NCBI GenBank assembly: GCA_963576725.1
Contig: OY755251.1
Coordinates: 37,020,862 to 37,084,861 of the forward strand
DNA length: 64,000 bases
DNA from: Azorinus chamasolen
Taxonomy: Eukaryota; Mollusca; Bivalvia; Cardiida; Solecurtidae
Reading direction: 5' to 3'
Part shown: piece after piece, positions 1 to 64,000 of the stretch
Layout of the letters: every line of letters starts with the position of its first letter
How positions within the stretch are numbered: position 1 is the stretch's first letter
The notes under the pieces: model-generated
What the model was told of the DNA's origin: nothing
What the model saw: only the letters and a program-made list of their open reading frames with translations
Database searches by the model: none
Made by a program: the position numbers and the translations under genes

Positions 1-214
1 TGCCATTTAATGCCCATGCAAACCAGAGTAGAAGCAGACCAAACAGCTCCTGAAGGTGTCATCTAATCTGGGTCTACTCTGTCTGCTTATAGAATTATAC
101 AGAGCTGATTCTACAGATTCTGCCTTAGCCAGCATAGGCTCATGTGCCGGATGAAAATTCATCTAATTAATACTTATGATTCATCATTTCTTCAATGAAT
201 ATTCAATAAGTAAA
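1..214 (-). mobile_element. MITE A1, cut by window edge
   Basis: Reverse-orientation A1 copy. The palindrome arms are visible at 12-105, and the copy ends with the degraded TGAATATTCAATAAGTAAA end. The left terminus lies outside the window. Confidence 0.65.
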
Positions 215-324
215 ATTCTCTGGCAAGACACTGCTTCAAACAGTCAGTTGCTATGGCAATAAAGAACCATAGACCTTTTCATACTTGATAGACACACAAT
301 TGCTGAGCAACAGATAATTGTGCA

Positions 325-475
325 TACTCAAATACTAATAGTGTTTTTTCTCCACCAAACCTTATATTGTGACCACTCTTTAGAATCGCCTTGAAGAGAA
401 AATTCTGAAGAGTCATCATAACACAGGGTTTGGTGGAGAAATTAATAATTTATTGAAAATGTTTCAATTTACAGA
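325..475. mobile_element. MITE H, degenerate
   Basis: The CCACCAAACCTTATATTGTG arm and its partner ACACAGGGTTTGGTGGAGAA face each other around a decayed centre. The outer ends are not clear. Confidence 0.6.
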
Positions 476-504
476 ATATAATATAATAAGATATTATCTT
501 AACT

Positions 505-730
505 GGACCTCTGAACTTGCATACATAATTGACCCAGACAAGACAACTCCTGCAACAATTGTCTGATCAGGGTCTCTAGTGTTCGCTTTATGAAATAATT
601 ATAGATCTGATTCTACAGTTTCTGCCACAACAAAATATTCCATTGTTCATAAAGACAGTATAAAATTGATCGAATTAATATTCATGCTGTCATCATTTCT
701 TACATACATATTCATTAAGTAAAGGGTTAA
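505..730 (-). mobile_element. MITE A1
   Basis: The right end AAGTAAAGGGTTAA is intact. The left TTAA end is lost, and the central palindrome is decayed. Confidence 0.65.
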
Positions 731-807
731 CAAATATCTCTCATCAACATATTCACTAAAATCTCAAAGTAAGTAAACACCTACAGTATATGTTAAGTAA
801 AACCTGT

Positions 808-1051
808 TTAACCCTTTCCCTGTTCTATGTTTAGTACAAATTTCAATACCTGAATATTCATGGACAACTTAGTTATAACGAAATATGGAAGATAACACTG
901 TAGCCATTTTAGAAAGTAAAGAAACAGATCTTTCAAATTCCATAAGCAAACTGAGTAGACCCAGATCAGACGGCTCCTCTAGGAGCAGTCTGATCTGGAT
1001 CTACTCTGTTTGCAAATGGGCAAAACGCATTTATATGAAGGAAAGAGTTAA
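808..1051 (+). mobile_element. MITE A2, intact ends
   Basis: TTAACCCTTTCCCTGTTC at the left and GGAAAGAGTTAA at the right. The near-perfect palindrome around CAGACGGCTCC lies at 960-1015. Confidence 0.8.
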
Positions 1052-1097
1052 GTAAAACCTGTTTAAAGAGACCACTTACTAATTGAACACAAGAGTC

Positions 1098-1313
1098 TTA
1101 ACCTTTACTCCATATATAAACCTTTGCAGAGTAGACCAATAGTAGACCATCTGATCAGGCTCTGCTGTTTGTTAATGGAATACTTTCATCTAATTCTACA
1201 ATTTCTGCCATGCCCTAAATTTCCAGTGTTCACAAGCCATTATAATACATTATTTGATAAGTATTCATGATGACAGAATTTCTTACATGAATATTCATGG
1301 AGCAAAGGGTAAA
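1098..1313 (-). mobile_element. MITE A1
   Basis: TTAACCTTTACTCCAT left end. The palindrome is shortened to one arm plus remnants, and the right end is decayed to AGCAAAGGGTAAAA. Confidence 0.65.
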
Positions 1314-1343
1314 ACAACCACATACTAATTAAATGCATGAGTC

Positions 1344-1572
1344 TTAACCCCTTCCCTCATTGGCTATTTTTCTATCCTACCTCTTTGAATATATCTACCG
1401 AAAAGGAGCATTTACTAGAGAAAAGGACAATTTTAGAATTGTGTAGTTTTGAAACCATTGTGATAAATGGAGCATTTGCTCCATTGGAGCAAATGCTCTA
1501 TTTATCACAATGGTTTCAAAAAGTGACTATTTTAGAGGCGTCACATGGCGTCAATATGCTAGAATGGTTTAA
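1344..1572 (+). mobile_element. MITE B
   Basis: Left TTAACCCCTTCCCTCATTGG. The palindrome GGAGCATTTGCTCC with flanking AACCATTGTGATAAAT arms is intact. The right end is decayed to GGTTTAAA. Confidence 0.8.
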
Positions 1573-1609
1573 AGGCAGATGCTATTAGATACACCTCCAC
1601 CCAGTGCTC

Positions 1610-1745
1610 CCTAATTAGACAGCGATTGCTGCCAGTTTAAAGCAGAGCTAAAGTAATGCAGAGGGAGCCTATGTGAGTTTTTTTCTGCATTACTTTTGTC
1701 CTGCATTAAGCCTCCATCTGTCTTAATGACCCAGAATTAAGACTT
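1610..1745. mobile_element. MITE T core, degenerate
   Basis: Facing AAAGTAATGCAGA and TCTGCATTACTTT arms with CCTGCATTAAG, as in the T family. The CAGTAAAACC ends are not seen. Confidence 0.5.
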
Positions 1746-1987
1746 GCATGTATTTTTAAAAGCCATTTGACAGATTTTCTCTGTACTGTTACAGACATTT
1801 GCTAAGCAAGTTAAAAGTAGACTAATTATGAATTAAAATTTTCTCTACACTGATATTCTTTCTACAATACCTCAATCTACACATACAAATCGGAATTAAG
1901 TCTTTACTCACAGCTGAGTGTAAAATTATCCCTCATCGTGGATTCTTGAGAAAGAGAACTACATGTACACAGAGATTAAAGATGCCA

Positions 1988-2188
1988 TAACCCTTTACCT
2001 GATAAACTATTAATGCAAATAATACTGACATCATCAATATCTATTAGCAGTTTTGCCGAGTGTAGATCTGATTCTACAGTTTCTGCTTCAAGAAATCCTG
2101 TGTACATATGCCATTACAGAAAATCAGCTAAAGTTTATTTATGATGACATAATTTTTTACATAAATATTAAACTGGGAAAGGGTTTAA
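1988..2188 (-). mobile_element. MITE A1 chimera without palindrome
   Basis: The left portion reads as a plus-orientation end (ACCTGATAAAC...AATGACATCATC) and then switches to the reverse body (GATCTGATTCTACAGTTTCTGC) and GGGTTTAA end. The palindromic centre is missing, so this looks like an internal recombination product. Confidence 0.55.
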
Positions 2189-2229
2189 TTTATAGTGTAA
2201 ACCCTGCACAGCCCAAACAACGTTTTAGA

Positions 2230-2669
2230 AAACAGTTTGACACATTTGAATGATTCATGAAGTGAAAGGGACATATAAAAATATTTAAGGGTCATGTTTG
2301 TAATCTATTATTTTTTTTAATAACAAAGCAAAAAAAGTAAGAGTACTGGGACCCATTTTGAGATAGATCATACGACAGAAATTTGTTGTACATTCTAACG
2401 ATCGCAACATCGAGTTACAACATACAGATAATTTAGCCTGTTTTGTTGCATGAAAGAATGTACAATAATTTCGGGCATTTGAGCACTAAAATTGTCGTAC
2501 AATAATAATATTGGTAATACATATATGATCTTTCACAATACTGACCACAGGGCTATTGACCACAGGGCTATTGGCTAATCAAAGCAAGCTATTCATATTG
2601 TGAGTAAACCATGCAAAGTTACTGTATCCTCCAAAAAGGCTGTTAGAACTTTGTAAGTCTATTCCTAAG
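2230..2669. other. No gene or named repeat seen
   Basis: AT-rich spacer without a recognisable coding signal. It contains a small GACCACAGGGCTATTG direct duplication near 2545-2575. Confidence 0.5.
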
Positions 2670-2731
2670 TAAGGTTTGTTTAACCTTTTACTCCATGAAT
2701 ATTCATGTAAGAAATAATGACATCATGAATA

Positions 2732-2960
2732 TTAACCCATTCCCTAACAGGTTGTTTTTAGATCCAACCTCTTTGAATAAATCTACCGAAAAGGAGCATT
2801 AACTGGAGAAAAGGAATTTTTTTAAAATATTGTATTTTGAAACCATTGTGATAAAAAGAGCATTTGCTCCTAAGGAGCAAATGCTCTATTTATCACAGTG
2901 GTTTAAAAAAGTGACTTTTACAGAGGCATAGAAAGGCGTATTTATGGAGGAAACAGTTAA
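2732..2960 (+). mobile_element. MITE B nested in A1
   Basis: Sits exactly at the internal TTAA of A1. Its right TTAA (2957-2960) is shared with the next element. The B palindrome is intact. Confidence 0.85.
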
Positions 2961-3204
2961 CCCTTTCCCTCATATAAACGTGTTTTCACGCATTTGCAAA
3001 CAGAGTAGACCCAGATCATAGGCTCCTACAGGAGCCGTCTGATCAGGGTATGCTCTGTTTGCTATTAGACTTTGATAGATCTGTTTCTTTACTTTCTAAA
3101 ATTGCTACAGTGTTCCACATTCCATAATTAATTATAATTATTTTGTCCATGGATATGCAGTAGGTATCAAAATTTGGAATAAACACAGAACCAAAAAGGG
3201 TTAA
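2957..3204 (-). mobile_element. MITE A2 nested in A1
   Basis: Begins on the TTAA that ends the preceding B copy and finishes AAAAAGGGTTAA. The palindrome is at 3000-3062. Confidence 0.85.
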
Positions 3205-3538
3205 ATAGATTGTTATAATAGCACATGGACAGGATTTTTTTGCCATGGCAGAAACTGTAAAATCATATCTATATCATACCATATAAAGCAAACAGAGCAG
3301 ACCGTGATCAGACAACTCCGTCTAGAAACCGTCTGATCAGGGTCTACTCCGTTTGCAAAGGCATCGAAAGGCATATTTATGGAGTAAAGGGATAATTGAC
3401 CAGCAGTGTCACATGTTTAGAAAAAGCAAGTAGTGAAGAAATATTATAATGTGAAACCTCTGGCCGGAGTCTCAACCTGTCTGCATCTGTAGGTGTCAAT
3501 GCAACACCTCTAAAGTTACAACTAGGAGTATGAGTCTC

Positions 3539-3754
3539 TTAACCCTTTCCTCCATAAATACACCTTTCTACGCCTTTGTAATAAACACTTCTTGAAACCA
3601 TTGTGATAAATACAGCATTTGCTCCTATTGGAGCAAATGCTCTATTTATAACAATGGTTTCAAACTACAAAATTCTAAAATTTTCCTTTTCTTTAGTAAA
3701 TGCTCCTTTTGGGTAGATTCATCACTAAAAATAGCCTATGGAGGAAAAGGTTAA
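3539..3754 (-). mobile_element. MITE B
   Basis: TTAACCCTTTCCTCCATAAA at the left and GGAGGAAAAGGTTAA at the right. Palindrome with a 2-base TT centre. Confidence 0.85.
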
Positions 3755-3841
3755 GCATAAAACAACTTCGGGTTTGCACTGTTTGTCATTCAAACTCCTC
3801 TCACAAATCATAAACCTTTCATACTTAATGGACTCTACCAT

Positions 3842-4080
3842 TTAACCCTTTCCCTGTTGAATATTCATGTAGGAAATAATGACATCATGAATATTAATTA
3901 GAATTAATTTTTATGATAGCATATGAGCATAGGACATTTTGGTGCAGGCAAAAACTGCAGATTTGGCTCTATATATATTATACCATAAGCAAACTGAGCA
4001 GACCCTGATCAGATGGCCATCTGATCTGGGCCTACTTTGTTTGCAAAGGTATGAAAAGGCGTTTATATGAAGGAAAGGAA
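3842..4080 (+). mobile_element. MITE A1
   Basis: Left TTAACCCTTTCCCTGTTGAA. Palindrome arms are shortened around GGCCATCTGATC. The right end is decayed. Confidence 0.75.
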
Positions 4081-4212
4081 AACTTTTCCACTTTAAATAT
4101 TAATCAGGATAAAGGTTACATCATTTCAGTCCGAGTCTACACTGCTGGCATAATACAGTAAATCTCTAACCTAACCAGCAATAATGACAAATATAACTTA
4201 TCATCATTTTCA

Positions 4213-4642
4213 TTAACCCTTTCATTAACTCATTCCCTCCTAGGCTATTTTAGACCGAACCTCTTTGAGTAAGTCTACCGAAAAGGAGCATTAACCATAG
4301 AAAAGGAGAATAGCTTTAAAACCATTGTGATAAATAGAGCATTTGCTCCATAGGAGCAAATGCTCTATTTATCACAATGGTTTCAAAAATGACTCTTTAC
4401 AGAGGCCTAAAAATGCGTCAGTAGGAGAGAATGGGTTTATCAATAGTCATGCAAGAAATAACGACAACTTGAATATTCATTAGCTGAATTTTAATAATGT
4501 AAAAACCGTAGAACCAGATCTATATATTTTCATAAGCAAACATAGCAGAGCCTGATCAGATGGTTCCCACAGGAGCCATCTGATTTTGGTTTACTCTGTT
4601 TGTAAATGTGTGAAAAAGTATTTATGTGACGGAAAGGGTTAA
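4213..4642 (+). mobile_element. MITE A1 split by nested B
   Basis: The left fragment is only TTAACCCTTTCATTAA (4213-4228). The body resumes at 4436 and ends GGAAAGGGTTAA. Confidence 0.75.
4225..4439 (+). mobile_element. MITE B nested in A1
   Basis: Inserted at a TTAA close to the left terminus of A1. The right end is mutated to GGGTTTA. Perfect palindrome around CCATAGG. Confidence 0.8.
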
Positions 4643-4683
4643 GTGCAATTTGATGTTTTTAATTAGACAAGAATTTTAACACT

Positions 4684-4818
4684 GTACAACCTCTCTATAC
4701 CAACCACATAAATAGGGGTTTTCTGCATTACTTTTGTTCTGCAGTAAGCAGCCACCTGCTTTTAGTGATATTCATGTTAGTTCATTAAGTGGTTGTAATA
4801 CAGAGGTTCTGCTATACA
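4684..4818. mobile_element. MITE T, arm deleted
   Basis: Ends ACTGTACAACCTCTCTATA and GTTCTGCTATACAG. Only one TGCATTACTTTTGTTCTGCA arm remains. Confidence 0.55.
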
Positions 4819-4819
4819 G

Positions 4820-5069
4820 TTTAAACCTTTCCCTGTTGAATATTCATGTAAGAAATAATGACATCATGCATATTTATTAGCTAATTTTTATAATGGCATA
4901 TATACACAGAATATTTTGTTGTTGGTAGAAACTGTAGTCAGATCTATTATAATTTCCTGGGCAAACAGAGCAGACCCTGATGAGATGCTCCTACAGGAGC
5001 CGCCCAATCAGGGTCTACTCTGTTTGCTAAGGCGTGAAAATGCTTTTACATGAAGGAAAGATTTATTAA
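4820..5069 (+). mobile_element. MITE A1
   Basis: Left TTTAAACCTTTCCC. The right TTAA at 5066 is shared with the next B copy. Confidence 0.75.
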
Positions 5070-5271
5070 CTCATTCTCTCCTAGACTATTTTTAGATCCA
5101 ACCTCTTTGAATAAATCAACCGAAAAGGAGCATTTAATAGAGAAAAGAAAAATTTAGAATTGTGTAGTTTTTAAACCATTGTGATATGGCAAATGCTCTA
5201 TTTATCACAATGGTTTCAAAAATGACTTTTAAAGAGGCGTCAAAAGGCGTCAGTAGGGAAGAATGGGTTAA
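5066..5271 (+). mobile_element. MITE B, one palindrome arm shortened
   Basis: Abuts A1 on a single shared TTAA. The left arm of the palindrome is deleted (GTGATATGGCAAATGCTC), and the right end is GAATGGGTTAA. Confidence 0.8.
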
Positions 5272-5423
5272 ATCAAGTGCAAAATCTCAATTACAGCTTA
5301 TACAACCTAATTAAACCTTACTCATGTCCTGTAATAAATAGTCCAGAAGAAAAAGTGTCAACCACTGGGTACGATACAGCCATGATTCTGAGTGACGCGC
5401 ATATCTGAATTTGGAGGCTTCTA

Positions 5424-5664
5424 TTAATCCTTTACACCATAGAGGCATCTTTAAACACCGTTGCAAATGAAGTAGACCCTAATCAGATTGCTTCAACACA
5501 CGCCATCTGGCAGGGGTCAGCTCTGTCTGTTTATGATATAAAAATTATCTGATTTTACAATTTCTGCCATGGCCAAACATTTCTCCGTTCATATGCCATC
5601 ATAAAAATTCTGCTAATTAATATTCATTATTTTCTTACATAAATATTCACGGAGTAAAGGAATA
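5424..5664 (-). mobile_element. MITE A1, degraded
   Basis: Reverse copy with a decayed palindrome. The right end reads ATTCACGGAGTAAAGG. It lies just beyond the DCUN1D1 stop codon, within or next to the 3' UTR. Confidence 0.65.
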
Positions 5665-5787
5665 AGGAACATCCAATTGTCACAATCATCAATTTGTATA
5701 AAAAGCGGCAGGCATTCACTCGGTACAGTCTAGTGTTTGCGGCTACTCATTCCATGTTAATATCTACACACTACGGAAAGCTCTGTG

Positions 5788-5864
5788 TTATACTGTCGTA
5801 CTCTTGGGCTGAAGTTGAGGTCGGGCATACTCTACAAATTCATCAATTAACACCGGCCATGCTC
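5788..5864 (-). CDS. DCUN1D1: DCUN1D1 exon 7 (terminal coding exon)
   Basis: Preceded by the acceptor TTTCAG. It completes the Gly codon begun in exon 6, then reads [16 protein letters not shown] and ends KSTTV-TAA. The second acidic residue of the conserved VLIDxF motif is Glu here. Confidence 0.93.
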
Positions 5865-8800
5865 CTGAAAGAGAAGGTAGAAATAGTCTCAGTCACATGC
5901 ATACTTCTGCCATTAAAAATCTATGGCAGTCCCCAATCATGCAACTTTGTGAAATTATTTACAGTTGAACTTCGATATCTCAAACTCAGATAACTCGAAC
6001 TTCGGGATAACTTGAAATAAAACTTTGGTCTTTCCAAAATTTATAATACAGAATTGTTCTAAAAGGTATCACTACACATATCTAGAATCAAAAGTGACAG
6101 CTTAATGCAGGTCGAAAGTAATGCTGAAACTACATTAATCTGTGAAGCTGAGAAATTGTTCAGATTAGAAATTGGATGACTCAAACTTCTGTTATCTCGA
6201 AGTAGTTTATACAGTCCCTTGAAGTTTGAGATATTGTCCCTTGAAGTTTGAGATATTGAAGTTCAACTGCTTACCATCTTACTGTGAGGTATGTTAGCTA
6301 TTCCCTCTGCAAATCTTGCCGAAATCTTGACCCATTTCCTCATAGGATATTTTTAGACCCAATCTTTTTTAATAAATCTAATGAAAAGGAGCATTTACTA
6401 GAGAAAAAGAAAATCTCAGCATTGTGTAGTATTGAAACCATTGTGATAAATATAGCATTTGATCCTATGGAGCAAATGCTATATTTATCACAATTATTTC
6501 AAAAATGACTCTATCTATGGAGGAAAGGGTTAAATGTACAGCAAAAACCCACTAAACAGGAATTCTAGTAGAGAAGAATTTAGATACTTTTAGGCAGGTG
6601 ACTGCTTAATGCAGGATGAAAGATGAGCTTTTTGCATGACTTTCACTCTTCATTAAGCTGCCACTTGTCTCCAAGACAGATATTTACACTAAATTTATTG
6701 TCCCGTTTAGAGGGGCTTTACTGTAAATACGTTTATCTAAGATTATGCTACTTTTAATACAGTATTTATTTTCCATTGAATCCATTTATTGGTGTATTTT
6801 TATTCCAGCTAATAAAATGTTTAAAATTCTCACATATCTTTCCACCAGATACATCAAGATATGATAGGCATTCAGGAATTGTAAGAGGATTCCTGATTAG
6901 TATCATGGAGGAACTAGAAATGTGTCAATGGATTGGAACACCAATGCAGCCAATGAGATCTGTACCTCTGACCTAGTAGCCAAGGCATTGCACACAAAAC
7001 ACTCTGCATATGGTGATATTTTCTGCCAAATTATTCTGCAATTCCACCATGCATTTAACAAAGCTATGGCCCGGACACAAAATTGGTAAAATACAAGAAA
7101 CAGAGGACATACAATAAACCCCTCTCATGCTAAGCCCAACCTGCAAACATCTTGGATCCAGATGAGACGCCAATTAACATGGCATGTAACAGGATCCAAG
7201 TTGTTTGACACTCGGTCAACAGTTTCATAAGCACTTGAAATAACTTGTACCAGGTCATGGTTTTCTCAGCATGAAACAAGAATGCAAACAGTGTACAAAT
7301 ATAGTACACAAACTAGCTGCAGCATATGCACACACAGCCAGGGGTAATACTATGTCATTGTCATCATCATGAAAGGGGCACAACAATGAAAGTAAATACC
7401 TAGACCAAGATTAATCAATACAACCAGAAAAGCAGCTTCTGATTTTTGCCTTATTTGCAATGACAGCGGCCAATTCTGTTTATACTTTAACATACAATGT
7501 TGAATACAGTAGTTAAATGTCCAATACTATCTTGTTAGCCATTTGAATACTAAATTTTCGAAGTGGAATGTTTCACTATTGTTTAACCAGAGTTTAAGAT
7601 AAGATGCGAAAATTAGAATATTTAAGAATAGCTCCTTTATTTCTCCACCAAATCCTTTACTGTGAAACAATTCTAAAGAGTGGTCACAAATAGTATTATT
7701 GGATCATAGAATGGCAAATAGCGCAGCCTCTGAATAGTGGGGTCCTCTGAGATCTCTGGTCTAGATCCACCTTGTACTCTTGTTTGCTTAACATTTTATT
7801 CCATGAATATACATGTAAGAAATAATGACATCATAAATATTATAACAGCTCATGGACAAAGGAAGTTTTGGTCATGGCAGAAACTAGAATCATATCTATA
7901 TTATACCATATGCAAACAGAGCAGACCCTGATCAGATGGCTCCTATAGGATCTGTCTGATCTGGATCTACTCTGTTTGCAATTGCTTATTTATTGAGTAA
8001 AGGAGTAAGGGAATTATACAGAATTGATTATGCAGTTTCTGCTTAGTGCTATGATCAAAACTTCATGTGTCCATAATACAAAAATAACCTTATTAATATT
8101 CATGATGTCATTATTTCCTACATGAATATTCATGAGGTGAAGAGTTACTGTGGATAATAAGACACTGCTGATGCTGCCATATTTTGTAGCCCATGTTTGT
8201 TAAGGCTCTTTAGTTCTTACCTTCTTCATCGTAATTTGTCATATCTTCATTTATCATGTTGCAAAAATCTAACAATAAATTCCAAGTGTCCTTGGGTATA
8301 GACCTTTTGTGGTGCTCCTGTAAAAATAAAAGAAGTCATAAATCATCAAATTGTAGCTTATTTTCAATGGTGTAATTTTTTATGTGTAGTTCGGCTTAAC
8401 CCTTTACTCCAACGATACATATTTTAACTCTTTCCCTCATGTAAACTAAACGCCTTTTCATGAATTTGCAAACAGAGTAGAACCAGATCAGATGGCTCCT
8501 ATAGGAGCCATCTGATCAGGGTCTCCTCTATGATATAGATCTGATTCTATGTAGTTTTGTCAAAGCATAAAATCTCACTTGAAAAGTTTACATTATAAAA
8601 ATTCAGCTAATAGATATTCACAATTTCATTGTTTCTTACATGAGCCTTAAACTGGAGAAGGGTCAATGCCTTTGCAAACAGAGTAGACCTGTAGACCTCA
8701 TTATTCTACACGACTTAAATATCCCATGGCCGCACACTATTATAAAAAAATTTTTTTTAATTAATATTTATGAAGAGAAGGGTTAATAATGACAGAATTC

Positions 8801-11800
8801 CTCCATAAAACGTTTGCAGAAGAAAAATGGCCGTAACACATTTACACAGTTTATGGAATAAATGTAGGTGTACATGTAACTGTATAAACAGTTTTATTTT
8901 CATAGTATATATCATGTAAGAAATGTTAGTAGAACATGCCTATAGTCACAGACACCATATAATGAATAAATATGGATGGATATAAGAGTAGGTGGTTGCT
9001 TAATGCAGGATGAAAGTAATGCAGAAAGCAAAGAGTTTTCTGCATAACTTTCATCCTGCATTAAGCTACCACCTGTCTAAATACCCCAGAATTAGACATA
9101 TTTTTAACCCTTTACTCCATGAGAGATGATTAATTAAAACATCCAAATGTTGCCAAAGGAGAAACTGTAGAATCAGTTATATTATTTCATATTAAGCAAA
9201 CAGAGTAGACCCAGATCAGACGGCTCCTACTGGAGCCATTTGATCTGGGTCTACTCTGTTTGCAAAGGTTTAGAAAGGCGTATTTATGGAGTAAAGGGTT
9301 AATGGTCACTGTAAACAGGTTTTACTGTACTTTCAATAAACGTTTATTGTTTGTTCTTGGCATGATATAAATACATACCAAAATTGACTTTAGTTTAAAT
9401 ACTTTATTAACTGTTTAACTCATGAATATTCATGTGAAAATAATGACAACATGAATACTTTTAGCAGGAGTTAAAATGTTTTTGCCATGGCAGAAACTTT
9501 AGAATCGTTCTATAAATTTCTTCAAGAAAACAGCAGACCCTGACCAGACAGGGTCTGCTCTGTTTGCTTATGACAGTCATGTGATGTAGGTCAGATTTCA
9601 CAATTTGCTAAAGCAAAGAATTTCCTTGAAAATTTTACAACATAAAAATTCAGCTAATAAATATTCATGATGTCATAATTTCTTACCTGAATATTGAACA
9701 GGTAAAGGGTTAAATGATATACGGTACTTCTTGTAGTGCACATAAATTACTATACAGAATAGAATATATATTTAAGAATACCTGTAGAAATTGGCTCCAG
9801 AGATTTAAAAATCTGAATCTCCCACTAAGTACTATATTCCAGTATGCGATAGCCATGTCTAAATCTGAAAAGGAAGTTGATTCGTCTGAGCTATTGACAT
9901 ATCGGGTATAAATAAAGTACAAACAGTAAATATCAACATAAATCATCGAATGTTTCGGCCCTAATGGGCCATTTATTTTATAATAGCACATGGACACATA
10001 CAGTAAAACCCTGCTAATGCGACCACCTAAAAGATGTATAATTCTGGGTACTATATGCAGATGGTACCTTAATGCAGGACAAAAGTAATGCAGAAAGCTC
10101 CTCTAGGAGCTTTCTGCATTACCTTTGTCCTGCATTAAGCAACCACCTGCTTATAAAGGCAGGCATGTGTATTCATTAAGTGGTCGCATTAGCGGGGTTT
10201 TACTGTACATGTAAATTGTTGGCCATGGAAGAAACTGCAGAATCATATCTATATTACCTGATAGACAAACTGTTTGATACCTTGGCAAACACAGTAGACA
10301 CAATTCAGATGGCTCCTGTGGAATCCATCTGATCAAGGCCTGCTCTGTCTATGTATAATATAGATCCGATTATAATACACTTTCTGTCAAGATCAAACAT
10401 TCCCTTTTTCATGACGACATTATAAAAATTCAGCTTATAATATAAAAATACAATTTTGTTTATATTTTTCTTTGAAAAGGACCACATAAGGCCCAAATAA
10501 TTTAACAATATATGCAATATTCATTTACACTGCAGTAAAAATTCAGTTGATGCAAAACACTATACGAGTGTACATGCCAAGTATAAAGTCCCTATCCGTA
10601 AAAGTTTGAAAGTTACGGCTGAGATTAAAGTATTGGACAAACAAACAGGCCAGAAACAATATGCTCCACATACATTTACCTTTGTCTTAGATGCATTAAA
10701 AAATCTTCCATCCAATATTTTGTGAATTGGTCTCTAAACAGTCAATAAAGTTTTAAAAATCTCATTTTTGTCCAGGTTATAAAGAAAGTTTTTTCCCCTT
10801 ATTTACCAGTAAAAGGACTGAAAATGTACAATGCACTGTATTAACAATTGCTAATATGAATATTGGCAACATCCAATTACAACCAGCACTTGTTACTCCA
10901 GTAATTTCGACATGTAGCAGAAAATCTCCAAAACAGAATTACATGTATTTGATTTTTATTTCCCGTTTTAGAATTGCAAATTCGGTTTCCAGCTCTGGAA
11001 ATCATTTTCTGTTAACTCTTTCCTCCATAAATACGTCTTTCTATGCCTCTGTAATAACCACTTCTTGAAACCATTGTGATAATAGGAGCAAATGCTCTAT
11101 TTATCACAATGGTTTCAAACTACAAAATTCTAAAATTTTACTTTTCTCTAGTACATGCTCATTTTGGGTAGATTCATTCAAAGAGGTTGGGTCTAAAAAT
11201 AGCCTATGGAGGAAAATAGCCTATGGAGGAAAGGGTCAACAGATGTCTCTTTGTCCTTGATCATAACTATATCATGCTGTTTTGGAAACAAAAAACAACA
11301 CTTAAAAATGAAACTAAGAAAGCGAAAGAGTAAAGACAAAAAGAAAAGTTCTAAAAACCAGCTGATCCTGTCAGATATACTCACCTAGACCTTTTTGCCC
11401 TGGGTTTTTAGCATAATTAAATGTAAACTGGTAGAAATCTTTAAACTTTTGTGCATCTCTGATCTCTTGTTCTAAACTGGCACATTTCTGTTTGAGCTTT
11501 TCTGGGGTATCACATCTGAAATCAACGAAAGAGTAGATTATTTAACTCTTTACTCCACGGAAATTCACATCAGAAATAATGACATCATGAATATTAATCA
11601 GACAATGCTTACAATGTCAAAAAGAACACAGCAAACTTTTGCCATGGCAGAAACTCTAGAGACTAGAATCAGTTCTATAAGTATATGATTCCATAAGCAG
11701 ACAGAGCAGGCTCTGATCAGACAGCTCCTACTAGAGACATCTGATCTGTGTCTTATCTATTTGCAAAGACATTAAATTTAAAAGGCATCTCTATGGAGTA

Positions 11801-14800
11801 AAGGGTTAAGAGACTTTACTAAATACAAAACAAAACTTTCCTATTAACCTATTACCTCAGGCTATTTCTAGATTCTACATAGGATTCTAAAAGGAGCAAT
11901 AATTTGAGGAAAGGATTTTTTTTTAGATTTGTGTAGTGTTGAAACCATTGTGATAAATAGAGCATTTGCTCCTATGGAGCAAATGCTCTATTTATCACAA
12001 TGGTTTCAGAAAGTGGCTTTTACAGAGGTGTCAATATGAAGGAATAGGTTAATTAATATTTGGACCATGTTACTTTTTTGGTATGTACTTACATAGAGAT
12101 ATTTCATAACCATTTACTTGATGAATATTCAGGTAAAACTCCACCCATTATAACTATCAACAGAGATACAGGTAAGTTGTGTATTTTAATCAATTTCAAG
12201 AATAGCTTCTTTATTTCTCTACCAAATCCCTATACTATGACCACTCTTTAGAATCGTCTCAAAGAGACGATTCTAAAGTGTGGTCACAGTATATGGTTTG
12301 GTGGAGAAATGACAATTTTAGTATTTTGGTACGCACCTTTATCTGTAGCTCTGTATCAATTAATTTAACCATTTCAAACGCCTTTCATGCCGTAGCAAAC
12401 AGAGTTGACCCAGATAAGATGGCTCCTTATAGGAGCCATCTGATCAAGGTTTGTTCTGTTTGTTTATGAAATTATATTGATCTGATACTATAGTATTTTT
12501 TTCATGAAGTGATTAATTGATGCAGAAATGTTCATTAGGTAAAGGTTTAATTCAAGAAATATAAAACTAGAAAAAACTGACTCAGAGAGGGCCCTGTAAT
12601 CAAGGGCAGACAACTCTATACATAGTGATCCGATTCAACCCCAAAACTATAGGCATTTTCCTCTGATGATACTAAGCATATGCCCTTAATATGAAACCAA
12701 TAATTATGTGAAGTACTATTTGAGTTACTGCGTTACATCAAAAGTGTTGACGGACGGACAGAAAATGTGATTACTATAGGGTCCCAGCATTTTCAATGCA
12801 GGGCCTAACAGGGACACTTATAGCAGATGATAATCAGAGCTGTAACTACTAGTAGATCTTGATCAGACTGCTCCTAGGGCCATCTGCCTAAAAATTCTTC
12901 TTTGCTAAATGTTCAGATTAGCAAGGTTTTACTATATATTTAACCCTTTAGTCCAATTTTCAATACCTACTGAAAATTCATGGACAAAAATAGTTGTAAT
13001 GAAATATGGAATGTTTAACATTGTAGCCATTTTAGAAACTAAAAAAGCAGATTAAATTGCATTAGCAAACAGAGCAGATCCTATAGGAACCATCTGATCT
13101 GAGTCTTCTCTGTTTGCAAATTTGTGAAAATGTGTTTATATGAGGGAAAGGGATAATTTACTGTACTGTAAAACAATTGTAACGGAAATTGTTCTAAAAA
13201 GGCCATGGGGAAACACTAAACCTAAATTCATACCCCAATTCCACCATTCCATTTATGAATTCCTCTTTAGAGAATTCACACTGTGTTGCAGCCTTGAACT
13301 TCCAAGCCACCAGCAGGACTGTACGTGATTCTGGATTAAGATTTAAGTCTTCCAGAAACTTCATCACTCCATCCACTGTCATCTTGTCCTCTTCATGTGG
13401 ATCTACAACAACAAAACATCTCAACACTGTGCTCCAAACACATACAAAACAGAGCTCTAGATGAAAGTGAGAATTTAGAAAATATAGGTAAAATATTTGT
13501 TTGTTTCTCTGCCAGACCTGAAGTTATCTAAATAGAATCACTTCTCTGACATGATTATAATAAGTACATGTATAATATGTATCGACAAGATGGGGTTTGG
13601 TGGACAAATAACCTACCGTAACTGTAGTGATAGAAATAACTTTTATGATCGATAATCATTACTTTACAAACAATCCAAAAAGATAAATGCTTACTTACAA
13701 GGGCTGTAATATCACATGCACCTATCAGAGTAATTCACATACATGTATGTGTATTCTAAATAGTAATATCAAGCTACTTTCAGTTTTGACAATATCCCAC
13801 AGACGGCACCTGTCTCAAAATTAGCATGCTGTCTTAACCCTTTCCTACATAAATACGCCTTTCTACGCCTCTGTGAAAGTCACTTTTTGAAACCATTGTG
13901 ATAAATAGAGCATTTGCTCTATTTATCACAATGGTTTCAGAACTACACAATTCTAAAATTTTCCTTTTCTCTAGTTAATTTTCCTTTTCGGTAGATTTAT
14001 TCAAAGAGGTTGGATCTAAAAATAGCCTATGAGGGAATGGGTTAAAAGCTAATTGATGAGACTAGTGACTACTGTGATCAGAGTTGTTACTTTTATGCAT
14101 CAAATAATTACAGTAACAGATTATTTTCTACCAGGAGTTCATTATAGTGTATATAATAGGTTCTTATAAGATTACAATTTGTTCTTAGTCATGAAGACTG
14201 AAAGTTACTGTAAGTTTAACCCTTTACTCCATTCCTACACCTCTGCAAACACCTGTTTGCTTCTGGAAATAGTATAGATCTGATTCTACAGTTTCTGCTT
14301 TGGCAAAAATTTCATGTGTTAATATGCAATTTTACAAATTAATCTAATTAATATTCATGTTGTCATCATTTTTTCATGAATATTCATGGAGTAAAGAGTT
14401 GAGATCTTGCATTTCTAGGTGATGATGATCAGCTCAAGAGGTTCATTGCCTGATTTTATTAGTGTTTGAATTAATTCTTGGTCAGACATTTTTCACTTGA
14501 ACGTTTTTTCTTATATTACAAATTGTTATAGATATATATAATTAGCCTTTAATACTTGGTAATTTTAAAGGGGAAGTCCCTACATTTGACGCATTTCATA
14601 AATACCTAAAAAGTACAAAACTCATTTGTTTATATGCTGAAAAGTAGTATATCGCAAGAAAACCTATCCAAATAAACGTTGGAAATGACAAAACATCCAT
14701 GTGTTTGATATCGACAATGATGATCCCGATTTTAATCCCCCAATGTTTCAGTTTTATTTGGGTTGGGTTTTAGTTTCGTATCTGTTCGCACTATTCGCGT

Positions 14801-15964
14801 CTCTCTGACCACTTCCGAGAAAAACTGTTACGTACAGGGATCAGGTGATCATCAGCAAAACGCAGAAAATCTGAATGGAAAAGGCTGATATTTGTTGTAG
14901 AACAACAAAATTTAATATAAGTATTGATGATATCAGTTTATTTTATATCACAGGGGCACTTTTCGATATAAGTTCAAATTGACAACCTTCATGATAATGA
15001 TTGAACATAATGAATCTCAAGTTTTATGAAAATATGCTTTCATTGTAGGGCCTTCTTCTTTAATGAAACAATATATGTTATATGCGGTTTATTTAATTTT
15101 ACAGATTTTCTATTTTTACAGGGTTTTTTGTATTGTTACTGGATAATCTTACTGTGTCGTATAAAAAAGGTTATCTTATCTTAAGACTTAGAGACAAGCT
15201 TGCTATTTATGACATACATACAGTCTTTGAATCATTTATACAGAGGCCCAGATAAGATGTGTAAGTTAAAACATTTTCAAAAATAACTTCTTTATATCTC
15301 CAACAAACCTGATTTTGAGACCAGGTTTTAACTTCGTCTCTTCGGTACGATTCTAAAGAGTGGTCACAACATAGGGTTTGGTGGAGAAATGACGATTTTA
15401 ATACAGGAGTATGCATGTTTATCTGCTGCTCCGTTTATAACATACATGTAGTAATACAAATCGAATAATTTTCTGATTAAATGATTTTCCATAGCAAACA
15501 AACCGATTGATTGGAACACCGTTAGTGTAGCATCTTTAAATTGGTACCTTAATGCATGAACGTGGATGGTTTTACAAGATGGTTGTTGAATGCAGAACGA
15601 AAAAATATGTAGAAGCTCCTCTGGAGCTCTGAATTGACTCAGGTTTTACCTTTATATCGCTGCCATAATGCTTCCAGTCGCTTCTTGTCAACGGTTACCT
15701 TTGAAGACTCATTGTATTTATCAGGGTTTTGGAAGTAATTGTCTACTGCGACGTCTAACTTCCAATCATGACTGCTGAGGCAATGAATTCCTGTCTTTTC
15801 GGTAGTTTGAGTAAAGGCGATAAACTGTCTTACTTTATCCCTCTGGGAGCTTTTAAGTTTATGCTGAAAAAAGAAAATGTAAGATATGCAAGGAATTACC
15901 ATTCGATCATTCACATAAACAAGCTTAATTGAAATCGTTGTAAATAAAGCTAAAGGTTTACCAT
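5788..15964 (-). CDS. DCUN1D1: DCN1-like protein 1 (DCUN1D1), whole CDS span
   Basis: Co-E3 (scaffold) for NEDD8 ligation to cullins. The family binds the cullin WHB domain and the acetylated N-terminus of UBE2M/UBE2F, so it activates cullin-RING ligases in nucleus and cytoplasm. Joining seven exons (15964-15962, 15863-15650, 13402-13234, 11515-11385, 9864-9782, 8317-8221, 5864-5788) gives 774 nt, 257 residues plus TAA, with every junction GT-AG and in phase. Visible features: N-terminal MHKLKSSQ and UBA region (about 8-50), then the PONY domain with [81 protein letters not shown], and C-terminal KSTTV. Human DCUN1D1 has 259 residues by my recollection, and the KSTTV tail favours DCUN1D1 over DCUN1D2. 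Introns 2-6 are filled with MITEs. No canonical polyadenylation signal was recognised. Confidence 0.95.
5962..6269. mobile_element. TA-flanked MITE, TIR CAGTTGAACTTCGATATCTC
   Basis: Terminal inverted repeats CAGTTGAACTTCGATATCTC and GATATTGAAGTTCAACTG about 308 bp apart, with inner GATAACTCGAACTTC-type repeats. A TTGAAGTTTGAGATATTGTCC unit is duplicated at the right end. Pogo/Tc1-like. Lies in DCUN1D1 intron 6. Confidence 0.75.
6326..6533 (+). mobile_element. MITE B
   Basis: The left end is decayed to CTTGACCCATTTCC. The right end is intact GGAGGAAAGGGTTAA. The palindrome is intact apart from single changes. Confidence 0.75.
6537..6727. mobile_element. MITE T
   Basis: TACAGCAAAAACCCACTAAA at the left and GAGGGGCTTTACTGTA at the right. 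The centre AGCTTTTTGCATGACTTTCA is an imperfect hairpin. Confidence 0.75.
6728..7616. other. No gene or named repeat seen (DCUN1D1 intron 6)
   Basis: About 0.9 kb without matches to the repeats defined here. Short open stretches on both strands show no recognisable protein motif. Confidence 0.5.
7617..7690. mobile_element. MITE H fragment
   Basis: TTAAGAATAGCTCCTTTATT, then CTCCACCAAATCCTTTACTG and AATTCTAAAGAGTGGTCAC. Half the hairpin is missing. Confidence 0.55.
7707..8150 (-). mobile_element. MITE A1 split by nested A1
   Basis: A degenerate palindrome ending TTGTTTGCTTA (to about 7790) resumes after the insert as GAATTATACAGAATTGATTA and ends ATGAATATTCATGAGGTGAA. Outer element of an A-in-A nest. 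Confidence 0.6.
7788..8009 (+). mobile_element. MITE A1 nested in A1
   Basis: Starts TTAACATTTTATTCCATGAA. Palindrome around GGCTCCTATAGGATC. Ends TTGAGTAAAGGAGTAA. Confidence 0.7.
8221..8317 (-). CDS. DCUN1D1: DCUN1D1 exon 6
   Basis: 97 nt starting in phase 0 after ACAG. It reads [18 protein letters not shown] and ends NYDEE plus the first base of a Gly codon before donor GTAAGA. Confidence 0.95.
8396..8786 (-). mobile_element. MITE A split by nested A
   Basis: The left 30 bp (TTAACCCTTTACTCCAACGA) and the right part from about 8667 (TGCCTTTGCAAACAGAGTAG to GAAGGGTTAA) flank a second copy. The outer copy has lost its palindrome. Confidence 0.7.
8424..8666 (-). mobile_element. MITE A nested in A
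   Basis: TTAACTCTTTCCCTCATG to GAAGGGTCAA, with an almost perfect palindrome GATGGCTCCTATAGGAGCCA. Confidence 0.75.
8985..9329. mobile_element. MITE T with nested A1
   Basis: Arms GCTTAATGCAGGATGAAAGT and ACTTTCATCCTGCATTAAGC. The right end ACAGGTTTTACTGTA is displaced by the A1 copy at 9104-9302. The left CAGTA end is not clear. Confidence 0.65.
9104..9302 (+). mobile_element. MITE A1 nested in T
   Basis: TTAACCCTTTACTCCATGAG to GGAGTAAAGGGTTAA with a near-perfect palindrome. It lacks the CATGAATATTAATTAG segment of longer copies. Confidence 0.8.
9415..9713. mobile_element. MITE A, fully symmetrical form
   Basis: Both halves are the CATGAATATTCATG-type arm, giving one ~300-bp imperfect inverted repeat centred near CAGACCCTGACCAGACAGGG. 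Ends TTAACTCATGAATA and AAAGGGTTAA. Confidence 0.7.
9782..9864 (-). CDS. DCUN1D1: DCUN1D1 exon 5
   Basis: 83 nt after acceptor TTTCAG. Completes an Asp codon, then reads [16 protein letters not shown] and [10 protein letters not shown], ending in phase 0 before GTATTC. Confidence 0.95.
9971..10450 (+). mobile_element. MITE A interrupted by T
   Basis: The A body TTATAATAGCACATGGACAC resumes after a T insert as GTTGGCCATGGAAGAAACTG, followed by a decayed palindrome and a mirror-image half to about 10450. Termini are unclear. Confidence 0.6.
10001..10205. mobile_element. MITE T, reference copy
   Basis: CAGTAAAACCCTGCTAATGC and GCATTAGCGGGGTTTTACTG termini flanked by TA on both sides (9999-10000, 10206-10207). 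The inner palindrome GAAAGCTCC/GGAGCTTTC continues into AATGCAGGACAAAAGTAATG arms. About 205 bp, no coding capacity. The TA target and CAGTA ends point to Tc1/mariner-pogo mobilisation (inference). Confidence 0.85.
10451..11011. other. No gene or named repeat seen (DCUN1D1 intron 4)
   Basis: AT-rich spacer with no recognised element or coding signal. Confidence 0.5.
11012..11239 (-). mobile_element. MITE B
   Basis: TTAACTCTTTCCTCCATAAA left end. The palindrome's first arm is shortened. The terminal ATAGCCTATGGAGGAAA segment is tandemly repeated, and the end is mutated to GGGTCAA. Confidence 0.8.
11385..11515 (-). CDS. DCUN1D1: DCUN1D1 exon 4
   Basis: 131 nt after acceptor TTTCAG. Reads [17 protein letters not shown], then [20 protein letters not shown] and L. 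Donor GTGAGT. Confidence 0.95.
11542..11809 (+). mobile_element. MITE A1
   Basis: TTAACTCTTTACTCCACGG to GGAGTAAAGGGTTAA. Palindrome partly decayed, with small internal expansions. Confidence 0.75.
11844..12052 (+). mobile_element. MITE B
   Basis: TTAACCTATTACCTCAGGC to GGAATAGGTTAA with a perfect palindrome around CTATGGAG. Confidence 0.85.
12180..12348. mobile_element. MITE H
   Basis: Hairpin CCACTCTTTAGAATCGTCTC / GAGACGATTCTAAAGTGTGG flanked by CTACCAAATCCCTATACT and GTATATGGTTTGGTGGAG. Right end ATCTGTAGCTCTG. Confidence 0.75.
12364..12550 (-). mobile_element. MITE A1, shortened
   Basis: TTAACCATTTCAAACGCC to TAAAGGTTTAA. Palindrome GATGGCTCCTTATAGGAGCC. The far arm is truncated. Confidence 0.7.
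12590..12815. repeat. Unclassified dispersed-repeat-like fragment
   Basis: GGGCCCTGTAATCAAGGGC through GACGGACGGAC to AGGGCCTAACAGGG. The short-motif GGACGGAC and GGGCC ends resemble other dispersed elements of this window, but no second copy is present here. Confidence 0.3.
12950..13156 (+). mobile_element. MITE A2
   Basis: TTAACCCTTTAGTCCAATTT to GAGGGAAAGGGATAA. One palindrome arm is shortened. A T right-end remnant (GCAAGGTTTTACTATA) abuts on the left. Confidence 0.75.
13234..13402 (-). CDS. DCUN1D1: DCUN1D1 exon 3
   Basis: 169 nt after acceptor TTGTAG. Completes the Asp codon, reads [19 protein letters not shown], then [20 protein letters not shown] and MVELG. Donor GTATGA. Confidence 0.95.
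13403..13833. other. Intron sequence, nothing recognised
   Basis: No named element. An isolated GATGGGGTTTGGTGGA near 13588 resembles one H arm. Confidence 0.4.
13834..14045 (-). mobile_element. MITE B with minimal palindrome centre
   Basis: TTAACCCTTTCCTACATAAA to GAATGGGTTAA. The palindrome is reduced to GAGCATTTGCTC/ATTTATCACAATGG, losing the CCTATAGG centre. Confidence 0.85.
14216..14402 (-). mobile_element. MITE A1 without palindrome
   Basis: TTAACCCTTTACTCCATTCC to CATGGAGTAAAGAGTT. The central palindrome is deleted to GCAAACACCTGTTTGC. Confidence 0.7.
14403..15254. other. DCUN1D1 intron 2, nothing recognised
   Basis: A change in texture at about 14560-15180 (GGGGAAGTCCCTACATTTG onward) may be an old dispersed element, but no second copy or inverted ends are seen. 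Confidence 0.35.
15255..15432. mobile_element. MITE H
   Basis: Right arm ATTCTAAAGAGTGGTCACA and GGGTTTGGTGGAGAAATGAC intact, left arm decayed. Ends ATCTGCTGCTCCG. Confidence 0.65.
15541..15632. mobile_element. MITE T fragment, degenerate
   Basis: Traces of TGGTACCTTAATGCA and AGAAGCTCCTCTGGAGCTCT, just downstream of the exon 2 donor. Confidence 0.35.
15650..15863 (-). CDS. DCUN1D1: DCUN1D1 exon 2 (UBA region)
   Basis: 214 nt after acceptor TTTTTTCAG. Begins [19 protein letters not shown], includes [20 protein letters not shown] and LEALWQRYK. Leaves one base of the Asp codon before donor GTAAAA. Confidence 0.95.
15962..15964 (-). CDS. DCUN1D1: DCUN1D1 exon 1, conserved start codon
   Basis: ATG followed directly by donor GTAAAC, so exon 1 supplies only the start Met of MHKLKSSQ. 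This start matches the vertebrate family. The same exon is open upstream to an in-frame ATG at 16042, after a TGA, which would add 26 residues (MATILKDDVDRVVVSRKTHA...). Which ATG is used cannot be decided here. Confidence 0.85.
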
Positions 15965-16042
15965 TTCGACTCCTTTTCTAAAGGCATGGGTTTTACGCGA
16001 AACGACTACTCTATCAACATCGTCCTTCAAAATTGTTGCCAT

Positions 16043-16474
16043 TAACCTTCATTTGGCACTGTCTATGACCAAGGGTCACATACTTTATGTAAAAGGATGA
16101 AAATAGTTAATTTTCATGTATATTTTGCAATTCCTTAATTGAAACAGATTTCAAATCAGAATTATAAATATGAAGACGATAATGATATTAAATTTCTTTA
16201 TTCGTGTTGGATTGATGATCACAGTCTTTGAAATGCATGTAAGCATCCTTTGACATTGATCACGTAAAATGCCCGTATACGGAAGAATTCATAGCATTAG
16301 ATTGGACTGGCGAAATTAAGAAGTATCCAGAGGTATTGATCCATTTATTCATAAAAATGAATCCCATTTCCATTTCAGATAGAAATGTTGGCATTGTCAA
16401 CAATACGTTTACTGTGTCGCTGTTGTTCACTTTCTTTTACAATTAATGTTTACCAATTGAAAATCAAGGGTGCT
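16043..16474. other. Upstream flank of DCUN1D1
   Basis: No named repeat. The promoter and 5' UTR of the minus-strand gene should lie here, but no core element could be assigned. Confidence 0.4.
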
Positions 16475-17169
16475 GGTGAATTCGCCTAATGACCAACTCG
16501 CCTGCAATTAGATATATAGTAACCCGAATGGTGAATTCGCCTAGAAAGCAATTATATAGTATTTCACACCTTATATTACAGGTAGATCTGCCAGTAACAT
16601 GCCGATGAAATAGAGCTGTTTGTAACAAGAACAACTTGCATTGGATTTTTTTTTTCCAGATGTCTTTTAACCCTTTCCCTGTTCTATATTTATTTCAAAT
16701 TTCAATACCTGCTGAATATTCATGGCCAAAATAGTTATAATGAAACATGGAAGGTGGAACATTGAAGACATTTTAGAAAGTGAAGAAACATATCTATCAA
16801 ATTCCATTAGCAAACAGAGCAGACCCTGATCAGACGGCTCCTTCAGGAGCCGTCTGATCTGGGTCTACTCTGTTTGCAGATATGAGGGAAATGGTTAAAC
16901 ATTTGCACAAAGTAAACAACTATTAATGCCCCATCCCCTCACAAACTCTTCCATTGTGTGCTTTCAAATGCATATGATGATCAGCGGCTACACTCAAAGT
17001 TCAATCTTGGTCAACACCGTGACTACCTGAAAATACGTTTTGTTATGTTTGCGATACCTTACAATAGGTGCGAAATACAATCACTATATAATTGCTTTCT
17101 AGGCGAATTCACCATTCGGGTTACTATATATCTAATTGTAGGCGAGTTGGTCATTAGGCGAATTCACCA
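16475..17169. mobile_element. Long-TIR non-autonomous transposon (TIR about 95 bp)
   Basis: Left end GGTGAATTCGCCTAATGACC, continuing CAACTCGCCTGCAATTAG... to about 16570. Its reverse complement is at about 17075-17169. Each TIR itself contains two GGTGAATTCGCCTA motifs. It is interrupted by an A2 MITE. No transposase seen. Target duplication not resolved. Confidence 0.8.
16667..16897 (+). mobile_element. MITE A2 nested in long-TIR element
   Basis: TTAACCCTTTCCCTGTTCT to GGAAATGGTTAA, with a near-perfect palindrome CAGACGGCTCC-TTCA-GGAGC. One of the best preserved A2 copies. Confidence 0.85.
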
Positions 17170-18142
17170 TAAACCCAAATCAAAGTGCTGCATGCACTGC
17201 ACAGTATTTATTCATGTTATTGCATTGAAATTAAATATATTTTAGATATTTTAAGTAATGAGATTGGTTTTATATATTTTTGGAACCTTTTTCGACACGA
17301 TAACTGAACGATATTCCATCCATTGTCATATCTGAGAAAAAGTAGAAACTGCTACATATTTAGGCCTCAATATCCAGTTCTAAGTCTCTGTAACATATAT
17401 GTATTGTCACCAGTAGTTTACCATGAAAGCAAACTTGGCTAGACTGCACTTTACCGGTACACATACTGCGCATGTGTATAAACAATGGTCGCATTCAACT
17501 TGGGCGGGGGTTTGGGGGCAGCAGGCCCCTGATACGAAGCAGATAATAACATGAAATGAAGACAAGAAATAAATATATAATCATAATCAGTGTCCGACAA
17601 ATTTATTTTTTTGTTGGTAGCCAATTGGGCTACCAGATTTTTTTTGTACTTGCCCAATGACTACCAGAAAAAAATCTAGTAGCCCAGAGGTTTTTTATTC
17701 ACTTTCCAGATGGTAAGACCTTGCATCAGTGTTTGGTGTATGTACTCATTCAGACCTAATATCCCTTAAGAATAATGACAACATAATCATGAAACTAGAT
17801 CTATATTACATTTTTCTTAATTTTTTTTTTTTTTTAAATTGCCATTCTTCCACTTGTTTTAACTGCTAGGGGTGCTAGCTATGACAGATTTTGAAGCGAC
17901 TCTGACAAAATGTGTTCCATCAGATGATGAATTTGCACTGTCAGACTGTGAATATGTTATACCAACATTCCACTAGATGTTGAAATGAGTAAATTAACAC
18001 AAATTATAAATGGCAATTTATTACTATTTTGTCTAATACTCTACTGCCATTACCTTTGTCATTAATTAAGTTTCATACTGACAGGTCTGGTCATATCATG
18101 ACATGATGTTTTAAACACAGGGGTCTGAAGTGTGTATATATA

Positions 18143-19102
18143 CAGTAAAACGGCGATAATCCGAGGAGCGATTTTCCGAGTATATGGCCTAATCCGAGGG
18201 AATTTGTATGGTCCGGACATGAAATCTATTATTTCAATACAACTATGTACCGTGTAATCCGAGTCTCGATAATCCGATTTTTCGAGCACGCTTCTCGGTC
18301 CCTTCAATCAGTTGCTTCATTAAATTACCTGCCTAATCCGAGCATGCATCGCGGACACTTCGAAGTCAATTTATGACACCTCCATTGTTGATGTCTCGCG
18401 ACTCCGTGTGTCCCCAGCAATTAGAGGTGCCACTGTGTTAGTTTGCTACTATGTGTGAATAACACCGGGTCCAGCAGTATACACATAATTATGTTGGCAG
18501 TAATTGTGAGCGCATAATTGTGTATAATGCATCGATTCTTTACTTGTATAAAAGTGAAAACGGTAAACACCATTCACAGCCGAGACCGAAGTTTCACTGT
18601 AGTTTGCTCCGTTTAACGGACCCTTCACAATAAACCCAAATTTGGTTTCAAACTATTAGATATAGAACAGTCGTAGCTTCTAACCTCATACTTATGGATT
18701 TTAGTTTGCCTAAGTTTCCATTCGTCGACATTTCATTTTAGTTTTGGATGTTTAAAAACAATATCGCTTCGCTCCCGTACTGTTTCGCGATAAGAAAAAT
18801 CAGGGCGAGTTGAATTAATTAATAATCGGAACACTCGGTGTTTTTCGTCTGAAATACTCAATAAAGATTGTTTACTCTCGTAATAAGCGTTTGGTTGAAC
18901 GAGATATTTCTAAAAATACGCAAACATATCAATTTATCTTTTAAGCATTCTCTAGGCAAAAAACACATGTATGTGCATACACTGTACGATATATTTGACA
19001 TGTTAAATCCACAAAGTATGAATTCATGGATAATCCGAGCGTAGCGGTAATCCGAGCATTTTTTCAGTTCCCGACAGTACTCGGATTATCGCCATTTTAC
19101 TG
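18143..19102. mobile_element. TA-flanked 960-bp element, TIR CAGTAAAACGGCGATAATCC
   Basis: Left CAGTAAAACGGCGATAATCC and right GGATTATCGCCATTTTACTG differ at one base, with TA on both flanks. TAATCCGAG motifs are repeated inside both ends. Tc1/mariner-pogo-like by ends and target. No transposase seen. The interior 18520-18720 recurs at 24160-24345. Confidence 0.85.
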
Positions 19103-19626
19103 TACATGTATATGTAATCAATGACTTCGACCCAGAATGGATTTTTTTACACAGGTGTGCCATTTTGGGGTCCAGGCACACTTCAGACCCCTGTGGTTTT
19201 AAATGGCTTGAAATAGAAAATCTACTTTCATCATTCTAAGTAATGCAGAATAATTGAATTCAGAACATTGATTTTAGGTCCTTTGCACTTGTTTTAACCT
19301 TTCAGTGTGTGTCAGATGTTAATAAGACATTTTCAAATACAAATGTAGTGTAGCCCTTTTATCTGCGTACCGGTATGTACTGTAAGCCATACAAGAAGAT
19401 ATTGTGGAAGTCATCCTTTTTACCTGATAGAAAATCGGGTCTAAATAGATCTCGGTTTCATTCTTGTTTTACCCCATATAACACAATCATGTAACGTTAG
19501 TTAACAGAGCCAAACATCTTGGAGAAATAATGACGAGGTGAAAAAAATCAAGTTTTTCAAATTGAGTAGCGATAGAAAATTTGTAGATTTTCGCTGAGAT
19601 TCGATCCGCGAAAACCCATTATTTTT

Positions 19627-21085
19627 AGCTCACCAGAGCACAAAGTGCTCAGGGTGAGCTTTTGTGATCGCCTGATGTCCGTCGTCCATCGGCGTCGGTC
19701 GTTCGTCGTCAACAATTTGAACCTTTAAAATTCTTCTCCTCTGAATCTACAGGGGTCTCAGCTTTCATCTTTGGCACATAGCATCATCTGTAGGTCCTCT
19801 ACAAAAGTAATATAAATTATACCCCTGGGGTCAAAATTGGCCCTGCCCCAGGGGTTTTCAGTTTTCAATAGAAACATAGTGAAAACTTTGAACATCATCT
19901 CTTCTAAAACTAGAAGAACTTTCATATTTGGCACATAGCTTCAACTTCAGGACTTCTACAAAAGTTATATAAATTATGCCCCTAGGGTCAAAATTGGTCC
20001 CACCCCAGGGATTGCCAGTTTTTTTTTGTAGCTGACTGCTTAAACAGCCCATGGGATCACTAGTTATGCATAGGAAAAACTTTAAAAATCTTCTTGTCAG
20101 AAACTACATGTCCCAGAGCTTAGATATTTGGTGTATAGATTTACTTAGCATAACTTTATGAGTTTTATAAGTACCATAGTTCTGGGGTTAAAATTGGCCC
20201 TTCCCTGTGTGTATAGACTTCTTCACATAAGAAACTACAGTCCAAAGGTTTCTCCTTAATATCAGCCTGAGCTGAGACCAGCCAGTGTGAGATCTGATGT
20301 AATCACCCTTAGCCTGATCAGTAGAGTAGAAATTGTGTTTAGACAAATAACACACACTCATTTAAGATTGAGAAAACTCTGGATAATTCTCAAAATGCAG
20401 AAAACTCTTAAAAATAATTTCATACCTATGCCCTGCATTAAGCTGCCAGCTATCAATAAAGAGCGTATCTGTTGTGAATTTCAGCTTAACTCTTTACATG
20501 CTGGGTAATTTTGTCATCTGCTAAATTGTTGTCTGCAGCATATTCATAAGTTATCCTAACTACACACTTTCTTTCTAAGTTTTTCAGAAGTTCAGTCTCA
20601 TTGACAAACAGTTTGGATATCAGATCAGGCCCCACATTATGTTGGGCCTGATCTGGATCCAAACTGTTTGCATAGGTCATTAGTGGTGGGAGAATCCCAC
20701 TACACACTTTCTTTCTAAGTTTTTCAGAAGTTCAGTCTCATTTACAAACAATTTGGATATCAGATCAGGCCCCACATTATGTGGGGCCTGATCTGGATCC
20801 AAACTGTTTGCATAGGTCATTAGTGGTGGGAGAATCCGCCTCTAGCATCCAAAGGATTAATACAAGTTCCAGTGGTCTATGCTCTATCCATTCTTTCACT
20901 ACATTCTTTCAGCATCATGTTCAGGTCCTCTACAAAAGTTATATAAATTGTGTCCCTGGGGTCAAAATTGGCACCACCCCTGGGATGTTAAGTTTTCAAT
21001 AGAAACATATAGTGAAAACTTTGAAAATCTTCTCCTCTGATTGTCTGGTGAGCGATGTCAGGGCCATTGTGGCCCTCGTGTTTGT
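19627..21085 (+). mobile_element. Helentron-like (HINE) element G1
   Basis: Begins after TTTTT as AGCTCACCAGAGCACAAAGT (a 5' hairpin). Ends GTCTGGTGAGCG, then the hairpin GGGCCATTGTGGCCC and TCGTGTTTG. CTCACCAGA/TCTGGTGAG are subterminal inverted repeats. Interior has several ~165-bp units (TCTACAAAAGTTATATAAAT, GGGGTCAAAATTGG). The 5' and 3' structure and T-rich target suggest a Helentron-derived non-autonomous element (inference). Confidence 0.6.
20486..20860. mobile_element. MITE E with internal 140-bp duplication
   Basis: TTAACTCTTTACATGCTGGG to AGCATCCAAAGGATTAA, nested in G1. A 140-bp block starting TACACACTTTCTTTC occurs at 20561-20700 and 20701-20837. Each block holds a GATCAGGCCCCACATTATGT palindrome and GATCTGGATCCAAACTGTTT. 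Confidence 0.7.
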
Positions 21086-21631
21086 TTTTGTTAATGATAT
21101 GAGCGACGGGAAGCTAATTACATAAGCGAGTTTGGTTCCAAATCTCGCACCATTGAAGCGGTAATTGATCCAATTTATTAGTCAACTGAAACTGTCACAC
21201 ACGATGGGCGGAGCTTAGTTAAATCTAGATTCACTGGTTGAGATTACGACGTATGGAATATTCTTGGGATTCGGAGATTAAACCTTTCGGCGAACAAGTG
21301 TCAGTCATGCATCACTTGGGCGGAGATTTAAATGACTTGATAGCCAATACATGGCCAGCGTCAGTGGTTGACACGTTCTATGGGTTAACAACAGGGCACG
21401 CATCAGAAAACACACCCAAGATTAATTGTATGTATACAGACCCTAACTCTGGGAATTAACATGTCATCATTAATTGCCCTACGTTCTAGATTATCTGTTA
21501 TAGCCGAGCTATTTATCTTTGCTTTCACTCTTAGCCCGGCGGGCTTGTTTTGAAATTCTTTGATAGCCCGACAAGATTTTCTGGTAGCCCACGGGCTCCG
21601 GACAATGGATTTGTCGGACACTGTCATAATC

Positions 21632-22002
21632 CAGACTCTTATTCTGCTCTGATCGGTGCATTAAAAGCAAACGTTTGTCGAAGTGCTTGTACACGTACGG
21701 GTAAAGTGCAGTAGTCCCTCAAACTTAGCCAGATCGGCAATATCTTGGAATAGCCCCCTCACTCCGGAATGAGTTCATTTGACATTGCCAGCATTGGTAT
21801 TTAAGTATACACTCATTCCGAGATATTGTGGTAATAATGGTGGGGCTGTTCTGGGATATTGCCACCAGATCATTTCTACATCCACATACATGTGATAACT
21901 ACCGACGGTAGGTGAATTCTACAAATTCTACAAATTTCCTATATCTACTTGACATGCTTCAACAGGTTATCACATGTATGCATCCATCTCATTATTACAT
22001 TA
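21632..22002. other. Spacer, nothing recognised
   Basis: No coding signal. ATTCCGAGATATTG and ATATTGCCACC repeats near 21740-21865 form a weak inverted pattern. Confidence 0.4.
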
Positions 22003-22423
22003 TATGGGGTTATAGTCAAAACGTACCCAAAGTAAAAACGTACCCAAGTCAAAAGGTACCCAAATGGAGTCAAAATGTACCCAACTATTGGTCAAGACGT
22101 ACATGTACCCAATTTCCAATTATAATTATGCATGTAATTTCTGTTGAAAATGCAATTAATATGTTAAAATGTATTCATGCATGCTATTTTTAAAGAGAGT
22201 TGTACGAAATAATGGATTTCTTTTTTCTTGAAAATATTGATAAAACTTTGCCCATTGTCAGCAGTTTAAATAATATTATTAAACTGTATTATCTATTTAT
22301 TGCCTAACTTTTGGACATAAAGTGTTTTACATTTCAGTAAAAAATTGTTTGGAATACTAATGGCAAATTCAAAATATGTGGGTACATTTTAACATAGCAG
22401 ATCTTTTCCATTTTGTTTTATAG

Positions 22424-22564
22424 TGTAACAGGCTGGTACAGGTACTGGGTGAAAAGCAGTGTAGCAGTTCGGATAGCTCAGTCTGTAGAGCACTCGCCTT
22501 GTAAGTGAGGGGTCCCGGGTTCAATCACCGGTCTGGCTGCATGTTTTTCACCAGTCCTGTTACA
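22424..22564 (+). mobile_element. Short inverted-repeat element carrying a tRNA-like sequence
   Basis: Ends TGTAACAGG...ACTGGGTGAAAA and TTTTTCACCAG...CCTGTTACA are inverted around a tRNA-like core. A related piece ending GGTTACAC occurs near 24590-24650. Confidence 0.65.
22467..22540 (+). tRNA. tRNA-Thr(TGT)-like, probably degenerate or SINE-type
   Basis: A-box-like TAGCTCAGTCTG, anticodon stem CTCGC/GTGAG with 7-base loop CTTGTAA (anticodon TGT, T33 present). The B-box is imperfect (GGTTCAATCAC), the T-stem has a broken invariant 53-61 pair, and the acceptor stem has a mismatch and wobbles. More likely a tRNA-derived mobile sequence than a working gene. Confidence 0.5.
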
Positions 22565-22811
22565 ATACAATGTATATCATGACATGTTGTACTAAAAATA
22601 ATATTTTAATAAATTTGTAAACCAAATTATGAATAATTACCTGAGGAACAAACACATTATGGAATTATCCAATAAAATAATACTTGGGTACGTTTTAACC
22701 AAACAAATAAGACTTGGGTACGTTTTGACCTAAAAATGTGGGTACCTTTTGGTATTGGGTACGTTTTGACCAGCTTCCCCATACATGAATATTCATCAAG
22801 TAAAGAATTAA

Positions 22812-23055
22812 TGTTCTTGTTAGGAATTTTATTTCAAGCCAAATACTTGTAAATCAAACTAACACTTCAGATACCTATTGTTACTCTAAAGTTTGGATGG
22901 GGATATCAATTTACATGTCTATTGTCAACAAAATTGTAGTTGGTATGTGGATATCAGTGCACATTTATCCTAAATACTTTAAGTGTAAGGATAGACAAAA
23001 TCTGTAGCAATATTGTATTTTGATTTTTTTCCCTTAATTGTCTAGGTGCCTCTAG
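22812..23055. other. Upstream flank of MSRB3 coding start
   Basis: GATTTTTTTCCCTTAATTGTCTAG at 23021-23045 looks like a splice acceptor, so an untranslated first exon probably lies upstream. An A right-end remnant sits at 22783-22811. Confidence 0.45.
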
Positions 23056-23264
23056 ATGAGATTTGAATTATCGCTCAACATTTTTTTCTGGATGAACATC
23101 TTGCACCTCGTCACAGCAAAGAAAGAAAACTCTCCTGCTCTTGAGAAATTGAAAGCAACATGTAAAGACACTGCAACATGTCCTGTAAGTTTTCCCAAGG
23201 AGGATCTGAAAGAAAAACTCACTCCAGAGCAGTACAGAGTGACACAGGAGAAAGGCACAGAAAG
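23056..23264 (+). CDS. MSRB3: MSRB3 first coding exon
   Basis: 209 nt: [20 protein letters not shown], a candidate signal peptide, then a Lys-rich linker with [16 protein letters not shown] and the start of the MsrB domain. Donor GTAAGA leaves two bases of an Arg codon. Confidence 0.9.
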
Positions 23265-26200
23265 GTAAGATTTCAAAATATACAGTACCAGTAACTAAGT
23301 GCTGGATTGAAATTATGTTGAGGATGGTGGAGTATTTTTGATTAAACATAATCTACTTGTATCCATTAACCTTTCCCCCATGAATACTTATCCCTTTCCC
23401 TGTTCTATGTTTATTCCAAATTTCAATACCTACTGAATATTCATGGACAAAGTTGTTATATCGAAATATAGAAGGTGGAACAGTGTAGACATTTTAGAAA
23501 GCAAAGAAACAGAACTATCAAATTCTATGAGCAAACAGAGCAGACCCTGATCAGACGGCTCCTCTAGGAGCCGTCTGATCTGGGTCTACTCTGTTTGCAA
23601 ATGAGTGAAAACACGTTTATATGAAAGGGTTATTTAAGAATTTATGACTGTATGAATATTCATGAGCTGAATTTCATAATTACACATTAACAATGAAATG
23701 TTTGGCTGTGATAGAAATGTTAGAATCAGATCTATATTATTCCATAAGCAAACAGAGCAGACCTTGATCAGACAGTTCCTACAGGAGATATTACTTGATG
23801 AATATTCATGTAAGAAATGATTACATTAAATTTATTAGATGAATTGTTATAAAGGTTTATGAGTGTTGGCCTTAGCAGAAACTAGAATCTGATATATATA
23901 ATACTTAATAAAGCAAACAGAGCAGACCCTGATCAGATGCTTCATGCTGGAATACATCTTTCTATGTTGTTTGCTTATGAAATGATATACAGTATATTGG
24001 GGATATTTCGAGGACCACCGGGAATCAACAAAAACATCGGATTATTGCGATGCTCGAAAGAACCGAGAGCATTTTGTGACTGTCATTTCCTAAGGCAGAA
24101 AGCGTATTTCTTCACAGTCTGCACCTTTTTTAACATTATCATAAAATTCAACCTGTATAACACATATATAATGCACCGATTCTTTCCTTATATAACTGAT
24201 AACGGAAAACACCATTCACATCGGCGACCGAGGTATCACTATAGTTTGTATGGGTCCGTTCAATGGACCCTTCACAATAAACCCAAAATTTGTTTCAAAC
24301 CGTAAGACATATCCCTAGAACAGTCATAGCTTATATCGTTATACTAATGGATATTAGATACAGTTCACATTTTCTTATCTCCTTACAGGCCATACACTGG
24401 CAAACATCTTGAAAACAATGATGAGGGCTCGTTCAGATGTGTAGTTTGTGGTAACAGAATATTCTCGTCCGAGGATAAATTCAACGCTCACTGTGGATGG
24501 CCGGCCTTTTCAAAAGTTTTGAAGAATGAGAATGTTACATTGACGGATGATTTCTCTCATGGTTAGTATACCTGTGCTCGTATCTTGGCGGCCCGGGTTC
24601 GATCCCCGGTCTGAGCGGGTATGTTTCTTTATAAGAACACCCGGTTACACTTGCCTTTAACCCATTACCTCATAGGATATTTTTAGCTCACCAGAGCACT
24701 TTTGTGATCGCCCGTTGTCCGTCGTCCGTCGGCGTGCGTCGTTCGTCGTCAACAATTTGAACCTTTAAAAATCTTCTCCTCTGAATCTACAAGGTTCTCA
24801 TCTTTCATCTTTGGCACATAGTATCATCTTTAGGTCCTCTACAAAAGTTATATAAATTATGCCCCTGGGGTCAAAATTGGCCCCGCCCCAGGGGTGCCTT
24901 GTTTTCAGTAGAAACATATAGTAAAAGTTTGAAAATCTTCTCCTCTTAAACCAGAACGTTCTCAGCTTTCATATTTGGCACATAGCATCATGTCCAGGTC
25001 CTCTACAAAAGTTATATAAATTATGGCCCTGGGGTCAAAATTGGCCCCGCCCCAGGGGTGGGCAGTTTTCAATAGAAACAAATAGTGAAATCTTTGAAAA
25101 TCTTCTTCTCTGTAACTGGAAGTCTCTCAGCTTTCATATTTGGCACAGAGCATCATGTTCAGGTGCTCTACAAAAGTTATATAAATTATGGCCCTGGGGT
25201 CAAAATTGGCCCCGCCCCAGGGGTGGGCAGTTTTCAATAGAAACAAATAGTGAAATCTTTGAAAATCTTCTTCTCTGAAACTGCAAGTCTCTCAGCTTTC
25301 ATATTTGGCACAGAGCATCATGTTCAGGTCCTCTACAAAAGTTATATAAATTATGGCCCTGGGGTCAAAATTGGCCCCGCCCCAGGGGTGCCTTGTTTTC
25401 AATAGAAACATATAGTAAAACTTTGAAAATCTTCTCCTCTGAAACCAGAAGGTTCTCAGCTTTCATATTTGGCACATAGCATCATGTTCAGGTCCTCTAC
25501 AAAAGTTATATAAATTATGGCCCTGGGGTCAAAATTGGCCCCGCCCCAGGGTTGGGCAGTTTTCAATAGAAACAAATAGTGAAATCTTTGAAAATCTTCT
25601 TCTCTGTAACTGGAAGTCTCTGAGCTTTCATATTTGGCACAGAGCATCATGTTCAGGTCCTCTACAAAAGTTATATAAAGTATGGCCCTTGGGTAAAAAT
25701 TGGCCCCGCCCCAGGGGTGGCCAGTTTTCAATAGAAACATATAGTAAAACTTCGAAAATCTTCTTCTCTGAAACTGGATGGCTCTCAGCTTTCATACTTG
25801 GCACACAGCATCATGTTCAGGTCCTCTACAAAAGTGATATAAATTATGACCCTGGGGTCAAAATTGGCCCCACCCCAGGGGTGGGCAGTTTTCAATAGAA
25901 ATAAATGCATGTAGGGAAAACTTTGAAAACCTTCTCCTCTGAAACTAGAAGGTTTTCAGCTTTCATATTTGGCACATAGCATCATGTCCAGGTCCTCTAC
26001 AAAATATGTATAAAATATGGCCGCAGGGTCAAAATTGGCCTCGCCCCAGGGTCAAAATTGGCCCCGCCCCAGGGGTGGGCAGTTTTCAATAGAAACAAAT
26101 AGTGAAATCTTTGAATATCTTCTTCTCTGAAACTGGAAGGTTCTCAGCTTTCATATTTTGCACATAGCATCATGTTCAGGTCTTCTACAAAAGTTATATA

Positions 26201-28609
26201 AATTATGGCCCTGGGGTGAAAATTGGCCCGCCCCAGGGGTAGCCAGTTTTCAATAGAAACATATAGTGAAAACTTTGAAAATCTTCTCGTCTTATACTGG
26301 AAGGTTCTCAGCTTTCATATTTGGCACATAGCATCATGTTCAGGTCCTCTACAAAAGTTATATAAATTGTGCCTCTTGGGTCAAAATTAGCTCCGCCCCA
26401 GGGCAGGCTAGTTTTCTATAGAAACATATAGTCAAAACTTTGAAAATCTTCTCCTCTGATTGTCTGGTGAGCGCTTCAGGGCCATTCTGGCCCTCTTGTT
26501 TTTATCTAACCACTTAGAATAAATCTACCGAAAAGGAGCATTAACTAGAGAAAAGGAAAATTTCAGAATTTTGTAGTATAAAACCATTGTGATAAATAGA
26601 GCATTTGCTCCTATAGGAGCAAATGCTCTATTTATCACAATGGTTTCAACATGTGGCATCTGCAGAGGCGTCAAAAGGCGTCAATATGAGGGAATGGGTT
26701 AAAAAGGGAAAACTCAACACTTAATGAATATTTATGGAGTAAAGGGTTAATCTGCAAGAAGTTTGAAATCACTTTTATGATTAACCGTTTACTCCAAACT
26801 TTTTATGTTAGAATTGATACAATCCTGAACATTAATAGGATGGATTTTTAATGAAGGCAAGAAGTTATAGCCACGGCAGAAGCTGTAGAATCAGTTCTAT
26901 ATTTTATTTTACAAGCAAACAGCATACCATGATACGGGTCTACCCTGTTAATAAAGATGCCAAAAGGTCTGTCTATGGAGTAAAGCGTTAACCCTTCCCT
27001 CCATGAATATTTATGTAAGAAATAATGACATCATGAATATTAATTAGATTAATTGTTAAAATAGCACATGGACATAGAACTTTTTGGCAATGGTTAAAAC
27101 TGTAGAATCGTATCTATATATTTTTCATAAGCAAACATATAGGAGCCGTCTGATCTGGGTCTACTCTGTTTGCAAAGGTGTAGAAAGGCGTATTTATGGA
27201 GTAAAGGGTTAACCTTCAGCACTCTACTGGTCAGTGGTGAATTCCTGACAGCCTTTGCCAAAGTTTGGATGCATATCTTAGCACGTCATCAGCATCCAGA
27301 CTGTCTGAAATACTAATCATGCTTCTGACAGAATGTTTGCCTATTATGGCAGGGTTCCAGATAAGATGTGTTAATTAACCCTTTCCTCCGTAAATATGCC
27401 TTTCTATGCCTCTGTAAAAGTCACTTTTTGAAACCATTATGATAAATAGAGCATTTGCTCCTAAGGAGTTTTTCAGAACTACAAAATTCTAAAAAATTTC
27501 CTTTTCTCTATTTAATGCTCCTTTTCGGTAGATTTATTGAAAGAGGTTGGATTTAAAAATAGCCTATGAGGGAATGGGTTAAAACATTTTCAAGAATAAC
27601 TCCTTTATTTCTCCACCAAACCCTATGCTGTGACCAGCATAGGGTTTGGTGGAGAAATGACGATTTTAGTATTTGAGTAAGCACTTTTATCTAATGCTCT
27701 GTTATGGGTCTGACATTGACCTGAATTTACTGTTTATGCATTGACAAAAATTACCTTGTTCAAAATGCCATAATAAGAATTTCATCTAATTTACCCTCAT
27801 TTGTATGTCTTTAAGTGCCTTTGTAAACATGGTAAACCCAGATCAGATGGCTCCTGTAGGAACTGTCTGATCAGGGTTTCTCCTGTTTGTTTATGGGTCT
27901 GATCTATATCTGTTTTTAGCTCCCCTTGCACAAAGTAGATGGCGAGGAGTTTATATCAGATCCAATTAAGATTAATCCTTTTCCTGATGAATATTGATGT
28001 AAGAAACATTAACTGTACGAGTATTAACCCATTACCTCATAATCTATTTTTAGAACCCACCTCTTTAAATAAATCTACCGAAAAGGAGCATTTACTAGAG
28101 TAAATATTTGTTTTAGAATTGGGTAGTTGGGAAACCATTGTGGTAAATGGAGCATTTGTTCCTATGGAGCAAATGCTCTATTTATCACAATGGTTTCAAA
28201 AAGTGACTTTTACAGAGACATCATAAAAGGCATCAATATTAGGGAATGGGTTAATAAGCTGAATTTATATAATTGCATTATGAATGAGGAAGGTTTTTAC
28301 AAAGGCAGAAACTGTAGAAATAAATCTGTATTATTTCATAAGCAAACAGAGCTACCATCTTATTAGGTAAAAGTTTTTTTGATAAATAAAAAGTTTAATG
28401 GTCGCCTCATTTCTCTCTCAGGCATGAAGCGTATTGAGGTCACATGCTCAAACTGTGGTGCCCATCTTGGCCATTTGTTTGACGATGGACCCCCACCCTC
28501 TGGCAAGAGATTCTGCATCAATTCAGCTGCTTTAGAATTTGAAAAGCATCCCATTGAAAAAAAATCCTCTGATAGAAAGACACCCCCAAAAGTCAGATCT
28601 GAGCTTTGA
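23056..28609 (+). CDS. MSRB3: Methionine-R-sulfoxide reductase B3-like, isoform A (RSEL end)
   Basis: Reduces methionine-R-sulfoxide in proteins or free Met. Exons 23056-23264, 24389-24561 and 28422-28609 join in phase to 189 residues plus TGA. First ATG after an in-frame TAG. Residues 1-22 are hydrophobic and signal-peptide-like. KRLTP-like [18 protein letters not shown] matches the MsrB family. Zinc Cys pairs are C87/C90 and C136/C139, probable resolving Cys C105 in HCGWP, catalytic Cys C159 in RFCIN (TGC, not selenocysteine). The RSEL tail resembles the KAEL of ER MSRB3A, so an ER-lumen location is inferred. AATAAA at 28630-28635 follows the stop. Confidence 0.92.
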
Positions 28610-31600
28610 ATTGTATGAAGCTGAATAATAATAAAAACAGTACTGACAGTTTGTTTTGTGTCTGTATGCTTTCAAATCCAAAACCCCTGATTACCCTTAG
28701 TATTTGGATACCCAATCTTATTACCAGAGGTCCAAATAGGCTGCGTATATTAAAACATTTTCAAGAATAACTACTTTATTTCTCCGCCAAACCCTATAGC
28801 TATTGCCCTTGAACTTTGTGCGTTCATTGCTTTGTCGGTCAACTTATGGTTTGTCTGTTGTTTTCTGGGAAAACTATTACCGATAAAAGTAAAGTACCTA
28901 GTTATAGTCTACTTTCAGTCCGAATGACCGCTCAGCCGACTGTAAAAAGGGTATTAATGAAACTTCACACAAATATTTTATGCAACAAAATCTGAAGATG
29001 AGATGATTTTGAGGCTCATTCAGTTTATTGTGTCACCTACCGAGAGGCAGTGTGTCACTTAGGGATCACTTTTCCGTCGTCTCTATGTCTCTCTGTCTGT
29101 CTTTTTTTTTGGCTGTCATTTCTAAATTAATCATTATAGAGCTTTCAAATTTCACATGTGTCTTCCTCTCATTGAGGACCATTGATGTAACTAAGGTCCA
29201 TCACTCTGCATGCAATACTTTTTGAGTTATCCCCCTTTGTTCTGATTTCACTCCAGCATATTAACAGGTTTTGTGTCAGCTGAAAGCAGGTGACACATGT
29301 GTTCCTCCGAACACTCTTGTTGTTACAAAGTTTTGGTCCTAGCACTTTACAAAAATCAGCAAATATTAGCATGACCGTAACTTTTTTATTTAATAAGATA
29401 TTCACTTCAATTTTTATACGCCCATCTTCAGACGGGAAGTATTATGTCGTGGCGCTGTCTGTCAGTCAGTCCGTGAACATTTGCTTATCTGCTCTCTAAC
29501 TCAAACAAATGCTATCCAATCCGTTTCAAATTTTGTCAGCAAGTGTATTACCATAATGTCTCGGTCAAGTTCGATAACCAGCAAGATTGCCAAAGACACT
29601 CCAGAATTATCTCCCCTTACTTTATGAATTTTCTTGAATTTTTGCTTGTCCACTCTCTAACTCAAACAAATGTAATCCAATCTTTTTCAAATTTTGTCAG
29701 CATGTATGTTACCATAATGTCTCAGTCATGGTCGTTAACCAGCAAAACTGCGCCAGTCATTCCTGAATTATACCTCCTTACTTTATGAATTTCCGTGAAT
29801 TTTTGCTTGTCCGCTAACTCGAACAAAGGTAATCTAATCCTTAGTCAGTATGAATATTACCATAATGTCTCAGTCAAGTTAGAGAGACAGCAAGATTGTC
29901 TCTGACACTCAAGAATTATCTCCCCTTATTTTATGAATTTCGGTGAAGTTTTGCTTGTCTGCTCTCTCACTCTAACAATTGTAATCCAATCCTTTTCGAA
30001 ATTGGTCAACATGTATACTACCATAATGTCTCATTCAAATTCGATAAATAGCAAGATTACCCTTGATACTCCACAATTATCTCCCCTTTATGCCACCTGA
30101 TATAGAGTAATGGCCTTTCAACGTCCAGACATTTGATGGGCGTATATTGTGACATTTTGGCTCTCTTGTTTTATATAATATCACCTTAATATGGAGATCA
30201 TGATCTAAAGCACAAATTAGAAAATGTCAACACTTCTTATAAGGCATATAGAATTAGAGAAACTGGAGGCTATTTAAAATAAGGTAATTTTAATGCAGTA
30301 TTTTTAAAAAAAAAATCCCCCCTTCCATGGATAAATCCTGCATTCTTTTACAAGTGATGAGGGATTTCTCCAAGTGGGCATATCAAGTACTGTAAGCAGT
30401 ATTTCTCCATAAAAATGTCACAGGTAGCAGTATCAAACTGACTTTGTGATGTATATTTTCTGTGCGTTATTGGAATATGGACAATTCTAGAATTGCCCTG
30501 CACGTTTTGGGAATTCCAATAATGGCGGACAGTATTGGAATTCCTAAAATGCGCAGGGCGATTCTAGAATGGTCAGTGCGCGTTTTTGGAATAGTGGACA
30601 AAGTTGGAATTCTCCATTTACATACATTTATAGATTTTCAAGCGTAGTCTATTTTATTCATCACCTATATGAATTGTATTGTACGACTCTCAGACAGATT
30701 CCAGTAGAATGGTTGTTAGTATATTCTGTAATCTCGTGTTTATAATAAATCATTATCGACTTCATTTAAGTCATGCCGATTGATATGTGAAACATTGTTT
30801 CACACAAATTACACCACCTTTAGTAAAACAAAGTGTACCAGCATCAAACTGCTTTCCTCGCCTAACAATAGTAGATCCAAACAACAATTAATAAAAAGTT
30901 ATAAGGTAATAATTAAGACAAACAAACCAACTTTAGAAGAAACAAAGCGAACCCACATCCAACTGTTTATAAAGTTCTCGCCACACAATAATAGATTAAA
31001 AAACAATAAATACCAAAAATAATAAGGTAATAATGACCACAAAACAAACCAATTTTAGAAAAACAAAAACTTATAGTGTACCCGCATCTAATTCTCTTTT
31101 TTTCTCGCCGAACAATAGTAGATCATAAAAACAGTGCTAATCACAGAGCCTAATGTAATTGTGCCTTGCACGATTCTAGAATCGCGCAGGGCAATTCTGG
31201 AATGGTCCGCCATTATTGGAATTCCTAAAATGCGCAGTGCAATTCTAGAATTGTCCATATTCCAATAATGCGCAGAACATGTATATACTGGTACATCATA
31301 CTTGTAACTATACCCTACTGTACTGGGCTCTTCCATATAGAGTGATTTTGAAAAATAAATGATAAATACCGTACTTAAATAGAACAAGAATTTCTTCGAT
31401 ATTTACACATAATTTGAATGCATACTGTTATATTCCTGCAAAACATGGAATCTAAATTTGAATTGGAATATATACAATGAATTATAGTCCAAATTACAAA
31501 ATTAAGTGAGAGTAAAAGTGAAAATGAGACTGGCTTCAAAATGGAATCACTGGGGTACAAACAAATAAAGCTTTATAGGGGGATTTGCACTTGAATAGCC

Positions 31601-33455
31601 ACACTCACTGCAGTAGCATATGCACAGTGGAGGAGCCTATGAAATAATATGGATATGATTCTACAGTTTCTCTTAGCCAAATATTCCTATGTGCATGTGC
31701 CATTATAAACATTAATTGGTTCCTATAGGAGCCATTAAATCAGGTCTGCTCTGTTTGCCTATGAAATAATATAGATATCTTTATGATTCTACAGTTTCTG
31801 TCTGAGCCAAACCATCCTATGTATATATGCCATCATAAAACCTGTGCTAATAATTATTTATGATGTCATTATTCCTTACATAATTACATAAAACAGGGAA
31901 AGGGTTAAAAGATCAATAATGGGTTGGTATTTAAGTGTTTGTAATATTGAGTTTTTACTGTAATATAAAAATGTTACCTGAGAAAAGAGTGTGGATGTGT
32001 TGCAAACAATGGGAAATTTAAGTGTGCAGATACTCAGCAAGATGTAGAATGCACCCTGTGTGTTTAGCCCTTTGCCTGATGAATATTCATGTAAAATATA
32101 ATAACACCATGAAAATTTATTAGCTGAACTTTATAATGGTACATATGTACAGGAACAGAGGAATTTTGGTCGAGGCAGCAGCTGTAGAATTCCATAAACT
32201 AACTTCTATAAAAGTCGTCTGATCTGAGTCTACTTTGTTTTTACAAAGGTGTCCAAAGTCAACTCGGGTATGGTAAAATCCCTCTAAACTGAAATTCTAG
32301 TAGAGAAGAATTTAGATACTTTTAAGCAGGTGGTTGCTTAATGCAGGGTGAAAGTCGTGCAAAAAGCTCCTAGAGGAGCTTTCTGCATGACTTTCACCTG
32401 CATTAAGCTGCCACCTGTCTTCAAAACTGATATTTATTCTATATTGAATGTCAGGTTTAGAGGTATTTTACTGTTAACCCTTTCCCACATAGGCTATTTT
32501 TAGACCCAACCTCTTTGAAAAAAATTATCGAAAAGGAGCATTAGGAAAAGGAAAATTTTAGAATTTTGTTGTTCTGAATGTCAAACCATCATGATAAATA
32601 GAGCATTTGCTCCTTAGGAGCAAATGCTCTATTTATCACAATGGTTTCAAAAAGTGACATTTACAGAGGCGTAGAAAGGCGCATTTATGGAGGAAATGGT
32701 TAAAGATTTGCAGTAACAAGTGTAGGATAAGAGAGAACTCTATGCTTCAGTTGCATGTATCAATATTTCAATATCGGATCGCCTTCAGTTACATGTATCA
32801 ATATTTCAATATCAGATTGACTTCAGTTACATGTAAAGTAAAACCCTTCTAAACCGGATGTTAAATTCCCCATGGGTTTGTTAAAGTGAATAAGTCAATC
32901 TGGCACCACCTTGATATCTTTGAATTAAACAGACATAGTAGCAAGTTGTGTAGTAGCAAGTGGTGTAGACTCGGATCAAATTCATCCTTCAGAAGCAGTT
33001 TGCTTGTCTGAATATTTAGGGTAATTAAGGTAGGTCAGTCTTGGTTCAGTAAATTTTTAAAGATACATGCTTTGCATTGTCTGCTCTCTATAAAGATATT
33101 ATGATAGGGCTCAAGATAAGATGCATTAATTGAAATGTTTTCAAGAATAACTCCTTTATTTCTCCGCCAAACCCTATACTATGACCACTCTTTAGAATTG
33201 TCTGTTCGAGACGATTCTAAAGAGTGGTCACAGTATAGAGTTTGGTTGAGAAATGATGATTTTAGTATTTGGGTACGCACCCTTATCTGTAGCTCTGATT
33301 ATGATTTTCTTTCAGGAAGTAAGAGGGTTGAGGTCAAATGCTCGGACTGTAAAGCCCACCTTGGTCATGTGTTTGACGATGGACCCAAACCGACAGGCAT
33401 ACGATACTGTATCAACTCTGCATCGCTGGATTTCAAAAAGGAGACCACAGTTTGA
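23056..33455 (+). CDS. MSRB3: Methionine-R-sulfoxide reductase B3-like, isoform B (ETTV end)
   Basis: Exons 23056-23264 and 24389-24561 joined to 33316-33455 instead of the proximal terminal exon give 173 residues plus TGA. The alternative exon supplies C136/C139, [10 protein letters not shown] and catalytic C159 in RYCIN, so the domain is complete. It differs from isoform A at CSDCK (Lys after the second CxxC) and ends FKKETTV without a retention-like tail. Use of this exon needs the 28422 exon and its polyadenylation signal to be skipped. Predicted from sequence only. Confidence 0.85.
23366..23790 (+). mobile_element. MITE A1 split by nested A2
   Basis: Left TTAACCTTTCCCCCATGAAT (23366-23391). 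The body resumes at 23630 (TATGAATATTCATGAGCTGA) and is truncated in its palindrome near 23790, where a further A1 left half (23790-23980) begins. In MSRB3 intron 1. Confidence 0.65.
23389..23633 (+). mobile_element. MITE A2, reference copy, nested in A1
   Basis: A2 differs from A1 by its left half: TTCTATGTTTATTCCAAATT, ACCTACTGAATATTCATGGA, GAAATATAGAAGGTGGAACA. The palindrome CAGACGGCTCCTCTAGGAGC and right half GCAAATG...GAAAGGGTT are as in A1. The target here is TTAT, not TTAA. Confidence 0.8.
23975..24360 (+). mobile_element. Fragment related to the 960-bp CAGTAAAACGG element
   Basis: Shares AACACCATTCACA, GGACCCTTCACAATAAACCC and TAGAACAGTC with 18520-18720, without clear termini. Sits immediately before the second MSRB3 coding exon. 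Confidence 0.6.
24389..24561 (+). CDS. MSRB3: MSRB3 second coding exon
   Basis: 173 nt after acceptor CCTTACAG. Reads [20 protein letters not shown] to [21 protein letters not shown] and TLTDDFSH plus the first base of Gly. Donor GTTAGT. Carries the first zinc CxxC and the probable resolving Cys. Confidence 0.95.
24587..24655 (+). repeat. tRNA-derived fragment with intact B-box
   Basis: GGCCCGGGTTCGATCCCCGG contains a canonical B-box and T-stem, but no 5' tRNA half precedes it. Likely a SINE or the tRNA-bearing element, truncated. Starts 25 bp past the exon 2 donor. Confidence 0.5.
24686..26498 (+). mobile_element. Helentron-like element G2 inside MITE B
   Basis: Starts at TTTTTA|GCTCACCAGAGCACTT. 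Ends GTCTGGTGAGCGC, hairpin GGGCCATTCTGGCCC, TCTTGTTTTT. The interior is a tandem array. Same termini as G1. No coding capacity. Flanking T-runs mean an exact target duplication cannot be called. Confidence 0.65.
24770..26450 (+). repeat. About ten 165-bp tandem units
   Basis: CTCTACAAAAG-type landmarks fall at about 24837, 25001, 25166, 25331, 25495, 25660, 25825, 25995, 26184 and 26347, mostly 164-165 bp apart. Each unit holds GGGGTCAAAATTGGCCCCGC and CAATAGAAACA. Open frames through it are a product of repetition. Confidence 0.9.
26781..26991 (+). mobile_element. MITE A1
   Basis: TTAACCGTTTACTCCAAAC to GGAGTAAAGCGTTAA. Palindrome largely deleted. Shares its right TTAA with the next copy. 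An A right-end remnant (GGAGTAAAGGGTTAA) lies at 26734-26748. Confidence 0.75.
26988..27212 (+). mobile_element. MITE A1, palindrome arm deleted
   Basis: TTAACCCTTCCCTCCATGAA to GGAGTAAAGGGTTAA. The left palindrome arm is lost (GCAAACATATAGGAGCCGTC). Confidence 0.8.
27213..27345. mobile_element. MITE E-like fragment
   Basis: CAAAGTTTGGATGCATATC and CAGCATCCAGACTGTCTG resemble the E family half-palindrome GGATCCAAACTGTTT. Ends not resolved. Confidence 0.35.
27350..27710 (+). mobile_element. MITE H split by nested B
   Basis: CAGGGTTCCAGATAAGATGT then, after the B insert, TTTCAAGAATAACTCCTTTA and a shortened hairpin CTATGCTGTGACCAGCATAG. Right end TCTAATGCTCTG. Confidence 0.7.
27375..27582 (-). 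mobile_element. MITE B nested in H
   Basis: TTAACCCTTTCCTCCGTAAA to GGGAATGGGTTAA. The second palindrome arm is deleted (CTAAGGAGTTTTTCAGAAC). Confidence 0.8.
27725..27935 (-). mobile_element. MITE A fragments
   Basis: A right-half remnant (27725-27795) followed by TTTACCCTCATTTGTATGTC and palindrome GATGGCTCCTGTAGGAACTG. Truncated on the right. Confidence 0.5.
27972..28365 (+). mobile_element. MITE A1 split by nested B, truncated next to MSRB3 exon
   Basis: TTAATCCTTTTCCTGATGAA to the internal TTAA at 28024. Resumes TTAATAAGCTGAATTTATAT and stops at GCAAACAGAGCTACC, 57 bp before the terminal exon. Confidence 0.75.
28024..28254 (+). mobile_element. MITE B nested in A1
   Basis: TTAACCCATTACCTCATAAT to GGGAATGGGTTAA. 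Perfect palindrome. Same internal A1 position as the nest at 2732. Confidence 0.85.
28422..28609 (+). CDS. MSRB3: MSRB3 alternative terminal exon 3a
   Basis: 188 nt after acceptor TCTCTCTCAG. Reads [40 protein letters not shown], then a Lys-rich tail ending VRSEL and TGA. Confidence 0.95.
28630..28635 (+). terminator. Polyadenylation signal of the RSEL isoform
   Basis: AATAAA 21 bp after the stop, followed by a GT-rich stretch (GTTTGTTTTGTGTCTG) at about 28650-28665, the usual layout of a cleavage site. Confidence 0.75.
28747..28802 (+). mobile_element. MITE H left fragment
   Basis: ACATTTTCAAGAATAACTAC and TTTCTCCGCCAAACCCTAT, then truncated. Confidence 0.6.
29030..29325 (+). mobile_element. 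Helentron-like element J1
   Basis: TGTGTCACCTACCGAGAGGC at the left. AGGTGACACATGTG, then hairpin GTGTTCCTCCGAACAC and TCTTGTT at the right. GTGTCACC/GGTGACAC are subterminal inverted repeats. A deletion derivative lies at 45495-45578. Confidence 0.6.
29415..30172 (+). mobile_element. Element J2, TACGCCCATC/GATGGGCGTA ends
   Basis: ATACGCCCATCTTCAGACGG follows a TTTTT run. TTTGATGGGCGTATATTGTG, then GGCTCTCTTGTTTTAT at the right. The interior has about four 150-bp units (CTAACTCAAACAAATG..., ACCATAATGTCTC, ATTATCTCCCC). Shares the TCTTGTT terminus with G1, G2 and J1. Confidence 0.6.
30173..30460. other. Spacer, nothing recognised
   Basis: No named repeat or coding signal in MSRB3 intron 2. 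Confidence 0.4.
30461..31275. mobile_element. Inverted-repeat element rich in GGAATTC motifs
   Basis: Left GCGTTATTGGAATATGGACA, then ATTCTAGAATTGCCCTGC and GGAATTCCAATAATGGCGGA. The right end is its reverse complement ending TATTCCAATAATGCGCAG. TIR over 80 bp with internal inverted sub-repeats. No transposase. Target duplication not resolved. Confidence 0.8.
30805..31120 (+). repeat. Three ~122-bp units inside the GGAATTC element
   Basis: ACCACCTTTAG, ACCAACTTTAG and ACCAATTTTAG landmarks at about 30813, 30928 and 31048. Each is followed by AAACAAAG/AAACAAAAA and AACAATAGTAGAT-type motifs, diverged. Confidence 0.6.
31277..31610. other. Spacer, nothing recognised
   Basis: AT-rich, no named repeat. 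Confidence 0.4.
31628..31907 (-). mobile_element. MITE A, two reverse bodies in tandem
   Basis: TATGAAATAATATGGATATG and TATGAAATAATATAGATATC bodies lie one after the other, with a partial palindrome GGTTCCTATAGGAGCC between. Ends GGGAAAGGGTTAA. Confidence 0.6.
32066..32262 (+). mobile_element. MITE A1, degraded
   Basis: TAGCCCTTTGCCTGATGAAT through CATGAAAATTTATTAGCTGA. Palindrome mostly lost. Right terminus absent. Confidence 0.65.
32271..32473. mobile_element. MITE T
   Basis: TATGGTAAAATCCCTCTAAA to GAGGTATTTTACTG, with palindrome AAAGCTCCTAGAGGAGCTTT and long arms. The right flank TTAA is taken by the next B. Confidence 0.8.
32474..32703 (+). mobile_element. MITE B
   Basis: TTAACCCTTTCCCACATAGG to GGAGGAAATGGTTAA. 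Perfect palindrome CTCCTTAGGAG. Confidence 0.85.
33106..33297 (+). mobile_element. MITE H, reference copy, 8-bp target duplication
   Basis: ATTATGAT at 33098-33105 and 33298-33305 flank an element starting AGGGCTCAAGATAAGATG and ending CTTATCTGTAGCTCTG, with hairpin ACCACTCTTTAGAATTGTCT/AGACGATTCTAAAGAGTGG. The end sequence and 8-bp duplication fit hAT. It lies 10 bp (beyond the duplication) from the acceptor of MSRB3 exon 3b. Confidence 0.9.
33316..33455 (+). CDS. MSRB3: MSRB3 alternative terminal exon 3b
   Basis: 140 nt after acceptor TTTCTTTCAG. Reads [49 protein letters not shown]. Same entry phase as exon 3a. No AATAAA was seen in the following 180 bp. Confidence 0.92.
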
Positions 33456-33634
33456 CCTTGGCATGAGGGTCAGTCTTATGACTGGCCAGGAGTAGTGTAT
33501 ACATAGAGACTGATTGTGCTGTTGGATTTGACCTGTTGAATGCTGAATGTTCAAAATGGAATGCTTCATCAGTGTTTAATGATTGAGTTGAATGAATATG
33601 AAAGGATTGTACTGATACATTGTAATACATTGTA

Positions 33635-33745
33635 TAAGAATTTTGAATGACAAACAGTGCAGACCCTGGTCTGGAGGATCCCTATGATCTGAGTCTGCAT
33701 GGTTTGCAAATGCCAGTTAAATCACGTCCAGCATTCATAGGGTTA
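33635..33745 (+). mobile_element. MITE F fragment
   Basis: TTTTGAATGACAAACAGTGC, then CCAGCATTCATAGGGTTAA, as in the F copy at 56790. Left half missing. Confidence 0.55.
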
Positions 33746-33772
33746 ATATTCTGTCATACATGTATTCATAAT

Positions 33773-33992
33773 TTAACCCTTTCCCTGTTCTATGTTTATT
33801 TCAAATTTCAATACCTACTTAATATTCATAGATAAAATAGCTATAATGAAGTATGGAAGTTTGAACAGTTTAGCCATTTAAGAAAGTAAAGGAACAGATC
33901 TATCAAATTCCATAAGCAAATGGAACCGTCTGATCTGGGTCTACTCTGTTTGCAAATGCGTGAAAACACATTTATATGAGGGAAAGGGTTGA
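33773..33992 (+). mobile_element. MITE A2, palindrome arm deleted
   Basis: TTAACCCTTTCCCTGTTCT to GGGAAAGGGTTGA. Only the right palindrome arm (GGAACCGTCTGATCTGGG) remains. Confidence 0.8.
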
Positions 33993-34130
33993 AGATTAGC
34001 TCCATGTCACAGGAAAAAGGGATAATTGTAACACAGAAACAGAGATAAGAGGTGCAGATTAGTGTATTTATGGAGTAAAAGGTTAAAAAAGCAGATCAGA
34101 CATTTCTTTCACTGTTTGCTGATCTGAATC

Positions 34131-34212
34131 AGGGTCCATGCTTATAAAGCTTTTTAGTTGAATCTGAGTTTGTTCTCAGACTCAACTAAAAAGTTTTATA
34201 AGCATGGACCCA
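34131..34212. mobile_element. Hairpin family C
   Basis: GGGTCCATGCTTATAAAGCT...GAGTTTGTTCTCAGACTC...ATAAGCATGGACCC, a near-perfect 80-bp inverted repeat. A larger relative is at 54591-54733. Confidence 0.75.
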
Positions 34213-34311
34213 GGATCTATACTGTTACTGTTTGCAGTGTTCCACTTACCCCATTTTCCTTGACATAGCTCGTGTTATAATTGATCAAGTACAACACCTG
34301 ATGTTTTATGT

Positions 34312-34535
34312 TTAACCCTTTACCTGATGAATATTCATGTAAGAAGTAATGACATGAACATTTACTGGCTGAATTTTTATAAGGGTATATTTGGTCATGG
34401 CAGAAAGTGTATATTTATATCTTTCCACAAGCAAATAGAGCAGACCCTGATCTGACGTGTCCTACAGGAGTCTTCTGGTCTCGGTCTACTCTGTTTGCAA
34501 ACATATCAAGAGGCATCTCTACCAGGTAAAGGGTT
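34312..34535 (+). mobile_element. MITE A1
   Basis: TTAACCCTTTACCTGATGAA to CCAGGTAAAGGGTTCC. Palindrome decayed around GTCCTACAGGAG. Confidence 0.75.
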
Positions 34536-34590
34536 CCTTAGGATACTTTCAGGCACATATCTTTGCTTGTAAGCCACCAGAGATCTCTCA

Positions 34591-35075
34591 TTAACTCTTT
34601 CCCTCACACAAACCCTTTTTCACGCCTTTGCAAATGGAGTAGACCCGGATCAGATGGCTCGGGTAGGAGACAACTGGTCAGGGTCTGTTCTATTTGCTTA
34701 CTGAGTAATATAGATAAGATTCTTCAGTTTCTGCCATGGTAAAAGAAATCCTTTGTTAAGAATGCTGTTTAACCATTTCCCTGTTCAATATTCATGAAAG
34801 AAATAATAATGTCATGAATATTAATGAGCTAAACTGTTTGAAAGCATTATCAACAAAGAAAGTTTTTACAGTTTACAATCAGATCTATACAATTCCATAA
34901 GCAAACAGAGCAGACCCTGATCAGATGGCTCCTAAAGGAGCCGTCTGATCTGGGTCTACTCTATTTGCAAATGGGTGAAAACACGTTTATATGCGGGAAA
35001 GGGTTAAAATGCAGCTAGTTCATATTCGTACAGTCATTATTTCTTAAGATTACAACAGGGAAAGGAAAGGGTTAA
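34591..35075 (-). mobile_element. MITE A split by nested A1
   Basis: TTAACTCTTTCCCTCACAC to about 34770. Resumes at 35007 (GCAGCTAGTTCATATTCG) and ends GGAAAGGGTTAA. Confidence 0.75.
34769..35006 (+). mobile_element. MITE A1 nested in A
   Basis: TTAACCATTTCCCTGTTCAA to GGGAAAGGGTTAA. Palindrome GATGGCTCCTAAAGGAGCCG. Confidence 0.8.
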
Positions 35076-35079
35076 GAAT

Positions 35080-35581
35080 GCATGCATTAGTTAATAATGT
35101 TTGTTATTCAGTAAGGTTAGATTAATGTGTTTGTGCAATATTTTACTCCGAAATTTTCATTTCTTACAAACGAAACTTACAGTTAGCTATATTGTGTGCC
35201 ATTTTAGACAAGCTGTTGTTACTATATTTTGATCTTATTTTTATCAGTTTCAGTGCATTTGAATGGTATAAAGACATTTTAGACTACATATAGAATCATT
35301 TATTGCTAAACCTTAGATACTTCACGTAACTTCAGTCTGTTATTATCTGCTCCCTTGATTGAATTTCTAACAATGAGATTTATGAATTGAGTAAATGTTT
35401 AACCCTAATTATTCAAACACAGTAAGTCGATTTGTTGCTTTTATATTAACTTTAAATTTAACTAATGGAGAAACAGATAGCATAGACCCAGATCATACTT
35501 GTTGGAAGGGTTTGATCTGATCTTGGTGTACACTATTTGTGTGTATCTGTCTGGATATAATAATAATTGTTTTACATTTTG
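35080..35581. other. Spacer, nothing recognised
   Basis: AT-rich. A weak palindrome CAGATCATACTTG...GGTTTGATCTGATC near 35490-35525 may be an old A/E-type remnant. Confidence 0.4.
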
Positions 35582-36080
35582 TTAACTCTTTCCCTCATAT
35601 AAATGCCTTTTCATGCATTTGCAAACAGAGTAGACTCAGATCTATCAGACATCTCCTATAGGAGCAGTTTGATCAGGGTCCACTCTGTTTGCTTTTGACA
35701 TGCTATAGATCTGATTCTGCAGTTTTTGTTAAAGCTATTAACCCTTTCCCTCTTATAAACGTGTTTTCACGCATTTGCAAACAGAGAAGACCCAGATCAG
35801 ACGGCTCCTGGAGGAGCCGTCTGATCAGGGTCTGCTCTGTTTGCTAATAGAATTTGATAGATCTGTTTCTTTGCTTTCTAAAATGTCTACAATGTTCCAC
35901 CTTCCATATTTTTTTTGAACTATTTTGTTAATGAATTTTCAGTAGGTATTGAAATTTGGCCGAAATACAGAACAGGGAAAGGGTTAATACCTTTAAAACG
36001 TTTACATTATAAACATTGAGCTAATAAATATTCATGGTGTCATTATTTCTTTTATAAATACTGAACAGGGTAAGGGTTAA
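35582..36080 (-). mobile_element. MITE A split by nested A2
   Basis: TTAACTCTTTCCCTCATATA to 35741. Resumes at 35983 (TACCTTTAAAACGTTTACAT) and ends GGTAAGGGTTAA. Confidence 0.8.
35738..35986 (-). mobile_element. MITE A2 nested in A
   Basis: TTAACCCTTTCCCTCTTATA to GGGAAAGGGTTAA. Perfect palindrome CAGACGGCTCC-TGGA-GGAGC. Confidence 0.85.
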
Positions 36081-36164
36081 TATTGAAATAGGTCTTGCCT
36101 ACAGGTCTTGTTGTACAAGATGCTGATAAGAAGCTTGTAGTATTATCATAAGCCATACAAGCCA

Positions 36165-36368
36165 TGTTCAGGGTTCTAAATAAGAGGTGTACTGTCCTAG
36201 TCAAATCTCTTATTTCTCAACCAAACCCTAGAGAGGCAATTCTTATGAGTACAAACAAAAATTCAGAGCCGTATTGTTGTAGGCATCTATCAAATCCTAA
36301 AATCATCATTTCTCCACCTCAAAAATATGTTTCTAATGAGAGGTATCAACATACTGTTTGGTGGAGAA
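36165..36368 (+). mobile_element. MITE H, degenerate
   Basis: CAGGGTTCTAAATAAGAGG...CTCAACCAAACCCTAG at the left and ACTGTTTGGTGGAGAA at the right. Confidence 0.5.
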
Positions 36369-36595
36369 TTAACCCTTTACTTCAGGTAAGAAATAATGAT
36401 AAGAATATTAATTTTTATAATGACACATGGACACAGGGATTTTTGGCCATGGCAGAAACTGTAGAATCGTATCTATATTATTTCATAAGCAAACAAAGCA
36501 GATCCTGATCAGACGGCTCCCAAAGGAGCTGTCTGTTCTGGGTCTACTCTGTTTGCAAATGTGTGAAAAGGTGTTTATATGAAGGAAATGGTTAA
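36369..36595 (+). mobile_element. MITE A1
   Basis: TTAACCCTTTACTTCAGGTA to GGAAATGGTTAA, palindrome CAGACGGCTCCCAAAGGAGC. Confidence 0.8.
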
Positions 36596-36989
36596 AAGAG
36601 CTGTTCTTGGTATAAGGAGTCTTGTGTATGCCCCTGGTGTTTGGCAGAACATATAGAAAACATTCATCATCACAGATTTAGACAGTCCTCTTATCTGGAG
36701 CTCTTTGGTTTCATCTGATAATTATAGCTGTGTCATATTCATATGCTTTTGTTAATAATGATATATCAGAATAATATGCTGATAGAACAAATGCAGTAGA
36801 TGTGAGTGTCTGTTTGTTTCTTGGTTATCTCAGACCAACCTTTTCTTCACAGCACAATGTTCAATGAATTCTTGTTTATCTATCTGATACAGCAAGGCTT
36901 GCCAACAACTTTAACATACATGTATGTTCAACAGTTGGTATGCAGTTGCATTTTTCTAGAAATAACTATTATCTATTGTCCAACTCATG
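36596..36989. other. Spacer, nothing recognised
   Basis: No named repeat or coding signal. Confidence 0.4.
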
Positions 36990-37692
36990 TTAACCCCTTA
37001 AAGCCCTTTACTTGATAAGGATACCTTTTAATGCCTTTGCAAACAAAGTAGACCTAGATCAGATGGCTCTTGTCTGCTCATGGAATACAAACAAAGTAGA
37101 CCTAGATCAGATGGCTCTTGTCTGCTCATGGAATACAAACAAAGTAGACCTAGATCAGATGGCTCTTGTCGGCTCATGGAATACAAACAAAGTAGACCTA
37201 GATCAGATGGATCTTGTCTGCTCATGGAATACAAACAAAGTAGACCTAGATCAGATGGCTCTTGTCTGCTCATGGAATACAAACAAAGTAGACCTAGATC
37301 AGATGGCTCTTGTCTGCTCATGGAATACAAACAAAGTAGACCTAGATCAGATGGCTCTTGTCTGCTCATGGAATACAAACAAAGTAGACCTAGATCAGAT
37401 GGCACTTGTCTGCTCATGGAATACAAACAAAGTAGACGTAGATCAGATGGCTCTTGTCTGCTCATGGAATACAAACAAAGTAGACCTAGATCAGATGGCT
37501 CTTGTCTGCTCATGGAATACAAACAAAGTAGACCTAGATCAGATGGCTCTTGTCTGCTCATGGAATACATGTAATATAGATCTGAATCTCTATGTGCCAT
37601 GGTCAAAATGTTATTTGAAAATTTCAGCCATATGATATTTACCCGGTATAGTTATTATTTCTTACATGAATATTTATAAGGTAACAGGTTAA
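36990..37692 (-). mobile_element. MITE A with internal minisatellite expansion
   Basis: TTAACCCCTTAAAGCCC, decayed right-half CCTTTTAATGCCTTTGCAAA, then the 48-bp array, then GATCTGAATCTC...ATTATTTCTTACATGAATAT and GGTAACAGGTTAA. The palindrome region has been replaced by the array. Confidence 0.75.
37040..37567 (+). repeat. 48-bp tandem repeat, 11 copies
   Basis: The unit CAAACAAAGTAGACCTAGAT...GCTCATGGAATA recurs every 48 bp with only scattered single-base changes, exactly 528 bp. It is one A palindrome arm plus neighbouring sequence. As 48 is divisible by 3, long open frames run through it on both strands. They are not genes. Confidence 0.97.
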
Positions 37693-37918
37693 CTCATTCC
37701 CTCATATGCTATATTTAGACCCAACCTCTGTGAATAAATCTACCGAAAAGGAGCATTTACTAGAGAAAAAGATTTTCTTTTAGAATGTGTAGTATTGAAA
37801 CCATTGTGATAAATAGAGCATTTGCTCCTAAGGAGCAAATACTCTATTTATCACAATGGTTTCAAAAAGTGACTTTTACAGAGGTGTAGAAAGGCGTATT
37901 TATGGAGGAAAGGGTTAA
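37689..37918 (+). mobile_element. MITE B, reference copy
   Basis: TTAACTCATTCCCTCATATG, ACCGAAAAGGAGCATTTACT, then GAAACCATTGTGATAAATAG with palindrome GCATTTGCTCCTAAGGAGCA and mirrored arm, TACAGAGGTGTAGAAAGGCG and GGAGGAAAGGGTTAA. The terminal TTAACCC/GGGTTAA fits piggyBac-type ends and target. No coding capacity. Abuts A on one TTAA. Confidence 0.9.
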
Positions 37919-38035
37919 GTACGCAATATGGTAGAGTAACTTTGTGCAAATCCTGCGATTATTGATGGAGGCCTAAATATATTTTGGATATATATGCAGT
38001 GTTTACAGGGAATATTTTTATGAGAAATGTCTTAT

Positions 38036-38283
38036 AAACTCATTCCCTCATAGGCTTTTTTAAGTTCTTTGATTAAACTACCATTTAATAGATACATTGT
38101 TAAAAGTCACTATTAGAAACCATTGTGATAAAAGGAGCATTAATATGAGCAAATGCTCTATTTATCACAATGGTTTCAAAACTACAACATTCTACAAAAA
38201 TCCTTTCTCTAGTTAATGCTCCTTTTTGGTAGATTTATTCAAAGAGGTTAGGTTTAAAAATAGCCTATGGGGGAATGGGTTAA
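38036..38283. mobile_element. MITE B, symmetrical variant
   Basis: Both ends are the ATAGGCT/AGCCTAT-type end (AACTCATTCCCTCATAGGCT and TAGCCTATGGGGGAATGGGT), unlike normal B. The left half is decayed. Palindrome centre changed to GGAGCATTAATATGAGC. Confidence 0.7.
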
Positions 38284-39178
38284 TAGGCTGCCATAACTGG
38301 AGTAAAGGGTTTAGGGAAAAAGATTAGATGATGCAATTTTCTTGGTGGTGTAGCTGTAGTCTTGCAAAATTTTGAAATTCTAGTATGGGGTCTTTACTTT
38401 GTCATGTTTATAGCCCTTTAAATTAAATATTGATTTTATCAGTAAAAGATGAGCTTTTTCATCGGTTTGTGTCATTCTTGTTCAAAAGGAATCTTCATCA
38501 GTCCTTCATATTTTTGTTTTGCTCAATACTTGAATTATTAATTTCCTATTGTTTTGCATAATTACTATTTTTATAATTTTATAGCACCGTTGAACAAAAA
38601 ACCTTTTTGTGTCTTTACTCTATTGGTCTTTGTATTCTGGATATTTTGTTGAATGTACGAAGAGAGTTCATTTTATAGTATGAATGGCTTAAATTCATGA
38701 AAGATTTACAGCCAGTGCAGACCTCCTCTACATTGTTTGCAAATACCTGTACATGTACTTTTTCCCCCCACATTCAAAATGTAAAACAACACACCCTAAG
38801 ATGCTGTATCTTTTAATACATTATAAGCTAATTTGGCCTATATCTGGCCCAATGATTTACCTAGATCTGATTTAGCCATTATCTTGTAAAATAACATTGA
38901 TCATTGGCTACTGTATGAGCCATGTTTCTGTGCATCTTGCCTTTAGTTATGAATGTTTTCTGATAATTTTCATTCATTCCCATGATGTAGTGTCAGATGT
39001 CAGAGGAGGGGGAGCAGGTGGCATCTATCAAAGTTGTCCACTCTTTAATTTCTAATTCATTACCAAACACAACCATAATCTTGGAGAATTTTGTTTTTAC
39101 ATTTTTTATCAGGTTACAGTTGTTGAAAATTCCTCATTTATTTGAGAAGTATAATTTTACCAATCAATAGTTATAAGA
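38284..39178. other. Spacer, nothing recognised
   Basis: About 0.9 kb, AT-rich, free of the named repeats, one of the longest such gaps. No coding motif seen. Confidence 0.45.
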
Positions 39179-39638
39179 GTTAACTCTTTGCATAATGACA
39201 TACCAAACATTAATTACATTAACCCTTTCCTCCATGAATACGCTTTTCTACGCCTCTGTAAAAGTCACTTTTTGAAACCATTGCGATAAATAGAGCATTT
39301 GCTCCTTAAGAGCAAATACTCTATTTATCACAATGGTTTCAATACTATACACTTCTAAAAAAATTCCATTTCCCTAGTAAATGCTCCTTTTTGGTAGATT
39401 AATTCAAAGAAGTTGGGTCTAAAATATAGCATATGGAAGAATGGGTTACGGTTAATAATGGAATATGAAAATAGGAAGTTTTGGTCATGGCAGAAGCTGT
39501 AGAATCAGATTTATATTGTTCCATAGACAAACAAAGTAGACTCTGATTAGGCCACTCCTCCAGGAGCCATCTGATCTGGGCCTACTCTGCTGGCACAAGC
39601 TTAAAAAAACATCTACATGTATATGGAGTTAAAGGTTA
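39179..39638 (+). mobile_element. MITE A1 split by nested B
   Basis: TTAACTCTTTGCATAATGAC to 39222. Resumes TTAATAATGGAATATGAAAA at 39452 and ends GAGTTAAAGGTTAA. Confidence 0.75.
39219..39455 (-). mobile_element. MITE B nested in A1
   Basis: TTAACCCTTTCCTCCATGAA to GAATGGGTTACGGTTAA. Palindrome CTCCTTAAGAGCAAA. Confidence 0.8.
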
Positions 39639-40000
39639 AATAGTGTTACAGAAATGTACATTTGACCTCCGAAAAGGAATTATTGCCGACATTTAAATGC
39701 AGATCTAATCCCTGTGTGTGTGCACTTTCATAACCAAGTTACAAGTGGAATGAGGTTTTATACATTTTTTTTGCAGAGCAAAATCTATGAATGAAAAGAA
39801 ATTGTGGAAGTTTTTGTAGACCAACATTTGACTTTGTGTATTTGTTTGTACATGGATTTTCTTCCTGAACTATTTCTTTGTTCCATTTTGGTCCTGATAT
39901 CATGTTTTTTAGAGACCATTTATCATGATGACATATCGATAAAAAAATGGCAGAAATGTTATGTGAAAATAAGGATCTTTGAAGCATAATAATATACATG
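39639..40000. other. Spacer, nothing recognised
   Basis: No named repeat. Opposed short open frames have no recognisable motif. A T left-end remnant (GTAAAATCTTGCTAATCTG) begins at about 40001. Confidence 0.4.
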
Positions 40001-40037
40001 TAAAATCTTGCTAATCTGAACACTTGAATAAGTATCA

Positions 40038-40251
40038 TTATAAAGACTTTTTCATGCCTATGCAAACAGAGTAGATCCAGATCAGACGGTTCCTATAGGA
40101 GCCGTCTGATCAGGGTCTGCTCTGTTTGCTTATGAAATAATATAGATTTGCTGTCTATAGTTTGGTTTTATGTCAGTGTAATAAAGTTCAGGTAATTAAG
40201 AGTCATGATGTTATTATTTCTTACATCATTATTATTCAGTTCAAGCATTAA
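40038..40251 (-). mobile_element. MITE A1
   Basis: Left terminus lost. Perfect palindrome CAGACGGTTCCTATAGGAGC. Right end TTCAAGCATTAA, shared with the next B. Confidence 0.75.
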
Positions 40252-40416
40252 TCCTTTCCTCCATAGGCTATATTTAGACTTACCCTCTTTGAATAAATCT
40301 ACCCAAAAGGACCATTTACTAGAGAAAAGTAAAATTTTGTAGTTTGAAACCATTGTGATAAATAGAGCATTTGCTCCTATAGGCGTAGAAAGGCGTATTT
40401 ATGGAGGAAAGGGTTA
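40248..40416 (+). mobile_element. MITE B lacking the right palindrome arm
   Basis: TTAATCCTTTCCTCCATAGG to GGAGGAAAGGGTTAA. GCATTTGCTCCTATAG joins directly to GCGTAGAAAGGCG, so the deletion starts at the palindrome centre. Confidence 0.85.
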
Positions 40417-40544
40417 AGTGTTTATAGCTACAAATTGACAAAAAGATATCCATGATAACTTACATTTGAGAAGGATATATTGTTATCTGTTGTATGGTTT
40501 GTAGGTCATCTGACTTTGTGTATGTTTATTTGTTTGTGTTTAGT

Positions 40545-41055
40545 TTAACACTTTACTCCAGGTATGCTTTTTTACGCCTTTGCAAACAGAGTAGACCCAA
40601 ATCAGACAGCTCCTATAGGAGCTGTCTGATAAGGCACTGCTCTGTTTGCTTGAAGTATGGTATAGATCTGATTCTACAGCTTTGTCATGCTAAACATTTA
40701 TTTTACTCATACAGCAAAAACCTCTCTATAACGGCCACTAGATTACATCAAGTATTTTGTGTTAAAGGCAGGTGGCTGCTTAAAGCAAGGTGAAAGTAAA
40801 ACAGAATGCTCCTATAGGACCGTTCTGTTTTACTTTCACCTTGCTTTAAGCAGCCACCTGCCCCAAATACCAGCTAATTAACACAATGTAGTGGCCGTTA
40901 TAGAGAGGTTTTACTGTAGCTGTATTTTATAATGGCATCATGAAGAAGGGAATTTTGGACAAAAGCAGACACTATAGGTCAGTTATAAAAGTTAAATCAA
41001 TATTCCTGATGATGTCATTATTTCTTGCTGGAATACTCATGGAGTAAAGGTTTTA
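40545..41055 (-). mobile_element. MITE A split by T2
   Basis: TTAACACTTTACTCCAGG, perfect palindrome CAGACAGCTCCTATAGGAGC, then after T2 the remnant half ATTTTATAATGGCATCATGA to CTCATGGAGTAAAGG. Confidence 0.75.
40712..40916. mobile_element. MITE T2, reference copy
   Basis: CAGCAAAAACCTCTCTATAA and TTATAGAGAGGTTTTACTG with TA flanks. Inner arms differ from T (TTAAAGCAAGGTGAAAGTAA / TTACTTTCACCTTGCTTTAA, centre GAATGCTCCTATAGGACCGT). A second T2 is at 55540. Confidence 0.85.
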
Positions 41056-41289
41056 TAACACAACATCATATAGTGCCAAGTCTCTTCATTTGTAAAGCTA
41101 TAGTCTATTTTAGATAGCTTCATTTACGTAACAAAATATGTAACGTCTGTAAATTGTGAGGTTTTCAGTGAATTGTAAAGTTCTCTGTAAACTGTAAAGT
41201 TGTCGTCTGCTACAAGTCTAAGAGTACACAGTTCTTCCATTTCTTTAAAAATCAGAAACAGTGCCAGAGTATCAAACTGTTTGTATGCT
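41056..41289. other. Spacer with E-like traces
   Basis: GTAAAGTTGTCGTCTGCTAC and CAAACTGTTTGTATGCTG resemble E. No gene. Confidence 0.35.
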
Positions 41290-41445
41290 GATGAGATGTG
41301 GAGTTACTTGAAGTCTCTTCTGGATCCTGATGAGATGTGGAGTTACTTGAAGTCTCTTCTGGATCCTGATGAGATGTGGAGTTACTTGAAATCTCTTCTG
41401 GATCCTGATGAGATGTGGAGTTACTTGAAGTCTCTTCTGGATCCT
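41290..41445 (+). repeat. 39-bp tandem repeat, 4 copies
   Basis: GATGAGATGTGGAGTTACTT...TCTTCTGGATCCT repeats at 41290, 41329, 41368 and 41407 with one or two differences. Embedded in E-like sequence. The open frame through it is incidental. Confidence 0.95.
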
Positions 41446-41492
41446 GACAGCTTGCAAAGGCAATTACAAATTGGTCTGTAGTGTTGAAAAGT

Positions 41493-41731
41493 TTAACCCA
41501 TTCCTCCATGAATATTCATGTAAGAAATAATGACATCATGAATATTAAGTAGATTAATTGTTATAATAGCACATTGACACATCATGTTTTGGCCATGGCA
41601 GAAACTGTAGAATCATATCTATATTATATCATAAGCAAACAGAGTAAACCCTGATCAGACGGCTCCTATAGGAGCCATCTGATCTGGGTCTACTCTGTTT
41701 GCAAAGGCGTATTTTTGGAGTAAAGGTTTAA
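41493..41731 (+). mobile_element. MITE A1, reference copy
   Basis: TTAACCCATTCCTCCATGAA, AATGACATCATGAATATTAA, GGCCATGGCAGAAACTGTAG, palindrome CAGACGGCTCCTATAGGAGC within GCAAACAGAGTAAACCC...GGGTCTACTCTGTTTGC, then GGAGTAAAGGTTTAA. Short piggyBac-like ends on TTAA. No coding capacity. Confidence 0.9.
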
Positions 41732-42251
41732 GCATGCTTCAGCACAGAGATATATATACATGTACACACATTGTATGTATATGACTCGGTTCAACATAAC
41801 ATGACAGCTTTTACAGATAGTTTGGATTCAGACAAGGCAATGAGTAACTTGGCTTCTTATAATGGAGTCAAAATAATCGTTTTGACAAAGCAATTTTGGG
41901 ATTGAAGCAGAAGTCATTTTTAGCAAATGATAATTTGCTCAGATTATGGACATATTCTGTACTTTAACTCTTTGTAACTTTTGTCTGCAAAAAACTGTTG
42001 TCTGCTACAATTCTAAAACGGTTTGTATAGGTAATCACAAATTTGCGTCTAGCTTGTAAACTTAATGGGACCTTGATTGTAAAACTTTACATACTGTTTA
42101 CATACATATTGAAGGTTAAAGGATCTAAGAGCCTAAGAAACAAATACTTTTATATCATTTCCATGTTTTTAGAGCTTTATTTAGACATCAATAGTGAATG
42201 TGTGTTAGACATTTCCAGGGTGCTTTGTACTTAGTATACTTATATGTATTA
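41732..42251. other. Spacer, nothing recognised
   Basis: Contains TTAACTCTTTGTAACTTTTG and GTTGTCTGCTACAATTC near 41966-42020, an E-like trace. No gene. Confidence 0.4.
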
Positions 42252-42320
42252 CAGTAAAACCCCTCTAAAGCAACCAACAAAAAAGAAATCTAGTTCTAGG
42301 TCTTACAGACAAGTGTTAAC

Positions 42321-42528
42321 ATAACCCATTACCTGATAGGCTATTTTTAGGTCAAATCTACTGAAAAGGAGCATTTACTAGAGAAAAGGAAAAGTTTAGA
42401 ATTGTGTAGTTTTGAAATCATTGTGATAGAGCATTTGCTCCTATGGAGCAAATGCTCTGTTTATCGCAATGGTTTCAAAAAGTGACTTTTACAGAGGCAA
42501 CAAAATGTTTCAATATGAGGGAATGGGA
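42321..42528 (+). mobile_element. MITE B nested in T (first)
   Basis: ATAACCCATTACCTGATAGG to GAGGGAATGGGATG. Left arm slightly shortened (GTGATAGAGCATTTGCTC). Confidence 0.8.
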
Positions 42529-42584
42529 TGCAGGATGAATGTAATGCAGAAAGCTCAAGCAAACACATGATCTGAAGACAGGTT

Positions 42585-42795
42585 ATAACCCATTCCCTCA
42601 TATTGACACCTTTTGACGCCTCTGTAAAAGTGACTTTCTGAAACCAGTGTGATAAATAGAGTAAATGCTCCATTTATCACAATGATTTCAAAACTACATA
42701 ATTCTGAAATTTTCTTTTCCTTAGTAAATACTCCTTTTCAGTAGTATTATTCAAAGAGGTAGGACCTAAAAATAGCCTATGAGGGAATGGGTTAA
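42585..42795 (-). mobile_element. MITE B nested in T (second)
   Basis: ATAACCCATTCCCTCATATT to GGGAATGGGTTAA. Palindrome centre reduced (AGAGTAAATGCTCC). Confidence 0.8.
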
Positions 42796-42901
42796 AGCAG
42801 GATAAAAGGGATGCAGAACGCTCCTTTAGGAACTTCTGCATTACTTTTCTCCTTCATTCACCCATGTTTATAAAGTGGCCACTTTATAGAGGGTTTGACT
42901 G

Positions 42902-43183
42902 TGTTTTAATACTTGCACATGTACATCTGCATTTTATGCAAGAGTTACTGTCCCTTTTTCACGTTTTGTCCTGATCTCTATTGTTTAGTCCTGGCCTCTC
43001 TATGTGTAACAGTAATATTCAAGGGTTACTAAAAGGGCTTACAGAGAGAAGTTACAGTTCCGTTGAGAAACTATTTCTCTGAGGTTTACAACTGGTGTTG
43101 ATCCAGATCAGTTGCAATCTTCATAAGTGTTATCTGATCAGAGTACACACTGCTTGCAATTTTAGCGGACAAAGCAAGTTGTC
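42902..43183. other. Spacer with an E-like palindrome trace
   Basis: GTGTTGATCCAGATCAGTTG and TATCTGATCAGAGTACACAC at 43094-43160 face each other. Otherwise nothing recognised. Confidence 0.35.
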
Positions 43184-43514
43184 TTAATCCATTCCCTCAT
43201 ATAGACATTTTGGCACCTGTGCAAACAAAGTAGACCCAGATCTGACAGCTCCTGTAGGAGCTGTCTAATCAGAGTCTATTTTGTTTGCTTATTGAGAAAT
43301 ATACCGTAAATATGATCCTGTAGGAGCTGTCTAATCAGAGTCTGTTTTGTTTGCTTATTGAGAAATATAGATATAATATACATGTACCGTAAATAGGATT
43401 CTGAAGTTTCTGTTACAGCCAAAATGCCAATATGTAATTACATGTATATAAATTCATTTCATGAATATTCATGCAGTAATGAAGTCTTTGATTAATATTC
43501 ATGGAGGAAAGTGT
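43184..43514 (-). mobile_element. MITE A with duplicated palindrome arm
   Basis: TTAATCCATTCCCTCATATA. The block CCTGTAGGAGCTGTCTAATC...GAGAAATATA occurs twice about 70 bp apart. Right end ATTCATGGAGGAAAGTG. Confidence 0.7.
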
Positions 43515-43819
43515 ATCCCCAAATTAAATACTTTGTGTGGGTCTACACTGTTGGAGTATAACTAAGTGTACTTTTTCTCAAGGTGAGGCTACTATGGCCA
43601 TGGCCAAAAACAATCATGTGCTCATATGCCATTATAAAAATTCGGATATCGGGAAAAGGGTTAAGCCATTTTGTTTACATGGCCCTGGAACCGGCTTTAC
43701 TATAAACCTGATCAAATAGCATGTGCACGCATTAATTGCCATAATTTGCTCCATTCGAACACTCCTTAATTGGAATTAATTGTAGACTTTCTGTGTTAAT
43801 ATATTGACAATGATAGAAT

Positions 43820-43863
43820 TTCAAATCTTAAAGATTGACAATGATAGAATTTCAAATCTTAAA
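43820..43863 (+). repeat. Short direct duplication
   Basis: AAAGATTGACAATGATAGAA...ATCTT is repeated twice in tandem, about 31 bp per unit. Confidence 0.7.
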
Positions 43864-43998
43864 GAATACTGCAATCAGTATATGTTTACCAGTTCTTAAT
43901 TAATGGACACCCCAATCTCTATATGTTTAGTGGTTTTAATGGACACACCGATCTGTATATGTTTACCGGTTCTTTTATGTAGAATGTTGTAGTTGATT

Positions 43999-44097
43999 GT
44001 ACTATTAAAACCCCTCTAAACCGGACGTTAAAATTAGTATCAGTGCTGCTCCGTCAGACAGGTAACAGAATGCCAGTTTAGACGGGTTTTACTGTAT
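43999..44097. mobile_element. MITE T, ends only
   Basis: TATTAAAACCCCTCTAAACC and AGACGGGTTTTACTGTA ends about 90 bp apart, with the hairpin core deleted. Confidence 0.65.
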
Positions 44098-44277
44098 ACC
44101 ATTAGTGGACTCCTTTATTCTGATAGATGTGATAAACTGTTTTAGTTTCCCTTTAGTTTCAGTAAAAACATTCTGAATCAATCACTAGATGGATAAATAT
44201 GGGTTATGCGAAAGCAGGTGGTTGCTAAATATGCAGGACGAAAGTAATGCAGAAAGCAGCATAGCTTTCTTCCTGCA

Positions 44278-44416
44278 TTTACCCTTTACTCCATGAAAAT
44301 TCATATTAGAAGTAATGACAGAAGCAAACAGCGCAGACCCTGATCAGACTACTCCTATAGGAGCCCTCTGATCTGGGTCTACTTTGTTTAGAAAGACATA
44401 TGGAGTAAAATATTAA
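44278..44416 (+). mobile_element. MITE A1, internally deleted
   Basis: TTTACCCTTTACTCCATGAA, then directly GAAGCAAACAGCGCAGACC, palindrome, and GGAGTAAAATATTAA. Only about 139 bp. Confidence 0.75.
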
Positions 44417-44643
44417 CCCATTCCCTCATAGACTTATTTTTAGACCCAACCCCTTTGAATAAATCTACCAAAAAGATGCATTTACTAGTGAAAAGGAAAC
44501 TGTTATAATCATATAGTTTTTGAAACCATTGTGATAAATAGAGCATTTGCTCCTATGGAGCAAATGCTCTATTTATCACAATGGTTTCAAGAAGTGACTT
44601 TTACAGAGGCGTAGAAAGGCGTATTTATGGAGGAACGGGCTAC
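44413..44643 (+). mobile_element. MITE B
   Basis: TTAACCCATTCCCTCATAGA to GGAGGAACGGGCTA. Perfect palindrome CTCCTATGGAG. Shares TTAA with the A1 copy. Confidence 0.85.
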
Positions 44644-44863
44644 CACTTGCTTGAAACACCCAGAATGTGTGTTGTTTTGGGTGCTGGCTTTTAGGAAGAT
44701 TTTGTTATAGTTTGCTCCCTGTTTCTAATAGATGTGATAACATTTTGTTACAGTGCTTTTTAGTTTCCTTTTTTATTAGTTTATACAAAGTTAACAAGTT
44801 TTTGATCCATGTCATATACATGTACAGTAAAAGTGACCTCTCAAGAAATAAGTATGTGTGTCT

Positions 44864-45120
44864 TTAACTCTTTCCCTGTTTTATAATCCAAATTGCAATA
44901 CCTACTGAATATTCATGGAAAAAATAGTTAAACGAAATATGGAAGGTGGAACATTGTAGCCATTTTAGAAAGTAAGGAAGCATACTTTCAAATTATCTTT
45001 CAAATTTCATTTATAGCAAAAAGAGTAGACCCTGATAAGATGGCTCCTGTACGAGCTATCTGATCTGGGTGTACTCTATTTGCAAATGCCTGAAAACACG
45101 TTTATGAAGGAAAGGGTTAA
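44864..45120 (+). mobile_element. MITE A2 nested in T
   Basis: TTAACTCTTTCCCTGTTTT to GGAAAGGGTTAA. Small internal TTTCAAATT duplication. Palindrome slightly decayed. Confidence 0.8.
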
Positions 45121-45201
45121 AAGCAGGTGGCTGCTTAATGCAGGATGGAAGTAATACAGAAACCTCCTATAGGAGCTGATTTACATAACTTTCATCCTGC
45201 A

Positions 45202-45431
45202 TTAACCCTTTCCACATAAACACCTTTTCACACCTTCGCAAACAGTAGAATCAGATTAGATGGCTCCTATAGGAGGGTCTGCTCATGTTTCCTTGTGAAA
45301 TTATAATAGATCTGACTCGACGCTTTCTACCAATACCAAACATCTATATGTATATTTGCCATTATAAAAATTCATTTAATATTCATGATGTCATTATTTC
45401 ATACATGAATATTCATCAGGGAAAGGGTTAA
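45202..45431 (-). mobile_element. MITE A nested in T
   Basis: TTAACCCTTTCCACATAAAC to GGGAAAGGGTTAA. Right palindrome arm shortened (GGCTCCTATAGGAGGGTCTG). Confidence 0.8.
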
Positions 45432-45494
45432 GTAGCCTCCTGCCTCTATGTCATAAAATTAGACTTCATTTTTGTGGTGGCATGTCAGGGTTTT

Positions 45495-45578
45495 TGTGTC
45501 ACTTGCTGAGAGGCAGTGTGTCACATAAGGATCACTTCTCCCAGCAGGCGACACATGTGTTCCTTTGGACACTCTTGT
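45495..45578 (+). mobile_element. J1 deletion derivative inserted in the T end
   Basis: TGTGTCACTTGCTGAGAGGC to CGACACATGTGTTCCTTTGG and ACACTCTTGTT, about 85 bp. Sits exactly in the TTTT of the T terminus. Confidence 0.75.
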
Positions 45579-45585
45579 TACTGTA

Positions 45586-45730
45586 CAATAAAACTTCTCT
45601 AAACAGGACGTTAACTGCAGTACAAATATTGGTCTTGGAGACAGTTGGCAGCATAATGCAGGGTGAAAGTGATACCTAAAAGTATCTAAATTCTCCTCTA
45701 CTAGAATTCTGGTTTAGAGGGGTTTTACTG
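45586..45730. mobile_element. MITE T, abutting the previous T
   Basis: CAATAAAACTTCTCTAAACA to GTTTAGAGGGGTTTTACTG. Shares the TA at 45584-45585 with the previous T. Hairpin mostly lost. Confidence 0.75.
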
Positions 45731-45852
45731 TACATTGTTTACTGTGTATGTTGATTGTTCTGTTATTATTTTAGTTCTCAGAATGCATTATACTTTAGTT
45801 ATACTTGAGTTCTCTTTACCCATTTTGGTGACAGTTCAGTAAAACTGGTCAT

Positions 45853-46105
45853 TACCCCTTACCTGGAGAATCTTCATGTGAGAAATAATCACTGTCAATA
45901 TTAATTAGATAATATTTTATAATGGCATATGTACAAGGTATTCATTTCGGTCATATCAGAAACTGTAGAATCAGATCTATATTATTTCTACACTTTCATT
46001 AGCAAACAGACGAGACGCTTATCAGATGGCTCTCTACAGTGGTCAGATCTTGATCGGCTCTGTTTACATAGGTGTCAAAGCTGTCTGTATGAGGAAAATG
46101 CCTAA
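45853..46105 (+). mobile_element. MITE A1, decayed
   Basis: TACCCCTTACCTGGAGAATC, GTCAATATTAATTAGATAAT, decayed palindrome, GAGGAAAATGCCTAA. Confidence 0.7.
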
Positions 46106-46156
46106 CCTTTTACCTGATGTATATTTATGGTAGACTCGGCCCATTATGAATATTAC

Positions 46157-46391
46157 TTAACCCTTTACTCTATGAATATTCATGTAAAATATAATGACAT
46201 CATGAGTATTAATTAACATTTCTATAGTGATGTGTGAATCAGCAAACATTTTATCCTGATAAACACTCTAGAATCAGATCTATATTATATCATAACGAAA
46301 CAGAGCAGACCCTGATCAGACAGCTCCTATAGGAGCTGTCTGATCTAGGTTTACTCTGTTTGCAAAGGCGTATTTGTGGAGGAAAGTGTTC
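46157..46391 (+). mobile_element. MITE A1
   Basis: TTAACCCTTTACTCTATGAA. Perfect palindrome CAGACAGCTCCTATAGGAGC. Right end GGAGGAAAGTGTTCAA. Confidence 0.8.
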
Positions 46392-46496
46392 AAAAGCAGA
46401 ATGAATACATTGCTCTGGAAATTAGTATTGTTTTAGATCTAAGATATTCTATAACAGAACACACACCCAGATCACATAGCTCCCATAGGAGCTGCT

Positions 46497-46727
46497 TTAA
46501 CCATTTCCCTCATGTGAACACATTTTCGTGCATTTGCAAACAGAATAGACCCAGATCAGATGGCTCCTATAGGAGCAGGGTCTGCTCTATTTGGTTTTGA
46601 CATGATTCTACAGCTTTTGTCAAAGCAGAAAACATCTTTGAAAAGTTTTACATTATAAAAATTCAGTTAATAAATATTCATGTTGTAATTATTTCTTACA
46701 TTGAATATTGAACAGGGAAAGGATTAA
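46497..46727 (-). mobile_element. MITE A
   Basis: TTAACCATTTCCCTCATGTG to GGGAAAGGATTAA. Right palindrome arm partly deleted. Confidence 0.8.
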
Positions 46728-46775
46728 CTTGGTCTAGTTTGATTGCATCAGGTTTCTCTATCAGGTAAAGTGTTG

Positions 46776-46970
46776 CGCAGAGCTACAGTTAAAGGTACGT
46801 ACTCAAATACTAAAATCGTCATTTCTTCACCAAACCCTATGTTGTGACCACTCTTTAGAATCGTCTCGAATTGTCACAACATAGCCATGATAGGGTTTGG
46901 TGGAGAAATAAAGAAGTTTTACTTGAAAATGTTTTGATTTATGCATCTCATCCGGAGCTCTGGTTAAGTA
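46776..46970 (-). mobile_element. MITE H
   Basis: CAGAGCTACAGTTAAAGG at the left, CATCCGGAGCTCTG at the right. CACCAAACCCTATGTTGTG and CATGATAGGGTTTGGTGGA arms with a rearranged centre. Confidence 0.75.
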
Positions 46971-46975
46971 ATTTA

Positions 46976-47150
46976 ATGCTCTGGTTAAGTAATTGAAATC
47001 TTCTGAATATTAATTCAGCTCTTGAGAAACTATTGACGGAGTGTCAAATAGCTTGGATCATTATGATATGCTTAGTTACGCAGCATCTCATCTGAATCCA
47101 AGCTGTTTGCAAATGCACGTCAGGTCACGATTCATGAGACAAGGATTAAA
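46976..47150. mobile_element. MITE E, decayed
   Basis: GTTAAGTAATT duplicated at the left, AGCTTGGATCATTATGATAT / ATCTCATCTGAATCCAAGCT palindrome, and GAGACAAGGATTAA at the right. Confidence 0.55.
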
Positions 47151-47203
47151 ATTTTACCTGCAGTATATTTGGATGTGATATTAATAGCTATGTGTGGCAT
47201 TAA

Positions 47204-47444
47204 TTAATCCTTTACTCCATAAATATGCCTTCCAATGCCTTTGCAAACAGAGAAGACCCAGATCAGATGGCTCCTGCAGGAGCCATCTGATCAGGGTCTG
47301 CTCTGTTTGCACATGGAATTATATACATATAGATCTGATTCAACAGTTTCTTGCATGGCCAAAATATCCTATTATAAAAATGATCTACTTCATAATCATG
47401 GTGTCATTATGTCTTACATAAATATTCATGGAGTAAAGTGTTAA
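47204..47444 (-). mobile_element. MITE A1
   Basis: TTAATCCTTTACTCCATAAA to GGAGTAAAGTGTTAA. Perfect palindrome GATGGCTCCTGCAGGAGCCA. Confidence 0.85.
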
Positions 47445-47604
47445 ATCATGAATGATCTGGCCTTTTAGGAAATTGTATTTATTTTAGATTGTATTATTGA
47501 TGCAAAATAAATTGTTTAATCATACTTTATTCTTTGTTATTTCTTCACTCCTTTACTCATTGGTACAGTTTTTGTCTGGTTTGAAAGCTGTGCTGACTTG
47601 TTCA

Positions 47605-47940
47605 ATAACCCTTCCTCTCATGGATATTAACCCTTTCCTCCATAAATATGCCTTTCTACGCCGCTGTAATAACCACTTCTTGAAACCATTGTGATAAATA
47701 TAGGAGCAAATGCTCTATTTATCACAATGGTTTCAAACCACAAAACTCTAAAATTTTACTTTTCTCCAGTAAATGTTCCTTTTGGGTAGATTCATTCAAA
47801 GAGGTTGGGTCTAAAAATAGCATATGGAGGAATGGGTTAAAGAGAGTTTTGGTCATGACGGAAACTGTTGAATTATATCTTTATTATGTCATAAGCAAAC
47901 AGAGCAGAGCAGATGGCTCCTATAGGAATAATAATAAACT
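47605..47940 (+). mobile_element. MITE A1 split by nested B, truncated
   Basis: ATAACCCTTCCTCTCATGGA, then B, then GTTTTGGTCATGACGGAAAC and AAGCAAACAGAGCAGAGCAG, cut at the palindrome. Confidence 0.65.
47627..47840 (-). mobile_element. MITE B nested in A1
   Basis: TTAACCCTTTCCTCCATAAA to GGAATGGGTTAA. Left palindrome arm lost (ATAAATATAGGAGCAAATGC). Confidence 0.85.
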
Positions 47941-48544
47941 ACAACTATTTGGCTTGATAATAGAAACTGTCATCTAATTCAGATATTCACAAAAGACACT
48001 TCCTTTTTAGCTCACATGAGCAAAGCTCAGGGTGAGCTTTTGGGAGATTTGAATGTCCGTCATCCATCCTGCATCGTCTGTTGTCAACAATTTGCTTGTG
48101 AACACTCTAGTGGTCACAATTGTAGTCCAATCATCATGAAACTTGGTCAGAATGAATGTCTAGATAAAATCTCGGACGACTTCAAAAGTGGGTCAAGTTG
48201 GGTTAAAAACTAGGTCACTAGGTCAAATAGTAGGAAAACCTTGTGAACCCTCTGGAGGTCACATTTTTAGCCCAATTTTCATGAAACTTGGTCAGAATGA
48301 TTGTCTTGATAAAATCTCGGAGGAGTTTGAAAAGTGGGTTACATGGGGTAAAAAACTAGGTCACTAGGTCAAACAGAAGAAAAACCTTGTGAACACTCTA
48401 GTGGTCACAATTTTAGTCCAATCTTCATGAAACTTGGTCAGAATGATTGTCTTGATAAAATCTCGGACGAGTTCGAAAGTGGGTTAAGTGGAGTTAAAAA
48501 CTAGGTCAAACAATAGAAAAACCTTGTGAACACTCTAGTGGTCA

Positions 48545-48980
48545 CATATGTATATTGAGTTCTTATTACACTACTAGAAAATAAACAATTTCTTACTTGA
48601 CAGTTTCGATGACTACTGTCACCTTTCTCAAAACTATACTAGATCTGAAAGGAAAGCTTCTCTGACAGATTACAATAAAAGTGGCATAACGGATCATTCT
48701 GTGCAGTTGAATCATATCATTGACAAAGAGTTGGACCTTCGCGCTCGTCAAATGAAAGAGGCCATCCAGATTCAGAAACAGAAGTCTACTATGAACAGGG
48801 ACGAGGGGGCCTACAAGCTGTCTCACGTCTGGGACACGGTTTTCATCAGCAAGTGCGCTGACGGAAACAGCCGATGATCCACGGAATCAGTTGGATTTTT
48901 GAGAAAGGTGACAGTAGTCCCCGAAACTGTCAAGTAAGAAATTATTTTCTAGTAGTATAATAACTCAATATACATATGGA
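48545..48980 (+). mobile_element. Penelope-like fragment between inverted flanks
   Basis: ATATGTATATTGAGTTCTTA...TCTTACTTGACAGTTTCGAT...CACCTTTCTCAAAA at the left, and its reverse complement at about 48895-48980. The middle codes for a retroelement tail. An inverted terminal copy upstream of a 5'-truncated ORF fits Penelope-like element insertions (inference). Confidence 0.6.
48632..48877 (+). pseudogene. C-terminal piece of a GIY-YIG-type retroelement ORF
   Basis: About 80 open codons: SLTDYNKSGITDHSVQLNHI, then RARQMKEAIQIQKQ, TMNRDEGAYKLSHVWDTVF, ending at TGA. The GITDH, RxRxxKEAI and MNRDxGxYxLSHVWD pattern is what I recall from the C-terminus of Penelope-like retroelement proteins. 5' truncated, no start codon, so not a gene. 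Confidence 0.6.
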
Positions 48981-49902
48981 CTTATCTACTAAATGAACTC
49001 TTTCAAGAAAAGGACTCTAGTAGTCACATTTTTTGTCCAATCTTCATGAAAATAAGTCATAATGATTGTCTTGATAAAATCTCGAACGAGTTCGAAAGTG
49101 GGTTAAGTGGAGTTAAAAACTAGATCAAACAGTAGAAAAACCTTGTGAACACTCTAGTGGTCACATTTTTTGTCCAATCTTCATAAAAATAAGTCATAAT
49201 GATTGTCTTGATAAAATCTCAAACGAGTTTGAAAGTGGGTTATGTGGGGTTAAAAACTAGGTCACTAGGTCAAATGGAAAACCGTGTGAACACTCTAGAG
49301 GTCACATTTTTAGCCAAATCTTCATGAAAATTGGTCAGAATGATTATCCTAATAAAATCTTGGACAAGTTTGAAAGTGGGTTATGTGAGGTCAAAAAGTA
49401 GGTCACTGGGTCATATCTTAGAAAAATCTAGTTTATACTCCAGTGGCCACATTTTTAGCCCAGTCTTCCTCAAACTTGCTCAGAGTGTTTGTCTTGGTGA
49501 TATCAAGGTTGAGTGTGATCATGGGTTGGGTGAGAAAAAAGTAGGTCACTAGGTCAAATCTTAGAAAAATTACTCTAGATGGCAAATTTTTAGCCCAATC
49601 TTCATTGGTCAGAATCATTGTCTTGATAAAATCAATATACTAAATCTTTGAAAATCTTGTTCTGCAGAACCACTGCTCATGATCCACTATCAACATTGTT
49701 CAAATATTGTCCCTAAGGTCAATATTGGCCCTACCCATGGGCTACCCAGGAAAAACCTTAAATCTATATTAATCAGGTGAGCTATTAAGGGCCATCTTGG
49801 TCCTCTTGTCTTTTCAAAGACAGTGTCAGTTTGAGATTGAGCACTAAGATGGTATTTTATAATTATGTATTACACTTTCATGTATGTCTTCAGATATGTT
49901 CT

Positions 49903-50270
49903 CATTAACCCTCTACCTGATAGAGACCCCTTTTCATGTCTTTGCAAACAGAATAGACCAGATCATATGGCACATGTTGGAGCTATCTGATCAGGGTCTG
50001 CTCTGTTTGCATATGCTTTCATAGAGCTCCTAACCCTTTACTACGTAAAGACATTTTGACACGTTTGCAAACAGTACAGACAGCTGTTGAAGCTTCCATG
50101 GACTCTTGACCCCTTATTACATATTTTTAAAAGACATTTTGACTCCTTTGCTAACAGACCTGACAGCTGTTAGACTTGGGGCTTCCATGGACTCTTAAGC
50201 CTTTACTTCATGAGCAGTAAGATCTGGTCTACACTGTTTGCCTGATTGCATATTTAGACCCTCGTCTGAT
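49903..50270 (-). mobile_element. MITE A remnant with partial duplications
   Basis: TTAACCCTCTACCTGATAG, palindrome remnants, then two ~100-bp units each with GACATTTTGAC, AACAG, CAGCTGTT and GGCTTCCATGGACTCTT / AGCTTCCATGGACTCTT. Confidence 0.5.
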
Positions 50271-50336
50271 CTACATTGTTTGCTTCAGTTTGAGTGGCTG
50301 CATGTTTACGGTACACATGTAATGGAGTTACCTCCC

Positions 50337-50565
50337 TTAACTCTTTCTTCCATAAATACGCCCTTCTACGCCTCTGTAAAAATCACCTATTGAAACCATT
50401 GTGATAAAAAGAGCATTTGCTCCTATAGGAGCAAATGCTTTATTCATTACAATGGTTTCAAACTACAAAATTCTAATAGTTTCCTTTTCTCTAGTTAATG
50501 CTCCTTTTCGGTAGATTTATTCAAAGAGGTTGGATCTAAAAATAGCCTATGAGGGAATGGGTTAA
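50337..50565 (-). mobile_element. MITE B
   Basis: TTAACTCTTTCTTCCATAAA to GGGAATGGGTTAA. Palindrome CTCCTATAGGAG. Confidence 0.9.
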
Positions 50566-50602
50566 ACAATGAACCTGCCATGAGTTTAGTAGTGGCAAAC
50601 AA

Positions 50603-50783
50603 TTAACCCTTTCCTTCATATAAACACATTTTCAAACAGAGTAGAACCCAGATCAGCTGGCTCCTATTTATACATTGTAGTTTCTGCCATGGCCAAAAGT
50701 TCCTGTGTCCATGCGCTATTATAAGAAAATTAATATTCATGGCATTATTTCTTACATGAAGATTCATGTAGGAAAGGGGTAAG
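50603..50783 (-). mobile_element. MITE A without palindrome
   Basis: TTAACCCTTTCCTTCATATA to GGAAAGGGGTAA. Right arm deleted after CTGGCTCCTATT. Further A fragments follow to about 50885. Confidence 0.7.
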
Positions 50784-50884
50784 CAGTCAGAGCGGGTGGC
50801 TCCTACTTCAGCCGTCTTACCTGGATCTGCCCTGTTGTAATCTAGGTCAACTCTGTTACCAAATAGCATCTGTCAAGTAAAGGG

Positions 50885-51043
50885 TTTACCCTTTCCTTCA
50901 GAGAAACATCTTTTCACACCTTTGCAAACAGAGAAGACCTAGATCAGAAGACTCTTATAGGAGAAGTATTATAGATATGAATCTACAGTTTCGTCCTTCT
51001 AATCAATATTCATGATGTCATTATATCAACAGGGAAAGTGTTG
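50885..51043 (-). mobile_element. MITE A, internally deleted
   Basis: TTTACCCTTTCCTTCAGAGA, one palindrome arm, AATATTCATGATGTCATTAT, CAGGGAAAGTGTTGG. Confidence 0.65.
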
Positions 51044-51280
51044 GGTAGACTGACAAATATTGCTAAAGTCAAATGGATTCTCTCCATACCTATCATATTG
51101 ATAATATGGCAAATGTTTGACTACTAGTATTTAAGTTTCATTCATTCTATTCCAACAATTATTCTTGCAGACAAGGATTGCGCTACATACATACCATACA
51201 AATATTGGATCAAAAGGTGAATATAAGAACAGTAGCAGACAAAGGGAGATGATTCAATGCTGTAATATTACATAGTTAAC

Positions 51281-51518
51281 TTAATCCTTTCCCTGTAGCA
51301 TACTCATGGTGGCATCATGAATATTTATTAGCTGAATTTTAATAATGACATGAGCACTGGATATATTGGCAATTTCAGAAACTGTATATTCAGACCAATA
51401 TTATTCAATAAGCAAACAGAACAGACCCTGATCAGACGGCTCCTACAGGAACCTTCTGATCTGGGTCTACCCTTTTTGCAAATGTACGACAAAGTGTTTA
51501 TATGAGGGAAGGGATTAA
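51281..51518 (+). mobile_element. MITE A1
   Basis: TTAATCCTTTCCCTGTAGC to GAGGGAAGGGATTAA, palindrome CAGACGGCTCCTACAGGAAC. Shares its right TTAA with F. Confidence 0.8.
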
Positions 51519-51711
51519 CCCTTTGAATATGGGAAGAAAATGATCAGGGTCTACACTGATTGGCATTCCTAGAGGAGCCCTCTGATCAGTGTCTGCACTG
51601 TTTGTCTTTCAAAATCCTCTCACAAATTTAAGCTTTTTCAAGTAAATGGACTCCATTGTCAAACACTGATGGAACTACTCCACTTTGAATATTCAGTATT
51701 CAATAGCTTAA
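51515..51711 (-). mobile_element. MITE F
   Basis: TTAACCCTTTGAATATGGGA, palindrome CATTCCTAGAGGAGC within GATCAGGGTCTACACTG, TTTGAATATTCAGTATTC and GCTTAA. Confidence 0.65.
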
Positions 51712-51779
51712 AAGGCATGAACTAAAACATTACACATTTATAAGGTATGCTACAATTTTATTTTACAAAAGTATTACAA

Positions 51780-51812
51780 TATATATATAAAGAAATATAT
51801 ATATATAATCAT
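51780..51812. repeat. AT microsatellite
   Basis: Runs of ATATATAT interrupted by AAAGAA. Confidence 0.8.
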
Positions 51813-51973
51813 ATAAGTAAGTAACAATGTTATCGACAAGGTACTGACGAGTACAAAACACTGTCTCATACTTGCAAAAGTACAGAATATCAGTTTCTCT
51901 CTCATTTCATCAACAATGGTCATACGTTGCAATCATCAACATCAGCATTAGAACATGAGCTGTGCCATGGCTA

Positions 51974-52195
51974 TACTTTAAACATTTACTTCATGAATCT
52001 CTATGTAACAAATAATGACATCATCAAAATTAATTAGCTGATTTTTTTTTAAATGGCACATGAACACAAGAATGTTCGGTCATGGCAGAAACAGTAGATT
52101 TAGATTTATACTATTTTATAAGCAAATAGAGCAGACCCTGATCAGACAGGTCTTGTGGAACAGTCTGACATGGGTTTATTCTGTTTGCAATCTCT
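51974..52195 (+). mobile_element. MITE A1
   Basis: TTTAAACATTTACTTCATGA, AATGACATCATCAAAATTAA, decayed palindrome. Right terminus lost at GCAATCTCTAAGG. Confidence 0.7.
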
Positions 52196-52495
52196 AAGGA
52201 CTAATTGCTAGTTTGTGATGATAACATTTGCCAACCAGCTTTGATCCAGATGAGATGCAGAGTAAATAGCAGAAATGGTCGTAAACCCAGACAATGATTC
52301 ATGCATTGAAATAGACTAATTTCGGCAAATAAAACCTGCTTATGGTGTAAAAGGTTTGAAGGTAAACAGACCACCTGGCCTAATCATCCTTAATATTTGA
52401 CCAAACTTATGCAAATAGAGCAGACCCAGATCCAATGACTCCAGAAGGAACAATTTGAACAGGGTCTGCCCTATGTGTTACTCCATCAGTTTCAT
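52196..52495. other. E- and A-like remnants, no gene
   Basis: CCAGCTTTGATCCAGATGAG (E-like) and CAGACCCAGATCCAATGACT...GGGTCTGCCC (A-like palindrome). Confidence 0.4.
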
Positions 52496-52724
52496 TTAAC
52501 CCTTTCCTCCATAAGTACGCCTTTCTACACCTCTGTAAAAGTCATCTGTTGAAACCATTGTGATAAAGAGAGCAGTTGCTCCTACAGGAGCAAATGCTCT
52601 ATTTATCACAATGGTTTCAAACTATAAAATTCTAAAATTTTCCTTTCTTCTAGTTAATGCTCCTTTTCGGTAGATTTATTCAAAGTGGTTGGATCTAAAA
52701 ATAGCCAATGTGGGAATGGGTTAA
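52496..52724 (-). mobile_element. MITE B
   Basis: TTAACCCTTTCCTCCATAAG to GGGAATGGGTTAA. Palindrome CTCCTACAGGAG. Confidence 0.9.
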
Positions 52725-52945
52725 CACTTTCTAAAAATCCTTTTTCATGACTTTGCAAACAGAACAGACACAGATAAGACAGCTATAGCAAGAGCCGCCT
52801 GATCAGGGTCTGCTCCATTTGCTTATAAAATTATACAGATCTAAATCATCAGCTTCTGCAACACTCAAAAATTGCTTGGTGCAAAACAATTAACCTGATT
52901 AATATTCATAATGTCATTTCTTACATGGAGAATTATAGAGAATGT
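52721..52945 (-). mobile_element. MITE A, decayed
   Basis: TTAACACTTTCTAAAAATCC, palindrome remnants, ATTAATATTCATAATGTCAT. Shares TTAA with the preceding B. Confidence 0.65.
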
Positions 52946-52974
52946 CACCACATTAGTTTATTCTATTCCGACTC

Positions 52975-53185
52975 TTAACCCCTTACTCCATAAATACGCC
53001 TTCCTATGCCTTTACAAACAGAGTAGACCCATAGGAGCCGTCTGATCAGGGTCTGCTCAGTTTGCTTATGATATAGTATAGAGATGATTCTACAGTTTCT
53101 GCCATTACCAAAAATTCCTGTGTCAATGTGCTACCATAACAATTAATGTAATTAATATTCATGAGATTATTATTTTCTCTTGTGG
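52975..53185 (-). mobile_element. MITE A1, right end truncated
   Basis: TTAACCCCTTACTCCATAAA, left palindrome arm deleted (GACCCATAGGAGCCG), ends ATTCATGAGATTATTATTTT. Confidence 0.75.
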
Positions 53186-53366
53186 CACAGCCCATGTGTT
53201 AAACATGCAACATAGCAAATGCCATACAAAAAAATGCAGCTTGCAAGACAGGAGTCAATGAATGTTTGTGAACACATAAAATACAATACAGGTGTTAATA
53301 TTTCTCAATTTATAATTTGGATGTAAATGTTTGACAATCGAATTATACATGTATTACCTAACCTTT

Positions 53367-53782
53367 TTAACCTAAGTATTTGGACATAGAAACTTATGCA
53401 AACAGTGCTCCTGTAAGAGCTGTCTGATCAGTGGCTGCTACCGGGTATGTCAGTGCTCCTGTAAGAGCTGTCTGATCAGTGTCTGCTACCGGGTATGTCA
53501 GTGCTCCTGTAAGAGCTGTCTGATCAGTGTCTGCTACCGGGTATGTCAGTGCTCCTGTAAGAGCTGTCTGATCAGTGTCTGCTACCGGGTATGTCAGTGC
53601 TCCTGTAAGAGCTGTCTGATCAGTGTCTGCTACCGGGTAGGTTTGCTTATGAAAGGATATAGATCTGATTGTACAGTTGATTGTACAGTTTTTGCCATGG
53701 CCAAACCTTCTCCTCATATGCTTATATAAATATTTGTGATGTCATTATTTCTTACATGGATATTCATGAAGTAAAGGGTTAA
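53367..53782 (-). mobile_element. MITE A with internal minisatellite expansion
   Basis: TTAACCTAAGTATTTGGAC, GCAAACAGTGCTCCTGTAAG, 48-bp array, then GATCTGATTGTACAGTTGAT to GAAGTAAAGGGTTAA. Shares its right TTAA with the next A. Confidence 0.8.
53403..53642 (+). repeat. 48-bp tandem repeat, 5 copies
   Basis: CAGTGCTCCTGTAAGAGCTG...CTACCGGGTATGT starts at 53403, 53451, 53499, 53547 and 53595. Nearly identical copies. The unit is the A palindrome centre and right arm. Open minus-strand frame is incidental. Confidence 0.97.
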
Positions 53783-54020
53783 CCCTTTCCCTCATATAAA
53801 TGCTTTTTCATGCCTTTGCAAAACAGAGTAGACCCAGATCAGATGGCTCCTGTAGGAACTGTCTGATCAGGGTCTGCTCTTGTTTGCTTATCAAATAATA
53901 TAGATATGATTCTACAGTTTCTGCCATGGACAAACATTCCTGCGTCTCTGTGCTATTATAACAGTTAATATTCATGACATCATTATTTCTTACGTGAATA
54001 TTCATGGAGTAAAGGGTTAA
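53779..54020 (-). mobile_element. MITE A1
   Basis: TTAACCCTTTCCCTCATATA to GGAGTAAAGGGTTAA. Palindrome GATGGCTCCTGTAGGAACTG. Confidence 0.85.
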
Positions 54021-54312
54021 AAGTTTAGTGAATAAATATTCATGAATATTGAACCAATGACGGGTTACCAAGCTATGACATATATCATGACAATCCCAAG
54101 CAATGTTTCTTTCATACAGACAAGATGCCTACAAACTACAGTGTTCATTAAAATTCCTAATATCTGATACATCAATAATGGTTTTGAAATACAGCTGAAG
54201 CAGATTTTTTTGAGACTTGACAACAGTTTTTTGACAAATGTTGCAAAGCAAGCAAAATATTAACAAACTGCAGGTACATCTGATGAGGAATATGTAGATA
54301 CCATCCAGAAGT
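54021..54312. other. Spacer, nothing recognised
   Basis: No named repeat apart from AATAAATATTCATGAATATT at 54032-54052. Confidence 0.4.
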
Positions 54313-54313
54313 A

Positions 54314-54518
54314 CAGTAGAACCTGTCCTTAGCGACCATTCATTTATTGAACATGGGAGTCTTAAAAAGTGGGTGGTTGCTTAATGCAGAGCAAAAGTAT
54401 TCCAGAAAGCTCATACAGGATCTTTCTGCATTACTCTTGGCCTGCATTAAGCTACCACCTGCCTCACAAACCCATAATTTAACTTCCTTTTTATTGCCAC
54501 TATGGACAGGTTCTACTG
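54314..54518. mobile_element. MITE T
   Basis: CAGTAGAACCTGTCCTTAGC and GCCACTATGGACAGGTTCTA...CTG with TA at the left flank. Hairpin centre GAAAGCTCATACAGGATCTT. Confidence 0.8.
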
Positions 54519-54590
54519 TGAGTTCAATCACTCTGAAAGGGTTAATTTTGCTTGCAAGAATTTGAAGTGACAAACAATAAAGATCAGGGT

Positions 54591-54733
54591 CCATGCTTAT
54601 AAAGCTTTTTAATTGAGTCTGAGTTTGTTCTCAAGCTTTTGATTGGTCAGATTTGAGCCAAAGGCTCAAGTCTGACCAACCAAAAACGTGAGAACGAACT
54701 CAGACTCAACTAAAAAAATTTTATAAGCATGGA
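54591..54733. mobile_element. Hairpin family C, longer form
   Basis: CCATGCTTATAAAGCTTTTT and AAAAAATTTTATAAGCATGG enclose GAGTCTGAGTTTGTTCTC / GAGAACGAACTCAGACTC and an inner hairpin GGTCAGATTTGAGCC / GGCTCAAGTCTGACC missing from 34131-34212. Confidence 0.75.
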
Positions 54734-54984
54734 ACCAGCCTCAGAGAACTCCTGTATAAGTCCTCTGATCTGGGTCAACGCTGCATACAGAAGAACTGTA
54801 TTTATAAGATATAAAACAACTGAATTACATACTCAATTGCTTGTTGTTTTTACAACCATCATATTAAATGATATACAAGGTTATCACATTAAGCAAAAAA
54901 AAAAATACTAGTAGCCTGTTCCGCACTGGCAGCTGATTGAAAAAGACTATATTTCTATACATAACTCACATCATATAGGACGTA

Positions 54985-55189
54985 CAGTAAAACCCCGCTA
55001 ATGCGACCACTTAATAAACAGCCACCGGTGTCGTTTAAAGCAGGTGGTTGATTAATGCAGGACGAAAGTTATGCAGAAAGCTCCTGTAGGAGCTTTCTGC
55101 ATAACTTCCGTCCTGCATTAAGCTACCACCTGCCTCTGCCACCCAGAATTATGCCCCTTTTTGGTGTTCGCATTAGCGGAGTTTTACTG
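54985..55189. mobile_element. MITE T, intact
   Basis: CAGTAAAACCCCGCTAATGC and GCATTAGCGGAGTTTTACTG with TA on both sides. Perfect centre GAAAGCTCCTGTAGGAGCTT. Among the best preserved T copies. Confidence 0.9.
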
Positions 55190-55307
55190 TATAAACAATT
55201 ATACTGGTTTATTAATATAAGAGGGTGTTATATATAGAACTATAGTCTTTTTCCATCTAGTACCAGTGCTGTTCCTCTACTCCCAAAGGCTTATTAAAGA
55301 TGCCAGC

Positions 55308-55410
55308 TTTATTTTGTCATCAAAGCATGTGTTGTGACTGTCCCCAAGAGACGATTGTAAAGAGTGGTCAAAGCATAAGGTTCCATGGAGAAATGACAAT
55401 ACGTTAATTA
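55308..55410. mobile_element. MITE H fragment
   Basis: AAGAGACGATTGTAAAGAGT and ATAAGGTTCCATGGAGAAAT. Left arm largely gone. Confidence 0.5.
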
Positions 55411-55539
55411 CCCCAAGGAGCTGAACATGTAAACTTCGGCAAACAGCACAGACCTAGATCAAACTGCTCCTGAAGTGTAGTTTGATCTGGGTCTATACTC
55501 TTTACTAGTATGTCAGTCTAATTTAAAGTTATCAACATG

Positions 55540-55742
55540 CAGTTAAACCTCTCTATATTGGCCACTAAATTACATCAAGTATTTTGTGTTAAAGACAGGT
55601 GGCTGCTTAAATCAAGATGAGAGTAAAACAGAACGCTCCTATAGGAGCGTTTTGTTTTAATTTCACCTTGCTTTATGCAGCCACCTGCCCTAAATACCAA
55701 CTAATTAACACACTTTAGTGGCTGTTATAGGTAGCTGTAACT
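55540..55742. mobile_element. MITE T2
   Basis: CAGTTAAACCTCTCTATATT at the left, centre GAACGCTCCTATAGGAGCGT, decayed right end GGTAGCTGTAACTG. Confidence 0.75.
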
Positions 55743-55884
55743 GTGGTACCAAATTTTTGACTTGTTCAGCTTTGCAAACTGATGGAAATTGGGTACACCA
55801 ACATTTAAAGTAATTAAAGTAACTGAATAATGTATGAAAGCCTCATTGTTTTAATTTTTCGCAATTTTAATAATTGTCGTCTGC

Positions 55885-56101
55885 TTCAACAATATGCCTT
55901 TCTACGCCTCTGTAATAGTCACTTCTTGAAACCATTGTGATAAATAGAGCATTTGCTCCTATGGAGCAAATGCTCTATTTATCACAATGGTTTCAATACA
56001 ACACAATTCTAACATTTTCCTTTTCTCTAGTAAATGCTCCTTTTCGGTAGATTTATACAAAGAGGTCGGGTCTAAGAATAGCCTATGGGGGAATGGGTTA
56101 A
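55885..56101 (-). mobile_element. MITE B, left terminus lost
   Basis: ATATGCCTTTCTACGCCTCT, perfect palindrome CTCCTATGGAG, GGGAATGGGTTAA. Confidence 0.85.
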
Positions 56102-56194
56102 GAAATTACAATCAGGAAAACCCCAATTCATATATAATAGGAAGCCTATGACCTGTGTCTACACAGTTTGTAAATTTTCTTTTACTAGAATCTT

Positions 56195-56300
56195 TAGACA
56201 AGATACTGATCTAACAAACTCTCCTATTTCTCAGCCATACCCTATCTTGCTGCTACTCATTGGAGAGGCAATATTGAAAAAACTACTTTACTCAGAATTT
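56195..56300. mobile_element. MITE H-like fragment
   Basis: CTCAGCCATACCCTATCTTG and CTACTCATTGGAGAGGCAAT resemble the H variant at 62830. Confidence 0.45.
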
Positions 56301-56344
56301 ACTGAATTATCCTCTTGTACACAGCTCTCTGTTTTACATCTATA

Positions 56345-56591
56345 CTAACCCTTTCCTCCATGAATATTCATGAAAGAAATAATGACGTCATGAATATTAA
56401 TTAGATTAATTTGCTACAACAGCACATGGACACAGGAATATTTGGCCATGGCAAAAAATGCAGAATATTTATATCATATCATAAGCAAACAGAGCAGACC
56501 CTGATCAGACGGCTCCTATAGGAGGCGTCTGATCTGGGTCTACTCTGTTTGCAAAGGCGTAGAAAGGCGTATTCATGGAGGAAAGGGCTAA
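56345..56591 (+). mobile_element. MITE A1 with perfect CRE-like octamer
   Basis: CTAACCCTTTCCTCCATGAA to GGAGGAAAGGGCTAA. Near-perfect palindrome. TGACGTCA at 56383-56390 where other copies read TGACATCA. Confidence 0.85.
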
Positions 56592-56700
56592 TCTAGCAGT
56601 ATTCAGCAAAGAGAAATCTGAATGTAATATCACATGTATGCAAAGTAAATAAGCAAAACTATAGCTTACTGGCACCATACAAAACATTAATACATAACAC

Positions 56701-56772
56701 ACAAGTACATATGTATACCCTATAAACATTGGGCCCACAAGTACATATGTATACCCTATAAACATTGGGCCC
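56701..56772 (+). repeat. 36-bp perfect tandem duplication
   Basis: ACAAGTACATATGTATACCC...GGGCCC occurs twice without change. Confidence 0.95.
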
Positions 56773-56789
56773 ATTTCATTTCTGCATAT

Positions 56790-57006
56790 TTAACCCTTTA
56801 AATGCAAACTATTCAAAGTGCAATGGTCCATCAGTATTTTACTATTGAGTACAATCCATAATATGAAAAGGCTAAAATTTGCTACAAGATTTTGAATGAC
56901 AAATAGTGTGCACCCTGATCACAGGACTTCTCTAGGAACCCTCTGATCTGGACATACACTGTTTTCAAATGCCAGTACACTCACTTCCCACATTCAAAAG
57001 GTTCAT
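56790..57006 (-). mobile_element. MITE F, reference copy
   Basis: TTAACCCTTTAAATGCAAAC, TTTTGAATGACAAATAGTGT, palindrome GACTTCTCTAGGAACCCTC, CCCACATTCAAAAGGTTCA. Confidence 0.7.
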
Positions 57007-57129
57007 GCAGACCTTAAGGTCATGCGTATAAATCAAGCCATTCACAATGAAAATCTCGCGAAGGAGCCCTTTGATCAGATTTTGTGCTGATTGCTGCACA
57101 TATCAACTTCACTCCAGCAAATAATGTGC

Positions 57130-57494
57130 TTAACCCTTAATCTAATGAATATTCATGTAAGAAATAATGACTTTGAATATTAATGAGTGGAATTTTACAT
57201 TGACATTATGCACAAACTGTAGAAGCAAACCTATGCTATTCCATAAGCAAATAAGGCAAACCCAGATCAGACTCCTACAGGAACCATCTGATATGAGTCA
57301 ACTCTGTCCTGTAGGAGCTGTCTGATCAGGGTCTGCTTTGTTTGCTTCTGATATAATATTTATACGATTCTACAGTTTCTGCCAAACATTCCTGTGACAG
57401 TGTCCATGCGCTACGATAACAATTAATCTAGTCAATATTCATGATGTCATTATATTTGTATTTCTTTCATGAATATTCATGAGTTAAAGGGTTA
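57130..57494. mobile_element. MITE A, fully symmetrical form
   Basis: Both halves are the CATGAATATTCATG-type arm. TTAACCCTTAATCTAATGAA and TTCATGAGTTAAAGGGTTA, with the centre duplicated around GTCAACTCTGTCCTGTAGG. About 365 bp. Confidence 0.7.
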
Positions 57495-57714
57495 TAAAGC
57501 TGATAAACTCAAGTGTGCACCCTTTTAGTAAAATGCACCCATTTAGAAACTTTAAGTTAGACTAACAAAGTAGTAAATAGAGAAGACCTTCAACAAAATA
57601 AGGAAATACATAAGTGAAACTTGTTTGTGACTAAATGAGGAATTGATAAAATAATGCTTAAAAATCATAGATCACATGTCAAGTACACAAATACTTCAGC
57701 CAGCACGATACTTT
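57495..57714. other. Spacer, nothing recognised
   Basis: CACCCTTTTAGTAAAATGCACCC is a weak local repeat. No gene. Confidence 0.4.
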
Positions 57715-58340
57715 CACCCTTTCCCTCATATAGAGGCCATTTCACACACTGGTTTTCACTTGAACCCTTTACTTGAAAGAAATGCCTTTCACACATTTGC
57801 AAATAGGGTAGACCCAGATAAGACGGCTATTGTAGACATAAGGGTTTTTTCCCAAGTTTTTGGGGAAAGGGGTCTGGGCTCATAGCCAGGGGATCATTGT
57901 AGCGCGGACGAGCCAAAAGGGGAAATTTCATTGGATGATGTATAATCTATTTGTGTTAAAGTCTTAGCTTATCATGTGAATTTGTGATGCAACACATGCA
58001 AGTGTAGCCAAGGGATGTAACTACACGATTTCTATAGATGTTGAAAATGCGGCTGTACTTAATAAAACCTGATCCCAAATCCACTTGTTTTCACAATTGA
58101 TCGTCCAGCAAGAGGGGAAAAAACATACTTTTCAGAGGGGGGAGGGCATTAATATTGAGTTTGAGTTTGAGGTCTAATTTCTCCGAATATTTCAGTGAAA
58201 AAAACACTGGATATAGGTCTGATTCTACAGCATCTGCCTTTGTCCAAAATTCCCTTCTTCATGCTGCCATTATAAAGAACAGCTAATCAATATTCACACA
58301 TTATTTCTCACATGAATATTGCATGGCACAAAGGTTTAAA
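57715..58340 (-). mobile_element. MITE A remnants with a ~360-bp unknown insert
   Basis: A left ends at 57715 and 57765 and a first arm to about 57836. Then unrelated G-rich sequence (57841-58208, AGGGGGGAGGGC near its end). Then the A body from GATATAGGTCTGATTCTACA. A 38-bp ATTTTCACATGAATATTGCA...AAGGTTTAAAT unit is duplicated near 58310-58380. Confidence 0.5.
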
Positions 58341-58481
58341 TATTTTCACATGAATATTGCATGGCAGAAAGGTTTAAATATTGTGTTCTAAATTGGCTAA
58401 ATAAGCATTAAAAATAATACAACCACATCCTGTTCCAAAAACAGTGCTAGAAATCCTTCTTACAAAAATATTAATGAGGCA

Positions 58482-58730
58482 TTAACCCTTTCCCTGTTCA
58501 GTATTCATGTAAGAAACCATGACAATATGAATATTTATAAGCTCAATTTTTATAATGTAATCTTTTCGAGGGCGTTTTTTTTTTGCATTGACAAAATCTG
58601 TAGAATCCTATCGATATCATGTCAAACGCAAATAGAGCAGACCCTGATCAGATGGCTCCAATAGGAGCCATCTGATCTTCGTCTACTCTGCAAATGCGTG
58701 AAGAGGCATTTATATGAGAGAAAGAGTTAA
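58482..58730 (+). mobile_element. MITE A1
   Basis: TTAACCCTTTCCCTGTTCAG to GAGAAAGAGTTAA. Palindrome GATGGCTCCAATAGGAGCCA. Shares TTAA with the next A2. Confidence 0.85.
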
Positions 58731-58985
58731 CCCTTTCCCTCACATAAAATAATAAATGTGTTTTCACACATTTGCAAACAGAGTAGACCTAGATCAGACG
58801 ACTCCTATAGGAGCCGTCTAATCAGGGTTTGCTCTACTTGCTAATGGAATTTGAAAGATCTGTTTCTTTACTTTCTAAAATAGCTACAATACTCCAACTT
58901 CTATATTGCATTATAATGTTTTTGTTCATGAATATTCAGTAGGTATTTGAAATTTGAAATTAACATAGAAGAGGGAAAGGGTTAA
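58727..58985 (-). mobile_element. MITE A2
   Basis: TTAACCCTTTCCCTCACATA to GGGAAAGGGTTAA. Palindrome CAGACGACTCCTATAGGAGC. Confidence 0.9.
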
Positions 58986-58993
58986 GTGGTAAA

Positions 58994-59193
58994 CTCTACC
59001 AATGCTGGTCAAAGGACTCTAACAGAAACCAGCTGATGTTTGCAACACTGTTCACAATTACTCTACCAATGCTGGTCAAAGGACTCCAACAGAAACCAGC
59101 TGATGTTTGCAACACTGTTCACAATTACTCTACCAATGCTGGTCAAAGGACTCCAACAGAAACCAGCTGATGTTGGAAACACTGTTCCCATGT
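58994..59193 (+). repeat. 67-bp tandem repeat, 3 copies
   Basis: CTCTACCAATGCTGGTCAAA...CACAATTA at 58994, 59061 and 59128 with very few differences. Not related to the MITEs. Confidence 0.95.
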
Positions 59194-59212
59194 ACCCTCA
59201 AAAGCGACCACG

Positions 59213-59392
59213 TAATCTCTTACCTAATGAATATTCATGTAAGAAATAGATGTAACAGCATCATGAATATTAATTACACGATTTCTTATAATGGCATAAT
59301 ATGATCACAGGATTTTTCTGGCCAAGGCAGAATAAGTAGAATCAGATCTCTATTATTTCATAAGCAAACAGCAGGTGTGAAAAGGTGTTTCT
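59213..59392 (+). mobile_element. MITE A1, palindrome deleted
   Basis: TAATCTCTTACCTAATGAAT, CAGCATCATGAATATTAATT, then AAGCAAACAGCAGGTGTGAA. Right end replaced by A2. Confidence 0.7.
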
Positions 59393-59605
59393 ATCCCCGT
59401 TCTATATTTAGTCCAATTTTCAATAAATACTGAATATTCATGGACATAATAGTTCTAATGAAATATGGTAAGTATAACATTGTACCATTTTAAATTCCAT
59501 TAGCAAAAATAGCAGATCCTGATCAGAAGTTTCTATAGGAGCCATCTGATCTGGTTCTACTCTGTTTGCAAATGCGTGAATGCGTTTATATGAGGGAAAG
59601 GGTTA
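59393..59605 (+). mobile_element. MITE A2, left terminus lost
   Basis: CCCCGTTCTATATTTAGTCC to GAGGGAAAGGGTTAA. Palindrome decayed on the left arm. Confidence 0.75.
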
Positions 59606-59621
59606 ATAAACATGGGTGCTT

Positions 59622-59885
59622 TTAAACCTTTCCTTCATATTAAACACTTTTCACACCTTTGCAAACAGAGTAGACTCAGATCAGATGGCTCCTGTAGGAG
59701 CTGTCAGATCAGGGTCTGCTCTGTTTGCTTTTGAAATCATACTAAACCTGACCCTTCCATTTCTACCAATACCATACATTCATGTGTAGATTTGCCAATT
59801 TAAAATTTTAGATACTAATTATTATATACAATGTAATCAAGATGTTGTTATTCCTTACATGAATAATCAACAGGAAAAGGGTTAA
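59622..59885 (-). mobile_element. MITE A
   Basis: TTAAACCTTTCCTTCATATT to GGAAAAGGGTTAA. Palindrome GATGGCTCCTGTAGGAGCTG. A T core remnant (59886-59933) follows. Confidence 0.8.
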
Positions 59886-59933
59886 TGCAGGACAAGCTCC
59901 TATAGGACTTTTCTGTATAACTATTGACCTACA

Positions 59934-60147
59934 TTAACCCATTCCCTTATATGCTATTTCCTTCAATAAATCTACCGAAATGGAGCATTTACTAGAGAAA
60001 ATAATTTTTTGGAATTGTATAGTTTTGAAACCATCATGATAAATAGAGCATTTGCTCCACAGGAGCAAATGCTCTATCTATCACAATGGTTTCACAAAGG
60101 AACTTTTACAGAGGAGGCAAAAGATGTCAATATGAGAGAATGGGTTA
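59934..60147 (+). mobile_element. MITE B
   Basis: TTAACCCATTCCCTTATATG to GAGAATGGGTTAA. Palindrome CTCCACAGGAG. Shares TTAA with the next A. Confidence 0.9.
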
Positions 60148-60434
60148 ACCCTTTACTCCATATAATATGCCTTTGCAAACAGAGAAGACACTAAACTGAC
60201 AACTCTAGTCAGAGCCCTCTAATCAGGGTCTGCTCTGTTTACTAAAGAAATAATACAGATTGGAGTCTTCATTTCACCTTGAGTTTTTATATTTCATTAT
60301 AAAAATTTAGCTAATATAGATCTGATATAACAGTTTCTGCAATGGCAAAAAAATCTAAACCATTATAAAAAATTCAGCTAATTAAATATTTGTGATGTCA
60401 TCATTTCATACATGAGTATTCATGGAGTAAAGAC
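60144..60434 (-). mobile_element. MITE A with duplicated right body
   Basis: TTAACCCTTTACTCCATATA to GGAGTAAAGACC. The TTATAAAAATTTAGCTAAT / TTATAAAAAATTCAGCTAAT block occurs twice. Confidence 0.7.
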
Positions 60435-60502
60435 CCCTACAACTAACAATTAGATCTTTTTTTCGTAGTCACATTTGAGGGGTTTAACTGAACTTGATAG
60501 TA

Positions 60503-60877
60503 CAGTAAAAACCCTCTAAACCAGAATTCTAGTATAGAAGAATTTTGATACTTTTAGGCCGGTAGCTGCTTAATGCAGGAGCTTTCTGCATGACTTTCAC
60601 CCTGCATTAAACCTTACTACACTGACTTTTCAAATGGACTATTCCAAATTTCAAACAGGTCAAGCTTATGGTGAATATTAAGGAATTTTTCTAAAGAAAA
60701 GTGTAACATCACAAACAGTGCAGACCCTGATCCCAGAGGAGCTCTCTCATCTGGGTCTACACTGTTTGTAAAGGACATTAGTGGCTCGTGTCCTGCACAG
60801 TAAGGGTTATGCTGCCACCTGTCTCCCAAACCGACATTTATACTGAACTTAATGTCCAGTTTAGAGGGGTTTTACTG
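60503..60877. mobile_element. MITE T split by nested F
   Basis: CAGTAAAAACCCTCTAAACC and GTTTAGAGGGGTTTTACTG, TA flanks. The hairpin is cut at CCTGCATTAA by an F copy and resumes GCTGCCACCTGTCTCCCAAA. Confidence 0.85.
60607..60810. mobile_element. MITE F nested in T
   Basis: TTAAACCTTACTACACTGAC, ACAAACAGTGCAGACCCTGA, CCAGAGGAGCTCTC, GTAAGGGTTAT. Confidence 0.7.
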
Positions 60878-61043
60878 TACTCATTTTCTGCAAGCAAAGG
60901 GCAAGCCAACTGTTCACACCTGGGATTGGAATGTAACAGGTTACAGGAGAACTACTGCATATGAACGTTCAGACTTTATGATTTACTCACGCCTATCTAC
61001 AAACTCTACAAACAAAATTCTTATCCTAACCTAACAAGAAATA

Positions 61044-61243
61044 TTAACCCTTTGCCTGCTAAGTTCTACCTGACTCGCACTCACAAACAGAGTGGATCTA
61101 GATCATGATGAGGCACCGAGTCAGTTGATGTCTCATCAGGATCCAAGCTGTTTGACATATTTAAGTCAATAGTTTCTCAAAAGTTTGAACAAATCGGAAA
61201 ATTGCAACAGATCTGTAATTTTTACAGCAGACTCAAGGATTAA
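61044..61243. mobile_element. MITE E, reference copy
   Basis: TTAACCCTTTGCCTGCTAAG to GCAGACTCAAGGATTAA. Imperfect palindrome ATGATGAGGCACCGAGTCAG...GATGTCTCATCAGGATCC. Ends are piggyBac-like. Confidence 0.7.
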
Positions 61244-61309
61244 CCTAGAACTGTCACTGTGATGATCTATTGCTTAGGTAGAAATACAGTAAAACCAGTT
61301 TACTTCATG

Positions 61310-61517
61310 AATATTTAGAGCTGCAGATAACGATGCTTACTCAAATACTAAAATCCGTACTCAAATACTAAAATCGTCATTTCTCCACTAAACCCTATGT
61401 TGTTACCACTCTTTAGAATCGCCTCGAAGAGACAATTCTAAAGAGTGGTCACAACATAGGGTTTAGTGGAGAAATAAAGAATTTATACTTGAAAATACGC
61501 ATCTTATCTGCAGCTTC
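61310..61517 (-). mobile_element. MITE H inserted in A sequence
   Basis: AGAGCTGCAGATAACGATGC to TCTTATCTGCAGCTTC, hairpin CACTCTTTAGAATCGCCTCG / GAGACAATTCTAAAGAGTG. GAATATT flanks it on both sides, consistent with a 7-8 bp target duplication. CGTACTCAAATACTAAAATC is duplicated at the left. Confidence 0.8.
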
Positions 61518-61618
61518 GAATATTCATGGTAGAAATAATAAATATGTATCTGTGTTAGCTGAACTTTTATCATACATGTAGTTTATATTTCTTTTGCCAA
61601 AGTAGAAATTATTAAGTA

Positions 61619-61876
61619 TTAACCCTTTCGTCCATGAATATTTATGTAAGAAATAAGGTAGAAATAATGACATCATGAATATTAATTAGATTAATTGTTA
61701 TAATAGCACATGGACACAGGATAATTTGGCCAAGGCAGCAACTGCAGAATCATTTCTATTATAGCATAAGCAAACAGAGCAGACCCTGATCAGACGGCTC
61801 CTACAGAAGTTGTCTGATCTTGGTCTACTCTGTTTGCAAAGGCGTAGAAACACATATTTATCTAGTTAAAGGGTTA
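61619..61876 (+). mobile_element. MITE A1
   Basis: TTAACCCTTTCGTCCATGAA to AGTTAAAGGGTTAA. GTAGAAATAA/GTAAGAAATAA local duplication. Palindrome partly decayed. Confidence 0.85.
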
Positions 61877-62049
61877 AAGAAAGGGCTATGGTCAATACAT
61901 GATTACCTAATATATTCGGGTAACTCTCTGTTAATTTGTGCAGCTAAATAATTCAATTTGGCAATATTGTGATAATTTAAATTAGACAAAGTAGTTAATA
62001 GTGTAGACCGTTGATCTGGCACTTTATGCCTAAGTTTGTCTACTACTTA

Positions 62050-62194
62050 GGGTATTTAGATTGTGTAGGATTGAAACCATTGTTATAAAAAGAGCATTTG
62101 CTCCTATGGAGCAAATACTCTATTTATCACAATGGTTTCGAAAAGTGACTTTTATTGAGGCATCAAAGGGTGTCAATATGACTAAATGGGTTAA
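62050..62194 (+). mobile_element. MITE B, left half lost
   Basis: GATTGTGTAGGATTGAAACC, palindrome CTCCTATGGAG, AAATGGGTTAA. Confidence 0.8.
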
Positions 62195-62237
62195 ATGAGT
62201 TAAAAGAAACGATTAAAATCATTATATCATACTGAGG

Positions 62238-62461
62238 GGGTTACCCTTTACTCCATGAAAATTCAGGCAAAAAATAATTATATCTTGATTTTTAATGATT
62301 TAAACTCTTTCGGCATTTTGGGCCATTGCAAACATTTTAGAATCAGATCTATATTATGTCATAAGCAAACAGAGCAGACCCTAATCAGAAGGCTCCAACT
62401 GGGGTCGTTTGATCTGGGTCTACTCTGTTTGAAAAGGCATATATATGGAGTACAGGGTTGA
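62238..62461 (+). mobile_element. MITE A1
   Basis: GGGGTTACCCTTTACTCCAT to GGAGTACAGGGTTGA. Palindrome decayed around GGCTCCAACTGGGG. Confidence 0.75.
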
Positions 62462-62596
62462 GTTCAAAACAGACATTAATAATTTATGTTTTCTAGCATG
62501 TTTTCCAAAAACGGAACTGTGCAAGTAAAGACTCTCAGAATCGTAAAATACAAACACAGGAGTGCTGTACTTAATAAAACATATAGCTAAAATTGG

Positions 62597-62706
62597 TGTA
62601 CTTAACAAATGCATTCAAGTCTAGCAAATATTGTTGTATTTAACAATTGCATTTAGCCTAGCAAATATTGTTGTACTTAACAATTGCATCAAGTCTAGCA
62701 AACATA
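62597..62706 (+). repeat. About 38-bp tandem repeat, 3 copies
   Basis: GTACTTAACAAATGCATTCA...CTAGCAAATATTGTT with diverged copies at about 62597, 62634 and 62672. Confidence 0.8.
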
Positions 62707-62829
62707 CGTCTAGAGAATATTTGCTTTGAAGCAAATGGATGGAACCTGACCAGCTGATTACAGTAGAAACAATCATACACAGAACTGTACATAAGAAGTG
62801 TACTGGGGAATTGAAAGTAAATATTTTTT

Positions 62830-63005
62830 TATATTACTCCACCAAACCTCATCTTGCTGCTACTCATTAGAATTGCCTCTCCGAGGGTCTGCTCTGTTTG
62901 CCTCTCCGAGGCGATTCTAATGAGTAGCAACAAGATTGGGTTTGGCTGAGAAAAATAAGCCATTTTGATATACATGTAATGAGTATGCTTCTTATCTGCA
63001 GACCT
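62830..63005. mobile_element. MITE H variant
   Basis: TACTCATTAGAATTGCCTCT / AGGCGATTCTAATGAGTA hairpin with CACCAAACCTCATCTTGCTG and ACAAGATTGGGTTTGGCTGA. Ends ATCTGCAGACCTG. Confidence 0.7.
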
Positions 63006-63219
63006 GATACACACACAAAATGATCTGAGCAAGGGGCAATAGTAGCTTTGGCTGAGCTTGTAATGAACAAATTACAGACATGGAGATAAGCGGCGCATGG
63101 TTCTCTCAGAATACCTTATTTCAAGTTATTTTTAACAAAACACTATTTAGCAATTGTTTACCTTGTACTCATTAGAATTGCCTTGAATTGTTGATACTAC
63201 TGAGTACCAAAAATAGGGG

Positions 63220-63445
63220 TTAACCCTTCCCCTCATGTAAATGTCTTCACTTCTTTGCAAATAGAGTAGACCCAGATCAGACACCTCCTGTAGGATATGT
63301 CTGAGCAGAGTCTGCTCTTTATGCTTATAATATAATATAGACGTGATTCTACAGTTTCTGCATGAGCCAAAATATCCTGTGTTCATATGCCATTATAAAA
63401 CTAAATCTAATTAATATTCATGATTTTTTCTTACATGAAGGGAAG
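63220..63445 (-). mobile_element. MITE A
   Basis: TTAACCCTTCCCCTCATGTA, palindrome CACCTCCTGTAGGATATG, ATTAATATTCATGATTTTTT. Right end decayed. Confidence 0.75.
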
Positions 63446-63625
63446 AACATTTGTCTGATTACTAAACCGTCTAGTAGATGATCTTTACAACTTTGCAGAC
63501 CCCGATCAGACAGCTCGTATAGATGTATGATCAGGATCTGCAGTTTGCTTACATGTTTACAGATCTTATTCTCTCTTGTTTGCCATTAACATAGATTTTC
63601 TTACATTATCATTTTAATATAAGAA

Positions 63626-63904
63626 TTAACCCTTTCCCTGTTCTATGGTTATTCCAAATTTCAAACCTACTTAATATCCATAGATCACAAAATACATGTA
63701 TACCGGTAGTTACAATGAAATACGGAAGGTGGAACATTGTAGCCATTTTAGAAACTAAAGAAACTGATATATCAAATTCCATTAGAAAACAGAGCAGAGT
63801 CAGCAGACCCTCATCAGATGGCTCATACAGGAGCCGTCTGATCTGGGTCTACTCTGTTTGCAAATGCGTGACTGAAAACACATTTATATGAAGGAAATGG
63901 TTAA
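63626..63904 (+). mobile_element. MITE A2
   Basis: TTAACCCTTTCCCTGTTCTA to GGAAATGGTTAA. Palindrome GATGGCTCATACAGGAGCCG. Small CAGAGTCAGCAGA insertion. Nothing recognised from 63905 to the window end. Confidence 0.85.
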
Positions 63905-64000
63905 TATCCATAGTGGATTTTGCAGACAATGAAGATCCTGATCGGACAATGTCAAAATAAAGCCTAAAAGCCACAAACACAGCTTTTCTCAAAACATGGT

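Follow-up and report, generated by a model that had tools for sequence, protein, structure and literature searches.

Very probably, the MSRB3-type gene of the bivalve Azorinus chamasolen is a single gene that owes its two alternative last exons to an ancient doubling of the catalytic exon; one of them would complete an ER form of the enzyme and the other a form freed from ER retention. The gene spans 10.4 kb of the 64-kb stretch of genomic DNA analyzed here (the window), and by its sequence it is a predicted methionine-R-sulfoxide reductase.

Gene structure and domain content

All parts of the gene lie on the + strand. Coding exon 1 (23056-23264; donor GAAAG/GTAAG) contains a leader, an MNILH start, a CX5C cysteine pair, and the beginning of the SelR domain. 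Coding exon 2 (24389-24561; acceptor TTACAG, donor ATG/GTTAGT) encodes the first zinc CxxC and the GWP motif and is common to both forms. Terminal exon 3a (28422-28609) encodes the second CxxC, HLGH, the catalytic Cys, and the tail KVRSEL; the alternative terminal exon 3b (33316-33455), which begins 4.7 kb downstream of 3a, encodes the same elements followed by the tail KKETTV. The introns are all GT-AG, and the acceptors of 3a and 3b each consist of a pyrimidine tract ending in CAG. A previous sequence-only reading had proposed that both terminal exons follow exon 2 in the same phase and differ in their tails (i.e., RSEL versus ETTV). The exon coordinates and the donor after position 24561 proved exact, both joins are in phase 1, and the two tails are read from open spliced frames of 570 nt (3a form) and 522 nt (3b form), stop included, with predicted products of 189 aa (form A) and 173 aa (form B).

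An AATAAA poly(A) signal (28630-28635, +) begins 21 nt past the stop of 3a, with a GT-rich stretch next to it. Within 745 nt past 3b, neither AATAAA nor ATTAAA was found, and variant signals only are present (e.g., AATACA at 33624). At the other end of the gene, a candidate 3' splice acceptor read from the sequence (TTGTCTAG and 10 nt preceding the ATG; 23044-23055, +) suggests an upstream 5' exon. An N-terminal extension by upstream read-through is ruled out by an in-frame TAG immediately 5' of the ATG at 23056.

Nearly the whole Pfam SelR profile (PF01641) is covered by form A (E = 1e-48) and form B (E = 7e-49). The domain occupies residues 55 to 168/169 (114-115 residues), and the ~41 residues supplied by exon 3 contain the catalytic Cys as well as two of the four zinc cysteines. 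As the earlier reading had it, 3a and 3b alike encode the second CxxC, the HLGH motif (AHLGHxFDDGP), and the catalytic Cys, which lies in R[FY]CINS. Its further claim that the 3'-end choice replaces half of the catalytic domain along with the tail holds in that catalytic sequence and tail would be swapped together, as relatives show, but the share is about a third (~41 of 114-115 residues). Both zinc CxxC motifs and the catalytic Cys in its R[YF]CINS context are present in the two forms when aligned to relatives and, for form B, also when aligned to its best solved relative, human MSRB3 (6qa0; E = 2e-51). The two corresponding isoforms of Mya arenaria, modeled with AlphaFold from one set of 55 rows (mean pLDDT, 85.3 for X2 and 83.6 for X1), each match human MSRB3 (6qa0), with a TM by target of 0.88 and 0.89, respectively, suggesting that the exon swap preserves the fold.

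Used as a tblastn query, 3a recovered 3b in the window (E = 8e-20; 69% over 42 aa). The next exon-3 match had an E value of 0.32, so there is no third copy on either strand of the 64 kb. Exons 1 and 2 occur in one copy each (tblastn of exon pieces), and the next-best window matches for pieces 1, 2, and 3 had E values of 2.9, 1.2, and 0.32. Among the first 41 residues of 3a and 3b, 28 are identical and 13 differ. Over these 41 codons, pS is 0.60 versus a pN of 0.19 (pN/pS, ~0.3), by which both copies look constrained, i.e., held by selection.

The exon pair in relatives and its age

Relatives were collected as 286 proteins from three protein searches, taking the best 120 matches of each, with the candidates limited to about 8000. 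The same exon pair, which the sequence-only reading had named as something to look for in related genomes, was found among annotated or assembled sequences in two further cases. In Mya arenaria, the NCBI isoforms X1 (P0007, ending KSEL) and X2 (P0004, ending ETTV) are identical at 126 of 126 positions up to the exon-2/exon-3 boundary, past which 25 of the first 41 residues are identical. Likewise, P0196 (named after Crassostrea angulata X2; QTTV) and P0203 (KSEL) share 127 of 131 residues before the boundary and 24 of 41 past it. The forms of these relatives are alike before exon 3 and different after it, which agrees with the earlier view that the choice is made at the 3' end. P0196 represents 33 member sequences from 33 contigs, and P0203 has 8 members and a 912-base contig; the contig of P0003 (TTV) has 975 bases. 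Given the 10.4-kb length of the gene, contigs of 975 and 912 bases are likely to be spliced cDNA, and the same is probably true of other short "lgn" contigs (0.9-1.6 kb). A further Mya model, P0005, runs from part of 3a into 3b, with the 3a segment that carries the catalytic Cys absent. It is probably a mis-joined prediction, and it suggests that the 3a-3b order exists in Mya too.

Among the matches listed, TTV ends occur in the bivalves Mactra, Dreissena (X2), and Tegillarca besides Mya and the Crassostrea type, in 12 named gastropods (i.e., Littorina, Batillaria, Plakobranchus, three Elysia, Bradybaena, Lymnaea, Physella, Aplysia, Biomphalaria, and Bulinus), in the chiton Liolophura, and in the nemertean Lineus. 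KSEL ends were seen, among the same matches, in Ruditapes X1, Potamilus, Saccostrea X1, Pinctada, Patella X1, Lottia, and Lingula X1. Of the 28 rows of the TTV type, 27 end in TTV itself and P0009 in TTDK, and the pattern across TTV relatives is -[HEQ]TTV. Many relatives show one tail type only among the matches listed, for which single-isoform annotation may be the reason. Two Haliotis MSRB proteins (P0194 and P0195) end in SGDL, which is neither KSEL nor TTV; their ER retrieval may be altered.

To date the duplication, a tree was built from the exon-3 core, cut up to the F before the tail (39 columns; unrooted). Its 42 rows are forms A and B of the window plus 40 relatives selected from the 286 so that the named animals were covered; P0005 and another seven TTV rows stayed outside the tree. 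By tail, 21 rows are TTV (including P0009 with TTDK), 17 are xEL (including the two Haliotis SGDL proteins and five non-lophotrochozoan rows), and 4 have neither. One branch of this unrooted tree (support, 93/90) separates TTV from xEL with 1 change in the tail label; the split was recovered in 92% of bootstrap trees, and 0 of 500 shuffles scored as low. The four rows with neither tail, from arthropods or tardigrades, fall on the xEL side.

For the part before exon 3, the same 42 rows require 9 changes. On this exon 1-2 tree, the tail label remains somewhat clustered (a count as low came up in 10 and in 15 of 500 shuffles), as would be expected if entire lineages show a single type. Here, the two Crassostrea-type proteins come together (100/94), the two Mya sequences do not differ, and neither do the two window forms, which share exons 1 and 2; the window groups with Mactra, Mya, and Dreissena (97/86), marking it as DNA from their bivalve kin. 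One change in the exon-3 core versus nine before exon 3 is the pattern of one old alternative exon, so the pair looks like the product of a single old exon duplication rather than a fresh duplication in each species. When the two exons of one species were held together, the AU test rejected the arrangement for Mya (p = 0.002) and rejected it for neither the window (p = 0.17) nor Crassostrea (p = 0.15).

These data bear on other accounts of 3b. It might be a relic or cryptic exon, unused in A. chamasolen, which would suit the absence of a canonical poly(A) signal close to it; however, its frame, splice site, and zinc and catalytic residues are intact, and a pN/pS of ~0.3 between the copies together with the near-constant TTV tail of its type (27 of 28 rows, with P0009 ending TTDK) makes disuse very improbable. 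We give almost no credence to the idea of another MSRB gene in tandem, made up of 3b and upstream exons of its own. A duplicated catalytic exon 4.7 kb downstream of 3a is what such a gene would leave, but the 64 kb hold no second copy of exon 1 or exon 2 (best other match, E = 1.2), and the Mya and Crassostrea-type forms have their pre-exon-3 part in common. The chance that 3b is spliced only after 3a, as 3' untranslated region or as a fusion like P0005, appears just as slight: P0005 does join part of 3a to 3b, but it looks mis-joined in lacking the catalytic-Cys segment of 3a, and the other TTV rows pass from exon 2 sequence directly into the TTV exon.

Leader, tails, and predicted location of the two forms

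The preferred reading, one gene with two alternative last exons, implies a competition between splicing to 3a, which is the proximal exon and is supplied with an AATAAA, and passing over it to 3b, the outcome of which would decide the protein. With 3a, the product would be an ER-luminal reductase that combines a leader, CX5C resolving cysteines, and a KDEL-like tail. With 3b, the same fold would be completed, ER retention would be dropped, and a fixed -[HEQ]TTV end would be added, so that form B would act outside the ER.

The hydrophobic leader comprises the 12 residues from the first to the second in-frame ATG (23056-23091, +), and it was recognized from hydropathy and from equivalent leaders in bivalve relatives. 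With the residues that follow, it is a putative signal peptide. The second Met opens a conserved MNILH (23092-23106, +) and is a possible alternative start, as judged from its invariance and from the annotated starts of relatives: M13, N14, and L16 are invariant in the 21 sequences aligned, and MNILH is the annotated start of the gastropod, chiton, and nemertean TTV relatives. Both start codons in the window have T at -3. The N-terminus of some vertebrate MSRB3 isoforms such as P0212, NLLHLVT, resembles MNILHLVT in the window; we take isoforms of this type to be mitochondrial.

N-termini were compared over 49 rows (the 42 tree rows plus seven), which are not independent, as the window and Mya stand in both classes. 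A hydrophobic leader precedes MNILH in 8 of 28 TTV rows and in 10 of 12 lophotrochozoan xEL rows, Lottia and Lingula being without it. The CX5C pair (CKDTATC in the window), which corresponds to resolving cysteines in human MSRB3 (PMC7475093), is present in all 12 lophotrochozoan xEL rows, in 8/8 leader-bearing TTV rows, and in none of the 20 leaderless TTV rows; cutting the region more accurately and counting again left these numbers unchanged. Of the five xEL rows outside the lophotrochozoans, one has the pair. Among the 20 leaderless TTV rows, nine retain at least two cysteines, spaced differently, and 11 have one or none; P0198, also among these 20, starts with a longer stretch that is not hydrophobic. 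Where the TTV exon alone was seen among the matches listed, leader and CX5C are both absent.

The C-terminal RSEL of form A resembles KAEL and KSEL and is a putative retrieval signal. The description of 3a as ER-retained in appearance was therefore reasonable, given the hydrophobic leader, RSEL itself, KSEL in bivalve relatives, and the acceptance of the human tail, KAEL, as KDEL-like (PMC7475093). Form B ends in ETTV, which is not KDEL-like, and it is thus not counted as ER-resident. Class I PDZ ligands follow the C-terminal pattern x-S/T-x-hydrophobic, a loose pattern that ETTV fits and that KSEL fits too. ETTV has been called PDZ-binding in Stbm, and it links GPR124/Frizzled to Dlg4/Magi3 (PMC4818920 and PMC11765499); by analogy, PDZ binding by the tail of form B is a guess.

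For form B, a cytosolic location by way of the second start, MNILH, is the one we favor, at about even odds. The leaderless TTV relatives, which start at MNILH, point that way, and a cytosolic form B could bind PDZ scaffolds through its TTV-type tail. In bivalves, however, the leader is present in both annotated forms, which leaves a cytosolic form B less than clear-cut. The main rival is that translation of form B begins at the first start and that the product is secreted or enters the secretory pathway, in which case the switch would be between an ER-resident and an extracellular repair enzyme. In both forms the ORF begins at the first ATG, and all eight bivalve-type TTV rows have the leader before MNILH, but 20 of the 28 TTV rows have neither hydrophobic leader nor CX5C pair, so that the TTV exon probably functions outside the secretory route in those animals, and it is hard to see what purpose a PDZ-type tail would serve either within the ER lumen or outside the cell. 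We regard secretion as rather unlikely.

Returning to alternative last exons with form B outside the ER, a wider scenario can be put forward tentatively, although we lean against it: a gene of "two starts by two ends," in which the duplication would predate the mollusc-nemertean split, leader plus KSEL would give an ER enzyme, and MNILH plus TTV would give a cytosolic reductase anchored on PDZ scaffolds. TTV-only lineages would then have lost the leader and the ER-type CX5C, the gene changing compartment by exon loss. Apart from this scenario, address and part of the active site appear to change together in the gene, an arrangement that might fit the enzyme to its compartment and electron donor. 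The correlation among tail type, leader, and CX5C opens this idea to testing: a CX5C relay (PDI-type donors) would be required by the ER form and not by the TTV form.

Comparable systems and the surrounding window

Human MSRB3 has alternative first exons whose forms are sent to different places (PMC1431549), as the sequence-only reading correctly stated. It shares a CX5C pair and two zinc CxxC motifs with the bivalve gene, which would likewise serve different destinations from one gene and whose RSEL is a putative counterpart of the KDEL-like human tail (KAEL). The human switch is in the first exon; the proposed bivalve switch would lie in the last and would exchange, together with the tail, roughly a third of the domain. 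Alternative splicing is also predicted to alter the location of Drosophila MsrB (SelR), although there by first-exon choice between cytosol and mitochondria (PMC1431549). Mouse MsrB1 is alternatively spliced at its 3' end, around the stop signal, but this concerns a rodent-specific intron around the stop and 3' untranslated region, and the account of it in PMC2901347 contains no duplicated catalytic exon. In the literature cited, MSR location is set by first-exon choice or by separate genes.

Mya arenaria MSRB3-like X1 and X2 have the same exon pair and tail types but are an NCBI database prediction for which we found no published description. An oyster transcriptome study counts four MSRB3 entries, undescribed in the passages concerned (PMC4892480); PMC5371997 proved to be a ciliate MsrB paper and was set aside. 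KRAS4A/KRAS4B likewise have homologous, mutually exclusive last exons that encode the end of the catalytic domain and a localization tail, kept for 450 My (PMC9882654, a preprint). The protein is unrelated to MSRB3, and its two human forms differ at four residues of the G domain (PMC9882654); in the bivalve gene the two exons differ at 13 of 41 residues, with the catalytic Cys inside the swapped exon. We infer that 3a and 3b are alternative last exons of the KRAS kind from their homology and frame in the window and, for the alternation, from the sequences of relatives. First-exon MsrB switching, MsrB1 stop-region forms, the KRAS terminal-exon swap, and the bivalve pair as database isoforms were already known; a description of the MSRB3 last-exon pair appears to be new, as no paper among those listed from the literature searched, which mostly lies outside subscription journals, dealt with alternative terminal exons of an MSRB3.

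Elsewhere in the window, 10 of 80 ORFs of at least 75 aa were compared with Pfam. On the - strand, pieces of a neighboring DCUN1D/DCN1-like gene are suggested by an exon with UBA_4 (15642-15977; E = 3e-12) and by a Cullin_binding match that did not reach the cutoff (9713-10102; E = 0.0014). The piece at 13197-13523 (-), which had no Pfam match, may belong to the same gene by resemblance. Hairpins at 33155-33275 (-66.7 kcal/mol), ending ~60 nt 5' of exon 3b, and at 27604-27661 (-45.6 kcal/mol) were considered as a structural cue for the choice between 3b and 3a. They belong to a dispersed fold-back repeat, one end of which has 14 window matches with at most 3 mismatches, so no regulatory role is claimed. 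The intron after exon 2 contains about ten copies of a 164-base tandem repeat (24763-26459). Tandem arrays at 37040-37569, 53403-53639, and 41288-41447 (48-, 48-, and 39-base units; 98-99% matches) are open in two or three frames and so yield long spurious ORFs. Just upstream of the MSRB3-type gene, a tRNA-like RF00005 match (22467-22539, +; 39.7 bits) may represent either a tRNA gene or a repeat derived from one.
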